A stretch of 64,000 bases of DNA from Sinohyriopsis cumingii (Eukaryota > Mollusca > Bivalvia > Unionida > Unionidae). Below the pieces are notes generated by a model. It did not search any database and was not told the origin of the DNA. It saw nothing but the letters and a program-made list of their open reading frames with translations. Each line of letters starts with the position of its first letter. Position 1 is the first letter of the stretch. Position numbers and translations under genes: made by a program. Below, piece by piece: positions 1 through 64,000 of this stretch. Location of the stretch: positions 73,947,244 through 74,011,243 of the forward strand of contig CM068827.1 of the NCBI GenBank assembly GCA_028554795.2, given 5' to 3'.

Positions 1-559
1 GGAGTGGTATAGATCTTGTTTTAATACAGCAAAGTTGTGTTTTAGTAGATGGAGTGGTATAGATCTTGTCTTAATACAGCAAAGTTGTGTTTTAGTAGAT
101 GGAGTGGTATAGATCTTGTTTTAATACAGCAAAGTTGTGTTTTAGTAGATGGAGTGGTATAGATCTTGTCTTAATACAGTAAAGTTGTGTTTTAGTAGAT
201 GGAGTGGTATAGATCTTGTCTTAATACAGTAAAGTTGTGTTTTAGTAGATGGAGTGGTATAGATTTTGTTTTAATACAGTAAAGTTGTGTTTTAGTAGAT
301 GGAGTGGTATAGATCTTGTCTTAATACAGTAAAGTTGTGTTTTAGTAGATGGAGTGGTATAGATCTTGTCTTAATACAGTAAAGTTGTGTTTTAGTAGAT
401 GGAGTGGTATAGATTTTGTTTTAATACAGTAAAGTTGTGTTTTAGTAGATGGAGTGGTATAGATCTTGTCTTAATACAGTAAAGTTGTGTTTTAGTAGAT
501 GGAGTGGTATAGATCTTGTCTTAATACAGTAAAGTTGTGTTTTAGTAGATGGAGTGGTA
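1..559. repeat. 50-bp minisatellite, 11 full copies plus a partial one
   Basis: A 50-bp unit beginning ggagtggtatagatcttgt and ending gttttagtagat is repeated head to tail from the first base of the window. The copies differ only at a few C/T positions, for example cttgtt versus cttgtc and acagc versus acagt, so the array is young or homogenised. It breaks off after ggagtggta at about 559 and probably continues beyond the left edge of the window. Confidence 0.97.
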
Positions 560-810
560 AAGCTAGGAGAATTAGGCCTAGATGATGTAAGTGTAATTCT
601 AAAACTTACATCTCAGATTACTGTACCACTCCAACTACAAACTGCACAGACTCTAATCTGCTGTCATATGAGCCTGCACATCTGGGTCTATACAGTTCAT
701 AAGGAGTAATCAGTAGAACATAATTGATACTGATCTGCCACCACATTATGCAACTGCATCAGGGTCTAAGTAGTTTACAGCTGAACTTGACTTATAAGTG
801 AGTATATACA
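560..810. other. Unique sequence between two minisatellites
   Basis: No reading frame, splice pattern or repeat could be supported here. Confidence 0.5.
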
Positions 811-1006
811 GTGTTAGGCAGTTACATTGGAATGAATTGGGGAACTATCTGGAGTACATACAGTGTTAGAAAGGCAGTTACATTTGAATGAATTGGGGAA
901 CTATCTGGAGTATATAGTGTTAGAAAGGCAGTTACATTTGAATGAATTGGGGAACTATCTGGAGTATATAGTGTTAGAAAGGCAGTTACATTTGAATGAA
1001 TTGGGA
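811..1006. repeat. 54-bp tandem repeat, four copies
   Basis: Copies start at about 811, 863, 917 and 971. The unit begins gtgttagaaaggcagttac and ends ctggagtatata. The last copy is cut short. Since 54 is a multiple of three, one plus-strand frame (863-1048) stays open through the array and reads as an 18-residue repeat with the core RQLHLNELGNYLEYIV. There is no promoter or splice evidence, so I read this as a repeat with an incidental open frame. Confidence 0.9.
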
Positions 1007-1175
1007 ATCATTCAATCTACCAAATTCAAGGCATTCAAGCCTTCATGAAGAAAAACTAAAAGAAGAATACGAAAACCTCAAGGTCATGCAGATTTGGTCT
1101 GGTAACACTGGACAACAAATTTTTACAAAAGTCATGTTACTGAAATAAAATTAGTCAATTCTTATCAATTTTTAT

Positions 1176-3445
1176 GTGCTGAACACGAATATGACAGTCA
1201 AATTGCAAAATTGGCTCTAGTTTTTTTGTAATCTGCAAGAAATTAATGTTTACATAACGAAATGCATTCCAATAGTAAAAGGTCAACTGTAATAGCCTAC
1301 CTATAAAAAATCAAGTCATTGACTACATCTTAGATTTCTTCGCCTGTCTCTTGTACAGCTGTTCGGGAGCATCTCTGTGGAGTGTCCAGCAGTAGTCAGC
1401 CAGCATTGTAGTGGACCATTTTCCCTGGTATCTTTGTTCCATTGTTGCGATATCTTGATGAAAACGTTCGCCGTGTTCATCACTAACAATACCACAGTTG
1501 CTAGGAAAGAAATCCAAATGGGAATGAAGGAAGTGAATCTTTAGAGACATATTGCAGCCAAGTTTCTTATACTTCATCAACATGTCTTCTACTAGTTCCT
1601 TATAGTTTTCTGCCCTAACATTTCCGAGGAAGTTTGTAGAAACTAGGCGAAAAGCATTCCATGCTTGTTTCGCGTCACCTTCCAGCAAGTTGTTGAACCG
1701 GTCATCTTTGAAAAGCTCTCGAATCTGAGGACCCACAAAAACTCCCTCTTTAATCTTTGCTTCGCTGAGTCGAGGGAATTTTTCATGCAGGTATCGGAAT
1801 GCTGGCAAAGTCCGGTCAATGGCTTTCACGAAGTTCTTCATCAAACCTAGTTTGATGTGAAGGGGTGGTAGCAAGATTTTCTGAGCCTCAACCAGAGCTG
1901 GGTGTTGGATATTCTTCTCTCCAATGGCTACATTCTGCCTGTGAGTCCATTCCTTCCTCATGTAGTGCATTTCCCTTGCTCGGCTATCCCACTCGCATAA
2001 GAAACACATGTATTTTGTATATCCTTGCTGCAGTCCCATTAAAAGGGCAACTACCTTCAAATCACCACAGAGGTGCCAGCTGTACTTGTTATACTCAATG
2101 GAATTCAGTAGCTGCCTTAAGTTATCGTATGTCTCTTTCATGTGGACAGCATACGCTACTGGAATAGATGGAAGAATGTTTCCATTGTGCAAAAGCACAG
2201 CCTTGAGACTCAGTTTCGAAGAGTCCACAAATAGTCTCCATTCTTGTGGGTCATGAGTGATTTTTAAAGCATTCATGAGGCCCTCAATATCGGAACAGAA
2301 TATCAGATTACTTTCCTTTCTGAAGAAAGGCTCCAATTGCTGGTGGCGCTTTCGATATGCAGTAATTGTGACATCTTCTTCTAGAAGATTCCATTGTTGG
2401 AGTCTTGATCCTAGCAATTCTGCCTTGTTCTTTGATAAGTCCAAATCACGAATCAGGTCATTTAGTTCTTCCTGTGTTATTCTTTGTGGGGTTGATGATG
2501 CACCACAGTGAAAATCTGGATCACTGCATGCTGATGGACCAGGAGAAGAACAGGTCGACTCACCTTTGTCTTCGTCAGATGAATCAAGAAAATATTCTGC
2601 TGGAGGTTCTGGAATAGGAAGTCCCTCACCATGTGGAACTGGTCTCAATGCAGACGGAATGTTTGGGTAGACTAGTCTCGACTTCTTTCGCTTCGTTATT
2701 CCGCCGGAAAGAGGAGGAACCAAGCAGAAGTAACAGTCATTTAGGTGGTTGCTTGGCTCTCTCCACACCATTGGGACTGCAAACGGCATTGATGACCTTT
2801 TGCAATTCAACCACTGTGAAAGCTGTGTTGTACATGTAGCACAGCATATATGCGGAGCCCAAGGCTTGTCTTGGTCACCAACCTTGCATCCGAAGTAAAA
2901 ATGATATGCCTTCTTCACTTGAGAATTGATACTTTTCTTCTGGTTGGCAAATGTCACTTCCCCACAAATATAGCAAAAATTGTCCGCGGTATTAACACAC
3001 TTTCGAGGCATTACTGTTCTTTATTGTACGTAAATGGATAAAATAATAAGTTTTATGTAACAGTAGCTTGAACTGTCTCGCACAACGTCTAAAATATTTT
3101 AAATGCTGAACCTATCTGATTGGGCTTTATATAGTACACTGCTTACGTCAGCTTCAGCAGCCGCCTGGCATTAGTATAATAGGCCTACACATGTATAGTA
3201 CACTGCTGACGTCAACTTACTTCAGCAGCCGCATGGCATTAGTATTGCATTGCATCAGAAAATGATGCAATCAACTGTGGATGATGTGAGCATGATGGTA
3301 TTATGCAATGTTACATCATTATTCCGGATGTTGCTGCAGTCCTACTGGAGAAATTTACACAGTGAAACATAGAAAATGAGGTATATGAATATCTTCAAAA
3401 CGAGAGCCAATACAAATTTTTCACGGTTATATTCGTGTTCGGCAC
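1176..3445 (-). mobile_element. DNA transposon with imperfect terminal inverted repeats and an intact ORF
   Basis: About 2.3 kb bounded by inverted repeats: left 1176-1224 (gtgctgaacacgaatatgac, then ttggctctagttt further in) and right 3397-3445, whose reverse complement starts gtgccgaacacgaatataac and continues to ttggctctcgttt. The arms match over most of about 48 bp. A single minus-strand gene (1323-3011) fills most of the interior. A directly repeated segment near 3130-3240, containing tacactgct and cagcagccgc twice, lies between gene and right arm. Similarity may extend outside the marked arms, so the exact ends and any target-site duplication are not fixed. Confidence 0.75.
1323..3011 (-). 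CDS. Transposase-like protein with zinc-binding N-terminus, intact
   Basis: An intronless 562-residue ORF starting MPRKCV and ending KKSKM. The first 100 residues carry paired cysteines (C13/C16, C42, H54, C56/C57, C60, C93/C96) that look like a zinc-binding module. Residues 140-170 are a low-complexity acidic/Ser linker. The C-terminal half has an RNase H-like layout: FVDSSK (D263), CGDLKV (D317) and DEHGERFHQD (E515), with CFLCEWDSR (C336/C339) as a possible zinc insertion after the second Asp. The DDE assignment is inferred from these conserved-looking acidic blocks. I recognise the protein as a type present in many copies in invertebrate genomes but cannot name a superfamily. It lies between matching inverted repeats, which supports a transposon origin, and it is unbroken, so the insertion is recent or the gene has been kept. 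Confidence 0.8.
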   Translation of the reverse strand: MPRKCVNTADNFCYICGEVTFANQKKSINSQVKKAYHFYFGCKVGDQDKPWAPHICCATCTTQLSQWLNCKRSSMPFAVPMVWREPSNHLNDCYFCLVPPLSGGITKRKKSRLVYPNIPSALRPVPHGEGLPIPEPPAEYFLDSSDEDKGESTCSSPGPSACSDPDFHCGASSTPQRITQEELNDLIRDLDLSKNKAELLGSRLQQWNLLEEDVTITAYRKRHQQLEPFFRKESNLIFCSDIEGLMNALKITHDPQEWRLFVDSSKLSLKAVLLHNGNILPSIPVAYAVHMKETYDNLRQLLNSIEYNKYSWHLCGDLKVVALLMGLQQGYTKYMCFLCEWDSRAREMHYMRKEWTHRQNVAIGEKNIQHPALVEAQKILLPPLHIKLGLMKNFVKAIDRTLPAFRYLHEKFPRLSEAKIKEGVFVGPQIRELFKDDRFNNLLEGDAKQAWNAFRLVSTNFLGNVRAENYKELVEDMLMKYKKLGCNMSLKIHFLHSHLDFFPSNCGIVSDEHGERFHQDIATMEQRYQGKWSTTMLADYCWTLHRDAPEQLYKRQAKKSKM

Positions 3446-6400
3446 ACCAAAATACTACAGATTAGGGCCTTTTCAAGTCAGTAATGATTTCACTGTTGAC
3501 CAGTGTAACCTGTATGACCTGTAAGTTGTTTTGCTCAGCTTCTAGGTCATGAAAAAAGGAAGATGTATGTAACCCACCATGCTGGCCAATTTTGTGTGTC
3601 CGGTAAATCTGTGCAATGATAGATTATTTCTGTAAACATTGGATCACGTTTTATTATTGGGTAAAAAATTCATTTTGTATCAAGAAAGATCATACTTTAT
3701 TTAATTAAGAAAAGTTATATTCATAAAGTCTACAAAAATATCCCACATCTGGCTCGAAATGCATATGAAAATGTAATTTCTAAATGTCAACATGAAGACC
3801 CACTCCATGACCTTCTTGAACCTGTAACCCAGAAAATCCTATTTACTATGAATCTTTTAGAATCATGCAAATAAATACATAAAATAAAAGATGGAAATGT
3901 ATACCTTAAAAAAATTCTGCATCTTAATCCAAGTTTCCAATTTTGCAATATGCTGTCCCACGCATACAAAATTGTCTGTTATGTCAACTTGCCGCTAAAA
4001 CGAGATTCTCAAACAATTCCTCTGCATATAGTCTGTTTCTAAATTCTTTAGTAATTTTTCCCCATAAACAAGATGTTGCAAACACATTACATCCTATTCA
4101 TTGTTGTTTCTCTTCCACATAATAGCTTATTGTTTTATAAAATGTTGAACTTTACTAACTTTTTTACAGGATCGGTTTAGTTTGCTTAATCTCTTGCCAT
4201 TTATTGGCATTGTTATGGTGATTTTTTTAAAACTAGCTATAAACCTAACCTAATTACTTGACTGAAATGCTGACAGAAACAGTCCAAAGTAATGTATTTC
4301 ATTTCTATAGCCTGATAGATAAACATTACAGCTTTTAAAAAAGAATCTATAGTCATAAAACAAGTGTTACATATCCATAGGTGGTATACCTGTAAATTGT
4401 GTATGGTTTACATGTAATTTGTGCAGTTTTTCATATTTGCATCAGTGTACGTTTCTTCAAAATATGTAACACTGCCAATTTATGTAAAGATTTTGACCAA
4501 AATCGGCAGACCATATAGCAAATTCGTAACTTTTCAAACACCAGATATGCAATTTTAATAGAAACGATCAACAGCTTATGAGGTATAAACTTCTGGACTG
4601 CTACTTTGTCGATTATTTTTATTTATTTTTTGTTTCAATTTTGGGAAAGCTTCTGGAGTAATAACTTGGGTTTATGGGGAAAACTATAAATTCGTAATAC
4701 ATTTGTAATCAGAAGATCTTCCTCTATCACATATCAAATCTAAATTTTTAAATTATTTTTTCTATTTCTTTCATTAGTTGAGACTAACTCAAAGAAATGC
4801 AAGCCTGAAGACACTGACTGAGGTCGTGGCAAGTTTCAGGCTGATTGGATTAAAGTCTTCCATGGCAATGTAGACGTATCCAAGTTAGGATCTTCACATG
4901 CTTTTTGTAAAATATGCAGTAAAGACATTAAAGTGGTGGTGTTGAGCTTATATGATCGGGAGGGACACTTCAGGACAAAATTGCATGAAAGAAATTTTGA
5001 AATGAAGGAAGCATCCATCAAAAGCTTCTTTGCTCAGCCAAAGCAGGAAGATGATAGTGTTATAAGTAAAAAGAATGAAATAAAGTTTCAGAAATGTAAA
5101 TAATTATGTAAATATGTGTAAAAATAATTTGTGTATAGCATTTCTTGTTTTAAAACTGTTGATCTTATATAATGTACGAATACATTTTTTTCATGTAAGA
5201 TTTTTTTTGGTCTTTGTAAGGTTTTTTATTGGTCTCAAATACAGGTTTTCATCTCAAGGGGTTGATACCTATGCTAATCAGACATGGTTTCTAAAACTTT
5301 CATATTCATTTCAAGTTGCCGATATTAATGAATTCTGAAATCCCAGACTTAGGTCCAATTTATCTCCTTATGAAAAGCAATCCCTCATAAGATACATGTA
5401 CTGTAAAAAGCACATGTACAAAATAGACAAAATTAACATCCAAATCATAATGTTAAGCATCAAGTACCAATACAAACTGATATGTAATGCAATACAAACA
5501 TGTTGTATTGTAATATATTTTTTTGCTGTGATAGTCACCCCCATGCACAACCAGTACCTACTAGAATTTATTTATGGAATTCAAGTCTGCAGTTTTCCAC
5601 CTGTATGCTACTTTGGAAACCACTGCAGCTCTGACTGTTTGCAGACATTTTTTATCTTCTCATATTTAAATTTTCTTTCAATGATCATTGATTATGTACT
5701 CTCAATTGGTGACCAAGCTAATCAAAATTTGTAACATTATCTGTTAGCCACTGAAATTGAGCATCTTGCACTTCAATGACCACACTATATTCAGTAGGCA
5801 TGAGATTCTGCACACTTGTCAATCTTTAATATCATTTTCTAAGGTCAGTTTTACGCTATATACTGGCACCATATAGGGAACATTCTTGTGCCAATTATGA
5901 TAAAAGGGTTCATTGGCACAAGGGCACGACCATAAATGAAACCTAGCTGAATATTGGCCTGATCCTATTACAATAACCAAATCGCATAGTTATGACTATT
6001 ACACACAGTACATATACTTCTGTCATGGACATCCACTGACATAGGTAATCTAGCTAACAAGCCAACTCTTTGAACACCAAAGTGCCTACCTTGATCAGGC
6101 TGGCCATTGATCTAAACTCACATGTATATTATACAAAGTGGCCTCCTTTTTATTTGCTAAATTTCTATCTACATAAACATCCCGGATACCACTTAATGAG
6201 TACATGTAATTTAAATCATGATCACACAGTTGCAGTCTGTTTTAACTTTTTTGGTGCTTTCAACACATTAACCTATTTCTGAGTAAACCAAAACTCTTTT
6301 TGTGTCCATGTCTATATTGCCCTCATTTGTCTGAAGAGTTAGCTAGGTATAGTTTTATTCAGACCTGTAGATAAGCCCAAACCTGTTCCTGCACCCATTC

Positions 6401-6751
6401 TCAACCATGAGTGAACATAAACTCACTCTTTAATCAACCCAATGTAGGGGAGTATTAATCTCCAATGGCATTTATTGTCTTGGGTCAATATGGGTTCTAA
6501 ATTCACCAGGAACTTAAAATCATGATTTCACACTTGACTGAAAATGAAAGAAAATAAGATTATAAAAATGTCTGATCAATTCAAACTACATGTGGTTTAC
6601 AGGAATAGATAATACCACACACAGCTTAGTGGCTAATGTCTACACCTTACCAACTGATGTTCTGATGTTTTACTTCAATGAAATTCGAATGGCACAAAAA
6701 CATTGAAATCAATACAGCTGCCATAGCTGTTTTCCATACTAAAATATAGAG
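3446..6751. other. Non-coding stretch, no supported gene
   Basis: AT-rich sequence with only short incidental ORFs. No transposon domain, convincing exon or tandem array was found. Confidence 0.5.
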
Positions 6752-6914
6752 CAGGGGTCTCAAACACATGGCCTGCAGGCCAAATGTGGCCTGTAAAGTC
6801 ATATCCTGTGGCCCACAAAATGATTGGCATCACAAGGTGTCATGGTGGTGTAGCCCTCTGGCCATCAAAATGCCCTCATGTAGCCCGCGGGGTGGTTTGA
6901 GTTTGAGACCCCTG
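6752..6914. mobile_element. hAT-type MITE, 163 bp
   Basis: The segment begins caggggtctcaaac and ends gtttgagacccctg, a perfect 14-bp terminal inverted repeat of the kind common in hAT elements. The flanking 8-mers atatagag (left) and attttgag (right) agree at 6 of 8 positions, as expected for an aged 8-bp target-site duplication. The interior is rich in ggcc/ggcctg and has no coding capacity. Confidence 0.85.
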
Positions 6915-7586
6915 ATTTTGAGTCTTAACAATAACATAGTGTGGCCTATTTTTTATGTTGTTTTTTTCTTCTTCTTTCTTCTGTTTAATAAAATTTACAC
7001 ACAAAAAAACAAAACATGGATTATGGTAGAACAGTTTTGACCCATAACGTGATGATCTACAGTTCACTACAAAATTTCACATTTCTAAAAATCAAATTGA
7101 AAATCTGTAAAACCAAGGACAGACCTGAAGTGTCGGTCACATGGCTGAAAAATGCACACCAGCATATGGTCTATCTCTATATAATAACAAAAAATTAAAT
7201 CAGCAATGTTCCACTACCCCAACACATATGAGAATTAAAACTGGTTTACCATGTATATTCACTTCTAAGTAAAGTCCCATTTCAATTAAAAAAGACGATG
7301 ATTTGCCATCATATAATGCAATTTCAGATCATCAGGGGCTATTTTATTTGTTTTACTAATTGCTTCTAACTGCACAGACCAAGATATGGGTCTGTGCAGT
7401 TTACAGCTGGACTCTGCTTATAAGTATATATAGCACACAGTAAATTCTAACATACATTGAAAGTATTTCCCTGTTTAACTGTTGTAGTAAATTTGGATGT
7501 TTATTAAGTACTCAAACCAATTTGTAACCATATCAATTTTGTGCCAACCACTGGTCACAATTGCATGTTCAAGCTTTGTTACAAGT

Positions 7587-7888
7587 GCTCCAGTGGCCTA
7601 AGGGGTAAGAGAGTCCATCTGAGATATGGGAGGTCATGGGTTCAAACCCTGGCCGAGTCATACCAAAGACTTATCAAAAATGGTATGAGCAGCTCCCTAG
7701 CTTGGCACTCAGGATTAAGGGGTTAGTGTTAGGACTGGTCGGCCTGGTGTCAGGATAATGTGACTAGGTGGGATGTGATGCTACTTGTCTGCTGCATGAT
7801 GCCCCATTGCTAGACATCACTATAAATTGCTATAATGCAACATGACTGAAAACTTTTCAAAGCTACATTAAAAATTTAAATCACATAC
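7587..7888 (+). mobile_element. tRNA-derived SINE (family A), plus orientation
   Basis: The head has an A-box-like tggcctaaggggtaagag and a B-box-like gggttcaaaccc, spaced as in a tRNA. A tRNA-unrelated body follows (atgtgactaggtgggatgtg, atgatgccccattgctagac) and an AT-rich tail ending near ttaaatcacatac. The same body is found in reverse at 11583, 12963 and 14538, which defines the family. Confidence 0.88.
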
Positions 7889-8055
7889 ACACAAACTTTG
7901 TATGATTAACCTCCAGCACAGCTGCAATCACCACAATGGTGGGGGATGGCTGATACATGTAGATGAGATTCTGCCACCCACTCAGTCATATTTCATAAAT
8001 AAACAATTGTTAACCATACGGATTTGTGGTTTTCTGACAACAACAAAAATATTAC

Positions 8056-8103
8056 TTGGACAATATACTGCTCAGCCAGCATCCCTTGTTTCTTTTTCCT
8101 TTT
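8056..8103 (-). CDS. Candidate short internal exon, minus strand
   Basis: On the minus strand a pyrimidine-rich acceptor (tttcctttctgtgtctcag) precedes 48 nt encoding KRKKKQGMLAEQYIVQ, followed by a donor gtaatatt. Both boundaries give phase 0. The identity is unknown and no joined transcript could be built, so this rests on splice-site quality and composition only. Confidence 0.35.
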
Positions 8104-8646
8104 CTGAGACACAGAAAGGAAATCCATAAAATTCATCCTAAAATAATGGCTTCAATCAGACAGTAACTAGAATTAAGGGAAATAAACCATGCAGTAAAAA
8201 GATGTACATTACCAAACTTTTTTAAAAACTTTATAATCAATATTATGTTATACTCATTTACATATCAATTTAATTAAATGCATTTTAGTTAAAGGCCATT
8301 TTAATGCTCAAAATCATTTTCAATTATAAAGTTTCAGGTGTCAGTGTCAAAATTTTATTCTCTCTTATTTAAATATGGATTTTTCTTTTTGCTTTTCTGC
8401 AATTTTACAGTATTTTCACAGCTGAATTTTTCAATGCAAATATTTTATTTTTTATATATGTTTATGTGTTCACAGATGCCTGAGCGTATGTTCCAGGCTA
8501 GATACTTTGAATTTTAAAATTACTTAATTATTTAGTGTCAAGCCAGATTCTTCACATCATGTTGTATATACTGTATATATTATGCATAACAGATAGAAGG
8601 CCTCAAGGTTCTGTAACTAACCGAGTTATCTCCTCTAAATAAAGTC

Positions 8647-8677
<31 letters not shown>
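8647..8677. repeat. (TTA)n microsatellite
   Basis: Uninterrupted att/tta trinucleotide run. Confidence 0.95.
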
Positions 8678-8680
<3 letters not shown>

Positions 8681-8946
8681 TCCATATCTCTTGCCTTGGA
8701 TGTCATATAACTGCAACATCTGTATGTTTTTTTCATGCACACTTAAATATCACCTTGGTTATTAAAATCCTGTTTAATTCATATCCATTATTTTTATCTA
8801 AATGTATGTATGGATTCCTTATCCAGTCCATATGGAAGATTTCCTATGGGAAGGTAAACCGAAAATTGATGACTATATAAATCCTCAACAATAATAAAAC
8901 AACCGAAAATTGGTGGATAAGAAAAATGCAGGATAAATTTACTTAC

Positions 8947-9065
8947 ACCAAAAGCCAACTTCAAAGCATCTGAATATTTGAATATCTCCATGCTCATGGT
9001 TAAATATCCTCACAAAAGACAATGGCTTTTTATCTATTGACAAATGAAGCACTTTAACACCATAT
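8947..9065 (-). CDS. Candidate internal exon, minus strand
   Basis: An acceptor-like ataatcttgttgtatag is followed by 119 nt and a consensus donor gtaagtaaa. The open frame reads YGVKVLHLSIDKKPLSFVRI and continues through FNHEHGDIQIFRC, which looks protein-like, with entry after one base and exit in phase 1. It does not join directly to the candidate exon at 8056-8103 in the required phase, so another exon lies between them or one call is wrong. Confidence 0.4.
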
Positions 9066-9824
9066 CTATACAACAAGATTATCCTCCCATGGCATATGTA
9101 AACTTCTGAATCCTAGATGGACATTCTTTCAGTTGTCATAAGTCAGTTGGTACACACACCTGATCTATGGAGTTCACAATCCAACCTGCATGTACCAAAT
9201 AGGGTTTTTATATCTGGATAGCTGAGAATTTACCCTAGCTTCCCAAATGAAAGTACCCTGCAGCAAATACATGGTTACAAATAGAAGTGTTCATGGAACA
9301 TGAATGCAACACCTCAAAGCCTAAGGATCTGTTTCTAAACAAAAAAATTAATGTTAAAGATTGATGTGCATGTGAAATTGGGACACTAACATGATCTGCC
9401 CATACCACATTATGGTGGGGCAAAAAAAGTATTAGGAACTTGCCCATCATTTTATGTAAGCATGAAATACCAAATGATGTACAAAACTAAAGGATGCCAT
9501 TTTCCACTTGCTCCAGATGCAGAATATGGAAAAGAATCATGGTATAATGAACTTGGACCCTAATTTATATGTTTCAGTTCACTAATAAAAGAAAACCAAC
9601 AATTCTGCCATGATATTGTTACAATCAATTATGGATGAAATTGTAAAAATGCTTGTTTTCCACCAATGTAAAATCAGTGTATACAAAGAATGTACAGTTA
9701 TTGGCTTTATCTTCATGTTAGCAGAACGAATGAGTTTATTATGCCATAGGGATACATGAGGAAAAAATCTCATTTGTCCAAATAATAATAATACTAGTAA
9801 TAATGATAAAACTTTATTTCCAGA
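9066..9824. other. Non-coding stretch
   Basis: Two ORFs of 71 and 88 codons occur on the minus strand, but neither has splice signals or recognisable content. Confidence 0.4.
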
Positions 9825-10003
9825 GGGTACAACTCTACTTTTAGTCAAATATTAGCCAGGGTACAACTCTTTACTTTTAGCCAAATATTAGCCAGGGTAC
9901 AACTACTTTTAGCCAAATATTAGCCAGGATACAACTCTACTTTTAGCCAAATATTAGCCAGGATACAACTCTACTCTTAGCCAAATATTAGCCAGGGTAC
10001 AAC
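9825..10003. repeat. Tandem repeat of about 35 bp, five copies
   Basis: The unit gggtacaactctactttt plus agccaaatattagcca is repeated five times with small length differences. Confidence 0.93.
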
Positions 10004-11582
10004 GAGGTCTTCAGAGTCATATAATATTCTATACATGTACACAATAGTCATAAAAGAAAGGAAAGAATTTAATAATTGGAAGGTTAATGTCACACAAATG
10101 TATAGCAAATTGACCTTTCCAGTTTCTCACACATAGTGTACACTTATAGTACAGATTTGGCCAGGAAACACTAACAGCATAATGTATTTTTAATTATGCA
10201 TTGTAATGGGAATACACATGATTCATGCAAACCTTTAGCACAACATGTAAATGAAAATATACCATTAATGCCAATGGTTTTATTTCTTTGGTCAAATAAT
10301 TTGAAGCTGCACATCATTAATGACAAACTTTGCCAGATTTAGGCCTAATTAGCTGATTCTTTACAGACATATGGAGTGAATTCTCCTTTCAGGAGAATAT
10401 GACACAAAAGATTTTTATCAGATTTTACTAAATGAGGAAATGAATTCAAATTACGTCAAACTGAACTGAATGAGGTGTAATGTTATTTCCATCACGTCAC
10501 ACTTAAATTTTTGTACATTAATACTTATCCCAAAATATGCTAAAACAACTGCTCTCACCCACCCACCAGTACAGAACGTCCAACTGAGTAGTCCATCATG
10601 CAAAGAATATGAGAATTCTAGAAGGTCTTATGGCAGCAGAAGAAGTTGACACAAATTTGGGTATGTACAGCATAAATTTTGCCTGTGCCCTGGAGACTAT
10701 TAGAGAATGATTTGCATTCAAACGCCTCTGAATGCCAATAGCTGGGTCTGCACACTGAATCTAATCAATCAGAATTGAAAGTAAGTTTATCAGTGTTATA
10801 CACCAAAACCTGGACACAAACAATGTTAACTTCAGAGAGTCAACATATGAAAAAGGCAAAGATTTCCTTACTACACATTGATCACTGTAATGGACAATAG
10901 ATATTATCCTGAATGTTCATTGTATAGGGGATCTAATGTCATGAATTGGCTTGGTCCTGTGAACTGAATTGCAATTGAAAGCAAATGGAAATCTACCAGA
11001 TACCAGTTATACAAAACTTTAAATTACAAAAATCTAAGTGTATAATAAAAACCTAAGCCATATGTTGAGGTAAACTGCTTCACATGACCAGTGATCCATA
11101 CAAGGAACTATTTCTCGCAAGGTTACAGATTAGTAAATGCAGCATTTTCAGGCAACATGCAATAACTACAAACCTTAGGTTACAATAACCTACTTCTACT
11201 GAGTACATGAGTTCTACATTATGGTATAAAACATGAATCAGGTGTACAGAACTTCACAAATGAATTCAATATATTTTGTAAAAACAAAAAAAAATAACAT
11301 GTAGAAAGCTTTGTACCAAAAAAAGATAAAATAAAAGAACAAATTTGTATGACCTGAATGTTGCAGTGTTTCTATACCATCAAAATTAGCCATGGTCACA
11401 GTGCAATATGCTCGGTGATGCTATGATATAAAATCAGGCCTTGCTGTCATGAGAACAGAGACTCCGAAAATGACCTTGACCTTTTTGTTGATGACGCACC
11501 AATTTATACCCCACCTTTTGGGGCTGGCAGAGGTACATATTTAATGAAGCGAATGTAATATATCCAAAGTGTGTGATGTGTG
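10004..11582. other. Non-coding stretch
   Basis: AT-rich sequence with no ORF, repeat array or recognisable element that I can support. Confidence 0.5.
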
Positions 11583-11895
11583 ATGTGATTTTGATTTTTA
11601 ACGTAGCTTTAACAATTTTTCAGTCATATTGCTACAATGTCTGCAATGTGGCAGTTTATAGTGATGTCTAGCACTGAAGCATCATGCCACAGACATGTAG
11701 CATGATGTCCCACCCAGTCACTTTATCCTGACACCAGGCAGACCAGTCCTAACACTAACCTCTTAATGCTGAATGCCAAGCAAGGCAGCTGTTAGTACCA
11801 TTTTTGTAAGTCTCTGGTATGACTCGGCCGGGGATCGAACCCATGACCTCCCGCATCCAAGGTGGATGCTCTAACCACTAGGCCACCGGAGCGGT
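11583..11895 (-). mobile_element. tRNA-derived SINE (family A), reverse orientation, best-preserved copy
   Basis: Read on the minus strand the head is gctccggtggcctagtggtt, with a B box gggttcgatcccc, then the family A body and a tail ending near ttttaacaattgt-type sequence. The A and B boxes are closer to real tRNA boxes than those of the 7587 copy, so this is the best guide to the source sequence. Confidence 0.9.
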
Positions 11896-12639
11896 AAAAA
11901 ATGTATCTGAAAGTTAATGCCTCACTGTCGAAAGCATCAACCCAGATCAGCCATCACATATCTCTTAAAGACCATCACTTGTGAAATGCTGGTGAATGTT
12001 ACATTATATGCCTGCCCATTTTTAACTGTCCTATGTGTCAGGACTAGAAGTATATGGCAGACTCCTGAGATTATAGATCAACAAGTCTGATGACCTTGAC
12101 CTTTGCTTAAGGTATGTGGTCTTGAATAAAACCAGTCCTTTATTACAGTCACAGACACTTTGACCTTTGACCCCAACATCTGAAGACTTCTATACCCAAA
12201 TGAAAGCTATTCATGACTGACACACAATTAAGGTTATTGTGTGAAAACTATTTCTCTTCTTTTAATGACCGAAACATCTAACCTTTTGACCCCAAAACAG
12301 CGTTCTTCCTTACCCCAAGTGCAAGCCAGACAATAAAATGTATGAGAAAATGTATCTTCATACAAATTTATCCACGAAATAATAACTATACGCAATGAGT
12401 ACCTAAAAATTCAACAAAGCTGAAGGAAGTAAAGAAACTGCTTAATTAGTGGAGCAAATGAAATTTGTTCATTATTGGAAAAATTACTTCTATAAAATCC
12501 TTGATTTTGCCCCCCAAAAATAATCTTTTTGCTGCTCTACCAAGTCCTCCACCTTATAAAGAAAATGAAATGAAGTATTATTCAATTTTTTGGGGGGTGG
12601 TAAAACCTAGAGGGTAAAACAAGGTACACTGTATTCTTA

Positions 12640-13800
12640 TAGCTTCCATTAAGGATGGGAGATTAAATATAATTCACTTGCCTCAGTTATGTTTTAAAAC
12701 ATTCCTGGATTACATGCTCATGAACGAAGATGGTTTGAGGCAAAAATTGGTTTCTGAACAAATTTTTGGAAACTCTGGAGGTATACAATTATTAAAATTA
12801 GGAAAACCAAATTAAAAAGGAATCTCTAAATCAATGAAAAATATCTTTTTGTGTGATGTTATTTATTCTTTATTACAATGGAAAAATGAACTATCAACTA
12901 TTCTGGAAAACGTGTCTCAAGATATTCTTAATTTAGTACCAACAGACAACTTTAACTTGTTGTGTGACTTGGATTTTTAATGTAGCCTTAACAATTTTTC
13001 AGCCATATCGCTACGATGTCTGCAGTGTGGCAGTTTAAAGTGATGTCTAGCACTGGTGCATCATGCTGCAGACCGACCAGTGCTAACACTAACCTCTTAA
13101 TGCCGAGTGCCAAGCAAGGCAGCTGTTAGTACCATTTTTGTAAGTCTTTGGCATGACTAGGCTGGGGATCGAACCCATGACGTCCCGTATCCAAGGCGGA
13201 TGTTCTAACCACTAGGCCACTGGAGTGGCTCTTTAATTCGTACATCAGGTGGAGAACAAATGGTGCTGTACTTATTCTACACTTTTTTGATGCACAAAGA
13301 TCTCTATTAAGTTTTGATGAAATAAAACAAACAACATATACTAATAATTTGATACAGTACTTTGCCCTTATGTCAAAAATAACAGTGAAGTGGATAAAGA
13401 AAAAGTTTTTTTTGAAAGTGGAAATAGTTTCCATGAAATGCTTGACAAAACTTCTTGGGGTAAGAGCTAAAGAATAAATTTATTTATAAAGATCTGATAA
13501 GAACCAAGATACAAAAGCCAAATGGTCAATATAAAACTTGCTACAGGCATCTACAATGTGCAATTGGGGTACAAGAATGGTGCAGCAATTTTCTTTTGGC
13601 TAATAGCCGCTATGATATGATTTGTACAAAAGACAAAACTGGTTGGCTTCTTGATTTCTACATAAATATTGCCACAAATCAGTTTTTGAAAAAGATTCAA
13701 TTAAGTGATAATGATAAATGCACCTTCTGTAAGGAGGGAACAGAACAAATTGAGCACTAATTCTATGACTGTTTAGTTACTGAGCATTTTTAGTAATTTG
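12640..13800 (+). pseudogene. LINE reverse transcriptase C-terminal remnant, split by a SINE
   Basis: Plus-strand frames read DGRLNIIHLPQLCFKTFLDY, then a segment ending LNLVPTDNFNL at about 12955. After the inserted SINE (12963-13229) coding-like sequence resumes with LILHFFDAQRSLLSFDEIKQ and ends, in another frame, with CTFCKEGTEQIEH, stop, FYDC, a C-x2-C...H...C pattern like the zinc finger at the C-terminus of many LINE reverse transcriptases. Several stops and frame changes show it is dead. The catalytic reverse transcriptase core is not present. Confidence 0.65.
12963..13229 (-). mobile_element. tRNA-derived SINE (family A), internal deletion, nested in a LINE remnant
   Basis: Same head and tail as the 11583 copy. 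About 40 bp of the body is missing between atcatgctgcagac and cgaccagtgctaac. Its position inside the LINE remnant shows it inserted later. Confidence 0.88.
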
Positions 13801-14142
13801 TGTAATGAATCCAATCTTATGATCCAAACTTTAAAATTACACAAAGAAGATGTCTTTAAGGAAATAAAAACTTTGATGATCTTATAAGCTTCCTAATTTT
13901 GCTTAAAAAATATTTTATATGCATCAAATTTTCCAAATCTCACTTATTATAAACATTTTGTTGTATCATACAAAGGCAGGAAAAATATGTAACCAATGTG
14001 AATAATAGAAGTGATGAGCTTAAGAAAGTGTAGGCCCATTTGCCATCTTTTCATTTAATTTGTTAGTTTTACTTTACTTTCACATCAAACAAACATGCAA
14101 TGTTAACACCTTGGGGTTTGCACAAATGGTTCTTTTTGTACA

Positions 14143-14168
14143 ATGTGTGTGTGTGTGTGTGTGTGTGT
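14143..14168. repeat. (GT)n microsatellite
   Basis: Uninterrupted tg dinucleotides. Confidence 0.95.
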
Positions 14169-14537
14169 GCATGTGTCTAAGCAAACATATGTAAAGATCA
14201 GGGTGGAAAATCATTTAAGGAAATGCCTCATACACCTGATCTGGTGGTGATGTAGGGGAACATGTGAAATCCTAACAAATTATGCTCACTAAAAAACTAT
14301 ATATAATTATCCTGTATATAATTAATGATCAGATCGAGTTTGCAGCTGTGTTCAGATATAATTTAAGAGGAATAATATATTTAAATATTCATTGGAATTT
14401 CAAAATGATATTTATCTATTAGACTAACTATTCTGGATTATTGTGAACCCATTCAAAGATATTCTGGACTGCATCATTGTGGTATATCAGAACATTCAAG
14501 ACTACTGGAATTCATTCAGAGTTTTCTATATTTTCTT

Positions 14538-14842
14538 TGATTTTTAACTTAGCTTTAACAAATTGTAGATCACTATGATGTCTGCATCGTGGCCGTTTAT
14601 AGTGATGTCTAACACTGGAAATCATTCGGCAAACATGAAGCATGATGTCCCACCAATTCACATTATCCTGACATGTCCAGGCCAACCAGTCCTAACACTA
14701 ACCTCTCAATGCTGATGTCAGGAGAGGCAACCGCTAGTACACGTACCATTTTTATAAGTCTTTGGTATGACTCAGCTGAGGTTTAAACCTGTGACCTTAC
14801 AGAGTGGAGAAGAAGGTCGATGCTCAAACCACATAGTACCGC
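14538..14842 (-). mobile_element. tRNA-derived SINE (family A), diverged copy
   Basis: The body matches the 11583 copy (gatgtctaacactgg, catgatgtcccacca, cctaacactaacctct), but the tRNA-like head is damaged: the B-box region reads ggtttaaacctg and the A-box region is disrupted by a purine-rich insertion. Confidence 0.82.
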
Positions 14843-15683
14843 AACAGTATTTGTGATAAGATATTTAGGATTAATTGGGATTTAATTCACAAACTGTCAG
14901 TGTCTCTTCAATTTTCACTTTGTATTGTAGAGAAATAAATAACTTCTTGGTTTTACTTATTTGCTGATTTCACTTCTTTCCTTTATACATTTTAAGACCC
15001 AAAGTCGTATTATCTCAGAATACAGTAATCTTTGTAATTAGTCTCCCCTGGAATACAGTAATGTCTGTATTGCCTGTTATTAATATCAACTTGACTATAT
15101 AAATGTCTCTAATGTAGTAACAATGATTCTCTCGGGATTTTATCAAAAAGGGGGCATCCCCGCCCCCGTGGGAAAGGAAACAGCTATAGTTCCATTATTT
15201 ACATAACACTTCAATATCCATCTCTCTTTCTTTCTTCTCCACTCTGTAAGACCCCTTTTGGAATCAAAATCTTTAAAAGATGTTGCTTCTAATTGTATAA
15301 GCATTAATCTGTTTCTGAGGTTAATCTGTATATGAATATTGTTCGGTACTGAGAGTCTGCCATCCGACATACGTAACTAGCTGAGCCAAATGGAACAAGT
15401 CTAAGGAAACTGTTCTTTAGGGATGTTGTGTACAATTTTCCACAGCTCATAGGTACTGTCTTTTGGATACTTTTGCTCCAAAATATGATTTTTCACTAAC
15501 ATAAGCTTTACCAAGGTTTAACATTCTTGAATTAGCACTCTGGACTACTATGCCAGTTGTATGTTTCCATAATGCTACATTAGGATTTTAAGTCCATTAA
15601 TGTCTTAGTTCTGACTTGTTCAAAATAGAGGCATTTTGATCAAATAATTATCTTTACATCTTATTTTCATTTTTAGATTCTCA
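14843..15683. other. Non-coding, with a possible exon-like ORF at 15143-15370 (minus)
   Basis: The 75-codon minus-strand ORF contains DFDSKRGLTEWRRKKERW, which looks protein-like, but I could not assign convincing splice boundaries. Confidence 0.3.
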
Positions 15684-15698
15684 TTTATTAGATTTATT
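15684..15698 (-). terminator. Poly(A) signals of the minus-strand host gene
   Basis: Two minus-strand AATAAA hexamers (15698-15693 and 15689-15684) lie about 115-125 nt downstream of the stop codon at 15811, a normal 3' UTR distance. Confidence 0.6.
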
Positions 15699-15810
15699 GT
15701 AACCTTTATAATAGGGTTATATTTTTTTGTAGCAAATGATCAGTTGCAGTGCTAAATTGTCACAAGAAAAGAAACAAAAAGTGCACTCTACTTTTAAATT
15801 GTCTGTATTT

Positions 15811-18593
15811 TTATTTGGCTTGTTTGTCTTCCTTTTCTACACCTAATTTCAAAATACCACTGAAATGAGGGGTTGACTCTCTTGCCATCTGTTTTTGTTC
15901 ATCCAGCATGTACATCGGACTCACATTTAATGCATTTTCAGGTTCAAAATCACTCACTAGTATATGTATCTCCATTGACCATTTCACAGCTCCAATAATC
16001 TGATATACTTCTAACTTCAAAAATAAATTGCATTCATCACAACGATCAGCCAGTATTTGCCAAAGAAAATCAACAGCTAAAGATGAACCATGCTGGGAAT
16101 CAGCCATTGTGGGTCTTCTAGATAATAAGCCCAATGATAAGCGCGTATTTGTAAAACATCGTTTATACACGGTTCAAACTATACAGAATGCTTGTTATGG
16201 GGCCCACTGTGCCAATCAAATTAAGTTTAACAACCATTCATGTCAAGCAAAAGAAACCTGATGTGTAAATAGTTACAAAAAATCCAAATTGCAACAAGTG
16301 CTACAATATTTTTACCAGCTTGACTTATATCACGACATGCATTTTAAGGGTGAATGGCTGGATAAAATTGTATACTGCACAGAGTACATTTTCATATGCA
16401 CGATCTGAAATGAATTTGCGAGTTATCTTGCACATTAATGCTTTCTTAGTGCTCAAAATAGTACAGATTTTGCACGAACCATATGCCAGTGGGAGCATCT
16501 ATGTAGTACCACCTGGAATACAGGTATGTCTTTAATCTATGTAGTACCACCTGGAATACAGGTATGTATTTAATCTATGTAGTACCACCTGGAATACAGG
16601 TAGGTCTTTAATTAGACTCATCTATAATTTTAAAAAAAACAGTAATATCTATAACTAGTCTCACAATGAACACAAGTTACACAACATCTGTTGGTTTCAC
16701 AGAGAATACTGTAATGGCTGTAATTTTGTCTCATCTAGTATAGGGTCATTCTGTAATTAATCTCACCTGGCTTACAGCCATATCTGTAATTAGTCTCACC
16801 TCAAATACAGTTTTATGTATCTAATTAATCACACTTGCCACACTGGAATAAGGTAACAACTATTCCATCTCATCAAAAATAAGATATATGTGATTAGATT
16901 CACCTACAATACAGAAATTCAATGGCAAGTCTCTCTGGAATGCAATAAAGTAGGTAATTAATTTCAGTTTAAATTGGGCAAGGTCTATAAATAGTCTCAC
17001 ACAGAATACAAGTATGTATGTAATTAGTTCAAATACAATGTCTGTAACCAGCCTGACCTGGCATACAGTGATTCCTGTAATTAGTCTCAACTGGAACATG
17101 GTAATGATATGATCAATAAATTTGCACTTAGGAGGCACTCTGCAAATATTATGAACTTCTGAGAGTGTGGTGGATGTAAGGTGAAGTTGTTTACATTTGT
17201 AAAATGCAAAATGGAGAGGTTTTTTTTTTGTTCTAGGGTTTAACGCCATTTTTCAGCACAGGATAGGCTATACATGGCGGCCAGTATAACTGGTGGAGGA
17301 AGAACCCTGGAAAACCATGGGAAGAACCACCGACCCACAAGAAGCTACTGGCAGGCTTTCCCACGTACCCACGCTAGCCGAGCTTTGGACTCGAACCCAC
17401 GCAGACACAGATGAGATGGCAGTGATCCGGAACAGCGAGCGCTTTAGACCACTCGGCCACTCGGGGCCCCGCAAAATGGAGAGAATGTTGGTATACCTCT
17501 ATCTTACTTTCATGTACTGTGGCTGAAATTTCTTTGGATATTGTACTTGTGGAAACTGTACATGATCTAAGCACACAGCTAACTAAAATGACTGCCCCCT
17601 TGTACTAAACAGTCAGCCTGATTTAGTCTAAGGTACGCTACCTTTAGTAGTTATTAAAATGGCAAAAATTAATTTTGTCAGACTAGATAATACCAACTTT
17701 TAAAAGTGCAATGAATGAATTACCAAATATATCAAATGTAAAAAAAGTTATTTTTATTTTACAATTTACCTCTGCAGTCCAGGAAGTGAAAATGACGAAG
17801 TGGAGCTAGCAGTTTTTTGAGAGGTGCACATCTGAAGTAAGGCCATGATGTATACTCTATAGCCCATATTACACCCATCAATCATACACCAAAATAAAGG
17901 GAATTCAAGTTTCTTTGAACAATACCTAAGACATAAAAGGTCTTTATTCAATAGCCAAATTTATAACTTGTGAGGAAACCTGGGGAAACTCATTTTCTTT
18001 CAAATTTGAACCCTATGCAAATTACGAAACTGTAGAGTATCAGCACAGCCAACTCGCAACTGAGCAGCTGAAAAGTAACTTTAAGTTAGAACTTTCACTT
18101 CTTATACTTAATATAATTTTAAAGACTGAAAACCTAAAGATGCAAAATATTTTTTTAAAGAATGCCTTTTTAAGACTGGCAAGTTATTATCTTGTTCCTT
18201 TATATATTTATCTGATATGACTGATGGTGCCACCAATCACATCATATAAAAATGAAAAAGAGGCAAAGAACAACTTGTTGGTCTAGTACCTTTTCATGCT
18301 CTACAGTGCATGTATTGTCAACTTTTATCACAAAACTAAAAATTATTCTTTCCTAAATGCATCCTTTACAGCTGCAACTAAGGAAATTTTTTAGTCTGAA
18401 AATGAGAAATAATCTGGGAGACCATGAAATCATGAGCAGATGTGGTGTTTGTGACCTTTTATCTTGTTCAATGCAATTTGTTACTATTGTTGACAATGCT
18501 TGCAGGATCTGACAATAGCTTTTAAAAATAAGTCTCTCAGTTGTTAAGACCATCAACTTTACATCAAAGAGTTTCAGACACAAAAGATGTAAC
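15811..18593 (-). CDS. Last three coding exons of an unidentified host gene
   Basis: Three minus-strand exons join in matching phase: 18593-18456 (138 nt; acceptor ttgttctttgtttag, weak donor gtcaca), 17925-17770 (156 nt; acceptor ttttatgtcttag, donor gtaaatt) and 16117-15811 (307 nt; acceptor ttattatctag, ending in TAA). Each internal exon enters with one base completing a codon and leaves in phase 2. The product includes KLFDVKLMVLTTERLIFKSY, then EFPLFWCMIDGCNMGYRVYI, then SSLAVDFLWQILADRCDECN and ends VEKEDKQAK. It looks helical and Cys-containing, with no domain I recognise. Two AATAAA signals follow the stop. The 5' exons are further right; the exon ending at 22039 leaves in phase 0 and cannot join directly. 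The first donor is the weakest point. Confidence 0.6.
16497..16612. repeat. Tandem repeat of about 40 bp, three copies, with diverged relatives to 17110
   Basis: The unit atctatgtagtaccacctgg followed by aatacaggtatgtcttta occurs three times. Scattered shorter matches (gtaattagtctcacctgg, ggaatacag) appear from about 15020 to 17110, as if an older array had decayed around the young one. Confidence 0.8.
17234..17470 (-). mobile_element. tRNA-derived SINE (family B), class II tRNA-like head, reverse orientation
   Basis: On the minus strand the head reads gagtggccgagtggtctaaa, then gcgctcgctg, and later the B box gggttcgagtcc. The wide spacing between the boxes fits a Leu- or Ser-type tRNA with a long variable arm. 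The tail carries gggtttaacgccattttt in the opposite sense. The head and body differ from family A. It lies in the intron between the 17770 and 16117 exons. Confidence 0.75.
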
Positions 18594-20009
18594 CTAAACA
18601 AAGAACAATTTCCCATAGAATCATTAATTGCATATTTCATGGTTTAAAGAAAACATAACAGTTTAAAACCATTAGCCACGAGTAACTTTTAGTGATGACA
18701 GCAAATTTATTAGGGCAAAGATAAAAAGTTTATTTTTGGCAAAGTCCTGACGAACAATGGCGACCAGGATTTTAGTTATTTATCAGGAATGTTTCTGGGA
18801 TTATATTATTTACAGTGGTGGTATTGGATATCAGAACCGGCGGATGAGGGTAGTCTAACCATGTAAGATGTTGACCCTGTGAGCAGTTATTGTACAGTAG
18901 ATTCCAATTGAAATAAAATTCCAGAATAATTGTCTGGCCCATGTTTCTAGGATAAAACTGCTAAAAATATATAAAGCACAGAATCCTTATCCTGGTCATC
19001 AGCCTCAATATTATTAACAACATATACCAAACAATGAAATCCAAGTGTGACAAAAGACTACAATCAAGTCAAACATGTGTGTGATCATCTTTTTTAAAAA
19101 CAGTACAGAGGGGTCCTATCAAAACGAAACAATAGACTAGTTACACAGAACTTATGTCCACCTAGAAATGCACGGGGGGGGGGGGGGGGGGGGCAACCAA
19201 AGTCCTACAATGTTAGGTACCAACCCTGATAAGACACCAGAAATATAAGTATCGGGGTCGAGATCTTACAAAGTACGACTAGGGTCAACCCCAATCAGCC
19301 CGGAACACTGTATCATCGCAGTTCATATCAGTACATATTACAACTGTTTTGCTATTACTGCTTGCTTATAATTTGTCAAGTTTACATGACTTCCCCTCTT
19401 TCTATTCCTGTACAAAATCTTTGTCAAACAAAGCGTGTAAATGTAAATAAATGGCATATGACGGCTGACCCAGATTAACATACCAAGGGTGAGCAACTCT
19501 ATATTATCATGGTATTTGCATAACGTGTGTATGGTAGCACACAGGTATTATAATAAACATAAATTACAACTTCAGAAGGAACTTGTGCTAGCAGAATATT
19601 TGCACAAAAAAGGTAAGGAGCCAATGATCAAATCAGACACACAAATGTAATTAAAGTGGAAATCCATGAATAACAACATTACAAATTAAAACAATTATTA
19701 TTAATTTTGTCAAGTTTGATTCATATTGGCTACCATCGAATGAAATTGCATGCTTAACCTTGTGAGAACATGTATGTCGCCATCAGTATATGACCTATAA
19801 TCATCAAACATCAGACGATACACTGAATATATTTCATCAAATCAATGCCAATGCAGGTATAGCAAGTTAGAATGAAGTTTTGTATATGACAATCAATGTA
19901 ACTGCATGCACTTTACAAAAAAGGTGATGTTCATTCTTTTTCATTGTATACTTCAAACAAATTATTGATATTTTAGAGGAAATTATGCTATAAGATATTT
20001 GCATCCTAT
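18594..20009. other. Probable intron or intergenic sequence with a 20-bp G run
   Basis: There is no supported exon. A run of 20 G sits at 19174-19193. Confidence 0.4.
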
Positions 20010-20178
20010 CGTAAATTGGTTCCTGGCAAATTTCTTAACTTAAGGCTATGGTGTGACTTTTTCAGCTATTATTGTTTACTATTTAAAGATATGGATATAT
20101 TTGTGAACTAGGTGTTTTGGGCTTGTGTTGTTCTTGAAATTGATGTCAGGCATGTACACCTTCCATAGTTACTCTGCA
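20010..20178. repeat. Copy 1 of a dispersed direct repeat of about 160 bp
   Basis: From cgtaaattggttcctggc to ccatagttactctgca it matches 21693-21846 in the same orientation, with about 16 bp (gggcttgtgttgttct region) present only here. Confidence 0.85.
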
Positions 20179-21692
20179 GTATGTTGATAGTGAAATACTA
20201 ATAGTCGGCTTGGAAGAAGAGCTAGTCTCTCATAACAGCAAACACTTCAGTTTGGGGCAAGTAGAATATCTCAAAAACGGCTTGGATGACATTTTCAGCT
20301 GCATCAGCCTGTTTAGTACACACCGGTTTGCAGAATTGTCATCTAGGGGAGGGCTTGTGTTTGTACTGTGAGCATGGTGTCAAAAATGACCTTCACACAT
20401 GAAAATTTCAGGTAGAAATTTGGGGTTGGGGTGCATAAACTTCTGCTATGAACTGCCATTGACCTCTCTGGTCAAGTGGATAATATTCTTATGCTTTGTT
20501 TTAATATAGGTATCTAACAATATGGACCTTTTTGACCTCACTTGTGTATTTTATTTTTTACGATTTTTTTTATACTAGGTCACTGATTGCATGCATAAAA
20601 ACTGGCCCATGCCGCCTTCAGCGAAAACTGATAATTTGTTTATGGTGCAGCCAGCCACATCTATGATACTTTTCTGTTTCTTTGTGTATATTTAAATAAT
20701 TTTTATGCATTGTCTTCATTATATCTCCTTCCTTTTTCCATACATCATTTAGTGTTGTATGTAATGCTCTTTGGAGAGGGAGGTAACTGTGTTTTGTACC
20801 TCAATGTGAGAACTGTTTACTAAGTGCACAAGAAAGTGACTTTGACGGACAGATTTAGCTTCCGCCACATGCTTATTAAATCCAAGCTGGTGAAATGCTT
20901 TTTATCTTGAACTGAATTTTCCACTGTAAATATTTGTTCTAAACCGTATCTTATTATTTACTATGATTTTGTAAACTCCAGAAATCATTAAAGTCAGTTG
21001 CAAATGAATTGGTGTCTGAGAAGAAATTTCTGTTAAATTGTCGAGTAACTGTATAATTGTGTGGTCAATTTCAGTGGCTACGTATCAATGAATTTATTTG
21101 ATATGTCACTTTGTAAGTTTATCATGGTCCCACACATCAGTATATCAATATTCCAGCATGGTCTAATGTTAATTAATTAACCTTTGATCTCTCCAGATAA
21201 GCTATACTGTTGTTGTGATTAACCCACCCCCCAAACACACACCTATACAACATTATTGCTGCTATTAACGTCTCCAGAATGATAATGAACGGTTAGGAAC
21301 TGCTTGTTTTATATCAGTCTAAAAGTACATCTAAAGCACATTATTTACTTAAATGTGTGATTTCTTTAAGTTTGCTAAAAGAGTTTACTGAAACTTTTCA
21401 CTTCTGTCACTGACAACTAACACAGTATTTGTGTCATCCCCTCTTAAAATTTATAACTTCCAAATCTATTTGACATTTATCAAACATTGTAAAGGAATTT
21501 TGATTCTGTCATCATGCTATGGTGGAAAACAAAGTCCAAAAGCACTGTAGGTTGCAAACAATCTGAAATCTTTCAAGAAATGCAGTCATAACTCACAATG
21601 TAAATAATGCAGTACTTTTTTTATGTGATATGTACACAACTTTTGACATAAACCATTTTTAGCCTAATTCTTAAGGTGGCAGGGTCCAGTTT
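20179..21692. other. Non-coding interval between the two direct repeats
   Basis: No ORF, capsid or reverse transcriptase-like coding was seen, so the repeats are not obviously LTRs of a retrotransposon. Confidence 0.5.
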
Positions 21693-21846
21693 CGTAAATT
21701 GGCCCCTGGCACATTTCTTAACTTAAGGCTAAGGTGTGACTTTTTCATCTATTATGGTTTACTATTTAAAGTTATGGATATATTTGTGAAATAGGTGTTT
21801 CTTGAAATTGATGTCAGGCATGTACACCTTCCATAGTTACTCTGCA
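21693..21846. repeat. Copy 2 of the dispersed direct repeat
   Basis: Matches 20010-20178 over nearly its whole length, ending at the same ccatagttactctgca. Confidence 0.85.
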
Positions 21847-22038
21847 ACCTGCGATAATACAGCGTCGGAGTATACATGTCTGGTTCTACGTCTTGCACTT
21901 TAGGACGCTGCACTAACCTTGTCTAACGCTACGGTCTAGTTAAGGCGATAACCAAAAATACCTTGAAGTTCCGCTGTGACTAAAGACAGCAATATACAGT
22001 CATGCTGCACATGCAAAACATTAGTCGACGATACTTAC

Positions 22039-22425
22039 GTCCTGACAAGACCCTCTCAATGATGATTTCGCAGTCCAGATGCCACTATCACAGCTGTCGA
22101 AATCTAACACTTTGGCGAGCGACTCCCTCGACCCCGTGGGTCGGGACCTTCCACCTTGTGAGTCAGGGCTTCTCTCCTTAAGTACACTGATTAATGAGCT
22201 GAGCTTTGATGCAGATCGGGGGCGCTGAAAGGGGCTCTTAGGTCTCGGGTAATCTTCTGAACCCTCTAATTTTGACACCTGTTCAAAAGAAACCGCCCGC
22301 TGTCGAGCTTGTGCCGATGTCGTATAATCGGTGCCATCTGATTGGTTGAGGGTCCACCGATTCATGGTTCCAACTATGACACAGGCAAATGGCTCATGTT
22401 TGCTACCATCGATCCGTATAACGGT
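22039..22425 (-). CDS. Host coding exon ending in a consensus splice donor
   Basis: A minus-strand frame ends at the donor gac|gtaagtat (exon edge 22039). An ATG at 22365 could be the start, but the frame stays open upstream to an acceptor-like atctattatcag at 22425, which makes a symmetrical 387-nt phase 0 exon starting TVIRIDGSKHEPFACVIVGT. The rest is Ser/Arg/Pro-rich (PKSPFQRPRSASKLSSLISV, SRPTGSRESLAKVLDFDS), typical of a disordered phosphoregulated cytoplasmic segment. I recognise no domain. It may belong to the same minus-strand gene as the exons at 15.8-18.6 kb or to a separate one. Confidence 0.6.
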
Positions 22426-25400
22426 CTGATAATAGATAACGCATACACTGATTGCAATACAATAAAAGAAAGATCATAGTGTACCTTTTACACTGACTTA
22501 GGTATAAGGTAAAGCACACCGTGTAAATGCATAGCAAAATTATGACAATTTATAAAGTGTAGTATGAGAATCGATGGAATTTACTACATTTTTTTATTAC
22601 ATTTTTTTATTACATTTTATTACATTGCAGAAAGACCATCCTAACTGCCAACTAAGAATCAGATGTAAACCATTCACATAATTTCACCTTAAATTGTACC
22701 TAAATTTTTAGTTTTCGTTGATCGTGAATCAGCGAATGTGATTTAACTAAAATAATTGCCGTGTCAGTTCCTAAAAAGATAAGTAACAGTCGTCTAAGAG
22801 AAGGGAAAGAACAGATGTTCGAGAAAAAGTACGTTATCGTTCCTTCCATTGATCTCAATGAAACGTGTTTTATTGTTAGCTGTTTGATTTTATGGTGCTG
22901 CTTGTATGTGTTTGTTTTCTTTTCGTGGAACTAATGGTTTATTTACAAAGAACAAATGCAATCAAGCAAAGTACCTACTTGTATATTGGTGGATTTAAAT
23001 ATGGTAGTGTACTTCATTTACCTAATCAAAACATAATAAGCTTGACCAACAATTCACAATTTACAAAAGAATCCGAGCACATGCAAGTCATAAGCTTCAT
23101 AAAACACTTCTTTTTACAGTTTCTCTTATATATGACTAGTTTCATGAATTATTTAGGAAATAAATACTTATTTCTCTTCGTTTTGTGTTTGTTAATTTTT
23201 AAATGAACTGAACACGGAAGAATACTTACCCATAAACTTAAACTGCATATTTATTTCGTTATTTTCAGGGGATATCAAAACATCTACTGTTTATTATTCG
23301 GGAAAGAAAGTTAGATTTTTTAGTGAGTTGGGGGGGGGGATTTCAGGAGAGTGGGGAATAAGAGGTTCACAAAATATACAGAAGAGAACTACAAAAAGTG
23401 TGTGTGTGTGTGTGTGTGTCCCACCAGTGATAATTAGTATATGCGTTTTATCGCAACATACACAGTAGCATATGCTGAAATGGTTGCAGACAAAAATTTT
23501 GGTAATTACGTCAAAGATGGGTTTGCAGTATACCCGATAGGAGAATATAAATTAATACATCTACGTTACGTATATAAATGTAAACCTCTGTATATAAAAA
23601 AACAAGTTCACTGCGAAAACTATTTATTTTTTACGCCCCCAAGTCGTTCTTCTCTTAATTTTTATTTATTGCACTGACATTCCTGGTGGATTGAAAATTT
23701 GAAACATGAGGCGGAGAACAAATTGTTGGTCTAAATAATTGGATGACCTAAAAGCTGTGCCGCAGTGTTCATAATTAACGACCAAAAAATTTCAGATGTT
23801 TTCAGATTGGTTGGGAGCACTCGTTGACAAACATAACTTCAGAAACATGAAAAACAATACAGTAAGACAAGCTAGAGAAGAGAAGTGCGGAAAAAAATAT
23901 TTATAAAAATATGTACACTTTTAAGTTCCCGATAAGATTTAAAATCATAAATATATCAAACCTGAAATACAGAATATTTATACTTTAAATGCGTGCCTCG
24001 AAATCAGTGATAGTTTCTCAAACTAGTGCTTTTTTCAGATTTAGTGTTACCTTGAGCCATAATAATTTCTCTCATAGATGTGTGTCCGAACTGTAAACGT
24101 CTCACAAGATGGACTATTTCCAAACATGCACTAACAAGACAAGGAAAGCGATTTGATACGGCTATTGATTTTGCACACAATGAACTTGTCAGAAGAAAAG
24201 TATTGTTTGATAGTTCAGCTTAGCATAACAATGGGTTCAAAGCTGGGGGGTAAATAGGGTTAATAATAATAATAATAATAATAATAACGATGATGAAGAT
24301 GACAACCTTCATAGCGAAGTAACCTCGACTATTGTTATTTCATATACAACAATTTCTCACGGAAACATTTATGGTGCTTTCAATGCCGAAACGACGATCA
24401 GATTAATTATAATTATGTCACAATATTACCACTTATAATTACAATATTTCTGACTGACAATATCTGTCCTTTTCCTTATTTTTCTCTGCTTCCTTTTCGC
24501 TCTCCTCTTCCTCCTCCTCATCATACTCTTTCCCCATTCGCTCTATTTCTTCTGTATGTGCCTTCCATTGGAATTACCGTTACAACCTGGAAGGGTGACA
24601 ACTTAATTTTCTGCTACATATAAATTACCTTGCCAATAAATATTCCGAGTTTTCTCTGAGCAGTTATGTTATGGATCTGAAGGGCCTGATCAGGCCAAAT
24701 GTTGGGGGAAGGCAACAATTTCAAAAAGGACCTGACTTTCCTCGAAAGGGAACCAAAGCAAAAGTCAGTGAGTCTATTGACTCAAAGCGTGCATTATACC
24801 CAATAAACGTCCGCAAGAATAAAATTATGGTCAAATTTTAAGTGACAAATGACTGTACGTTTGTATATATGTTGTTTCTTTTTCCAGTGATAGGGAGGTC
24901 CGGAAACTGCGGACAATGCCTTAGTAATAAGGCCCTGGATCAAAGATCAGATGCATCCCTTAATAAAAACGCGGAATCTGCCCAAAACACCGCTGGCGGC
25001 AGAATAGTCATCTTCCTCACAGATCAGAAAATTTATGAGACCTTGTATCAAACCTTATCTGCATGAAATCGATCATTAAATAATTGGTTTCTCGCTGATA
25101 ACAGCAAAAGCTTATTGTGTTTTTTTTTCTCGTCTCTTTTAAAATATATGTCGTCTGCTTGTTAAGCTGACCCACCAGCTCAGACTAAACTGTTTACAAA
25201 CGAGACAAGCTTTACTTTTTTAAATGCTAATACAACGTTTCTATATATGTCCATATCAACGTTATGCTCTAAATTATGAAATAACAACTTGTCTAATGTC
25301 CGAAAACTAAGTGTGAAGTTCTATTGACCCACTGTGATGCGTTGGGGTGGGGTGCTCCCAATATTTATTTGAATTACTATGGAATTCCCACCCTGGCTCG

Positions 25401-25600
25401 TTTCGTAGGACGTGAAATTAGTGATAGAGAGAGGTAAAGCTCCGAGCCTCCAGTCAGCAATACCGACAATTAAATTATTAAGAACATAAAGGTGAAATTC
25501 AGAAGAATAACAATTTAATACAAATTAAACGATATTAATTTCTCAACCAATCTTCTTCCTCTCGACCGTGTAACAACCTATTTCATCACGTGATTATAGT
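22426..25600. other. Non-coding stretch with small microsatellites
   Basis: Contains (GT)n at 23399-23420 and (TAA)n at about 24260-24288. Open frames of 60-104 codons occur, but none has splice or domain support. Confidence 0.45.
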
Positions 25601-25730
25601 GTGAGATGGCTTTCCCCTGTACTTGGTTTCTACTCATCTGTGTTTACTACGCCAATTCCTTTCCTCCTTCCGACGTTCTCCGTACTTCGATTCTTCCTAT
25701 CATCTTCCCCTTTTGTCTCCTTTTCTCCTC

Positions 25731-25732
25731 CT

Positions 25733-25788
<56 letters not shown>
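25731..25788. repeat. (CT)n microsatellite
   Basis: Pure ct dinucleotides. The overlapping ORFs 25601-25867 and 25606-25842 are produced by this repeat (poly Leu-Ser). Confidence 0.97.
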
Positions 25789-25791
<3 letters not shown>

Positions 25792-27232
25792 GCAACTAGG
25801 CTTGTTCTCGGCCTACTGCCTTGTTCTATCCTGTCTCTCTGAGACTCGGGACTTGACTACCCGGTAGTACTGTCCCCAAAAGCTTCCTTTACGAAGCTTT
25901 CTATCCTTGAATGTACCAAGGTTTTCCCGCCAAATCACGAGTGGCTCCCGGAGTTATTGCTACAACTTATCAGCACGATGCTTCACAATGACTAATTCGT
26001 TCCCAGCCCAAATGACTGTTAAATTCTGGTTCGAATTGATGGCCCCACCCTTTCTCAGTTCTGATTGGATATCAATTCTACCCCAGTCGGTCCAAATTAA
26101 CAGACGAGCCTCAGGCCATCTGTCAACGCGGGGAGATTTACAACAGCAACAAGGGTCCTTTATTCTAGCACAAAGCTTCCAACGTCAATATTTGAGTTTT
26201 AACACCTAACGGAGCGTCTCTTGTACAAACGCGAATCGCCACGACATTGTAGGGTCGACATACTCATGGCGTTAACCCATTCCTTTGTTCCTGACTTACG
26301 CAATCGCGGGCAGGCAAAGGTGACACTAAGTAATAAGGCAGAAAGAATTATGTAAATAAAAAAATGTGTACAAAAAGAGCAACATCTAACATCTCTTGGG
26401 GTTAACACGTGATTATGTAATAAAAGCAGAGGTCTTTTAATTTTACGTCGCTTACTGATTAATAAGGCAAAAAAAAATTTCGCCACATATAGTCTGTTTT
26501 AAATATGGAGATGTGATATTTAAGAGCAGATGATCTCTTACAGATTACGACTAATGCGACTTTTAAGCCATTGTATTAATATATCCTTAACAAATCATGC
26601 AGAGGTTGTTATCCATTATTTAGCATGGGGTTATCCTAACACATAAAAAGATGATTACCGGTACACATCGAAACAGTTGAGGCGTCAGCAACAAAAAATA
26701 AGATTTGACTTCAGTCATGTGATCTTTTTTTCTTTCTGTCCATTTTGTCTGTTATTTTGCTCATAATGTGTGGATAGGGGTGGGTGGGGGTGCTCATATC
26801 CTGCGCCAAAGAGACATTCTCTGGAAGAATTCCGAGGAATGTTGTGTATCGCTTGTTCCACAGTGGCATAATCCCAAAATCTTCAAAACATCGCAATAGC
26901 AGGAAAATAAGGTTACAGTGACCTACTTTTTACAGACGGTGATTAGTACAGTACTATACAATTTTAATATAATGAGAAACTGAGCTAAATGCAAAATCTT
27001 GAACGTAATCACCGCATCGTAAAATTTAGGTCACTGTGAGCTTCATATGCCCGTGATGAGAAGCACGTTTTAAGGTCCATTCAGTATTATGACAGCACCA
27101 ATGTTCACTTTGTTTTTTCCTAAAATTCAATACACATCAAAACTCCTATATTCTATTAACATTTTCAAATTCAAAGAATCAGTTGTCCAACCCACAAATA
27201 AACACGGTCACATTTTAGACTGGATTCTTCTT
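25789..27232. other. Non-coding stretch
   Basis: ORFs at 25907-26209 (plus) and 26199-26486 (minus) show no recognisable domain or splice boundary. I see no supported feature. Confidence 0.4.
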
Positions 27233-28420
27233 AGACTAGTCCGAGTTTCCTCTGACCCTTGCCACCCCATTTTTGATATTTGGACATTTATATTGGAGTG
27301 TAGGGTTAGAGTCCATTGCCCATCGAAAAGCTGGAATTCGCCGACACCACTTGGTGTAGCATAGGGTAGCCGCTTACTAACCGGCTTAGTTAACTTTAAC
27401 GACCTTTCATCGAGATATATCTGCATGAAACTGACAGGGATATGATTTATTTTCTCAGATATTGCGAGTATAGCATTTGTTATATCTCAATCCGCTGACA
27501 GACTTGCCGAAACTATACCGATGATGAAATTTGACCTTGAACTCACCATTTGCATTCCGAGTTACATGACTACACAATCTCGCGACTCACATGTCAATGA
27601 CTTTTCAATGTCAACGAGTTCAAATAGTCACGTGATATCAACACTTAACCATTTATAATGTTGCTGTAGGAAAACAAATCGAACATATAAATGAAAGTCA
27701 CGTAATATTTATAGAAAAATAAAATAACATAAACGTCTAAAAATATTTATTCTGAAATGTAAATGTTTCAGCAGCTTGGAAGAAAAAAACAAAAAAAAAA
27801 AAAAAACAGATTGAACAAGCAGAAAACCCCGGGCAATGCGGTAGTCACGTGATACCAACAAAATACGCTGCTGACACGTGTTTAGTACTTGATGAATCTG
27901 GTTTTCTCCACCTTGCTGCGATACCTTTCTAGTCGGTGTCCTCAGAATAAACAGTTGAGAATTAATTGTACATAAATATTATGTAGAAGTATTACGTGCC
28001 TTTTAATTAATATTTTCGAATTCTATGTGCAACTTTCGAAATGGTTTATTGTTGACATCACGTGACTATTGGACCTCTGATGTCATTGACATGTAGGTTG
28101 CGAGATTTGTGTAGTCATGTGACTCAGAATGCAAATGACGAGTTCTAGGTCAAATTGCATAACGCTATAGTTGCATCTCGTCTGTCAGCAGATTAAAGAT
28201 ATAACGAATGATACACTTGTTATTTCCGAGAAAATAAATCATAGTCCTATCGATTTAATGCAGGTATTTAAAATGAAAAGGTTGTTAAAGTTTTCTAGGC
28301 CAGCGGCTACCCTTAGCCGACACCAAATAGTGTCGGCGAATTTCAACTTTTCGATCGGCAGTGTCCAAATATCAAATTTGGGGTGGCAAGGGTCAAAGGA
28401 AACTCGGACTATTCATAGAC
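27233..28420. mobile_element. Foldback-type element with inverted arms of about 400 bp
   Basis: The left arm (27233-27653) and the reverse complement of the right arm (28040-28420) align over nearly their full length. Shared stretches include gtccgagtttcc, gacccttgccacccca, attcgccgacac, gggtagccgct, gatttattttctc, catttgcattc, tgtcaatgac and atagtcacgtgat. The loop is about 390 bp, with no ORF. The arms differ by many substitutions and small indels, so the insertion is old. A non-autonomous foldback DNA transposon is the simplest reading. Confidence 0.85.
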
Positions 28421-29235
28421 CTGGTGATAATATTAAACCGCCTTCACATCAGATCACCTCTGCGACATATGCCATCACACCGTATCTGTCCATAATCCTC
28501 CATCTCTGTTTGCTGCTAAGAGAAACCTCCGTTTGATAAACAGGACCCAGCTAATGCATGACATCCAAGCAAACCTAACATCTTCCTTTTGTTCTGTAAT
28601 TTAATTGTGTTTGTTTTCGTAATCTTGTCGTTGTATGTTTTAATGTGTAGTATTGTCAAACGCAAACAAATTATAATGATTAAACGTTGTACTAAGTCCA
28701 CATTATTATTATTATTATTACAAACAGCATGGTGAAATCACTTGAACGGAATGCAAAACCCTGACATATTTACTTATTGGTAAATAGTAGGTACACTGTG
28801 ATGACAAAGTAGATTTAAAATGAAGTTCAACAGATTAAACACGAGTTTGATTCGGACACAGCTAAGACTTGTCAGGTACAACAGTTCCAAATAAAACTAA
28901 AATGTTTAAAAATAGCCTCTCACTGGCTATTAAATTTTGAATCGTAATCGATATCAACGAAACACAATTGGCTGATAACACTATATTCATTGCACTTGTT
29001 ATCGATGTTTCTTTAAAATGACAAAATAATTGGTTAACAAATAATAATAATAATAATAACAATAATAATAATAATAATAATAACGTCATTATCGTCATCA
29101 TCATCATCAACAATACATATCTTATAACAATTAGGAATCATACCACAAGGAATTAAACGCTTCAGTCCAAAAGCATCCTTGTATGATATACACCTAGAGC
29201 ATCATTTAACCTGAACAAACTTTACAGATATCAAT
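28421..29235. other. Non-coding stretch with (TAA)n
   Basis: Contains att/aat trinucleotide runs at about 28703-28718 and 29040-29083. The 83-codon minus-strand ORF over the latter is a poly-Leu artefact. Confidence 0.5.
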
Positions 29236-29520
29236 AGCAAAAAGCTAAAGCAATATATACTACTTTTATCATGTAGCTAAAGCAATGTATACTGGTTGTA
29301 CCATGAACTTATGCAATATATACTAGTTGTAGCATTAAGTTAAAGCAATATATACTGACTGTAACATGAAGTTAAAGTCATATATACTGGTTGTACCATG
29401 AAGCTAAAGCAATATATAACGGTTGTACCATTGAAGCTAAAGAAATAACTTCCAATGGTATACTGGTATACTGGTTGTACCATGAAGTTAAAGGAATATA
29501 TGCTGGTTGTACCATAAAGG
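29236..29520. repeat. Diverged tandem repeat of about 32 bp, about nine copies
   Basis: The unit approximates catgaagttaaagcaatata plus tactggttgtac. Copies differ at many positions and in length. Confidence 0.85.
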
Positions 29521-31490
29521 TTATTTGTGTCATTTGAGAAGAAGACACAGTGTGATGCTAACCGTGCACTGTTGAAATATTTAGGTAGAATTCAGCTTAT
29601 GGACATCATCATATTCTACAGAAGCGATGATCTTTTAAACTTAAATGACTACAACACATTAATGATAAAAAACGATTTTGTTACTTTATTTATTTAGGAG
29701 AATAGGATTCAACAAAGTATCATGAATGATAAACTGAGAAAGTGGAGACTGTTTATTAAGCTATATAGTTTGCATTGTATGAAGAAACCAAAACTACCAG
29801 AGCATTGTCCATTGTACTTGTACACCTAATTTCTGAAAGGATAGAAGGCGAAAACCAAACTGAAAATGACTGACTTCAGAATGACAGGTTGTTTTGGAAT
29901 CACGTGCACACTTAGCTAATGACAAATACATGCATTGTATTCCTTCATTTTTAATTGCATTACTGGAAGAGAATTACTGAGAAAGTGGCCATAAAGCTTT
30001 CAAATTATTGTATTCTTCTAGAATGAGGTCCAGCTGTACTTTAATGCTATAAATAAAAGTGATGAAATAGAGTGAGAAGTACAGTCAAGATTATCCAAGG
30101 GAAATAAATCAGTATGCCTACAAATTTTGATACCAATAAGTTATGTCCCTTAATGCCCTTGTTATGAAACGAATATATTTAAAGAAAAAGCTTGAAACAT
30201 TTATTTACTCCAATGTACATTTTGTTCGGTTTCATTATAATATGAAAACCTCAGCGAGATTGTTTCTGTCGTTTACTGATGGCAAAAGCAGACGTTTAAA
30301 TGACCTAGAAGATTTAAATGAAATTAAGTCCACTGACACATGTTCAGCCCCAAAAAGTGTGGTCTTATATGTCATGATTATTTTGTACCGCAGATTGGCG
30401 GTCTCCGTCACTTAAGTATGAAAAGCAGACAGATTACGTTTATTGCCAACAATTCGAGTATTGCATAGTGTAACATAAACACGGAATTTCTTCTAAACTA
30501 GTAACATATTTTAGGACAACAGCAAGAGTATTTGTATACCAAGTATCCTTATCGGAAAATAGTAAATGCCGCTTATTGTTTGTTTTTGTTTATTATGTTA
30601 GGCATATGTTTAATTTTAATACACTGAAGATGAAGACATCCTTGAACAGTTCTCACTTTCATGCAATATCGTCCTCCGTCCATGATTTCCACCATCAATA
30701 CAATATTTGACCGTACTAATTAAAGCTGATTTGTCAACTGTTTTTGGCACAAGCACTTGCTTTTCGTGAAACGTCTTTGTATATAAAAGGCCTGGCATAA
30801 TACACATGCTATGAAATTTTAATTCCGTAACTGACATTGTATCGCGAAGATAGTTGTCCGGAAATACTCGTTCAAGATGACAATCTTGGGGACATGATAC
30901 AAGATAATAAAATTTAAAAAAAACCCCACAGTATTGTCTGTCAGTAATAACTGCATTTCAGTTTGGTAGTAATATGCGTGATTATGGTTTAAATTTTATA
31001 TTCCGTCTTTCCATGGGCGCCCACAGGATTTTTTGCGAGGTGGGTGGGGTGGGGTGGGGTGTCAGTCAGTCACAGCCAAGAGAGTTAGTATAGTAAGCAG
31101 TCTGAAACTAAAGTTAATATTTACTAGGCGTTTTCAACAGAATCTCTGACATATTTTCAGCTTCATTTGCATGATTAAACTTGTCGGAATTTATATTATT
31201 TTTGCAGTATGATGGGGGTCACGTGATCCCCCATTGACCTATGCCGCTGAAGCCCATGCGTCTTTCGTTATAAGCCAGGGAATTTCCATATTTATTTTGT
31301 CTTTCGTGCTATAGGGGCTCTTAATTTCAAGTATAATCTATATATCATCTCTATAAAGTAAATATCCTTATCGACGATTAAATCATTTATCTTGAATATA
31401 CGCATGACTGATATTGGCTACGGTTTGATAGGGACTCAAAATGTCGGCGCAAGGTGCGCTCGCGTTGCAATGTGGGTATTTGCGTACACA
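29521..31490. other. Non-coding stretch
   Basis: No supported gene. A short G-rich patch (ggtggggtggggtggggtg) lies near 31041-31059. Confidence 0.45.
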
Positions 31491-31491
31491 G

Positions 31492-34400
31492 TCATGACGT
31501 TTGAGTGTTGTGTTGTTCGTCCGTCGAGTCGACGAGGGCCACTCTAGTCATCCGAGGGTTGGTGGGGCAGGTTCTGTTCTGTGCGTGCGCAGGTGGCTGA
31601 TGAGGCCAATCCTCGCACGGAACGTTCGTTTGCATGAGTGGAACATCTTCAGGAGGGTTGATGGCATGTGCTTTTCTGGCTTGCCTCCTCAGCTCTGCAG
31701 CTGCTGTCCTGATAGATTCATACAGCTTGGGGCCTTTGTTCACGGAGGAACGCCAGATGACTCGATCGCTGGCTGTTTGCTTCCAGGAATCAGGGTTTAT
31801 GTTGAACGCTTTCAATGCAGCTTTCATATTGTCTTTGAAACGTTTCTTCTGACTTCAGTGGGATCGCTGTCCTTTCTGTAGCTCGCCATAGAAGAGTCTA
31901 TTAGGCAGCCGGTGTTCTGGCATGCGTACAACATGTCCCGCCCAGCGTAGCTGGGACTGCATCAGGATGGTGTTGATGCTGTGTAGACCTGCTTGGGCGA
32001 GTATCTCAGTGTCTGAAACCTTGTCCTGTCACTTGATGTTGAGGATTTTCATGAGACTTTGGTGTGAAAGTGGTTCAGCTTCTTGATGTGGCATTGGTCC
32101 ACATTTCGAATGCATAAAGTAGTATTGGGAGACAACTGCCCTGTAGACCTTTAGTTTGGTCTGGATGCTAATGCCTCTTCTATTCCAGACGTTGGCATAC
32201 AGTCTGCCGAAAGTTGAACAGGTTTTGGCAATGCGGAGGTTCATTTCTTCGACAATAGTGACGCTCTGTGAATGTGAGTTTTTGGCCGTTGACGGTGATG
32301 TTGGGCTCAACATAAGGCTTTCCAGTGGCCGGCTGATTCAGGAATTCAGTTTACTTGGTACTGATGATGAGACCGAAGTTTGTGCAGGAGCTGGAGAACT
32401 TGTCATTGCTGTGTTGCAGGTCGAGTTCTGAGCCAGCGTTGAGGGCGCAGTCAGCATCAAATAAGAATTCTCTGATGGTGTCTTTCATAACTTTGGTTTT
32501 CGCTTGAAGCCTTCCGGGGTTGAACAGTTTTCGATCTGTACGGTGCCTGATGCTGACTCCAACATCTCCGTCTCTGAAAGCATTAGTCAACATGGCGGAG
32601 AACAATAAACTGAACAGTGTCGGTGCCAGAACACAACCATGCTTGACGCCATTGGTTACTGGGAATAGTTCAGATGTCTCTCCATTGTTCTGGACTCGTG
32701 CCTGCATGCCGTCGTGGAAATGCTTCACCATGGATATAAACTTTGTAGGGCACCCGTACTTGGTCATTTCCTTCCACAAGCCTTCTCTGCTGACAGTATC
32801 AAAGGCCTTTGTCAAGTCGACGTAGATGGAAAAGAGGTCGGTTATTGCTCTTGACATTTCTCTTGTCGATGGTCCCATGTTCTTTTTTGGAATCAACACT
32901 GGTTGTCTGCCTGGAGTCCCTGGTCAAGGTTAGTAGTGAGCCGGTTCAGTAGGATTCTGGAGAGTATATTTCCTGTGATTGAGAGCAAGGATATACCTGG
33001 TGGTTGTCGCAGTCCTGGGGGATCCCTTTGAGCTTATACAGGTGGATTATGGAAGCGTCGTTGAATTCCTGGGGTATCATCTATCGCTGCCACATCAGTA
33101 AAAACAGTTGGTGCAGACTTTCTATCAGGGATGTGTCCCTTCCTTGTAGACTTCAGCTGGGATGGAGTCTGAACAAGGGGCTTTTCCACTGGAGAGCAGA
33201 CGTATCACTTTCTGTGTCTCCAGCAAGATTGGGGGTCATCCAGTGCTTCGTTGATGGGTAATTGGGGGAGATGACCGATGGCTTCATTGTTAATGGGTGA
33301 AGGACGATTTATGACGCTGTCAAATTGTTCATCCCAACGTTGAAAAATCTTCTCTTTTTCAGTATTTAGTGTGTTGCTGTTTGCGCTATGAAGGGGGATG
33401 ATCCAGATGATGTAGGCCCTTACACTTATTTCAGGGCGTTGTAGAAGTTCTTCATGTCATGTCTGTCTGTGTAGCACTGGATCTCATAAGCTTTGTTGCT
33501 CAGCCATGCGTCTTGCACTTGACAAAGTTTCTGCTGTACAGTTCTGCGTACATTGTTGTACGCATCTTTCCTGGAGGTGGACTTGGGGTTGTTGAGGTAA
33601 GTTTGGTGGAGGAGGTGTTTCTCATCCAGCAACTGCTTGATCTCTTCGCAGTTCCCATCAAATCAGTCTTTGTACTTTCTGGCTAAGGGTTCTAGGATCT
33701 CCGAAGCTGTGCTTTAGACCAGCTCTCTGAATGCCGCCCAGTCGGTCTCCACATTCTGATTGTCCAGAGGGATGGATTTCAGACGAGAAACTGTTTGGTA
33801 CTGGTACGTGTCAGCTTGGTGATGTTTAGTCGTTTAGAAGCCTTCTTTCCCTGCGGACGTCTTTAGGGATGACTGTGGATGTTGAGCTTGATGATGATGA
33901 GGCGGTGGTCTGCCCAGCAGTCGGTTCCGCACAAGGGCATGGTCACACGCACATACTGCCTGTTCCTCTTCCTGACAATGACGTAGTCGATGAGATGCCA
34001 ATGCTTAGAGCGAGGGTGCATCCATGACGTCCGGATTCTGGTAGGAGGCGGAAGACTGTATTTGTGATCAGCAATTCATGCTCGGCGCAAGCCTGGAGCA
34101 AAAGGAGACCGTTGCTTGCTGTTACAGTGACCCACTCCATACTTTCCTAGCACTCAATCCCGGGCAACGTGATCACTACCGACTCTTGCATTGAAGTCGC
34201 CAAGAATGACGAGCTTGTCAGCTATTGGAATGTCATCAATGATGGAGTGAAGATCCTCATAGACTTGACCTTCACTTCATCCGGGTTGGTCAATGTTGGA
34301 GCGTAGCAAATGATGATAGTAAGATGCTTTCTTCCAGACAGGAGGTGGGGGGGGGGTTCATGGTCATGAGTCTGTCATTTACTCCATTGGGATGTCCAGC

Positions 34401-34685
34401 CAATTATCCAGTCAGTGCTGTCTTCACTGCAAAGCCGACACGAGCCTCGCGGTGCTCTTCACTTCCTCGGCCAATCCAAAAGAAAGTGTATCCAGAGCCC
34501 CTTTCACAGAGTTCGCCTTCTCCTGTTAACCGAGTGTAGCTCAAAGCAGCAATGTTCACGTTGTATCTAGTGAGTTCTTTTCCTGTTAGGGCTGTCCTCC
34601 CTTTGGGTTTTTCTGGTCGTCTCTGTCCAGTACGGTACGCACATTCCATTCGCCAAGTGTGAGTAAACAACCCATACTGACGCAA
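31492..34685 (-). mobile_element. Near full-length but inactive non-LTR retrotransposon (LINE), minus strand
   Basis: Minus-strand frames in collinear order give an apurinic-type endonuclease (34685-34404: NVNIAALSYTRLTGEGELCE, ERGSGYTFFW; then 34140-33900: HWHLIDYVIVR and WADHRLIIIKL), a linker (33632-33426: RRTVQQKLCQVQDAWLSNKA, DRHDMKNFYNAL), a reverse transcriptase (32899-32351: YVDLTKAFDTVSREGLWKEM, NGVKHGCVLAPTLFSLLFSA) and a C-terminal region (32313-31492: QTKLKVYRAVVSQYYF, DSWKQTASDRVIWRSSVNKG). Frames change and stops occur between them. The catalytic FADD box reads FDAD (in EFLFDADCALNA), which would abolish activity. The clade is not assigned from sequence alone. Confidence 0.88.
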
Positions 34686-35764
34686 TCTCAGCGATCGCAG
34701 GAAGTTAGATGTCTACAGAGAGACAAATGTCACAAATGATTTATATATTTCATTGAGATAAGTCTGAAATTCGCCGTTCACACAAACTAAAACAATTAAT
34801 AAGGGATATTACCCGGTCCGATGAACGATTGCAATAAAATAAAATAAAAAACAATATTTTTTCCCAATATCCCACAAAACTAGTGTTATAAATAGCCGCC
34901 TTCTTATTTTACTACCTGCGAAAATTTGAAACATCTTGTCTTATGTATTCATTGGAAAAATGAAAGCGAGCGCTCTGTACAAACAGCAAATATCAATTCT
35001 GGCGAACAATGTATATTTGGCTTATTATTTAAAGCTCTATTATTGCTACTCGAACGTATTCGAAAGTGAACAATGCACGATATATTTTACGTGTGATTGT
35101 CTTTGTAACATAGTTTTACATATTATTTAGTCTTATTCTACTTAGACAAGGCTCAACTCAGCAAAAACATCTTGCACCTTGTCATCCGATTTAGTTTCAT
35201 AATGGTCGTGAGCCAAGGTGTGGCAGTCATCATCCAAAATGTATCTCATACCGTCGTAGCCAGATAGACCAATCCTACTCAGCACGTGGTGATCTGACTG
35301 AAATATGTTCATCTTGACATAATTTTTCTCAACAGATCAACACCAAATAGTCAGGGTGCCTGATCACATTCCTTAAAACTTTTTTCTTGATTACCTTAGC
35401 ACGTTTCTCTGATTCGTTGTACAACTTCAGAATACGTATTTTGAATTTTAGTGCGATTTCTTCTTTTATGATTGCCAAATTCTCTTCTTTTAATTTTTCC
35501 ACACATTTTGTTATTGCTGGCGTGATAGTACTTACCGAGCGGGTTAATATTATCTCTAGGACAACCAGAAAAATCTAATTTACCTTGCATCACAAACATA
35601 TTATCATAATTATCTGATGTATTAATTTCATAACACAAAACAAATCCGTAAGATCAGCTTGGCTTGGACATTATATTTCGTCTTGGTAGTATTATAGTGA
35701 AATCTTACATCATTAGAAACTTAGAACGGTGAACCCAACACAGTTAGACTTGTTAAGTTTGAGG

Positions 35765-35802
<38 letters not shown>

Positions 35803-36785
35803 GTTTCTCTAACTGTCAATTCCTAAAGCCGCGAACAAGATATTTTTATTGGCCAAAGACACGCTAAGTCGTATCAATAAATTGTTGTCGTAGCAGAAGA
35901 AACCTGTGCGGCGTGACCAGGTCTCGCCATGTTGATTCTCTGGAAGCAAGACCTACAAACGTTGTTTTCCCCAAGCCACAGAATTTGCAACCGCTGCATT
36001 TCAGGCTTTCGCGTTAGCGACAATACATTCAAACGTTGGTGGAATTTTACATCAGGATTCCTGTGCAATGTCCAGATGACCTCAAGTATTACTTCTGGCT
36101 GAATGTACGTTGACGTCCGTAATATAATCAATTCTATTTGTCATAATATGCAACATCGTTTGATCAAAAATGTCCGACTCTGATGAAAATGAAGCCGCCG
36201 TTATTTGTGACTATAACTATTTTGAGAACGTGTATTTGCAATTCCATACAGACCATACAGATATATAAGAAACTATCGGATCACAGATAAATTGGCACGC
36301 TTTGAAGAAACGGCGATTCAACGAGATCCATGACAGATTATCACGCTAAACGTACCTAGAAGACACAACTTTTAACAGGTTCGACTACGTCTTCCAAGTC
36401 ATATTTCTGATGATATATGCCAGATAAGACTGCTAGGAAGAAGACACGAACCAGCAAGAAAACACTAGAGGGATACGAGAGAATTATTTCTCAGTACCTA
36501 CCATTAGCAATAACTGTAGACTAGGAAATGTCTTCTGAATGTACGTTGTCTATTTACGTTTTTATTTACTGGACTTTGGTCTGCCTGCGTTTGTTCGTTT
36601 TGGTTTGACCATTCCTAAGCTAAGCTGGTATTTAAAGCCGGTAGCACCTCTAACAAAATCTTTGCCTATGCATTGTATCATTCAGGTTAGCTGAATTGCT
36701 GCATACTCATCAAACCTAAATTTGTTACATTTCTCGTTTTTTCGTTATGTTGGACAGTCTCTATATGGTCACTGTCACGACTACT
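34686..36785. other. Non-coding flank left of the virus-like element
   Basis: Contains a (GA)n run at 35769-35799. An 85-codon minus ORF (35874-36131) and a short plus frame from 36171 beginning MSDSDENEAAVICDYNY are open but unrecognised. The plus frame, with later RLSR and TYLED segments in shifted frames, could be an old transposase N-terminus, which I cannot confirm. No helicase, integrase or ATPase motif was found here. Confidence 0.4.
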
Positions 36786-39076
36786 TTAAATGTTTCTTGG
36801 TATCAAGTTGTTTGTCCAAAGGATTATATGGTCCGGTATAGGATCATGCACAGATGGTGCGTTCGACATTTCTGATAATTCTGATTTCCAATAATTATCC
36901 TTAATTGTAACATCAGCGGATTCACAATATTCATGTAACATCTCCGCTTTTATTCTCCACAAACTCCATGATTCATCGTAAAAGTCTTCGACTTTCTTTG
37001 TAAAACGAGCCAGTGATTCTAAGTATCTTCTATTGATATAAAATGAATCCGTTGAAACTCTAACTGCGGTGTCAGGAAATCGATTTATCATTGATAGCAA
37101 ATTTATAGAAACATAAGCCAGCATCGAAGATCTTAGATGTGTGTATTGAGGCGATTCTCCGTCGATATAACTTACAACTGTGCCCAACTTTTTCCCGTCG
37201 GACAAGTAAGCATCCTCCCGATTACAAAATATATTTCTCGCAACGGCATCAGCAATTATAAAATCCAATTCAGCATCATCGATAATCAGTCGCGAGTGAT
37301 GTAGTTTATGATCATATGCAGCACCTTGAGTAAATTTACCGATTATTCTTCGTCCGAGATCTTTTGCTATTTTTTCACTATTGCTAAGTTTAATCTTGAG
37401 AATTTTAGGAGCTTCTTTAATAATGACATCCATGGGAGTATTTGGACTCTCTCGTGCATACTCGCTAATGACTTCATCTACACTGATACGCTCCGGTGTT
37501 GGTAACCAAACTGAGGTCTGCGGTCGATATGATATGATTGCTTCACTGACAGTCAACGATACCAGTATTCGGCTGTCAAGCATATATCGCAATAACACTA
37601 TTGGTACCCAGCGCTTTTCACTGAAGTGTCTGCCAAACCAAACATAACAGCACGGATGAAGTCCCGCAGCAAATTCAATCGAAGTTACACGAGCAAATCC
37701 TGTCAAGTCAAAGTCGGGTAAAGGACCGTTTATAGCAACTCGTGTCATCGAGTTCGTGGGATGCCCAAATCGCTTAAAGTATTCGCGGCACTCGCCCATC
37801 CCGAGAAAGCTTCCCGGATAACACGCGATCATATCCACGGAAACCATATGCCGGTAGTCATACCGGGTATTCCACAGCCCGCCATGTCCATACTCGACAC
37901 AACTTAATTGTATATCCGAGAGAAACTGACTTGGTTTGGTCTCCATGAATTTCTTTCTCTTGCAGCGTGAGCGGCAACACTCGGAATTGTAAAACAATTA
38001 ACCAATAACTGCTCGGTGTTTTCTGAATATTTTTCTGCGAGTTTTTTCATTTGTTGTTGCAACGACTCCGTCCGGTATAATTCACCGTTGGGTTTTACAA
38101 ATTGATCATACTCGGAATCTTCGGAACTTTTAAACAACCACATCGACACAGGGTCGGTTTTGCTTATCTGCTTGATAGCATCAAATATATTTCCCTGATA
38201 ATATTTCACAACACGATCCCGCGGAAATATCGTAACTGCGTTAGTCCAAGCATGAGCGTTATGATCAATGATATTTATTGGAGCCCCGTATCGATTATAT
38301 TTCGATTTGTATAATACTTCCTTTGTTATCGTTGTTACGGTTATGGGAAATCTTAATGCGCTTTCTAGCTTGGCAACATCGTTTATTGACGCTCCTGTGT
38401 GTTTGACCCGCTCAGCCGACGCTGTTATCTTGGACTGTCTTAACGCAGTCAAACCGTTTCGGCGCATCGCATTTTTAAAATGTTCCATTACTCGCTCGGC
38501 TACACAATTCAGCGCCAACGACGAAGTCATTGACGTAGTCGTCGACGACGTTCTCATCGGGGTGAGTTTATCAATTTTTGGTTTTTTTATTGGATAGATT
38601 CCATAAATGACTGCGGTCACAGGATACGCTCAAGCGTAATATGGTTTATCAATCTCGGTCAGCATTCCTGGTTTGGAATCTTTACTTAACAGAATGGTCT
38701 TTCCGCTGGCAAGAACAGGGTCGAGTTTGTCACGGATAACCCACGTATCGGAATCTGCTTGCACAATAAATTTTATTCTGAAAAAATATTTCCGACCACT
38801 TTGATGTTCATCAAGGGTGAGATAATCAATAATTGTTTTTGCTCGTGCATCATTCATTGTAGCATCGATGACTTTGTCAACGACATTGACAGAATCATCG
38901 CGGATAATTTTAAATGATGACCACACGTGAGATGCGCCGTCGTCGCGGAATTCTTTTTTGGCATTCCTGATAATATTAAATAGATCAGTCAGGGATTGTC
39001 GTCGTAAGTCCCGGGTTAGTCTGTCAAGATCGAATCTCCCGGCGCCAACTGCAGATAGCCTCGAAAACTTCTCCAT
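36786..39076 (-). pseudogene. polB: Family B DNA polymerase, probably protein-primed type, broken
   Basis: Three minus-strand frames make one broken gene: 39076-38630 (148 codons, closed by TGA at 38632-38630), 38620-37904 (same frame, directly after that stop) and 37997-36786 (frame shifted, 403 codons). The last frame holds the palm: motif A as SVDMIACYPGSF (D55, Y60, P61), motif B region as GKFTQG (220-225) and motif C as STDSFYI (315-321), where the catalytic second Asp is kept and the usual first Asp is Ser. The middle frame has NIIDHNAHAW, a signature I associate with a polymerase family in invertebrate elements. Related proteins can carry a C-terminal helicase; here the frame ends without one. 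Upstream of the ATG is a TATATATAA stretch shared with the divergent gene at 39123. Confidence 0.8.
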
Positions 39077-39122
39077 GTTATATATAAGACAAATATTTAA
39101 ATAAGAAATATTATATATACAA
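39077..39122. promoter_or_regulatory. Bidirectional AT-rich promoter between polB and the Cys-rich gene
   Basis: The 46 bp between the divergent ATGs hold ttatatataag on one side and attatatatacaa on the other, a nearly symmetrical pair of TATA-like boxes within about 10 bp of each start. Similar boxes precede the plus-strand ATGs at 39430 and 41057. Confidence 0.55.
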
Positions 39123-39404
39123 ATGAATCATTGCAAGTGGTTAAAAGTTGGATCTGTAACAGTCTGTAATAAATCCTGCAGGAAGGAATTCTGCGGTGAA
39201 CACCTACAAAGCATCAAACGAGGAAGCACAGGACCAATACCATGCCTTTGATGTGTTATTGGGGTCAGAAGTAAAACACAGTTGTGTGCGAGTTGCGAAG
39301 GAAAGCGATACCGTGAACTCAAGCGATATTACAATAAAAAAAATAATGGAGATGCGCTGAAATCCGAAAGCGATTATTTAAATAAGTTTTCAGACAAATT
39401 ATAA
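39123..39404 (+). pseudogene. Small Cys-rich (zinc-binding-like) protein, in-frame stop
   Basis: ATG at 39123 opens a 94-codon frame ending in TAA at 39402, interrupted by TGA at 39249-39251. Spaced cysteine groups (HCKW, TVCNKSCRKEFCGEH, PCL before the stop, then C and QLCASCEGKRYREL after it) look like one or two zinc ribbons, followed by a basic K/N-rich tail. It lies 46 bp from polB in divergent orientation, so a DNA- or RNA-binding role alongside replication is plausible but inferred. The frame continues with similar composition past the stop, so I treat it as a mutation. Confidence 0.55.
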
Positions 39405-39429
39405 ATTAGACAAATATATTATTATATAA

Positions 39430-39856
39430 ATGAGCCAAGAATTTGTTCCACATCCAACCATTAAAAATTATGAAGCATCTCGCGAGGGAATAGTCAGACA
39501 CTGTATATTGAAAAAACCAGTTGGTGTTGTTAATAATTCTGGTTATCTTAGATTCGGCACTGGGAAAAAAACATTATTATAATCACAGGGCCGTGTATGA
39601 GTGTTTCCTTGGAGAGATCAAAGACGGTCTTGTGAACTGTCAATTCGGAAACACTGGTTGTTATAGTAAATACGCCAAGAAGGTTGTTTCCATAAATTTA
39701 AATACAAAAGAACAAAAAACATTTCATTCGATGAATGCAGCCAGTAAGCATTTTGATATTTGTGTGGCTTCAGTACGAAAAGTCGCAGAAAATGTATATA
39801 AATCCGCGTTGTCAAAAAAATATAACAGAGAAAGGATTACTTTTTATTATTGTTAG
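39430..39856 (+). pseudogene. HNH/NUMOD-type endonuclease, frameshifted
   Basis: The ATG at 39430 is preceded by tattattatataa. The first frame reads VPHPTIKNYEASREGIVRHC and GYLRFGTGKK, like the N-terminal NUMOD4-type segment (Y-x-S-x-x-G-x-V-R). At an A tract (39565-39571) the frame changes and continues as HYYNHRAVYECFLGEI, the HNH-like His block, then VVSINLNTKEQKTFHSMNAA, a NUMOD1-type DNA-recognition helix repeat, and ends ITFYYC at 39856. Proteins of this architecture are typical of phages and large DNA viruses, as free-standing homing endonucleases or transferred HNH genes. Only the frame change is damaged; no other stop was seen. Confidence 0.7.
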
Positions 39857-40417
39857 GTACTTCTATAATCCTGAAGTTTTTTAATGGGAGATAACTCTAC
39901 AGCGACTGCGTAAAAGTCAATGATACAATTATTTCCCCTTGTCAGGAAGTGTTGTGCACTCCGTGACAGGTAAATTTATCCAGCGCGGTATTTTTTTTAC
40001 AGCCAACTGTATACACACTGCGTCACAGTCTCGCGTTTGTCAGTCTTTTCATAAATCCAGTTTAGAGCTTAAATTCAGAATTTGTTAACTGTCTGTTACC
40101 ACTACAGAGGTAAATCGTTTACAGGTAACACAACGAGCAGACGGTTTTCTGTGTACAAGGAAGTAAATAACTTCCCTTTATTCCTCGACAAAGGCGTAAT
40201 TGTCTATTTATCTTTTTTTTGCGGATAAAATCTTTATTTTATTACACTTGTTCGGGGTTATGGTTCATCTGTATTTTCCACATGATCATATTTAAGAAAA
40301 AAACAAATAAAACATTTTAAACAAGTCACGCCCATCGCGTGAGCTATTTTTGAGCTTCCAAGTATCAGTCGGTTTATATACGATACGATCCTGTTAGAAG
40401 ACGGAGTCTTCGAAGTT

Positions 40418-40515
40418 CAACAGCAATCAATACCATCCCGTCATATCCGCCCATGGCGGATGCTTTTTGCGTCCATCCAGGGGTTGATTTTCGGGATGGT
40501 ATTGTCCCGCTGTTG
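40418..40515. repeat. Long hairpin with a nested smaller hairpin
   Basis: Outer arms: 40418-40440 (caacagc and ataccatcccg) pair with 40492-40515 (cgggatggtat and gctgttg). The loop contains the palindrome atccgcccatggcggat at 40445-40461. Confidence 0.8.
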
Positions 40516-40601
40516 AGTGTAGAAAATGACTCCGTTAGGATAAGTCGTCTTACTATATGTTGTGCTGTCCTTAGTTACTACTATGTGTCTGTACAATACT
40601 A

Positions 40602-40794
40602 CTGTAAGCTTGCTAAAATGCGGTGGCAATTTAGAAGCTTTACAGATGTAAATACTATATGTCTACAATACTACTGTGTAAGCTTGCTAAAATGCGGTGG
40701 CAATTTAGAAGCTTTACAGTCCTAGGATAAGTTAGAATTAAGTTATACTACTGTAAGCTTGCTAAAATGCGGTGGCAATTTAGAAGCTTTACAG
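40602..40794. repeat. Three copies of a 44-bp imperfect palindrome
   Basis: Copies at 40602-40645, 40674-40719 and 40751-40794. Each begins ctgtaagcttgctaaaatgc and ends caatttagaagctttacag, so the two halves are near reverse complements. The spacing is 72 and 77 bp and the linkers are partly related (tacaatactact). Confidence 0.92.
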
Positions 40795-41056
40795 ATGTAA
40801 ATACTACATGTTGTGGGTTGTCCCTATATGAACCTTGCTAGCATATCATCAGGTAAGCTAGGGGGTTCATTACGGGGAATGTCTCGTCTCTCTCGCAAAC
40901 ACACCCTCTGGGCTCTCTAGACTGTTATTTGACAGGTTAGGGGCTCACATGGGGGTCGTGTTTCCGCTCCTGAGTTTGGTAGGATGTTATAAGACACCCT
41001 AGAGGCTCAAGGAGATGTGATGTTTTTTCTTTTAAATATATAAATATTATATATAT

Positions 41057-41482
41057 ATGAATTACGAAAATATCAATAATGTGAATGATGCTATTAAAAA
41101 TTTAGAAGAACAAGGATTTAATTTATCACTAAATCCTGAAACAATTATGTCCGATTTTGAATCATTATATGAAGCTAAACGCGCAGGGCGTTATATTCTT
41201 CCTGCTTAATATCGATTCTTAAAAAAAATTCAAAATAATTTGTATAAACCGCTGGTCACAGTAGAAGAAGAAGCACAAATAAATGGTTTTGTTTCACTAT
41301 CTCGTGCAATTGAAAAGATTAGGTTGGCATTGGCAGCCGAGTATGAAACAAAAAAGATAATAAATACTCGCGTTAGAAAATTGAAACATTGTATGTCCCT
41401 TGACGAAGTCAAGGATGACAAAGTTAATGACGAAGTCAAGGATGAAATTAAGGACGACGAGGAAGTAAATACCTCACCCTGA
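41057..41482 (+). pseudogene. Unrecognised 142-codon viral gene with acidic C-terminal repeats, in-frame stop
   Basis: ATG at 41057, preceded by attatatatat. The frame is interrupted by TAA at 41207-41209 and ends at TGA 41480. The first part (MNYENINNVNDAIKNLEEQG, SLYEAKRAGRYILP) and the second part (VTVEEEAQINGFVSLSRAIE, NTRVRKLKHC) look like one small helical protein. The C-terminus is a run of VKDD/VNDE/VKDE repeats. Expression would follow the same TATA-like box as the other plus-strand genes. I do not recognise the family. Its place beside the replication genes suggests an early or accessory function (inference). Confidence 0.5.
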
Positions 41483-41722
41483 TGAAATCAGGTACTTGGA
41501 AATGAAATCGAAAGTAAAAAAAAGTAATATTTTTTTTTTACTTCCCCTTGACAAAGTCAAGGATGAAATCAAGGTGACATTACTGCTGTCGTCGTCAGTG
41601 ACATCACTGCTATCACTGCTATCATCAATGAAATCATCATCACTGTCGTCGTCGTCGGTGACATCACTGCTATCATTGCTATCATCAATGAAATCATCAT
41701 CACATTTTTTCTTCAAGGACAT
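41474..41722 (-). CDS. Possible short Asp/Ser-rich acidic protein over a 60-bp repeat
   Basis: An 82-codon minus-strand frame starts MSLKKKC after taatattatattataata and runs into FIDDSNDSSDVTDDDD and a second copy FIDDSSDSSDVTDDD. The DNA at about 41585-41704 is two copies of a unit of about 60 bp rich in tcatca/gtcgtc, which also leaves the plus strand open. The start context resembles other late genes of the element, but low complexity makes coding uncertain. Confidence 0.3.
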   Translation of the reverse strand: MSLKKKCDDDFIDDSNDSSDVTDDDDSDDDFIDDSSDSSDVTDDDSSNVTLISSLTLSRGSKKKILLFFTFDFISKYLISSG

Positions 41723-41789
41723 TATTATAATATAATATTATTAATTGGAAATCGTTTCACGATTGAAAGTCTTAAGACTTGGAAATCGT

Positions 41790-43197
41790 TTACGATTTCA
41801 CAAGGAGACTAATATGTAGTGTTTCATTTCGCAAATCAAGGGGATTCCCAGATTGGTCTGTCAGTGTGAAATTTATTCTGGTCAGCCATGGATTATGACA
41901 TCGTAGATAGACCGGATTGATTGGCTCTTGCACAATCAGAAATCCAGGTGGTTCTTTCGGAGTAAATGAATAAAGAATAAATCCTTGCTGGGCTTGATTT
42001 GATAATGTCGTGTCTGTGCTGTAACTGCCATCGATGACATCACACACAAGATTGACCGCGACCACTGAAGTTATATTTACGATGCCCGGGGATACATGAC
42101 GGCCTTGCCCTTCGGTGTTATTGTTATGTCTGAGGATAGTTGGGTCCGGTAGTGTTTTTCTGTGTTGTGCGTGTATGTCATCGAAGGATTCATTGATGAA
42201 GTCGGTGACGGATTTTCTTAACTCGGGCACGTTATACCAAGGAAGTTTAAAATTTGTTAGATTCGCCTCTGGTATTCTAAAGAACTTTAAAAAATTTTGC
42301 TTACTACGATGTATGTCGGTATCAGTATGATCAATTGTTGCCTGAATTACTCGCTGATATAAGATATTCCATGTCATATGCGAGCTGATTTAATATTTCA
42401 ATCCGCTTAATAATTTCGCTACGTAGCGCTATATCAAAAAGATGTTCTTGGAAGAACCACCGCAGTTGTGTTAGTTGTGTTTTATGTTCTTGATTAATTT
42501 CTTTAAAATATTCAATAATATTGTTTAGGGTAATAATCAAAGTTTCAGGGCCCCGGGTAAAACACCACTGAACAGTGTCCTTGTCGGTGAAGTAAAAATG
42601 ACGACTAGACGTTGACCCTTTTATGTGATCCAGACGGTCTTTGTATTCTGGTGTAATTTCATGATATGATTGTTTGTCAGTGACATAATCAGACTTTTTA
42701 GGTTCTGGTGGTATTGGTTGTGCTGGTGGAGCGACTTCAGGCCATCCTAATACTGTTCGGATTGAACTATTATATATATCCACCGCGTAGTCTGGGGTGT
42801 TTATTTCAATGGCAGAAGACAGCGTTGGCTCATGAACAGTTATTGCTATTTTGGATTCCTTTGTTGTAATATTTTTTATTCGACGTTGTAATTCCTCATT
42901 GATTTCTTCGATTTGATAAGACCCGGTTGGTAACCCAATGACATTCCAGTCTGGCGTGCCATCGGGTTTATTTTTATATGCAAACACAAACGAATTATTT
43001 GCTGGCAATCCACCAAACGATTTTGATCTAATATTGGGCCAACTGTGATATACTCGTAATTGCGCTAACGCGATTTCGCTTACTGGAATCGCAGTTGGAA
43101 AATTAATACTGAATTGTGGCTTAGTTGATGTTACTGTTAATAAAGATGTTCGCGCCGGGCTTGTATTTGCGACTATCTGCTGAAGTAATTCCGTCAT
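41790..43197 (-). pseudogene. Penton-like minor capsid protein, in two overlapping frames
   Basis: The N-terminal frame (43197-42331, 288 codons) has PTAIPVSEIALAQLRVYHSW, the aromatic strand NNSFVFAY and GLPTGSYQIEEINEELQRRI, the pattern of penton-like proteins in Polinton/adintovirus-type elements. The C-terminal frame (42377-41790, 195 codons) ends with TRINFTLTDQSGNPLDLRNE then TLHISLLVKS, the matching final jelly-roll strands. The frames overlap by 47 bp with a frame change. I read them as one broken gene, although two overlapping genes cannot be excluded. The ATG follows agataaata. The first 77 nt overlap the end of the next gene upstream. The product would form five-fold vertices and bear the spike. 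Confidence 0.7.
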
Positions 43198-43726
43198 TAT
43201 TTATCTGCTGTCGTTTCAAATCGAAGTTCTTTGTGTAATCGTTGTACACCCCTGCCATCTGCGCGAATTCGGAATCTGATATTGTTGTATCGTCAAGGCT
43301 GGATGATATCAACGATGACAATTTCGAATAGGTGCTTGTGGCCGCGCTGTTTAACTTTTCATATTCGTGCAATTTTGTTAGCGCACACGATGATATTTTT
43401 TTCGCAATTATATTAGTAACTCCTGCAATTGTCGTTGACGTTGAAATTGTGATTGTAATCGCGATTGCAGTTGTCACCGGAGTTAACGCAGACAATAGCA
43501 CCCCAGTAGATGCAACTACCGCGGATACCGAATACACTATTGTGTCTAACATGGTTACACGCCGTTTGTATTTTTTTATCTTTGTTGTGCACTTGTCAAT
43601 AATATCTTTTAACTCTGAATGCCATTCGCGTACTTGATCATATCTATATTGCTGCGCATCTAATGTTGTCGTTGATGCTGACTTCAAAACACTTTGTGTT
43701 AAAATGCTTGCATTTTCTGATATCAT
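43121..43726 (-). CDS. Virion-associated-type protein with a hydrophobic hairpin, intact
   Basis: 201 codons, start context gtaaaataataaa before the ATG at 43726. A basic amphipathic N-terminal part (CTTKIKKYKRRVTMLD) leads into a long hydrophobic segment at about residues 61-107, enough for two membrane helices (VYSVSAVVASTGVLLSA and AIAITITISTSTTIAGV), then a helical, Ser-rich tail ending in a soluble region (TISDSEFAQMAGVYNDYTKN). Proteins with this layout accompany capsid genes in related invertebrate elements; their function is not known to me. It is one of the few unbroken genes here. It starts 10 bp after the spike stop and overlaps the penton-like start. Confidence 0.6.
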   Translation of the reverse strand: MISENASILTQSVLKSASTTTLDAQQYRYDQVREWHSELKDIIDKCTTKIKKYKRRVTMLDTIVYSVSAVVASTGVLLSALTPVTTAIAITITISTSTTIAGVTNIIAKKISSCALTKLHEYEKLNSAATSTYSKLSSLISSSLDDTTISDSEFAQMAGVYNDYTKNFDLKRQQINNDGITSADSRKYKPGANIFINSNIN

Positions 43727-43735
43727 TTTATTATT

Positions 43736-44862
43736 TTACGCGGTAACCAATTGAGGCGTTTCAGCTACAAATTCTAAACACCTCCAGTAAGATGTTGCGG
43801 TTAATTTCTTGTCGGCGGCTTCCAGTATAAATGTTTCTTCGGTTTCCTTGTTTAATATGATAGTCACAACCCCGGAATGCTTATCGGTGGAATGTCTCCA
43901 GGGATATGTTGTGAAGATTTCAAATTTAGCGGCACTGAACACAGACAGTCTATACACTCCAGTGGCTGTTGCTGTATATTTGATAGTATTATTTTGTTTG
44001 GACCATGTTGCGAATCCCGATGATACCGTGTATACTATGTTGGTGACATGCCCAGGAGTAACTCCAGTGGGGACTTTAATCAAACTGGTTTTGCTAACGA
44101 TCTCAGGAATCTCCGCTACGATGTTTTGCTGTGTTTGTTTGATCGTGTCAATGTTATTTTGTATCAACGCGATTTGATCTGAAATACTTCTATCTGTTCT
44201 GACTACACCTAACCGGGCATTAATCGCGTTGACTTCGCTGGCGTTACCAGTAAGTTTTTCTTTGATATCAGAAAGTTTCATGTCGATGACGGGAGGAGTT
44301 CCAAGGAACTTATCCGTGGCATCATCGGTTTTTTGAAAGTTTCTTCGAAGTCTTGTGAACGCGTTTACATGAACATCATACTCTACCCACAACGTTGTTA
44401 GTTTACCGTCAACGGCGCTAGCGCTTGCGTCAACATATTGTTTGTTAGTGGCATCTTCCGGCGAGGTTGGAATCGCTAACGCGGTTATTTTGTTACCACT
44501 GAGATTGAGTTCACCTGTCATTGTATCACCGGTCTTCGCTACACGTTCCCCTGCAGCTTTTTGTGTGTCATCTCGAAGCGCCGCGATTGATATCAGCGAA
44601 TCTCTGATTTTTCCGCTGTCAGTGAACACAGGAATGTTACCCGGAGTAGCTACAATAACCCTACGAATTATTTCATGCCATTTGATATCGCTGGTTTTTA
44701 GTTTTCCGTGCCGGTCCTGAAAAATAAGAACCTCATCTGGGTCTATCCCGGTTAACGTTAAAAGATTATCGATTTCATCTTTGGTCGCATATTTTGATAA
44801 ATCCACATCGGCGCGTTTTTTGTTTTTGTTTCGAGAAGAGATCTTTCGTAAATATCAACCAT
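43736..44862 (-). pseudogene. Spike (fibre-like) protein with phage tail-fibre repeat, frameshifted near the start
   Basis: The long frame (44806-43736, 356 codons) contains VAKTGDTMTGELNLSGNKIT then AIPTSPEDATNKQYVDASAS (residues 89-130), the classic tail-fibre repeat of bacteriophages (GDTMTG...NKI...P....DA.NK.YVD). It is followed by coiled-coil-like segments and a C-terminal beta-rich domain (TATATGVYRLSVFSAAKFEI, TYPWRHSTDKHSGVVTIILN) suited to a trimeric receptor-binding head. The likely true ATG is at 44862, overlapping the protease stop as TAATG; its frame (MVDIYERSLLETK) changes at an A-rich tract before DLSKYATKDEIDNL. The position next to protease and penton-like genes fits a vertex spike. 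Attachment to a host receptor is inferred. Confidence 0.78.
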
Positions 44863-45346
44863 TATTTGATAGGAAACTGTTTAAATCGACCTATGGTATA
44901 CTCGTGCACGATTTTGTGAGGAGAAATCTTTGATTTCGAGATCGCATCAAGAACATTTAATACTTCACGGCCACATATCGGAGGATCGGTCAGTGTTTGT
45001 ATTGGTAACGTTGAATACCAAACCTTTGTCGTTGACAGGGGGATGTTTTTTGTATATAGGAGAAATTCAACTGGTGGTGCTAACCCATACGAATCAAAAT
45101 AGATAATTCCACGTGGATCGATCGCGTAAGCAACCCAGTGAGTTCCTGGACCATCGCTGTTATCAAGATTAATAATTCCTGTTTCTGGATTGCGTGGTCA
45201 TTGTGGTAATTGATCTCGCATAAAGACGCCTCTGAAATTTTTTATATTTAATTGTTTAGCAGCATCAAGCAATTCAAAATTTGACATCGGTGTGAAAATG
45301 CTAGCATTGAAAACACTTTGTGTTTTTAAAACCTTTTTGGTACCAT
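44862..45346 (-). pseudogene. Adenain-type cysteine protease, with in-frame stop
   Basis: From an internal ATG at 45287 the frame runs to TAA at 44862, broken only by TGA at 45200-45198 (codon 30). Catalytic blocks are clear: GPGTHWVAYAIDP (His50), IIYFDSYGLAPP (Asp65), a Gln at position 97 and PPICGREV (Cys105), in adenovirus-protease order. The segment before the stop includes SNFELLDAAKQ and FRGVFMRDQLP, as in Polinton-type proteases. Coding-like sequence in this frame continues upstream (SVFNASIFTP) towards an ATG at 45346 after a frame change, so the gene probably starts there, 22 bp after the pVI-like gene. It would mature the virion proteins. At about 140-160 residues it is shorter than adenain (about 204). 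Confidence 0.85.
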
Positions 45347-45368
45347 GATGGCGGAGTTCCTGGGAGTC

Positions 45369-45764
45369 TTAGCCCTCGTCCCTTTTTTTGTATCCTTTTC
45401 CTGTGGCTTTCTTTAGTGCCATTCCAGCAGCGGTTCCAACTGCTCCTAACGCAGCGGCTTTAGCGACTGCAGGGGCAGCAGCAGCTATCAACGCTGGTAT
45501 CGCTGCAAGTAATGGAAATATTCCACCGGTTTTAGCCATATGTTTGACAGCTGCAGGAGAGAGATCAAGTCGAACTCCAGTCTTTGCTTGCTTTGCTTTA
45601 TTAAGATGATTAATCTGTGTTTTAGTCAGCGATAACTTGTTTGGACCACCCGCTAGCTGATCGTATTTAAGTGTTATTGCTGTTCCACATGTGCTCGCGT
45701 TCTTTGATTGCAATTTCTTAGTCTGACCAGGAGTCAAAGTAACACTAACTTGATTGTATGACAT
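45369..45764 (-). CDS. pVI-like minor capsid/membrane-active protein, intact
   Basis: 131 codons from the ATG at 45764, chosen over an upstream in-frame ATG (45815) because it follows cactaataaaata, as in neighbouring genes, and because the longer form would overlap the hexon end. The N-terminal half has Thr/Leu/Lys repeats (VSVTLTPGQTKKLQ, NKLSLTKTQINHLNKAKQAK, VRLDLSPAAVKHM). Residues 81-118 are a hydrophobic Ala-rich helix (PLLAAIPALIAAAAPAVAKA), with a basic tail GKGYKKRDEG. Such proteins are common beside the hexon in invertebrate Polinton-like elements, and the adenovirus counterpart by position and hydrophobicity would be pVI. Membrane activity is inferred. Confidence 0.65.
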   Translation of the reverse strand: MSYNQVSVTLTPGQTKKLQSKNASTCGTAITLKYDQLAGGPNKLSLTKTQINHLNKAKQAKTGVRLDLSPAAVKHMAKTGGIFPLLAAIPALIAAAAPAVAKAAALGAVGTAAGMALKKATGKGYKKRDEG

Positions 45765-45792
45765 TATTTTATTAGTGATTGATCTAATTGTG

Positions 45793-47175
45793 TTACATGT
45801 TTTGTACTGGTGCATCAGCGAATATCATTCGGCCGCCAGCACCTTCAAGCAACATTGCTTTGTCGGAAAGTATGACCGCGATTGCTCTGTAATTAGCTAT
45901 AGCTCCTACGTCTCTATTCACGGTAGCCCGAAAGTGTATATCAACGACAGACTGTCTGGTTAAATCAAGACGCTCTAACGAGAAGTATTAGATTGGATAA
46001 TGAGATATAAAATCCAATTGTGATATTTGCAAACCAGTATCGATATTCAGATCACGCGCTAGATATTTCGTCAATCGTTGATATGCACGTGCAACATGAT
46101 TATTACCAAAATCTAACAGTATGTTCTCAGACGGTTCTTGATGCCCGTTTATTCTCAGAGAAACGTCAGTGATACCAAGTTGATCAAATATCATATGCGA
46201 ACGTGTTTCATTACCCACCCGTGCAACATCCTGAAGAGCAATGAAAATATGTCGCGGCGCGGCAACCCTCTGCTGTGATGCTATATGCCATGTGAATAAA
46301 CCGTTATTGGTACTTTGAGCACTATCTGTGGTTGTTGTAAGCCACGATAACAACACTTTACCACCTTGATCCATAAAAGAAAGCAGTCGCTGTTCTTCAG
46401 TAATTGCAGGAGTCATTACCGGCATCCACAGTGATAGTTTTGTTATGTTTACCTTACCAGCGTCACCTAGAGGTCGCCATATAGCATCATTGTCGTTGGC
46501 TTTTCTAACAAGCACAACCGTATGTTTTGCTCCAAAAATTACCTTTCTGACATCTCTGCAAAATCCAAAGATGTACGACAGCGGAATGGCACATGAAAAA
46601 TTTCTACGATTACCTTTCAACATTTGTCTACGTGCAGCGAAACCTAAATTAAATTCTGTATTAGCACCGTGAACCACCGGATTCACATCAACGTCAGCTG
46701 CGTTGGCAAAGTTTCTTGGTCGTCTAATATCGTACTGATCACTGTTAGGAAAATTAGAAGTGTCCTTGGCAAACATCATTGATGGACCAGATAATCTTGT
46801 ATAATCATCAGAATATCTTGCTAGACCAATTATTGTTGTAGCAACATCGACATCCTACTGAATCGATTCGATATTTTTTCCATCAATCATGTAGACAGCA
46901 CTATCAAACAAGGCCATAATTCCGTTATTGACAAAACCGATTTTAACACTGGGTCCGTATTCTGTATCATCTGTTTTTATAATTTCTCCTTCTGCTTCAA
47001 TAAATGCTTCAGTGGGCAGGAAATATCTACTTGTATCTTGAACCTGAAGTTCAATTCGTCCTCGTTTATTTGGCTCTCGTGCGTCATAAGAATAATACTG
47101 ATAATCACGCACTGATTCATTTTTAAGAACCGGTTCGTCTATGTCGAATGCTGGGTCGGATTCCCGTTTAAACAT
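45793..47175 (-). pseudogene. Hexon-like double jelly-roll major capsid protein, two in-frame stops
   Basis: A single frame of 461 codons from the ATG at 47175 (after cttttataataaa) to TAA at 45793, interrupted by TAG at 46857-46855 and TAA at 45990-45988. Blocks seen: SRYFLPTEAFIEAEGEI and NNGIMALFDSAVYMIDGKNI in the first jelly roll, IPLSYIFGFCRDVRKVIFGA and NITKLSLWMPVMTP in the middle, and a C-terminal strand set after the second stop (LTRQSVVDIHFRATVNRDVG, NYRAIAVILSDKAM). These match the pattern of hexon-like capsid proteins of Polinton/adintovirus-type elements. The frame is continuous on both sides of each stop, so the stops are point changes in an otherwise complete gene. The usual length is about 450-600 residues. 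Confidence 0.85.
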
Positions 47176-47256
47176 TTTATTATAAAAGTCATCGTCTAAA
47201 ACGAAGACCACTTCCCGCCATCAAACTTGTGTTTATTTGTTCAGCCCCTTGATTTA

Positions 47257-47628
47257 TCAAGGCTGTTTTTTATTTGCAGCTTCATTTATTACTTTACTAA
47301 CATTTGCAGGCATATCTGCGGTGGCTGGTAATTTTACCGGTGGTGGACCCCCTTTGGTTCTGCGCATTAATCGTGCTAGTCTGTCCTTGATTGCCAGGAA
47401 TGCTTTACTGGCAGCGCTACCAACAGCGCCAGTAGCTTTATCTTTAATAACATCAATGGCTTTCATCGATAATTGTTTTGCGATTGGTATTGCTTTAGGT
47501 GCCATCCTCGCAAATAAACCGCGAACAACATCGCCTAATCCCTTTCCATAAGTCATCCTGTATACGGGTACTCGTGAATTTACCACCCTGACCATGACTG
47601 GTCTACGATGACAATTGTGTACGATCAT
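47257..47628 (-). CDS. Small basic virion protein (core/pX-like), intact
   Basis: 123 codons, ATG at 47628 after taattaaataaa. Rich in Lys/Arg (HNCHRRPVMVRVVN, DRLARLMRRTKGG) with a Gly/hydrophobic stretch GKGLGDVVRGLFARMAPKA. It lies immediately upstream of the hexon-like gene, where adenoviruses keep small basic core proteins (pVII, pX). DNA condensation or capsid attachment is an inference from charge and position, not from detectable homology. Confidence 0.6.
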   Translation of the reverse strand: MIVHNCHRRPVMVRVVNSRVPVYRMTYGKGLGDVVRGLFARMAPKAIPIAKQLSMKAIDVIKDKATGAVGSAASKAFLAIKDRLARLMRRTKGGPPPVKLPATADMPANVSKVINEAANKKQP

Positions 47629-47653
47629 TTTATTTAATTAGTTATTTATTTAA

Positions 47654-47757
47654 CTAGTCGCTGTCCACGAGTTCATCAATAAGTTCTCGGTAGATGTGAG
47701 TATCCATGATGCCGCCGCGAAATAATCGCTGAGAGATATCAGCTGCTTCATTAATTA
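47654..47757 (-). CDS. Very short acidic ORF between the coiled-coil and basic protein genes
   Basis: The frame directly follows the TAA of the coiled-coil gene in phase and reads INEAADISQRLFRGGIMDTH then IYRELIDELVDSD to TAG at 47654. No ATG is in frame before the internal Met, so it is either a short peptide with a damaged start or a former C-terminal extension of the upstream gene. Confidence 0.3.
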
Positions 47758-47758
47758 T

Positions 47759-48803
47759 TTATGGTGAGTTATTTCCGGCACGTCTTCCTCCGATGAGAAC
47801 TTCTAGCCGTGATACGTCATTGATGATATTATCAGAGCAGGGAATAAAATCACCCCCCAAACCACTTCCAGTAGCGCCGGTATCAAATATATCGTAAAAC
47901 TCTTCTTCTTCATCTGGATGCTCCAATGGCGGTGAAGGTTCCTGCGTTTTTTGTTTCAGTTTTCGCTTTTGTTCTTTTTCTTTTTGTTTTTGTTCTTTTT
48001 CTTTTTCTTTTTGTTCTTTTTCTTTTCGCTTTTGTTCTTTTTCCTGCTCTCTTTGTTCTTTTTGTTTTTGTTTTTGTTCTTGTTCTTGCTGTCTTTGTTC
48101 CTGCTTTTTTTCTTTTAATGTTTTATCATAATTTTCTGCCCCTTCTAAATAAATCTTATAACCAGGATCTTCCTTGTCTATAAGATCAACATCTTGATTT
48201 ATTTTAAACAACCAATCTCTCCATGTGCCACTACTTACTTTAACGTATCCGGGTTTCAAAAATTGATTTCTGGAAGAAAAACGTTCGACAGCAAACTCAC
48301 CAAACTTGGCTTTGTCCTGTGTAGTTTTCAATTTATATTTTTTAATTTCTTGTATACCCTCTTCAGCAAATTTCTCCCTAAAATCGATTACTTTCTTTTC
48401 TTTTTTTGGGGTTTCACCAACAGCACCTTCAAGTATTTCTTCTCCTTCATCTTCAAGTTGTGGTTGAGCTGCAACTATATCAGTTGGAAGTTTTTGTAAA
48501 ATCTTTTTTGTTTGTTTGGTTCTTCTATCAATTTTTTCAGTCTGCTCTGCGGTTTGTTTTAGCACTGGAAGAATACCCTTTTCATCTCCCAATAAAGCTC
48601 TTTCAGTGATCGCCGCAGCTTTTTCGGTAGCTGTTGTAACGGGTTTAAATAATTCTTCTGCACCTGTCGCAAATTCAACTTGTGCTTGTTGCCGCGCTTG
48701 TAATTTTTGTCTTACACTATCTCGTACAGGAAGAAATTTTTTTTATTGCTTCTAGTCGCTCTCGAGCTAGTCTTGCAGAATGTGCTTCTCCAATGTTGGC
48801 CAT
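47759..48803 (-). pseudogene. K/E/Q-rich coiled-coil structural-type protein, frameshifted near the start
   Basis: The ATG at 48803 (after gttaacaata) opens MANIGEAHSARLARERLEAI, which loses frame at an 8-bp A tract (48744-48737). The shifted frame then runs unbroken to TAA at 47759. The protein has an N-terminal helical region (DSVRQKLQARQQAQVEFATG), a middle segment with KLPTDIVAAQPQ and an aromatic part (PGYVKVSSGTWRDWLFKINQ), then 60-70 residues of nearly pure K/E/Q repeats (about 48150-47950) and an acidic tail (EEEEFYDIFDTGATGSGLGG). Low complexity prevents family assignment. Its position upstream of the hexon-like gene and late-type start context suggest a virion or scaffold role (inference). 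Confidence 0.55.
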
Positions 48804-48894
48804 TATTGTTAACTTAAATTTTTAATTCACAGCAGCAGAAACTGCGACGACAAGCAAACTCTGCCAGGGACTTTCACAGAAATGCTAGCATTTC

Positions 48895-49138
48895 AGCAGC
48901 AGAGAAAGTGACGACGCCACCGAGTGTTTTCGCGAGATACCCCTGTGCGGACAGAAATAGTTGTATAGGTAGATATTTTCATGAGATAACCCTTCTAGTC
49001 AGCAGAGAAAGCCTATTTTGTCATGTTTTTCTGACTAGAAGGGTTTATTTTGTGAAAAATAATATCTCTATCTAAAATGTCTTCGATAGAAGGTTCTGTT
49101 AAGCGAAATACTTTGTGGGATTCACTTTCTCTGCTGCT
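48895..49138. repeat. Imperfect palindrome of about 244 bp at the right edge of the virus-like element
   Basis: Outer pair: agcagcagagaaagtga (48895-48911) with tcactttctctgctgct (49122-49138), perfect over 17 bp. Inner pair: aacccttctagtcag (48988-49002) with ctgactagaagggtt (49031-49045), perfect over 15 bp. Between them are further partial matches (tagatattttca with tgaaaaataatatct). A separate palindrome aaatgctagcattt lies just outside at 48880-48893. Confidence 0.85.
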
Positions 49139-49313
49139 CCTACAGCTCCAACCGCAAGTAGTGAGGAAAAAGGTAAGATGCCGCCATGTTTCTTAAGTTG
49201 TGCTGCAAGCAAATTAGATATTATGCATTTCCTGCTGCGTTTTGTACTCTTACTTTGTCATGCTTAAGTTTTGGTAGCATAAATGACAGCTGAGGTGCTG
49301 AAAGCTGTACTGA

Positions 49314-49318
<5 letters not shown>

Positions 49319-49361
<43 letters not shown>
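49319..49361. repeat. (GA)n microsatellite
   Basis: Pure ag dinucleotides. The minus ORF across it (Leu-Ser repeat) is an artefact. Confidence 0.97.
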
Positions 49362-49364
<3 letters not shown>

Positions 49365-49453
49365 ACTTCTTGGTACGACATTTTTGTAAAAATTGAATGA
49401 TTAGACGAAACTCTAAGCAAAAATATTTTTGTTTTCTGTACCAATGTCCTCAG

Positions 49454-49547
49454 CCGCTCTTAGCCTTTTCCGTAGCGCCTGATATTGCACCAGAGGCAAG
49501 AAAACCAAGTGCCGACGAAATTGTTGGACCCCATACCGTAAATAAAG
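49454..49547 (+). CDS. Candidate internal exon, plus strand
   Basis: Acceptor tgtaccaatgtcctcag, 94 nt open in one frame (PLLAFSVAPDIAPEARKPSA then DEIVGPHTVNK), donor aaag|gtaatg. The product is unrecognised and no partner exon was found. Confidence 0.35.
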
Positions 49548-49989
49548 GTAATGTTGCTGGGAAGCTTCCTCCCATGCGAGATATTTATTTTGATGATAAT
49601 TCCAAAGTTAACCTTTTACTTTACTACCAATATTCGTCTGCAAACAAGAAAAGCTTTATAAGGCAGCAACAACAAAAATATAATAAAAAACCTTATTCTC
49701 GCTTTTACCTATAACTTTTGTTCCAGATTTGTGTATTACATTTTTGGACCAGATCCCGCCAAAATATGTGACAAAACTGATATTTGGCATAGTGTCTCCG
49801 CACGTAGCTCACTCAAACTTCCTTCACCGCGATTATTTTTGACAGTGCATGTCATCGCGCACTTGGCTTCCGTTGTAGTTGCAATTTCTTTGAAAACCTC
49901 TTTGACTTATGCGGAGACTCTAACTACGTATGCCACATTTACACCCCACCCCAATTTGTTGTTGTTGAGATACGCAATGCTATATTAAT

Positions 49990-50690
49990 ATTGAAGATGA
50001 ATATAACTACTTAGGTCTTAGATTTAACAAGAAGGGTAAGTTCTCCAACGGCCTGCATAATCTAGCATCCGTATTTAATGAAGGTATGCATTTCTTTAAA
50101 AATCGTATACACTAACTAGATTTGCCTATTGATAGTCAGCTGTAATCGTACGATCAAACCATTGAACCGAGTTTAGCATAACTGAGATTTGGACGTTTGT
50201 GAGATTTAATATAGTCCAAAAAAATCATCTTTTTTTCATCAGAAGTATATTGAATGTCCCAATAATGTATCAATCTTTATATGGTATAGGACGAAATTGG
50301 TTGTTTCCCCTTAATTATCATCATTAAAAGTTGCACGATTAACTACTGAGCAAAACTGGTTAGTGGTTATGAAGGAAAATATCTTATCGTATGAATTTTT
50401 TTCATATGCAAACAATTTGGTCATCATTCCTATGCTAATAAATGGTTACACGAAGTAAAATCGTTATTCGACGTTGTTGGGTTAAGCTACGTTTGGAGAA
50501 ATCAAAGTTTTGTGTCAGTTAAATGGGTACGAAAATCCAAAGAACAGCAACTACAAGATCAACTCATATATAAGTTTAGATCAGTCAATCTCAAGAAATC
50601 GGCGATGCATATCACTATCTTCTGTCACGTTCTTATTTTCATGACGAACGACACAAATTTATACCTCATTTTTACACTTCAAGGACTAAT
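49990..50690 (+). pseudogene. LINE reverse transcriptase C-terminal fragment, heavily decayed
   Basis: Plus-strand frames read YLGLRFNKKGKFSNGLHNLA then SVFNEGMHFFKN, followed after a stop by LDLPIDSQL, the region that follows the reverse transcriptase thumb in many LINEs. A later frame has FVSVKWVRKSKEQQLQDQLI then YKFRSVNLKK. Many stops; no catalytic core. Confidence 0.55.
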
Positions 50691-50699
50691 GTTTATGAC

Positions 50700-52447
50700 T
50701 ATAATTAATTAATGAATACATGTAACGTACGACTCTTGCAAGATATTTGCATTTTTTGTAGATTGTGTTTTCCGAATGTTGTAATCTCTGTTAAGCATTT
50801 TGTAACAGCATCACACGTTATATTCGTGTTCATTTTTGTATATACCTCTATGTTGTAACTTGTACAGCCTGAGTTAAATGAAGCCATGTCTTCTCTGATG
50901 AAGCGCAGTTTTGTAAGCGGACTTTATTTGATGAGCATCTACACGTCATTTGGGACCAATGCCGCGGACATTGTAGGGCAACTAGGGTAACATTCCGGGG
51001 GCCCACAACAGTTAGGGCGTCCACCTCCGTCACAATTTGTAGTTCATAGGACCACACTGAAGAACTTTTCCTTGCGCCTACAAATCCTGTCCGCGACCAT
51101 CTTCAGAGCGACATTGGATATGGTGGCGGTAAAATTAGACGTTGCATCAATAATTTCTGATGCAGATCTCAGGAGACGAATACTGAAATCTGGATACACT
51201 GTAAACTGTGTAGTAAGTATGTGTATGTGTGTGTTGCTCAACTCGTCCTACTGTTCAAGATAGAAACTTCACACTTTTTGATATGACTGGGAGTGGTCTG
51301 TGGGTGTAACCAACTGTTTCAAATGCACATTCCCCTCTTTAGGGGAGGTAACTATTTTGATCATATCAATGCACATTGATACACTTACTAGACGTGAAAG
51401 ACAATTTAAAGTTTACAAAAGACGTAGATCAAACGGTGAATCCTTACTCCACCATACCAATACATCCCTTTCGGAAAGAAACCCAAAGGTTATAACTCAG
51501 AAACTATTGAAATCCTCACTCTCTATTCATATAGACTTTTGGAGATTAAAAAAGAAGACCTCAGATACGCTAGATACAATGGCCCGAGGGTCAAGACAAA
51601 ATAAACAAATACATATCTAGTTAATATTGGTCCATGGTACACTCCATAAGAAAGTTACTGAGCATCTCAAACTTGTGTGAGGGTGTGAGCATCAAGACAT
51701 CAGGGCAGTAAAACTTGCAAATATGTATTTTAACAATTCAAAATTCTAAATTATCTAGATGAAGCAATGATTCTTTTACCCTCAAGCAGCCAAGATTATT
51801 TTTTTTTTAAACGTATGCATGTAGATAAATAGGTAGGTATGCAAGATTGTATATATGGAAAAAGAAACATACAGTACATACGGACGTATGTATGTATGTA
51901 TGTATGTGTGTATGGATGGATGGATGGACGGATGGATGGATGGATGGACGGACGGATGGATGGTTAATGTATACCTATTTTTATATCCTTTGATTATACA
52001 ATTAACCCATTCTTAAATAGCACCACACTGAAGTAATAAACAAATATGACAAATTTTGCCGTGTTTCATGCTTTTATGATTTAATGTTTTTTCTGCATGT
52101 TACATTTTATCTGGACAGGAAGAGGAGATAAGAATTTTTTCTCTCTCAGTATTTAGTGCTTAATTCTAGCATTCGAAAATAAGACCACCAAACTAAAATT
52201 GTTAATCTTTCCACAGAGTCTTTGGAGTTTAAATCTGAGTTTGGAAAATATCTGTCAATATATGCTTTAATCTACGAAAAACATTCCTCTATTCTAACAA
52301 AAAGCCTGACTTTTTAAAAATCTCATTTACGTCATTCTTTTTGTACAAAACATTCAGATAAAATGTTTTTCAGATTTTACGAAAATAAGCAGTTGAAAGT
52401 ATGCAATTTTCAAATGAAATTTCAGACGTAACTCGTTTAGCCTTGTG
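50700..52447. other. Non-coding stretch with a (TATG/GGAT)n microsatellite
   Basis: Tetranucleotide repeats tatg then ggat at about 51884-51963. A 106-codon plus ORF at 51300-51620 has no recognisable content. Confidence 0.5.
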
Positions 52448-56703
<4,256 letters not shown>

Positions 56704-57417
56704 GGTTGATTATCTGTAACAACAACACCATTAATACTACTACTACTACTACTAAATATTCCCAGTTCAATTCAGGAAGATCATTTAGAGTGGGAAATGG
56801 TGGTGGTGGGGTGAAGCTCGTAATATATAGGCAGTGTGTCTGTGAGATGGAAGCTTCTGGTCTGAGCCTCTGTGGGAATTTGGAATTTCCAGAAAGCCCA
56901 TGCATTTGAAGCGTTTCTGACATAATTTAAACCATTTAACTGTATTGGGAACTGATTCCAGGAAAAGCTCTATTGATTTTTCGTTTTGTTATTTTTTTAA
57001 TTTTTTTGGGAAGGGGGGTATTTTGGTACATGTTGGACCTAAAATAAGGAGCAGTTTCCTTGAAATTATGGTCATCATAGCATGTACTGTATAAATTGTT
57101 TTGATGTAGCATGATATACATTTATGTTGAACATATTATAAAGCTGAATCGTGACATTTTGGTGAGATGTTTACTTGTAAAATTAAACTCACTGAACTTT
57201 TAGGTATTCACGGTAACCGGTCTGTACCTCCTTCCTATTGTTGTCTGTATTCATAAGCGTTGACCATACTATCGCCATCAATAGGTATCAACAGACAAAC
57301 AACATTGTGAATTTTTGTGTTAAAGAATGAAAAAATTAAACATAAGTTATTTGACAAAAATGGATATACAGGCATGCATAAGACTGAATAAGACATATAC
57401 AAAAGAAATATACTTAC

Positions 57418-57486
57418 CAAAATGTCTTCTACGATATGTAACTAGAGGAGTCAATGGTCGCTCAGTGGTATGGGAGTTCATTTATA
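57418..57486 (-). promoter_or_regulatory. TATA promoter and non-coding first exon of the secreted protein gene
   Basis: On the minus strand ctgggtataaatgaac places a TATA box at 57486-57481. A start site about 30 bp downstream would fall near 57455. A non-coding exon then ends at a strong donor cattttg|gtaagtat (edge 57418). The next acceptor (gttgttgttacag, edge 56713) lies 10 bp before the ATG, giving a short spliced 5' UTR. Confidence 0.6.
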
Positions 57487-57688
57487 CCCAGTTTTCATCC
57501 AGGATGTTTGTTTAACATACTTGTAAACTGCTCGAATAACACTTAGGAAGATAAGTATTTCCAATCTCAAAATAATTTATAAGAAGTTATCGGGAAGTGA
57601 CCTTCAACTCATTTTCGTACATTACGGCCTTACAAAGAATAATCTAAGCATCCCCCCCCCCCGCAACCCCGTGTGTTTCTTTTATACC

Positions 57689-57724
57689 GCTCCGGTAGCC
57701 AAGTGGTTAGAGCGTCCGACTCGA
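57689..57724 (+). mobile_element. Truncated tRNA-like SINE head (family A)
   Basis: Reads gctccggtagccaagtggtt and agagcgtccgactc, matching the 5' head of the SINEs at 7587 and 11583, then stops abruptly in aaataaataaat. There is no B box, so it is not a functional tRNA gene. Confidence 0.6.
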
Positions 57725-59127
57725 AAATAAATAAATAATGAAATTATAAATAAGTTTTTGTCTCAAGTCAGTGTCATTTGCGTTAGGAGGAGTTTGTCAG
57801 ACGCGTCATTCATTGTTATGCATGCTGGACATTTATGTGAATTAAATTATTATCATTGACATATTTTTACAGTTTTGCTCAAAAGAACTTTTTTTTTTCG
57901 TACAGAGAGTCATGTATATAGAACTAATAATGTATAGCCCATGCGTTTTGCATTCAGTATTTAAATTCGCTGTTTGTAGAAGCCAGGATATCCACAACAA
58001 CTTGTACCTGGGCATGAAACTGAATAAGCATTATGTTTTTCAATGGCATGAAAAGCTGCAATTTCTGGAAGAAACAAATACCCCAAGACTTTCCAAAATA
58101 CAAACAACAGGAATCTGAGTTTTAAATCGTTCCCATTGAAACATTGCATTTCCGCCCAGTAGGAATGGGTCAGCATATTTGTTTCCCTTACCATTCATCA
58201 TGTTTATTGTCTATATGGTCACGCTTGTTCAGCCATATTGAGTACTACCTGCCATTTGGATCATATTTAATATATTAATGCGCCATATTTGTTTAATTAT
58301 TATTGCCTTTTATTCAAAATATTTCTTATACTTCCCAGAAATGTGTACATCTACCGGACATTTTCTTTGAAGATAGGAGAGTTCCATTATATTTACCTGC
58401 CCGATGCTGATTTTGTCAACGTAAGCGCAACAGATTTTGCACTTTAAAAAATTATGATGGCGGCTTTTGGTCTTAGATTTTGATCACCATCTAAACGTAC
58501 TTACATTATCTAATCATCGATATAATCTTCGGTCTAACAATGTGCTGTACTTTTTGAATAAGTTGAGGGCCATCGTCTGAACAAACATTTATCACTGGCA
58601 CTGTCCTCTTTTCTCTCACATTGCAAACAAAATGTTTTCATCTAAAGAGAATATGCAAATGTATTTATAAAATAGTTTTTAATCAAGGATTCAGATAACT
58701 GTGATAATTCATGCAGATCTTTAATTGTGGATGTTGTATTAAGTCATACAATACGATGAAATATTTTCAAGTGATACAGAGCGCAGTTCAGCACTTGACG
58801 CAGCTCCGGGATGATCGAGAAAAGGATACAAGTACATAAATTTAAGATATGTTACTACGTCACAACAGTATAGAATAGACTACAGTGCATGGCTCCTTGA
58901 CATAGCTATATTCTAAAAGGATGTTTTTGCAAGGAAAATTTTTAATTAATGCTCAAGGTCACGAAGCCTTCTTGTAATGACCTCTAACGCTTTGGCCAAA
59001 GATTCAAGGTTTCACGCACCAAATATACGGACTGTCTGAAATATGCAGATTCGTCCTCACACTTGAGGATACAAGGAGGATTCATTAAATAGTGTACATT
59101 TATGATGTTTGAATTAAACTACAAACG
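57725..59127. other. Non-coding stretch
   Basis: Two overlapping ORFs (57912-58118 plus, 57961-58194 minus) have no domain or splice support. Confidence 0.5.
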
Positions 59128-59375
59128 AAATTTAACGATAAAGCTTAAAATGTAACTTCAGTTAATACGAAATTTCACAATCAAGCTCAACATGTAACTT
59201 CAATTAACAAAATATTTCACGACCAAGCTTAACATGTTATGTCAATAAATACGAAATTTCAGGTCCGAGCTTAATATGTAACTTTAGTTAATGCGACATT
59301 TCATTAAAAAGCTTAACGTTTAACTTCAACTGATACGAAATGTCACGATCAAGTATAACATGTAACCTCAGTAAT
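59128..59375. repeat. Diverged tandem repeat of about 44 bp, five to six copies
   Basis: Unit acgaaatttcacgatcaagc plus ttaacatgtaacttcaatt, with substitutions in every copy. Confidence 0.85.
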
Positions 59376-62300
59376 TGCATGAACAAAAATTACTTTTTCA
59401 ATTTTTCGTCAATATCCCAAACTTTAATTATTGCCAGCTGAGTGATGAATTACGGCAAGATACCAACTATTCTTGAAATTCTTTTGTTTAAGTGCGGATG
59501 AAACAAGGATTTCCTACAAAATGTGTACGATCTTCTACATTCTCAATCCTCAGATAGAATTAAGTTTTAAAAACATGTTGTTGATAATAATAATTTAAAT
59601 AACAATTTAAATAATAATAATAATAATAATAATAATAGCAAATATTATAACAACCCTTGGTTAAAATAAAAAGACTTCCAATGTTATAACTTGGTAATAT
59701 ACCAATCATAAAACGTAACGTTTCTTTTTTCTGCATCCAAAATTGTAGGCGTGCATACACTGTCACAAAACTATTGACTTCGGATAGGTAATTATATCAC
59801 AACAGCCATATTTTGTAAATATTACATGTCTTCCTCCTCACTACGTTTTTCCACTAAAGCATTTCCCAAAAGGACAGAAACCTTTCAGACCTAAGCGCTC
59901 TATAGTCCTTTTTGGTAACCTCATTATCTGCCCTTTCTTTCCGAACTCTCTAGCGTACGGAGGTTGAGCTAGAAGGAATCTGGTCACAATTGGACATAGA
60001 ACACAATTAATTTTACTATATTTACTCTACATTTCTTTCTCAATATTGACCTTTCCACTGTGTGATAATCAATACAAATCATATATTAATCTAAAATACC
60101 TTTAAATATGATTTTACGGTGAAGTTCTTGTCAAAGGTTGACCTGCATTTTATTAAGAGGCTAGACTGTTACCAGAGCAGCTTGTAAACAGAACACATAT
60201 TTCACTTCCAGATCATCACCATGGCCTTATTACTCACTGTGCACTGTCGCCGAAATACACACGGAAATCCATACCTGGAGCTGATATTCTCAAGAATAAA
60301 CAATTACCTTTAAATCACTACTAAAAATGCATAAATCTAACTCTTATATCTCTACCAAAATGAGAGAGGAAAATATGTTCTAAAAATAGAGAAGAACTAC
60401 ATTCGTGGGTACTGAACTGGAAGTACTGATTGTAACCTGATTTCTGATAGGCCAAATTTTTTAAGGCCAATTTTAGTCAAACTTTTATATTTGCATGCCA
60501 CACATATTTCAACTTTATGCATGAAGTCTTTTTGATTTGAATTTCCTTGCAAACAAGACATGTGACACCTGTGAGAAATTGTGCAGTGCTGGTGTTCCAC
60601 AGGGTGCAAGTTTTGGTCCAAGTGCTCTTAAGAAACGAAAGCTAAATTTGCTATATCTTCCTTAATTAAAGGTATTTTAAATTAACATATGATTTCTATT
60701 GATTGTCACACAGTGGAAAGGTCAGTATTGAGAAACAAATGTAGCGAATATGTAGCAAAATTAATTGTGTTTTATGTCCAGAAGCATTTCTAGTAGGTAT
60801 TTCCGCTAGTCGATGTTCACCGATTGCAACACAGAATGAAGTGAATGAAATTATATTTCTCGCCATGGGCAAACATTCAGATTAAATGCCCTAAATAAAT
60901 ACACGAGAAAGTAATTAACAGATAATTGTTAGGCACAATGGATACAATCATATATCAAAATAGTATGTGTATATCCTGTGCAATTACTTTTAATTGAAAT
61001 TCCAATGTAGTATAAGAATATAAATTGGAAATAATAAAATAGTGAAGCACGATTTCTTAGCAAATCAACAACAATAACATCACAAATAAAAAACGCGTTT
61101 AAGTTAAACTGATTGTTGAAAGTAGCATTTTATTTAAGTAAGTCAATTATAAACATTCATTCATGATCATGTTCTATATTATGCATAACGCTTAAAATAT
61201 GCGTCTGTGGATGAAATCCTTCTGTTACCCTTCATTAATTAAACAAATCACTGACAAATAAAATAAATAATTTCCACTACGTACTTTATTTCCATTGCTC
61301 TACAGCTTAATACTATCGAAAAATTCGGCAATGAACATTATTTTATGAGATGTAATTTCCATTCCCATACACCGATTGCGTACTTTCTCAAATGCCCACG
61401 TTTTATACATTATTCAGTTTTGAAAATTAAATTTATGTTATGTCGTGTATTTTTAAACAGATATGTCAAGATGTGATGAACAAATGCTTCATTTTATTTT
61501 TTTTATTTCCATTACGTTCCATTTTTTCCATTGAGTTCTATTTTTTCCGTCGCGTCTTTTAGTCATACAGATCTATAATCTACTGATCACGTTCCACAAC
61601 AATTAGACAGTTTATCAAAGTTCATTTCCAAACGGTGAACTGTATACTGTTTTATTCGAGGCACTTCTCCGTCATTTAGATATGTTCAGCTGTCGGCCTT
61701 TGAAGTCTCCCCCCCCCCCCCAACCATGCGACAATTTCAAAGACTTTTATGTATTTCTGTATCCACCAGAGTGTAGGTGTTTTTTTTCTCTGCAAAAGCA
61801 AACAAAAGGAATTTGGAAGAAAAGAGTATTTATTATTTTTGTTGGGGGTGTTCATTGCTATTTACGTTTTATTATTTTACGGTGGGTGTTACTAGGTTAC
61901 CGAAAGCGTCTAGAGACCATTCCTATGGACAGCTCATCAATATTCTTCTCCCCCTGACCGTTACGTGCCCCTGAACGCATCCACCATCAATGTACTAATT
62001 ACTGGTTCTGATTTTAGATATGCCTAACCTAAACACAAAAAGCGTTGAAACGGCAAAAATTTACCTAACTATATCCAATGTAATTGGTGTTTGAAGATGT
62101 AAATTTCCTCTAGATTGTTTCAACTTGACTGGTGCTGTTGTAAACCAGTTAACATTGATATACAAAGGAAGGAGCTATACAGATCCATGTTTTTTTATTT
62201 ATTGTAAAGTTATATAACAGTAAAAATTACATCCAGGAAATATCATTGTATCTGTAATGCGAGTAATGACCACAGCAATAATAACACCAGGAAGAACTAC

Positions 62301-62995
62301 AAACTAACAGTCGTAATTATCGGTGAGGGAGTGAGTGACGAGCAAAATGAATAAATCATTTAATTTAAAATGTAGTTACTGTAAATAGATGGTGTTTGGT
62401 TTTGGTTTACCATTTTCTAGCCTTCTTGGTTTCAGGCTTCTAAGGCGGACAACTTTTAAAATATATCTTGTTTCCCGGTTTCGGAAGTCCAGTTAGTGTT
62501 ATTTGTCATTACAGTGTTACATCACAGAAAGTGCGCCCAGGGGAAGAAACGTGTTCTGCAGCTGGACTTCAGTCGTCTTGGTCATCCAATCAGATCTGTG
62601 AAGATTGGTCCTTTTGTGCAGGTTTTTTTTTGTTTTTTTAGCTTCGCCGACATGTAGGTTGTAGCTCTTGCATATGATGAGAAAAATTAATTCACTTTTT
62701 TCAGCGTTATGTTTGGTTATATGTTCAATTTTTCGCTCGTCGCCGTGCTATAGAATTTGCTGGTCTCTATAATATATCGCCAGGTTTGGCACCATTTATC
62801 ACCCTAGGGACCAGATGTTCCAGGATGGTCTTGGCTCGTGATTGCCTTTGATAACGACTCAGTGATAGTCAAAAACGCTTAGACTAGCTGAAGTTTAGTT
62901 TTGCACTCTTATTGCGCTTATTGAGCTTATCTTAACCAATCCATAACAAACGCGATCCATTGCTTGCTCCATTGCACTTGAAAGGTCTGTTATTC
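59376..62995. other. Non-coding stretch
   Basis: Contains a short (AAT)n run at about 59607-59637. No supported gene. Distant partial inverted similarity is visible between about 60000-60090 and 60670-60790 (cattaatttta/caatattgacctttccactg against the reverse of cagtggaaaggtcagtattg), a possible short foldback pair. Confidence 0.45.
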
Positions 62996-63012
62996 GCCAT
63001 CTGTCTGTATCT

Positions 63013-63017
<5 letters not shown>

Positions 63018-63087
<70 letters not shown>
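63018..63087. repeat. (AT)n microsatellite
   Basis: Pure at dinucleotides. Confidence 0.97.
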
Positions 63088-63092
<5 letters not shown>

Positions 63093-63289
63093 CATATCTT
63101 TCTACGCATGTGAAACTATCTTTGTTGCTGCAGAGAGAGAGAGATCATCTAAGCAGTAAAGATACTTACACATAAGAGTAGAATAAATGTGACCTATGAA
63201 TATTTTACAAGAAATTAATATTAATATTAATTATTATGTGTCTAATTGACCAAAGAAAGCAGCAAGCGTCATTGACTGAAATTACTGAC

Positions 63290-63590
63290 ATCATAATCTG
63301 GGTTTTGGAGACAGCTAAGCTAATTGCTTCTTTCCTTGCTGTTACCTGGCTTTTGGAGACAGATGAGTTCTTTGCTTGCTTTTACCTGGCTTTTGGGGAC
63401 AACTGGGCGAGTTGGATTTTTTCTTGCTGTGATCTGGCTTTTGAAAAAAGCTGATGAGTTGTTTCTTGCTTGCTGTTATTTGGCTTCTAGAAACAGCACG
63501 ACGAGTTGGTTTATCCTTGCTGTTAACTGGTTTTTTGGAGACAGCTGAACGCGCTGGAAGAGTTGATTCTTTTTTTCTTGCTGCTACTAG
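63290..63590. repeat. Diverged tandem repeat of about 60 bp, five copies
   Basis: Recurring core acctggcttttggagacag, followed by agttgattctttgcttgctg-like sequence. It generates Leu/Ala-rich ORFs (63236-63548) that I do not regard as genes. Confidence 0.82.
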
Positions 63591-64000
63591 TCGGATTGAA
63601 CGAAGTTAATGATTTGAGCACGATTAAAAAAGTTCGTAAACAGTTTCGGATTTAACTACGGAAGCTCCTGCCATCACTAGTATCAGTACATATAATTTTT
63701 ATATCCTAAAATAAAACAAGAATTTCTGTTTCTAAATTGTCATGAGTTATCTGATCGTCCGAGTATCCCATAGCATTCTGATCCGACAGTTGGATTTGAC
63801 TGTTGTCACAATAGTACTATTTGTATCCCCAAAGCTCACATCGTTGAGGACAATTGACCAGTGTCATACATGTACTATATAATAACTGTAAAGGAGGACA
63901 CTTGCCTCCTTGCTCGCACGACCAATTTAAGAATAAACGCTGATATTTCAAGCCTAATAAATTTGGTACCAATATTTAGTTCAGTCTTTCGACTGTGTAT
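63591..64000. other. Non-coding right edge of the window
   Basis: No ORF, splice pattern or repeat that I can support. Confidence 0.5.

What the first reader, a model, noticed from the sequence alone, without database searches (positions are those of the whole stretch)
36786..49140. Fossil of an adenovirus/adintovirus-like dsDNA virus with a near-complete virion gene set
Hexon-like, penton-like, pVI-like, basic core-like, adenain-type protease and spike genes sit in one block with a family B polymerase. Gene density, overlaps and absence of introns contrast sharply with the flanks. No integrase, packaging ATPase or helicase was seen, so this may be a lineage with a different gene complement from Polintons, or a truncated copy.
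Basis: partly seen in the sequence, partly recalled or inferred. Interest (0 to 1): 0.92.

Follow-up and report, generated by a model that had tools for sequence, protein, structure and literature searches.

The report
Broken mussel virus with hybrid genes
A decayed DNA virus sits in what looks like a freshwater mussel genome; its shell genes resemble those of adenovirus-like animal viruses, while its copying enzyme looks like a kind described from viruses of algae and ciliates, a pairing that may bridge two virus groups.

Summary
About 12 kb of one strand carries 8 stop-free frames of at least 195 codons (0.005 expected; 1 in 51.6 kb of flank). They are remains of a small double-stranded DNA virus: double jelly-roll major capsid protein (PF21738, E 4e-20), adenain-like protease, penton-like protein, spike-like and core-like proteins, and a replicase. 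Of nine minus-strand genes, five are clearly broken and a sixth lacks a start codon. The interpretation needs changing. The replicase does not look like the exonuclease-bearing PolB of Polintons and adintoviruses: 8 of 80 relatives, one of them in the mussel Sinanodonta, run from the same palm-like region into a superfamily 1 helicase, as in the published 'Tlr1-like' pPolB-helicase of polinton-like viruses. The window copy stops just before the helicase, so its absence is a truncation. No packaging ATPase, integrase or terminal repeat was found. Capsid and replicase each group with unionid mussel sequences. Best reading: a degraded endogenous virus of a mussel-associated lineage pairing an adenovirus-like virion module with a polinton-like-virus replicase. 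The two modules were not seen together in any relative. Structure prediction and own-genome searches gave no answer.

The parts
36815..48803 (-). whole recognisable viral block (minus-strand genes)
   Evidence: ORF statistics; tblastn of relatives; ATG-led frame at 48803; end of replicase homology near 36815
47759..48803 (-). charged coiled-coil-like gene; ATG-led frame at 48803 changes frame close to its start into the 327-codon frame 47759-48742, which has no ATG start listed
   Evidence: no convincing Pfam or PHROG match
47257..47628 (-). small basic pVI-like frame, open, 123 aa
   Evidence: no Pfam or PHROG family; name by position and composition only
45793..47175 (-). double jelly-roll major capsid gene, full length with two in-frame stops
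   Evidence: PF21738 E=4.3e-20; single tblastn alignments over 47175-45796; stops
45369..45764 (-). basic, alanine-rich core-like frame, open (131 aa from the inner ATG)
   Evidence: no Pfam family
44862..45287 (-). adenain-like cysteine protease gene with one in-frame stop
   Evidence: Peptidase_C5 E=0.02; PDB S273R E=3.2e-4; frame
43736..44854 (-). spike-like frame, 372 codons stop to stop, no ATG before 44521
   Evidence: PHROG tail fibre E=1.8e-5 over a short stretch
43121..43726 (-). 201-aa frame with a hydrophobic stretch, open, unknown
   Evidence: only weak matches
41790..43197 (-). penton-like gene, split by a change of frame near 42360
   Evidence: P0153 (496 aa) aligns to both frames; 20 relatives; alignment A3
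36815..39076 (-). replicase: terminal-protein/vOTU-like N-terminal part and palm-like part; one in-frame stop, one change of frame, 3' (helicase) end missing
   Evidence: 80 relatives; tblastn; motifs; helicase in relatives; helicase not in window
39123..39401 (+). cysteine-rich frame with one in-frame stop, divergent from the replicase
   Evidence: frames; read directly from the sequence
39512..39853 (+). NUMOD1-like frame (stop to stop)
   Evidence: PF07453 E=3.3e-4, 21.3 bits, just under its cut-off of 22.8
41057..41482 (+). unknown frame with one in-frame stop
   Evidence: direct reading

Best explanation
The block is a degraded, truncated endogenous copy of a small double-stranded DNA virus of the phylum Preplasmiviricota, from a lineage associated with freshwater (unionid) mussels. 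In life its genome would have been copied by one protein that carries a terminal-protein/vOTU-like part, a protein-primed polymerase palm without an exonuclease, and a superfamily 1 helicase. Its shell would have been built from double jelly-roll capsomers and penton-like vertices with a spike, and matured by an adenain-like protease. Shown here: the open frames, the capsid family, the protease resemblance, helicase fusion in relatives, breakage, and truncation at the palm-helicase junction. Inferred: protein priming, palm and penton folds, mussel host of the window, and that virion and replicase genes belong to one virus.
For: PF21738 E=4.3e-20. 72 capsid relatives among 581 candidates, 61 of 72 with PF21738, three named ones from Unionidae. 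Protease. Penton: 20 relatives among 669 candidates, four named ones from Unionidae; an intact relative spans both window frames. Replicase: 80 relatives among 1842 candidates, 8 of 80 with precomputed superfamily 1 helicase domains; P0102 of Sinanodonta has AAA_30 at E=1.6e-12 behind the palm-like part. Motif A Asp in 32 of 34 covered rows, GKF of motif B in 42 of 42, motif C Asp in 35 of 39, and no Asp in front of the motif C Thr position in 40 of 40; this is the pattern that PMC11071308 describes for Tlr1-like helicases (section 10 read). Trees: window capsid in a 15-row set with Sinanodonta P0012, window replicase in an 8-row set with Sinanodonta P0073 and P0102, both SH-aLRT 100. Same strand and compact arrangement. 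Dispersed and LINE-like repeats in the flanks.
Against: No Pfam polymerase match; no PDB relative of the replicase profile at E<=1; profile comparison with phi29 and PRD1 polymerases not significant, and no better than a non-polymerase control. Penton profile: no significant match to PRD1 P31, PDB matches look irrelevant. Adenain cleavage sites are not enriched in the virion frames: 2 seen, 2.1 expected. Virion and replicase genes were not seen side by side in any relative; annotated Sinanodonta and Potamilus pieces carry distant locus tags. The 2.7-kb stretch between penton and replicase has no clear same-strand gene. No structure could be predicted.
Confidence: 0.72

Rival explanations
1. 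Two elements lie side by side by chance: an adintovirus-like virion block, and an unrelated Tlr1-type replicase element.
For: A 2.7-kb stretch with tandem repeats and no clear minus-strand gene separates them. Replicase relatives occur in coral, mycorrhizal fungi and bacterial/archaeal MAG records, whereas named capsid relatives are from mussels only. No relative with both modules was seen.
Against: Same strand, similar decay, and both modules group with Unionidae; the intervening stretch holds plus-strand frames that could be viral.
Confidence: 0.13
2. A conventional adintovirus/Polinton copy whose polymerase is only unusually divergent, with integrase and ATPase lost by truncation.
For: Virion set with adenain-like protease and the order pVI-like, capsid, core-like, protease resembles adenoviruses (order recalled). 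vOTU-like Cys and His motifs also fit adintovirus PolB, which bears an OTU-like domain (PMC11071296).
Against: Relatives of the same clade run from the palm-like part into a superfamily 1 helicase; only about 143 codons lie between the vOTU-like His motif and motif A (positions), too few for an exonuclease domain by my estimate.
Confidence: 0.1
3. A contaminant or mis-assembled stretch, for example DNA of a virus of a protist living in the mussel.
For: CpG observed/expected is 1.13 in 12 block windows against 0.61 in 50 flank windows (Mann-Whitney p about 1e-5).
Against: Stops and frame changes in several genes; relatives of capsid, penton and replicase are annotated in Unionidae assemblies, some on contigs over 100 Mb; nearer flanks also have CpG of 0.55-1.09 in 2-kb bins.
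Confidence: 0.04

Closest known systems
Polinton-like viruses with a Tlr1-like pPolB-S1H replicase (Tlr1 of Tetrahymena, TvV-S1; PMC11071308 sections 10-11, PMC4642659 passages)
   Same: Palm with the first motif C Asp missing, vOTU-like Cys and His in front, superfamily 1 helicase behind the palm in relatives; double jelly-roll capsid
   Different: Mussel rather than protist association; adenain-like protease present, whereas PMC4642659 states that none of its PLV encodes the maturation protease; helicase lost in this copy
Adintoviruses and metazoan Maverick-Polintons (PMC11071296 section 10 parts 1-2, PMC10120064 passages)
   Same: Animal-associated; hexon-, penton- and adenain-like genes; vOTU-like motifs in the replicase
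Adenoviridae
   Same: Order pVI-like, hexon-like, protease (order in adenoviruses recalled); adenain-like protease
   Different: Different replicase; decayed and endogenous; extra core-like gene between capsid and protease
Transpovirons (PMC11071308)
   Same: Tlr1-like palm-helicase replicase
   Different: Transpovirons lack the structural module, which is present here
Gosseviruses (PMC10120064 passages)
   Same: PLV group reported to carry a cysteine protease
   Different: Found in oomycetes; no sequence was at hand for comparison

Membership tests
Preplasmiviricota (small dsDNA viruses with double jelly-roll capsids) | Double jelly-roll major capsid protein | tested here: met
   PF21738 E=4.3e-20, 72.6 bits against a cut-off of 27; sequence profile only, no fold
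Preplasmiviricota (small dsDNA viruses with double jelly-roll capsids) | Single jelly-roll penton/minor capsid | tested here: inconclusive
   Intact relatives found but no match to a known penton
Preplasmiviricota (small dsDNA viruses with double jelly-roll capsids) | DNA-packaging ATPase | tested here: inconclusive
   None in the frames scanned, no P-loop in the block; the copy is truncated
Tlr1-like (pPolB-S1H) polinton-like viruses | Palm fused to superfamily 1 helicase, no exonuclease | tested here: inconclusive
   Palm-like part with matching motifs and helicase in same-clade relatives; helicase absent from this copy; no direct comparison with a Tlr1 sequence, no fold
Tlr1-like (pPolB-S1H) polinton-like viruses | vOTU Cys and His in front of the palm | tested here: met
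   NCVAxR and HNxHA motifs in the window piece; in 14 and 25 of 80 relatives, many of which are fragments
Polinton-like viruses of Yutin 2015 | Lack of the maturation protease | tested here: not met
   Adenain-like protease present
Adintoviruses | rve integrase with chromodomain | tested here: inconclusive
   Not found in the frames scanned, but the copy is truncated. One of 70 short frames matched Tf2-1_C at E=0.0065, not followed up
Adintoviruses | Hexon recognisable by BLASTp to adintovirus hexons | not testable with these tools
   No adintovirus hexon sequence was at hand
Adintoviruses | Adintovirus-type PolB with N-terminal OTU-like domain | tested here: inconclusive
   vOTU-like motifs present, but relatives are helicase-fused
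Polintons | Terminal inverted repeats | tested here: inconclusive
   No exact inverted match of 11 bases or more between 35800-37000 and 48601-50200; 39 of 100 shuffles reached 11 or more. One end is lost, so this says little

The most novel reading that the evidence does not exclude
A distinct, possibly still circulating family of animal viruses in freshwater mussels that combines an adenovirus-like virion module (double jelly-roll capsid, penton with an insert, adenain) with a Tlr1-type protein-primed polymerase-helicase so far described from protist-associated viruses, bridging adintoviruses and polinton-like viruses.
Probability: 0.45. Interest if true: 0.8.

Novelty: new variant of a known kind. 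Interest (0 to 1): 0.62.

Why it matters
Replication and virion modules of small dsDNA viruses are thought to be exchanged among polinton-like viruses, virophages and Polintons (PMC11071308). If confirmed, this would put the Tlr1-type replicase together with a protease-bearing virion module in an animal lineage. That gives a concrete intermediate for models of adenovirus, Polinton and polinton-like-virus evolution, and a viral lineage to look for in freshwater mussels.

Tried and rejected
Conventional Polinton/adintovirus PolB: rejected as the best reading because of helicase-fused relatives. HelPol, the exotic polymerase of PMC11071296: considered; not testable, as no HelPol sequence was at hand; that paper reports similarity of HelPol to cellular PolBc, and no Pfam polymerase match was seen here. 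Archaeal virus: one relative in genome contigs (1 of 36 matched stretches), a 3.2-kb contig of a Diapherotrites MAG whose matching frames are scattered; taken as a probably mis-binned fragment, which is inference. Relatives in IMG/VR: 7 scans, none confirmed. Capsid relative in phage records: none at E<=1. Adenain cleavage sites: not enriched. Terminal repeats and P-loops: none in the block (the two P-loop matches in the window lie outside it). (GA)n runs on both sides were considered as a target-site sign and dropped as common repeats. PDB matches of the penton profile (angiotensin-converting enzyme, E=0.0078; TFIID) and of the capsid profile (eS7, E=0.077) were taken as chance. Rows dropped before counts: the capsid tree used 39 of 72 relatives (those of 250 aa or more); alignment A2 used 42 of 80 replicase relatives; alignment A1 used 19 of 72; the replicase tree used all 80.

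Papers. PMC11071308: outline with abstract, sections 10 and 11. PMC11071296: outline with abstract, section 10 parts 1 and 2 of 3, passages. PMC12721341, PMC10120064, PMC4642659, PMC10294476, PMC10328495: passages only. PMC8502044 (adintovirus founding paper) is not held. Others: search listings only. That the combination is not in print rests on ten listing searches of an open-access library without most subscription papers.
Full report
What is there. The minus strand from 48803 down to about 36815 carries, in order of transcription: a charged coiled-coil-like gene, a small basic pVI-like frame, the major capsid gene, a basic alanine-rich core-like frame, an adenain-like protease, a spike-like frame, a 201-aa frame with a hydrophobic stretch, a penton-like gine (two frames) and, after about 2.7 kb without a clear gene on that strand, a replicase. 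The stretch between holds plus-strand frames: a cysteine-rich one starting at 39123, a NUMOD1-like one (PF07453 E=3.3e-4, just under its cut-off) and an unknown one at 41057-41482. Eight minus-strand frames of >=195 codons compare with 0.005 expected from 200 first-order Markov simulations and with 1 in 51,645 flanking bases.

State of the genes. The capsid gene spans its full length with two in-frame stops. The protease has one. The penton-like gene changes frame near 42360. The replicase has one stop, one change of frame and a lost 3' end. The coiled-coil-like gene changes frame close to its start. The spike-like frame has no ATG before 44521. The pVI-like, core-like and 201-aa frames are open. 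So five of nine are clearly broken and a sixth lacks a start. CpG observed/expected is 1.13 in 12 block windows against 0.61 in 50 flank windows. The difference comes largely from the left 22 kb (2-kb bins of 0.12-0.50); nearer flanks reach 0.55-1.09. Whether this means youth, lack of methylation or foreign origin is not decided.

Capsid. PF21738 (double jelly-roll-like) at E=4.3e-20. Among 581 candidates 72 proteins reach E<=0.001; 61 of the 72 carry PF21738; three named ones are from unionid mussels (Sinanodonta P0012 and P0072, Potamilus P0051), and most of the rest are unnamed, short-contig proteins. A tree of 39 of the 72 relatives plus the window piece puts the window in a 15-row set with SH-aLRT 100 that includes P0012 (quick method, no bootstrap). 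The PDB has no credible sequence relative, phage records none, and IMG/VR none in the four scans made with capsid queries.

Protease, penton, spike. The protease piece matches Pfam Peptidase_C5 at E=0.02, under its cut-off, and the viral cysteine protease S273R in the PDB at E=3.2e-4. The penton-like piece has 20 relatives among 669 candidates, four of them named from Sinanodonta or Potamilus. P0153 (496 aa) covers both window frames, and two short relatives (P0158, P0166) lack the central segment, as would fit an insert in a loop. That it is a penton is inference, partly from recall: Pfam, PHROGs, PDB and a comparison with PRD1 P31 gave no significant support. The spike-like frame has a short phage tail-fibre-like stretch (PHROG E=1.8e-5; PDB tail fibre only E=0.067).

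Replicase. The long piece (36789-37997) has no Pfam match but 80 relatives among 1842 candidates. Eight of the 80 carry precomputed AAA_30 or AAA_19 domains. For P0102 of Sinanodonta, hmmscan gives AAA_30 at E=1.6e-12 directly behind the palm-like part, and that part resembles Dda/RecD-like phage helicases. In the alignment of the window piece with 42 of the 80 relatives, motif A Asp is kept in 32 of 34 covered rows, GKF of motif B in 42 of 42, motif C Asp in 35 of 39, and the place where other polymerases have the first motif C Asp is never Asp in 40 rows (the motif names follow general knowledge of PolB). PMC11071308 (section 10) describes this for Tlr1-like helicases: first motif C Asp replaced, vOTU Cys and His in front, superfamily 1 helicase behind; its abstract adds that the exonuclease is lacking. 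NCVAxR and HNxHA motifs occur in 14 and 25 of 80 relatives, many of which do not cover the region; the window piece has both. About 143 codons separate the His motif and motif A (positions), which I judge too few for an exonuclease domain. Homology ends at about 36815, just before the Walker A loop of the relatives. A permissive tblastn with four helicase parts finds nothing in the window better than E=0.6, but finds them in the control L001 at E down to 9e-79. So the helicase is missing from this copy by truncation.

Against the palm reading. The PDB search with the replicase profile gave nothing at E<=1. Profile comparisons with the phi29 and PRD1 polymerases were not significant and scored no better than a non-polymerase control. 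The assignment rests on motifs, domain order and the published description.

Distribution. With all 80 relatives, the window replicase lies in an 8-row set (SH-aLRT 100) with both Sinanodonta sequences; a coral and four mycorrhizal-fungus sequences fall in the other 73 rows. Six proteins come from 'Candidatus Thiodiazotropha' MAG records. Capsid and replicase thus each point to mussels. That they form one virus is inferred from this window alone: annotated pieces in the two mussel genomes have distant locus tags, and no intact relative with both was seen.

Missing parts. No P-loop motif in any frame of the block and no exact inverted match of 11 bases or more between the edges; no integrase or ATPase among the frames scanned (20 short ones; one short frame matched Tf2-1_C at E=0.0065 and was not followed up). 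As the copy is truncated, these absences do not define the lineage.

Comparison. The virion module looks adenovirus/adintovirus-like; the replicase looks like that of polinton-like viruses and transpovirons. Yutin 2015 (passages) states that none of its polinton-like viruses encodes the protease. Bellas 2023 (passages) reports a cysteine protease in gosseviruses, and says that cnidarian capsid genes were the only metazoan ones outside the main Maverick-Polinton cluster. No paper describing this combination in molluscs appeared in the ten listing searches named in Tried and rejected.

Limits. The window's own species is not identified; 'mussel' rests on the relatives and on animal-type repeats in the flanks. 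The own-genome search did not complete and structure prediction gave no result.

Noticed in passing
window 7587-7903, 11579-11894, 12958-13228, 14536-14797: Dispersed repeat; its copy at 11820-11892 scores as tRNA-Pro, so probably a tRNA-derived SINE.
   Followed up: partly
window 32354-32923 (-): Reverse transcriptase fragment (RVT_1 E=4.6e-12), probably a LINE remnant in the left flank.
   Followed up: no
window 1323-3020 (-): 565-codon stop-free frame with no Pfam family, the only frame of 195 codons or more in the flanks.
   Followed up: no
window 1-22000 against 22000-64000: CpG observed/expected steps from about 0.12-0.50 to about 0.55-1.3 near 22 kb (2-kb bins).
   Followed up: no
window 1-562, 53904-54599, 40579-40811, 35768-35799, 49318-49362: Tandem repeats: 50-bp array at the left end, 46-bp array in the right flank, 74-bp array inside the block, and (GA)n on both sides of it.
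   Followed up: no
window 48830-49145: Short inverted repeats just outside the block, including a 15-base palindromic pair near 48986 and 49030 (read); possibly a foldback element.
   Followed up: no
L001 655-2844: Replicase relative with a helicase part, in scattered frames, on a 3.2-kb contig of a Diapherotrites archaeon MAG; probably mis-binned.
   Followed up: partly
proteins P0093, P0103, P0144, P0141, P0095: Relatives of the replicase in mycorrhizal fungi (Diversispora, Gigaspora) and a coral (Desmophyllum): the replicase family is spread well beyond mussels.
   Followed up: partly
window 43739-44854 (-): A phage tail-fibre-like stretch in the spike-like frame of a eukaryotic virus.
   Followed up: no
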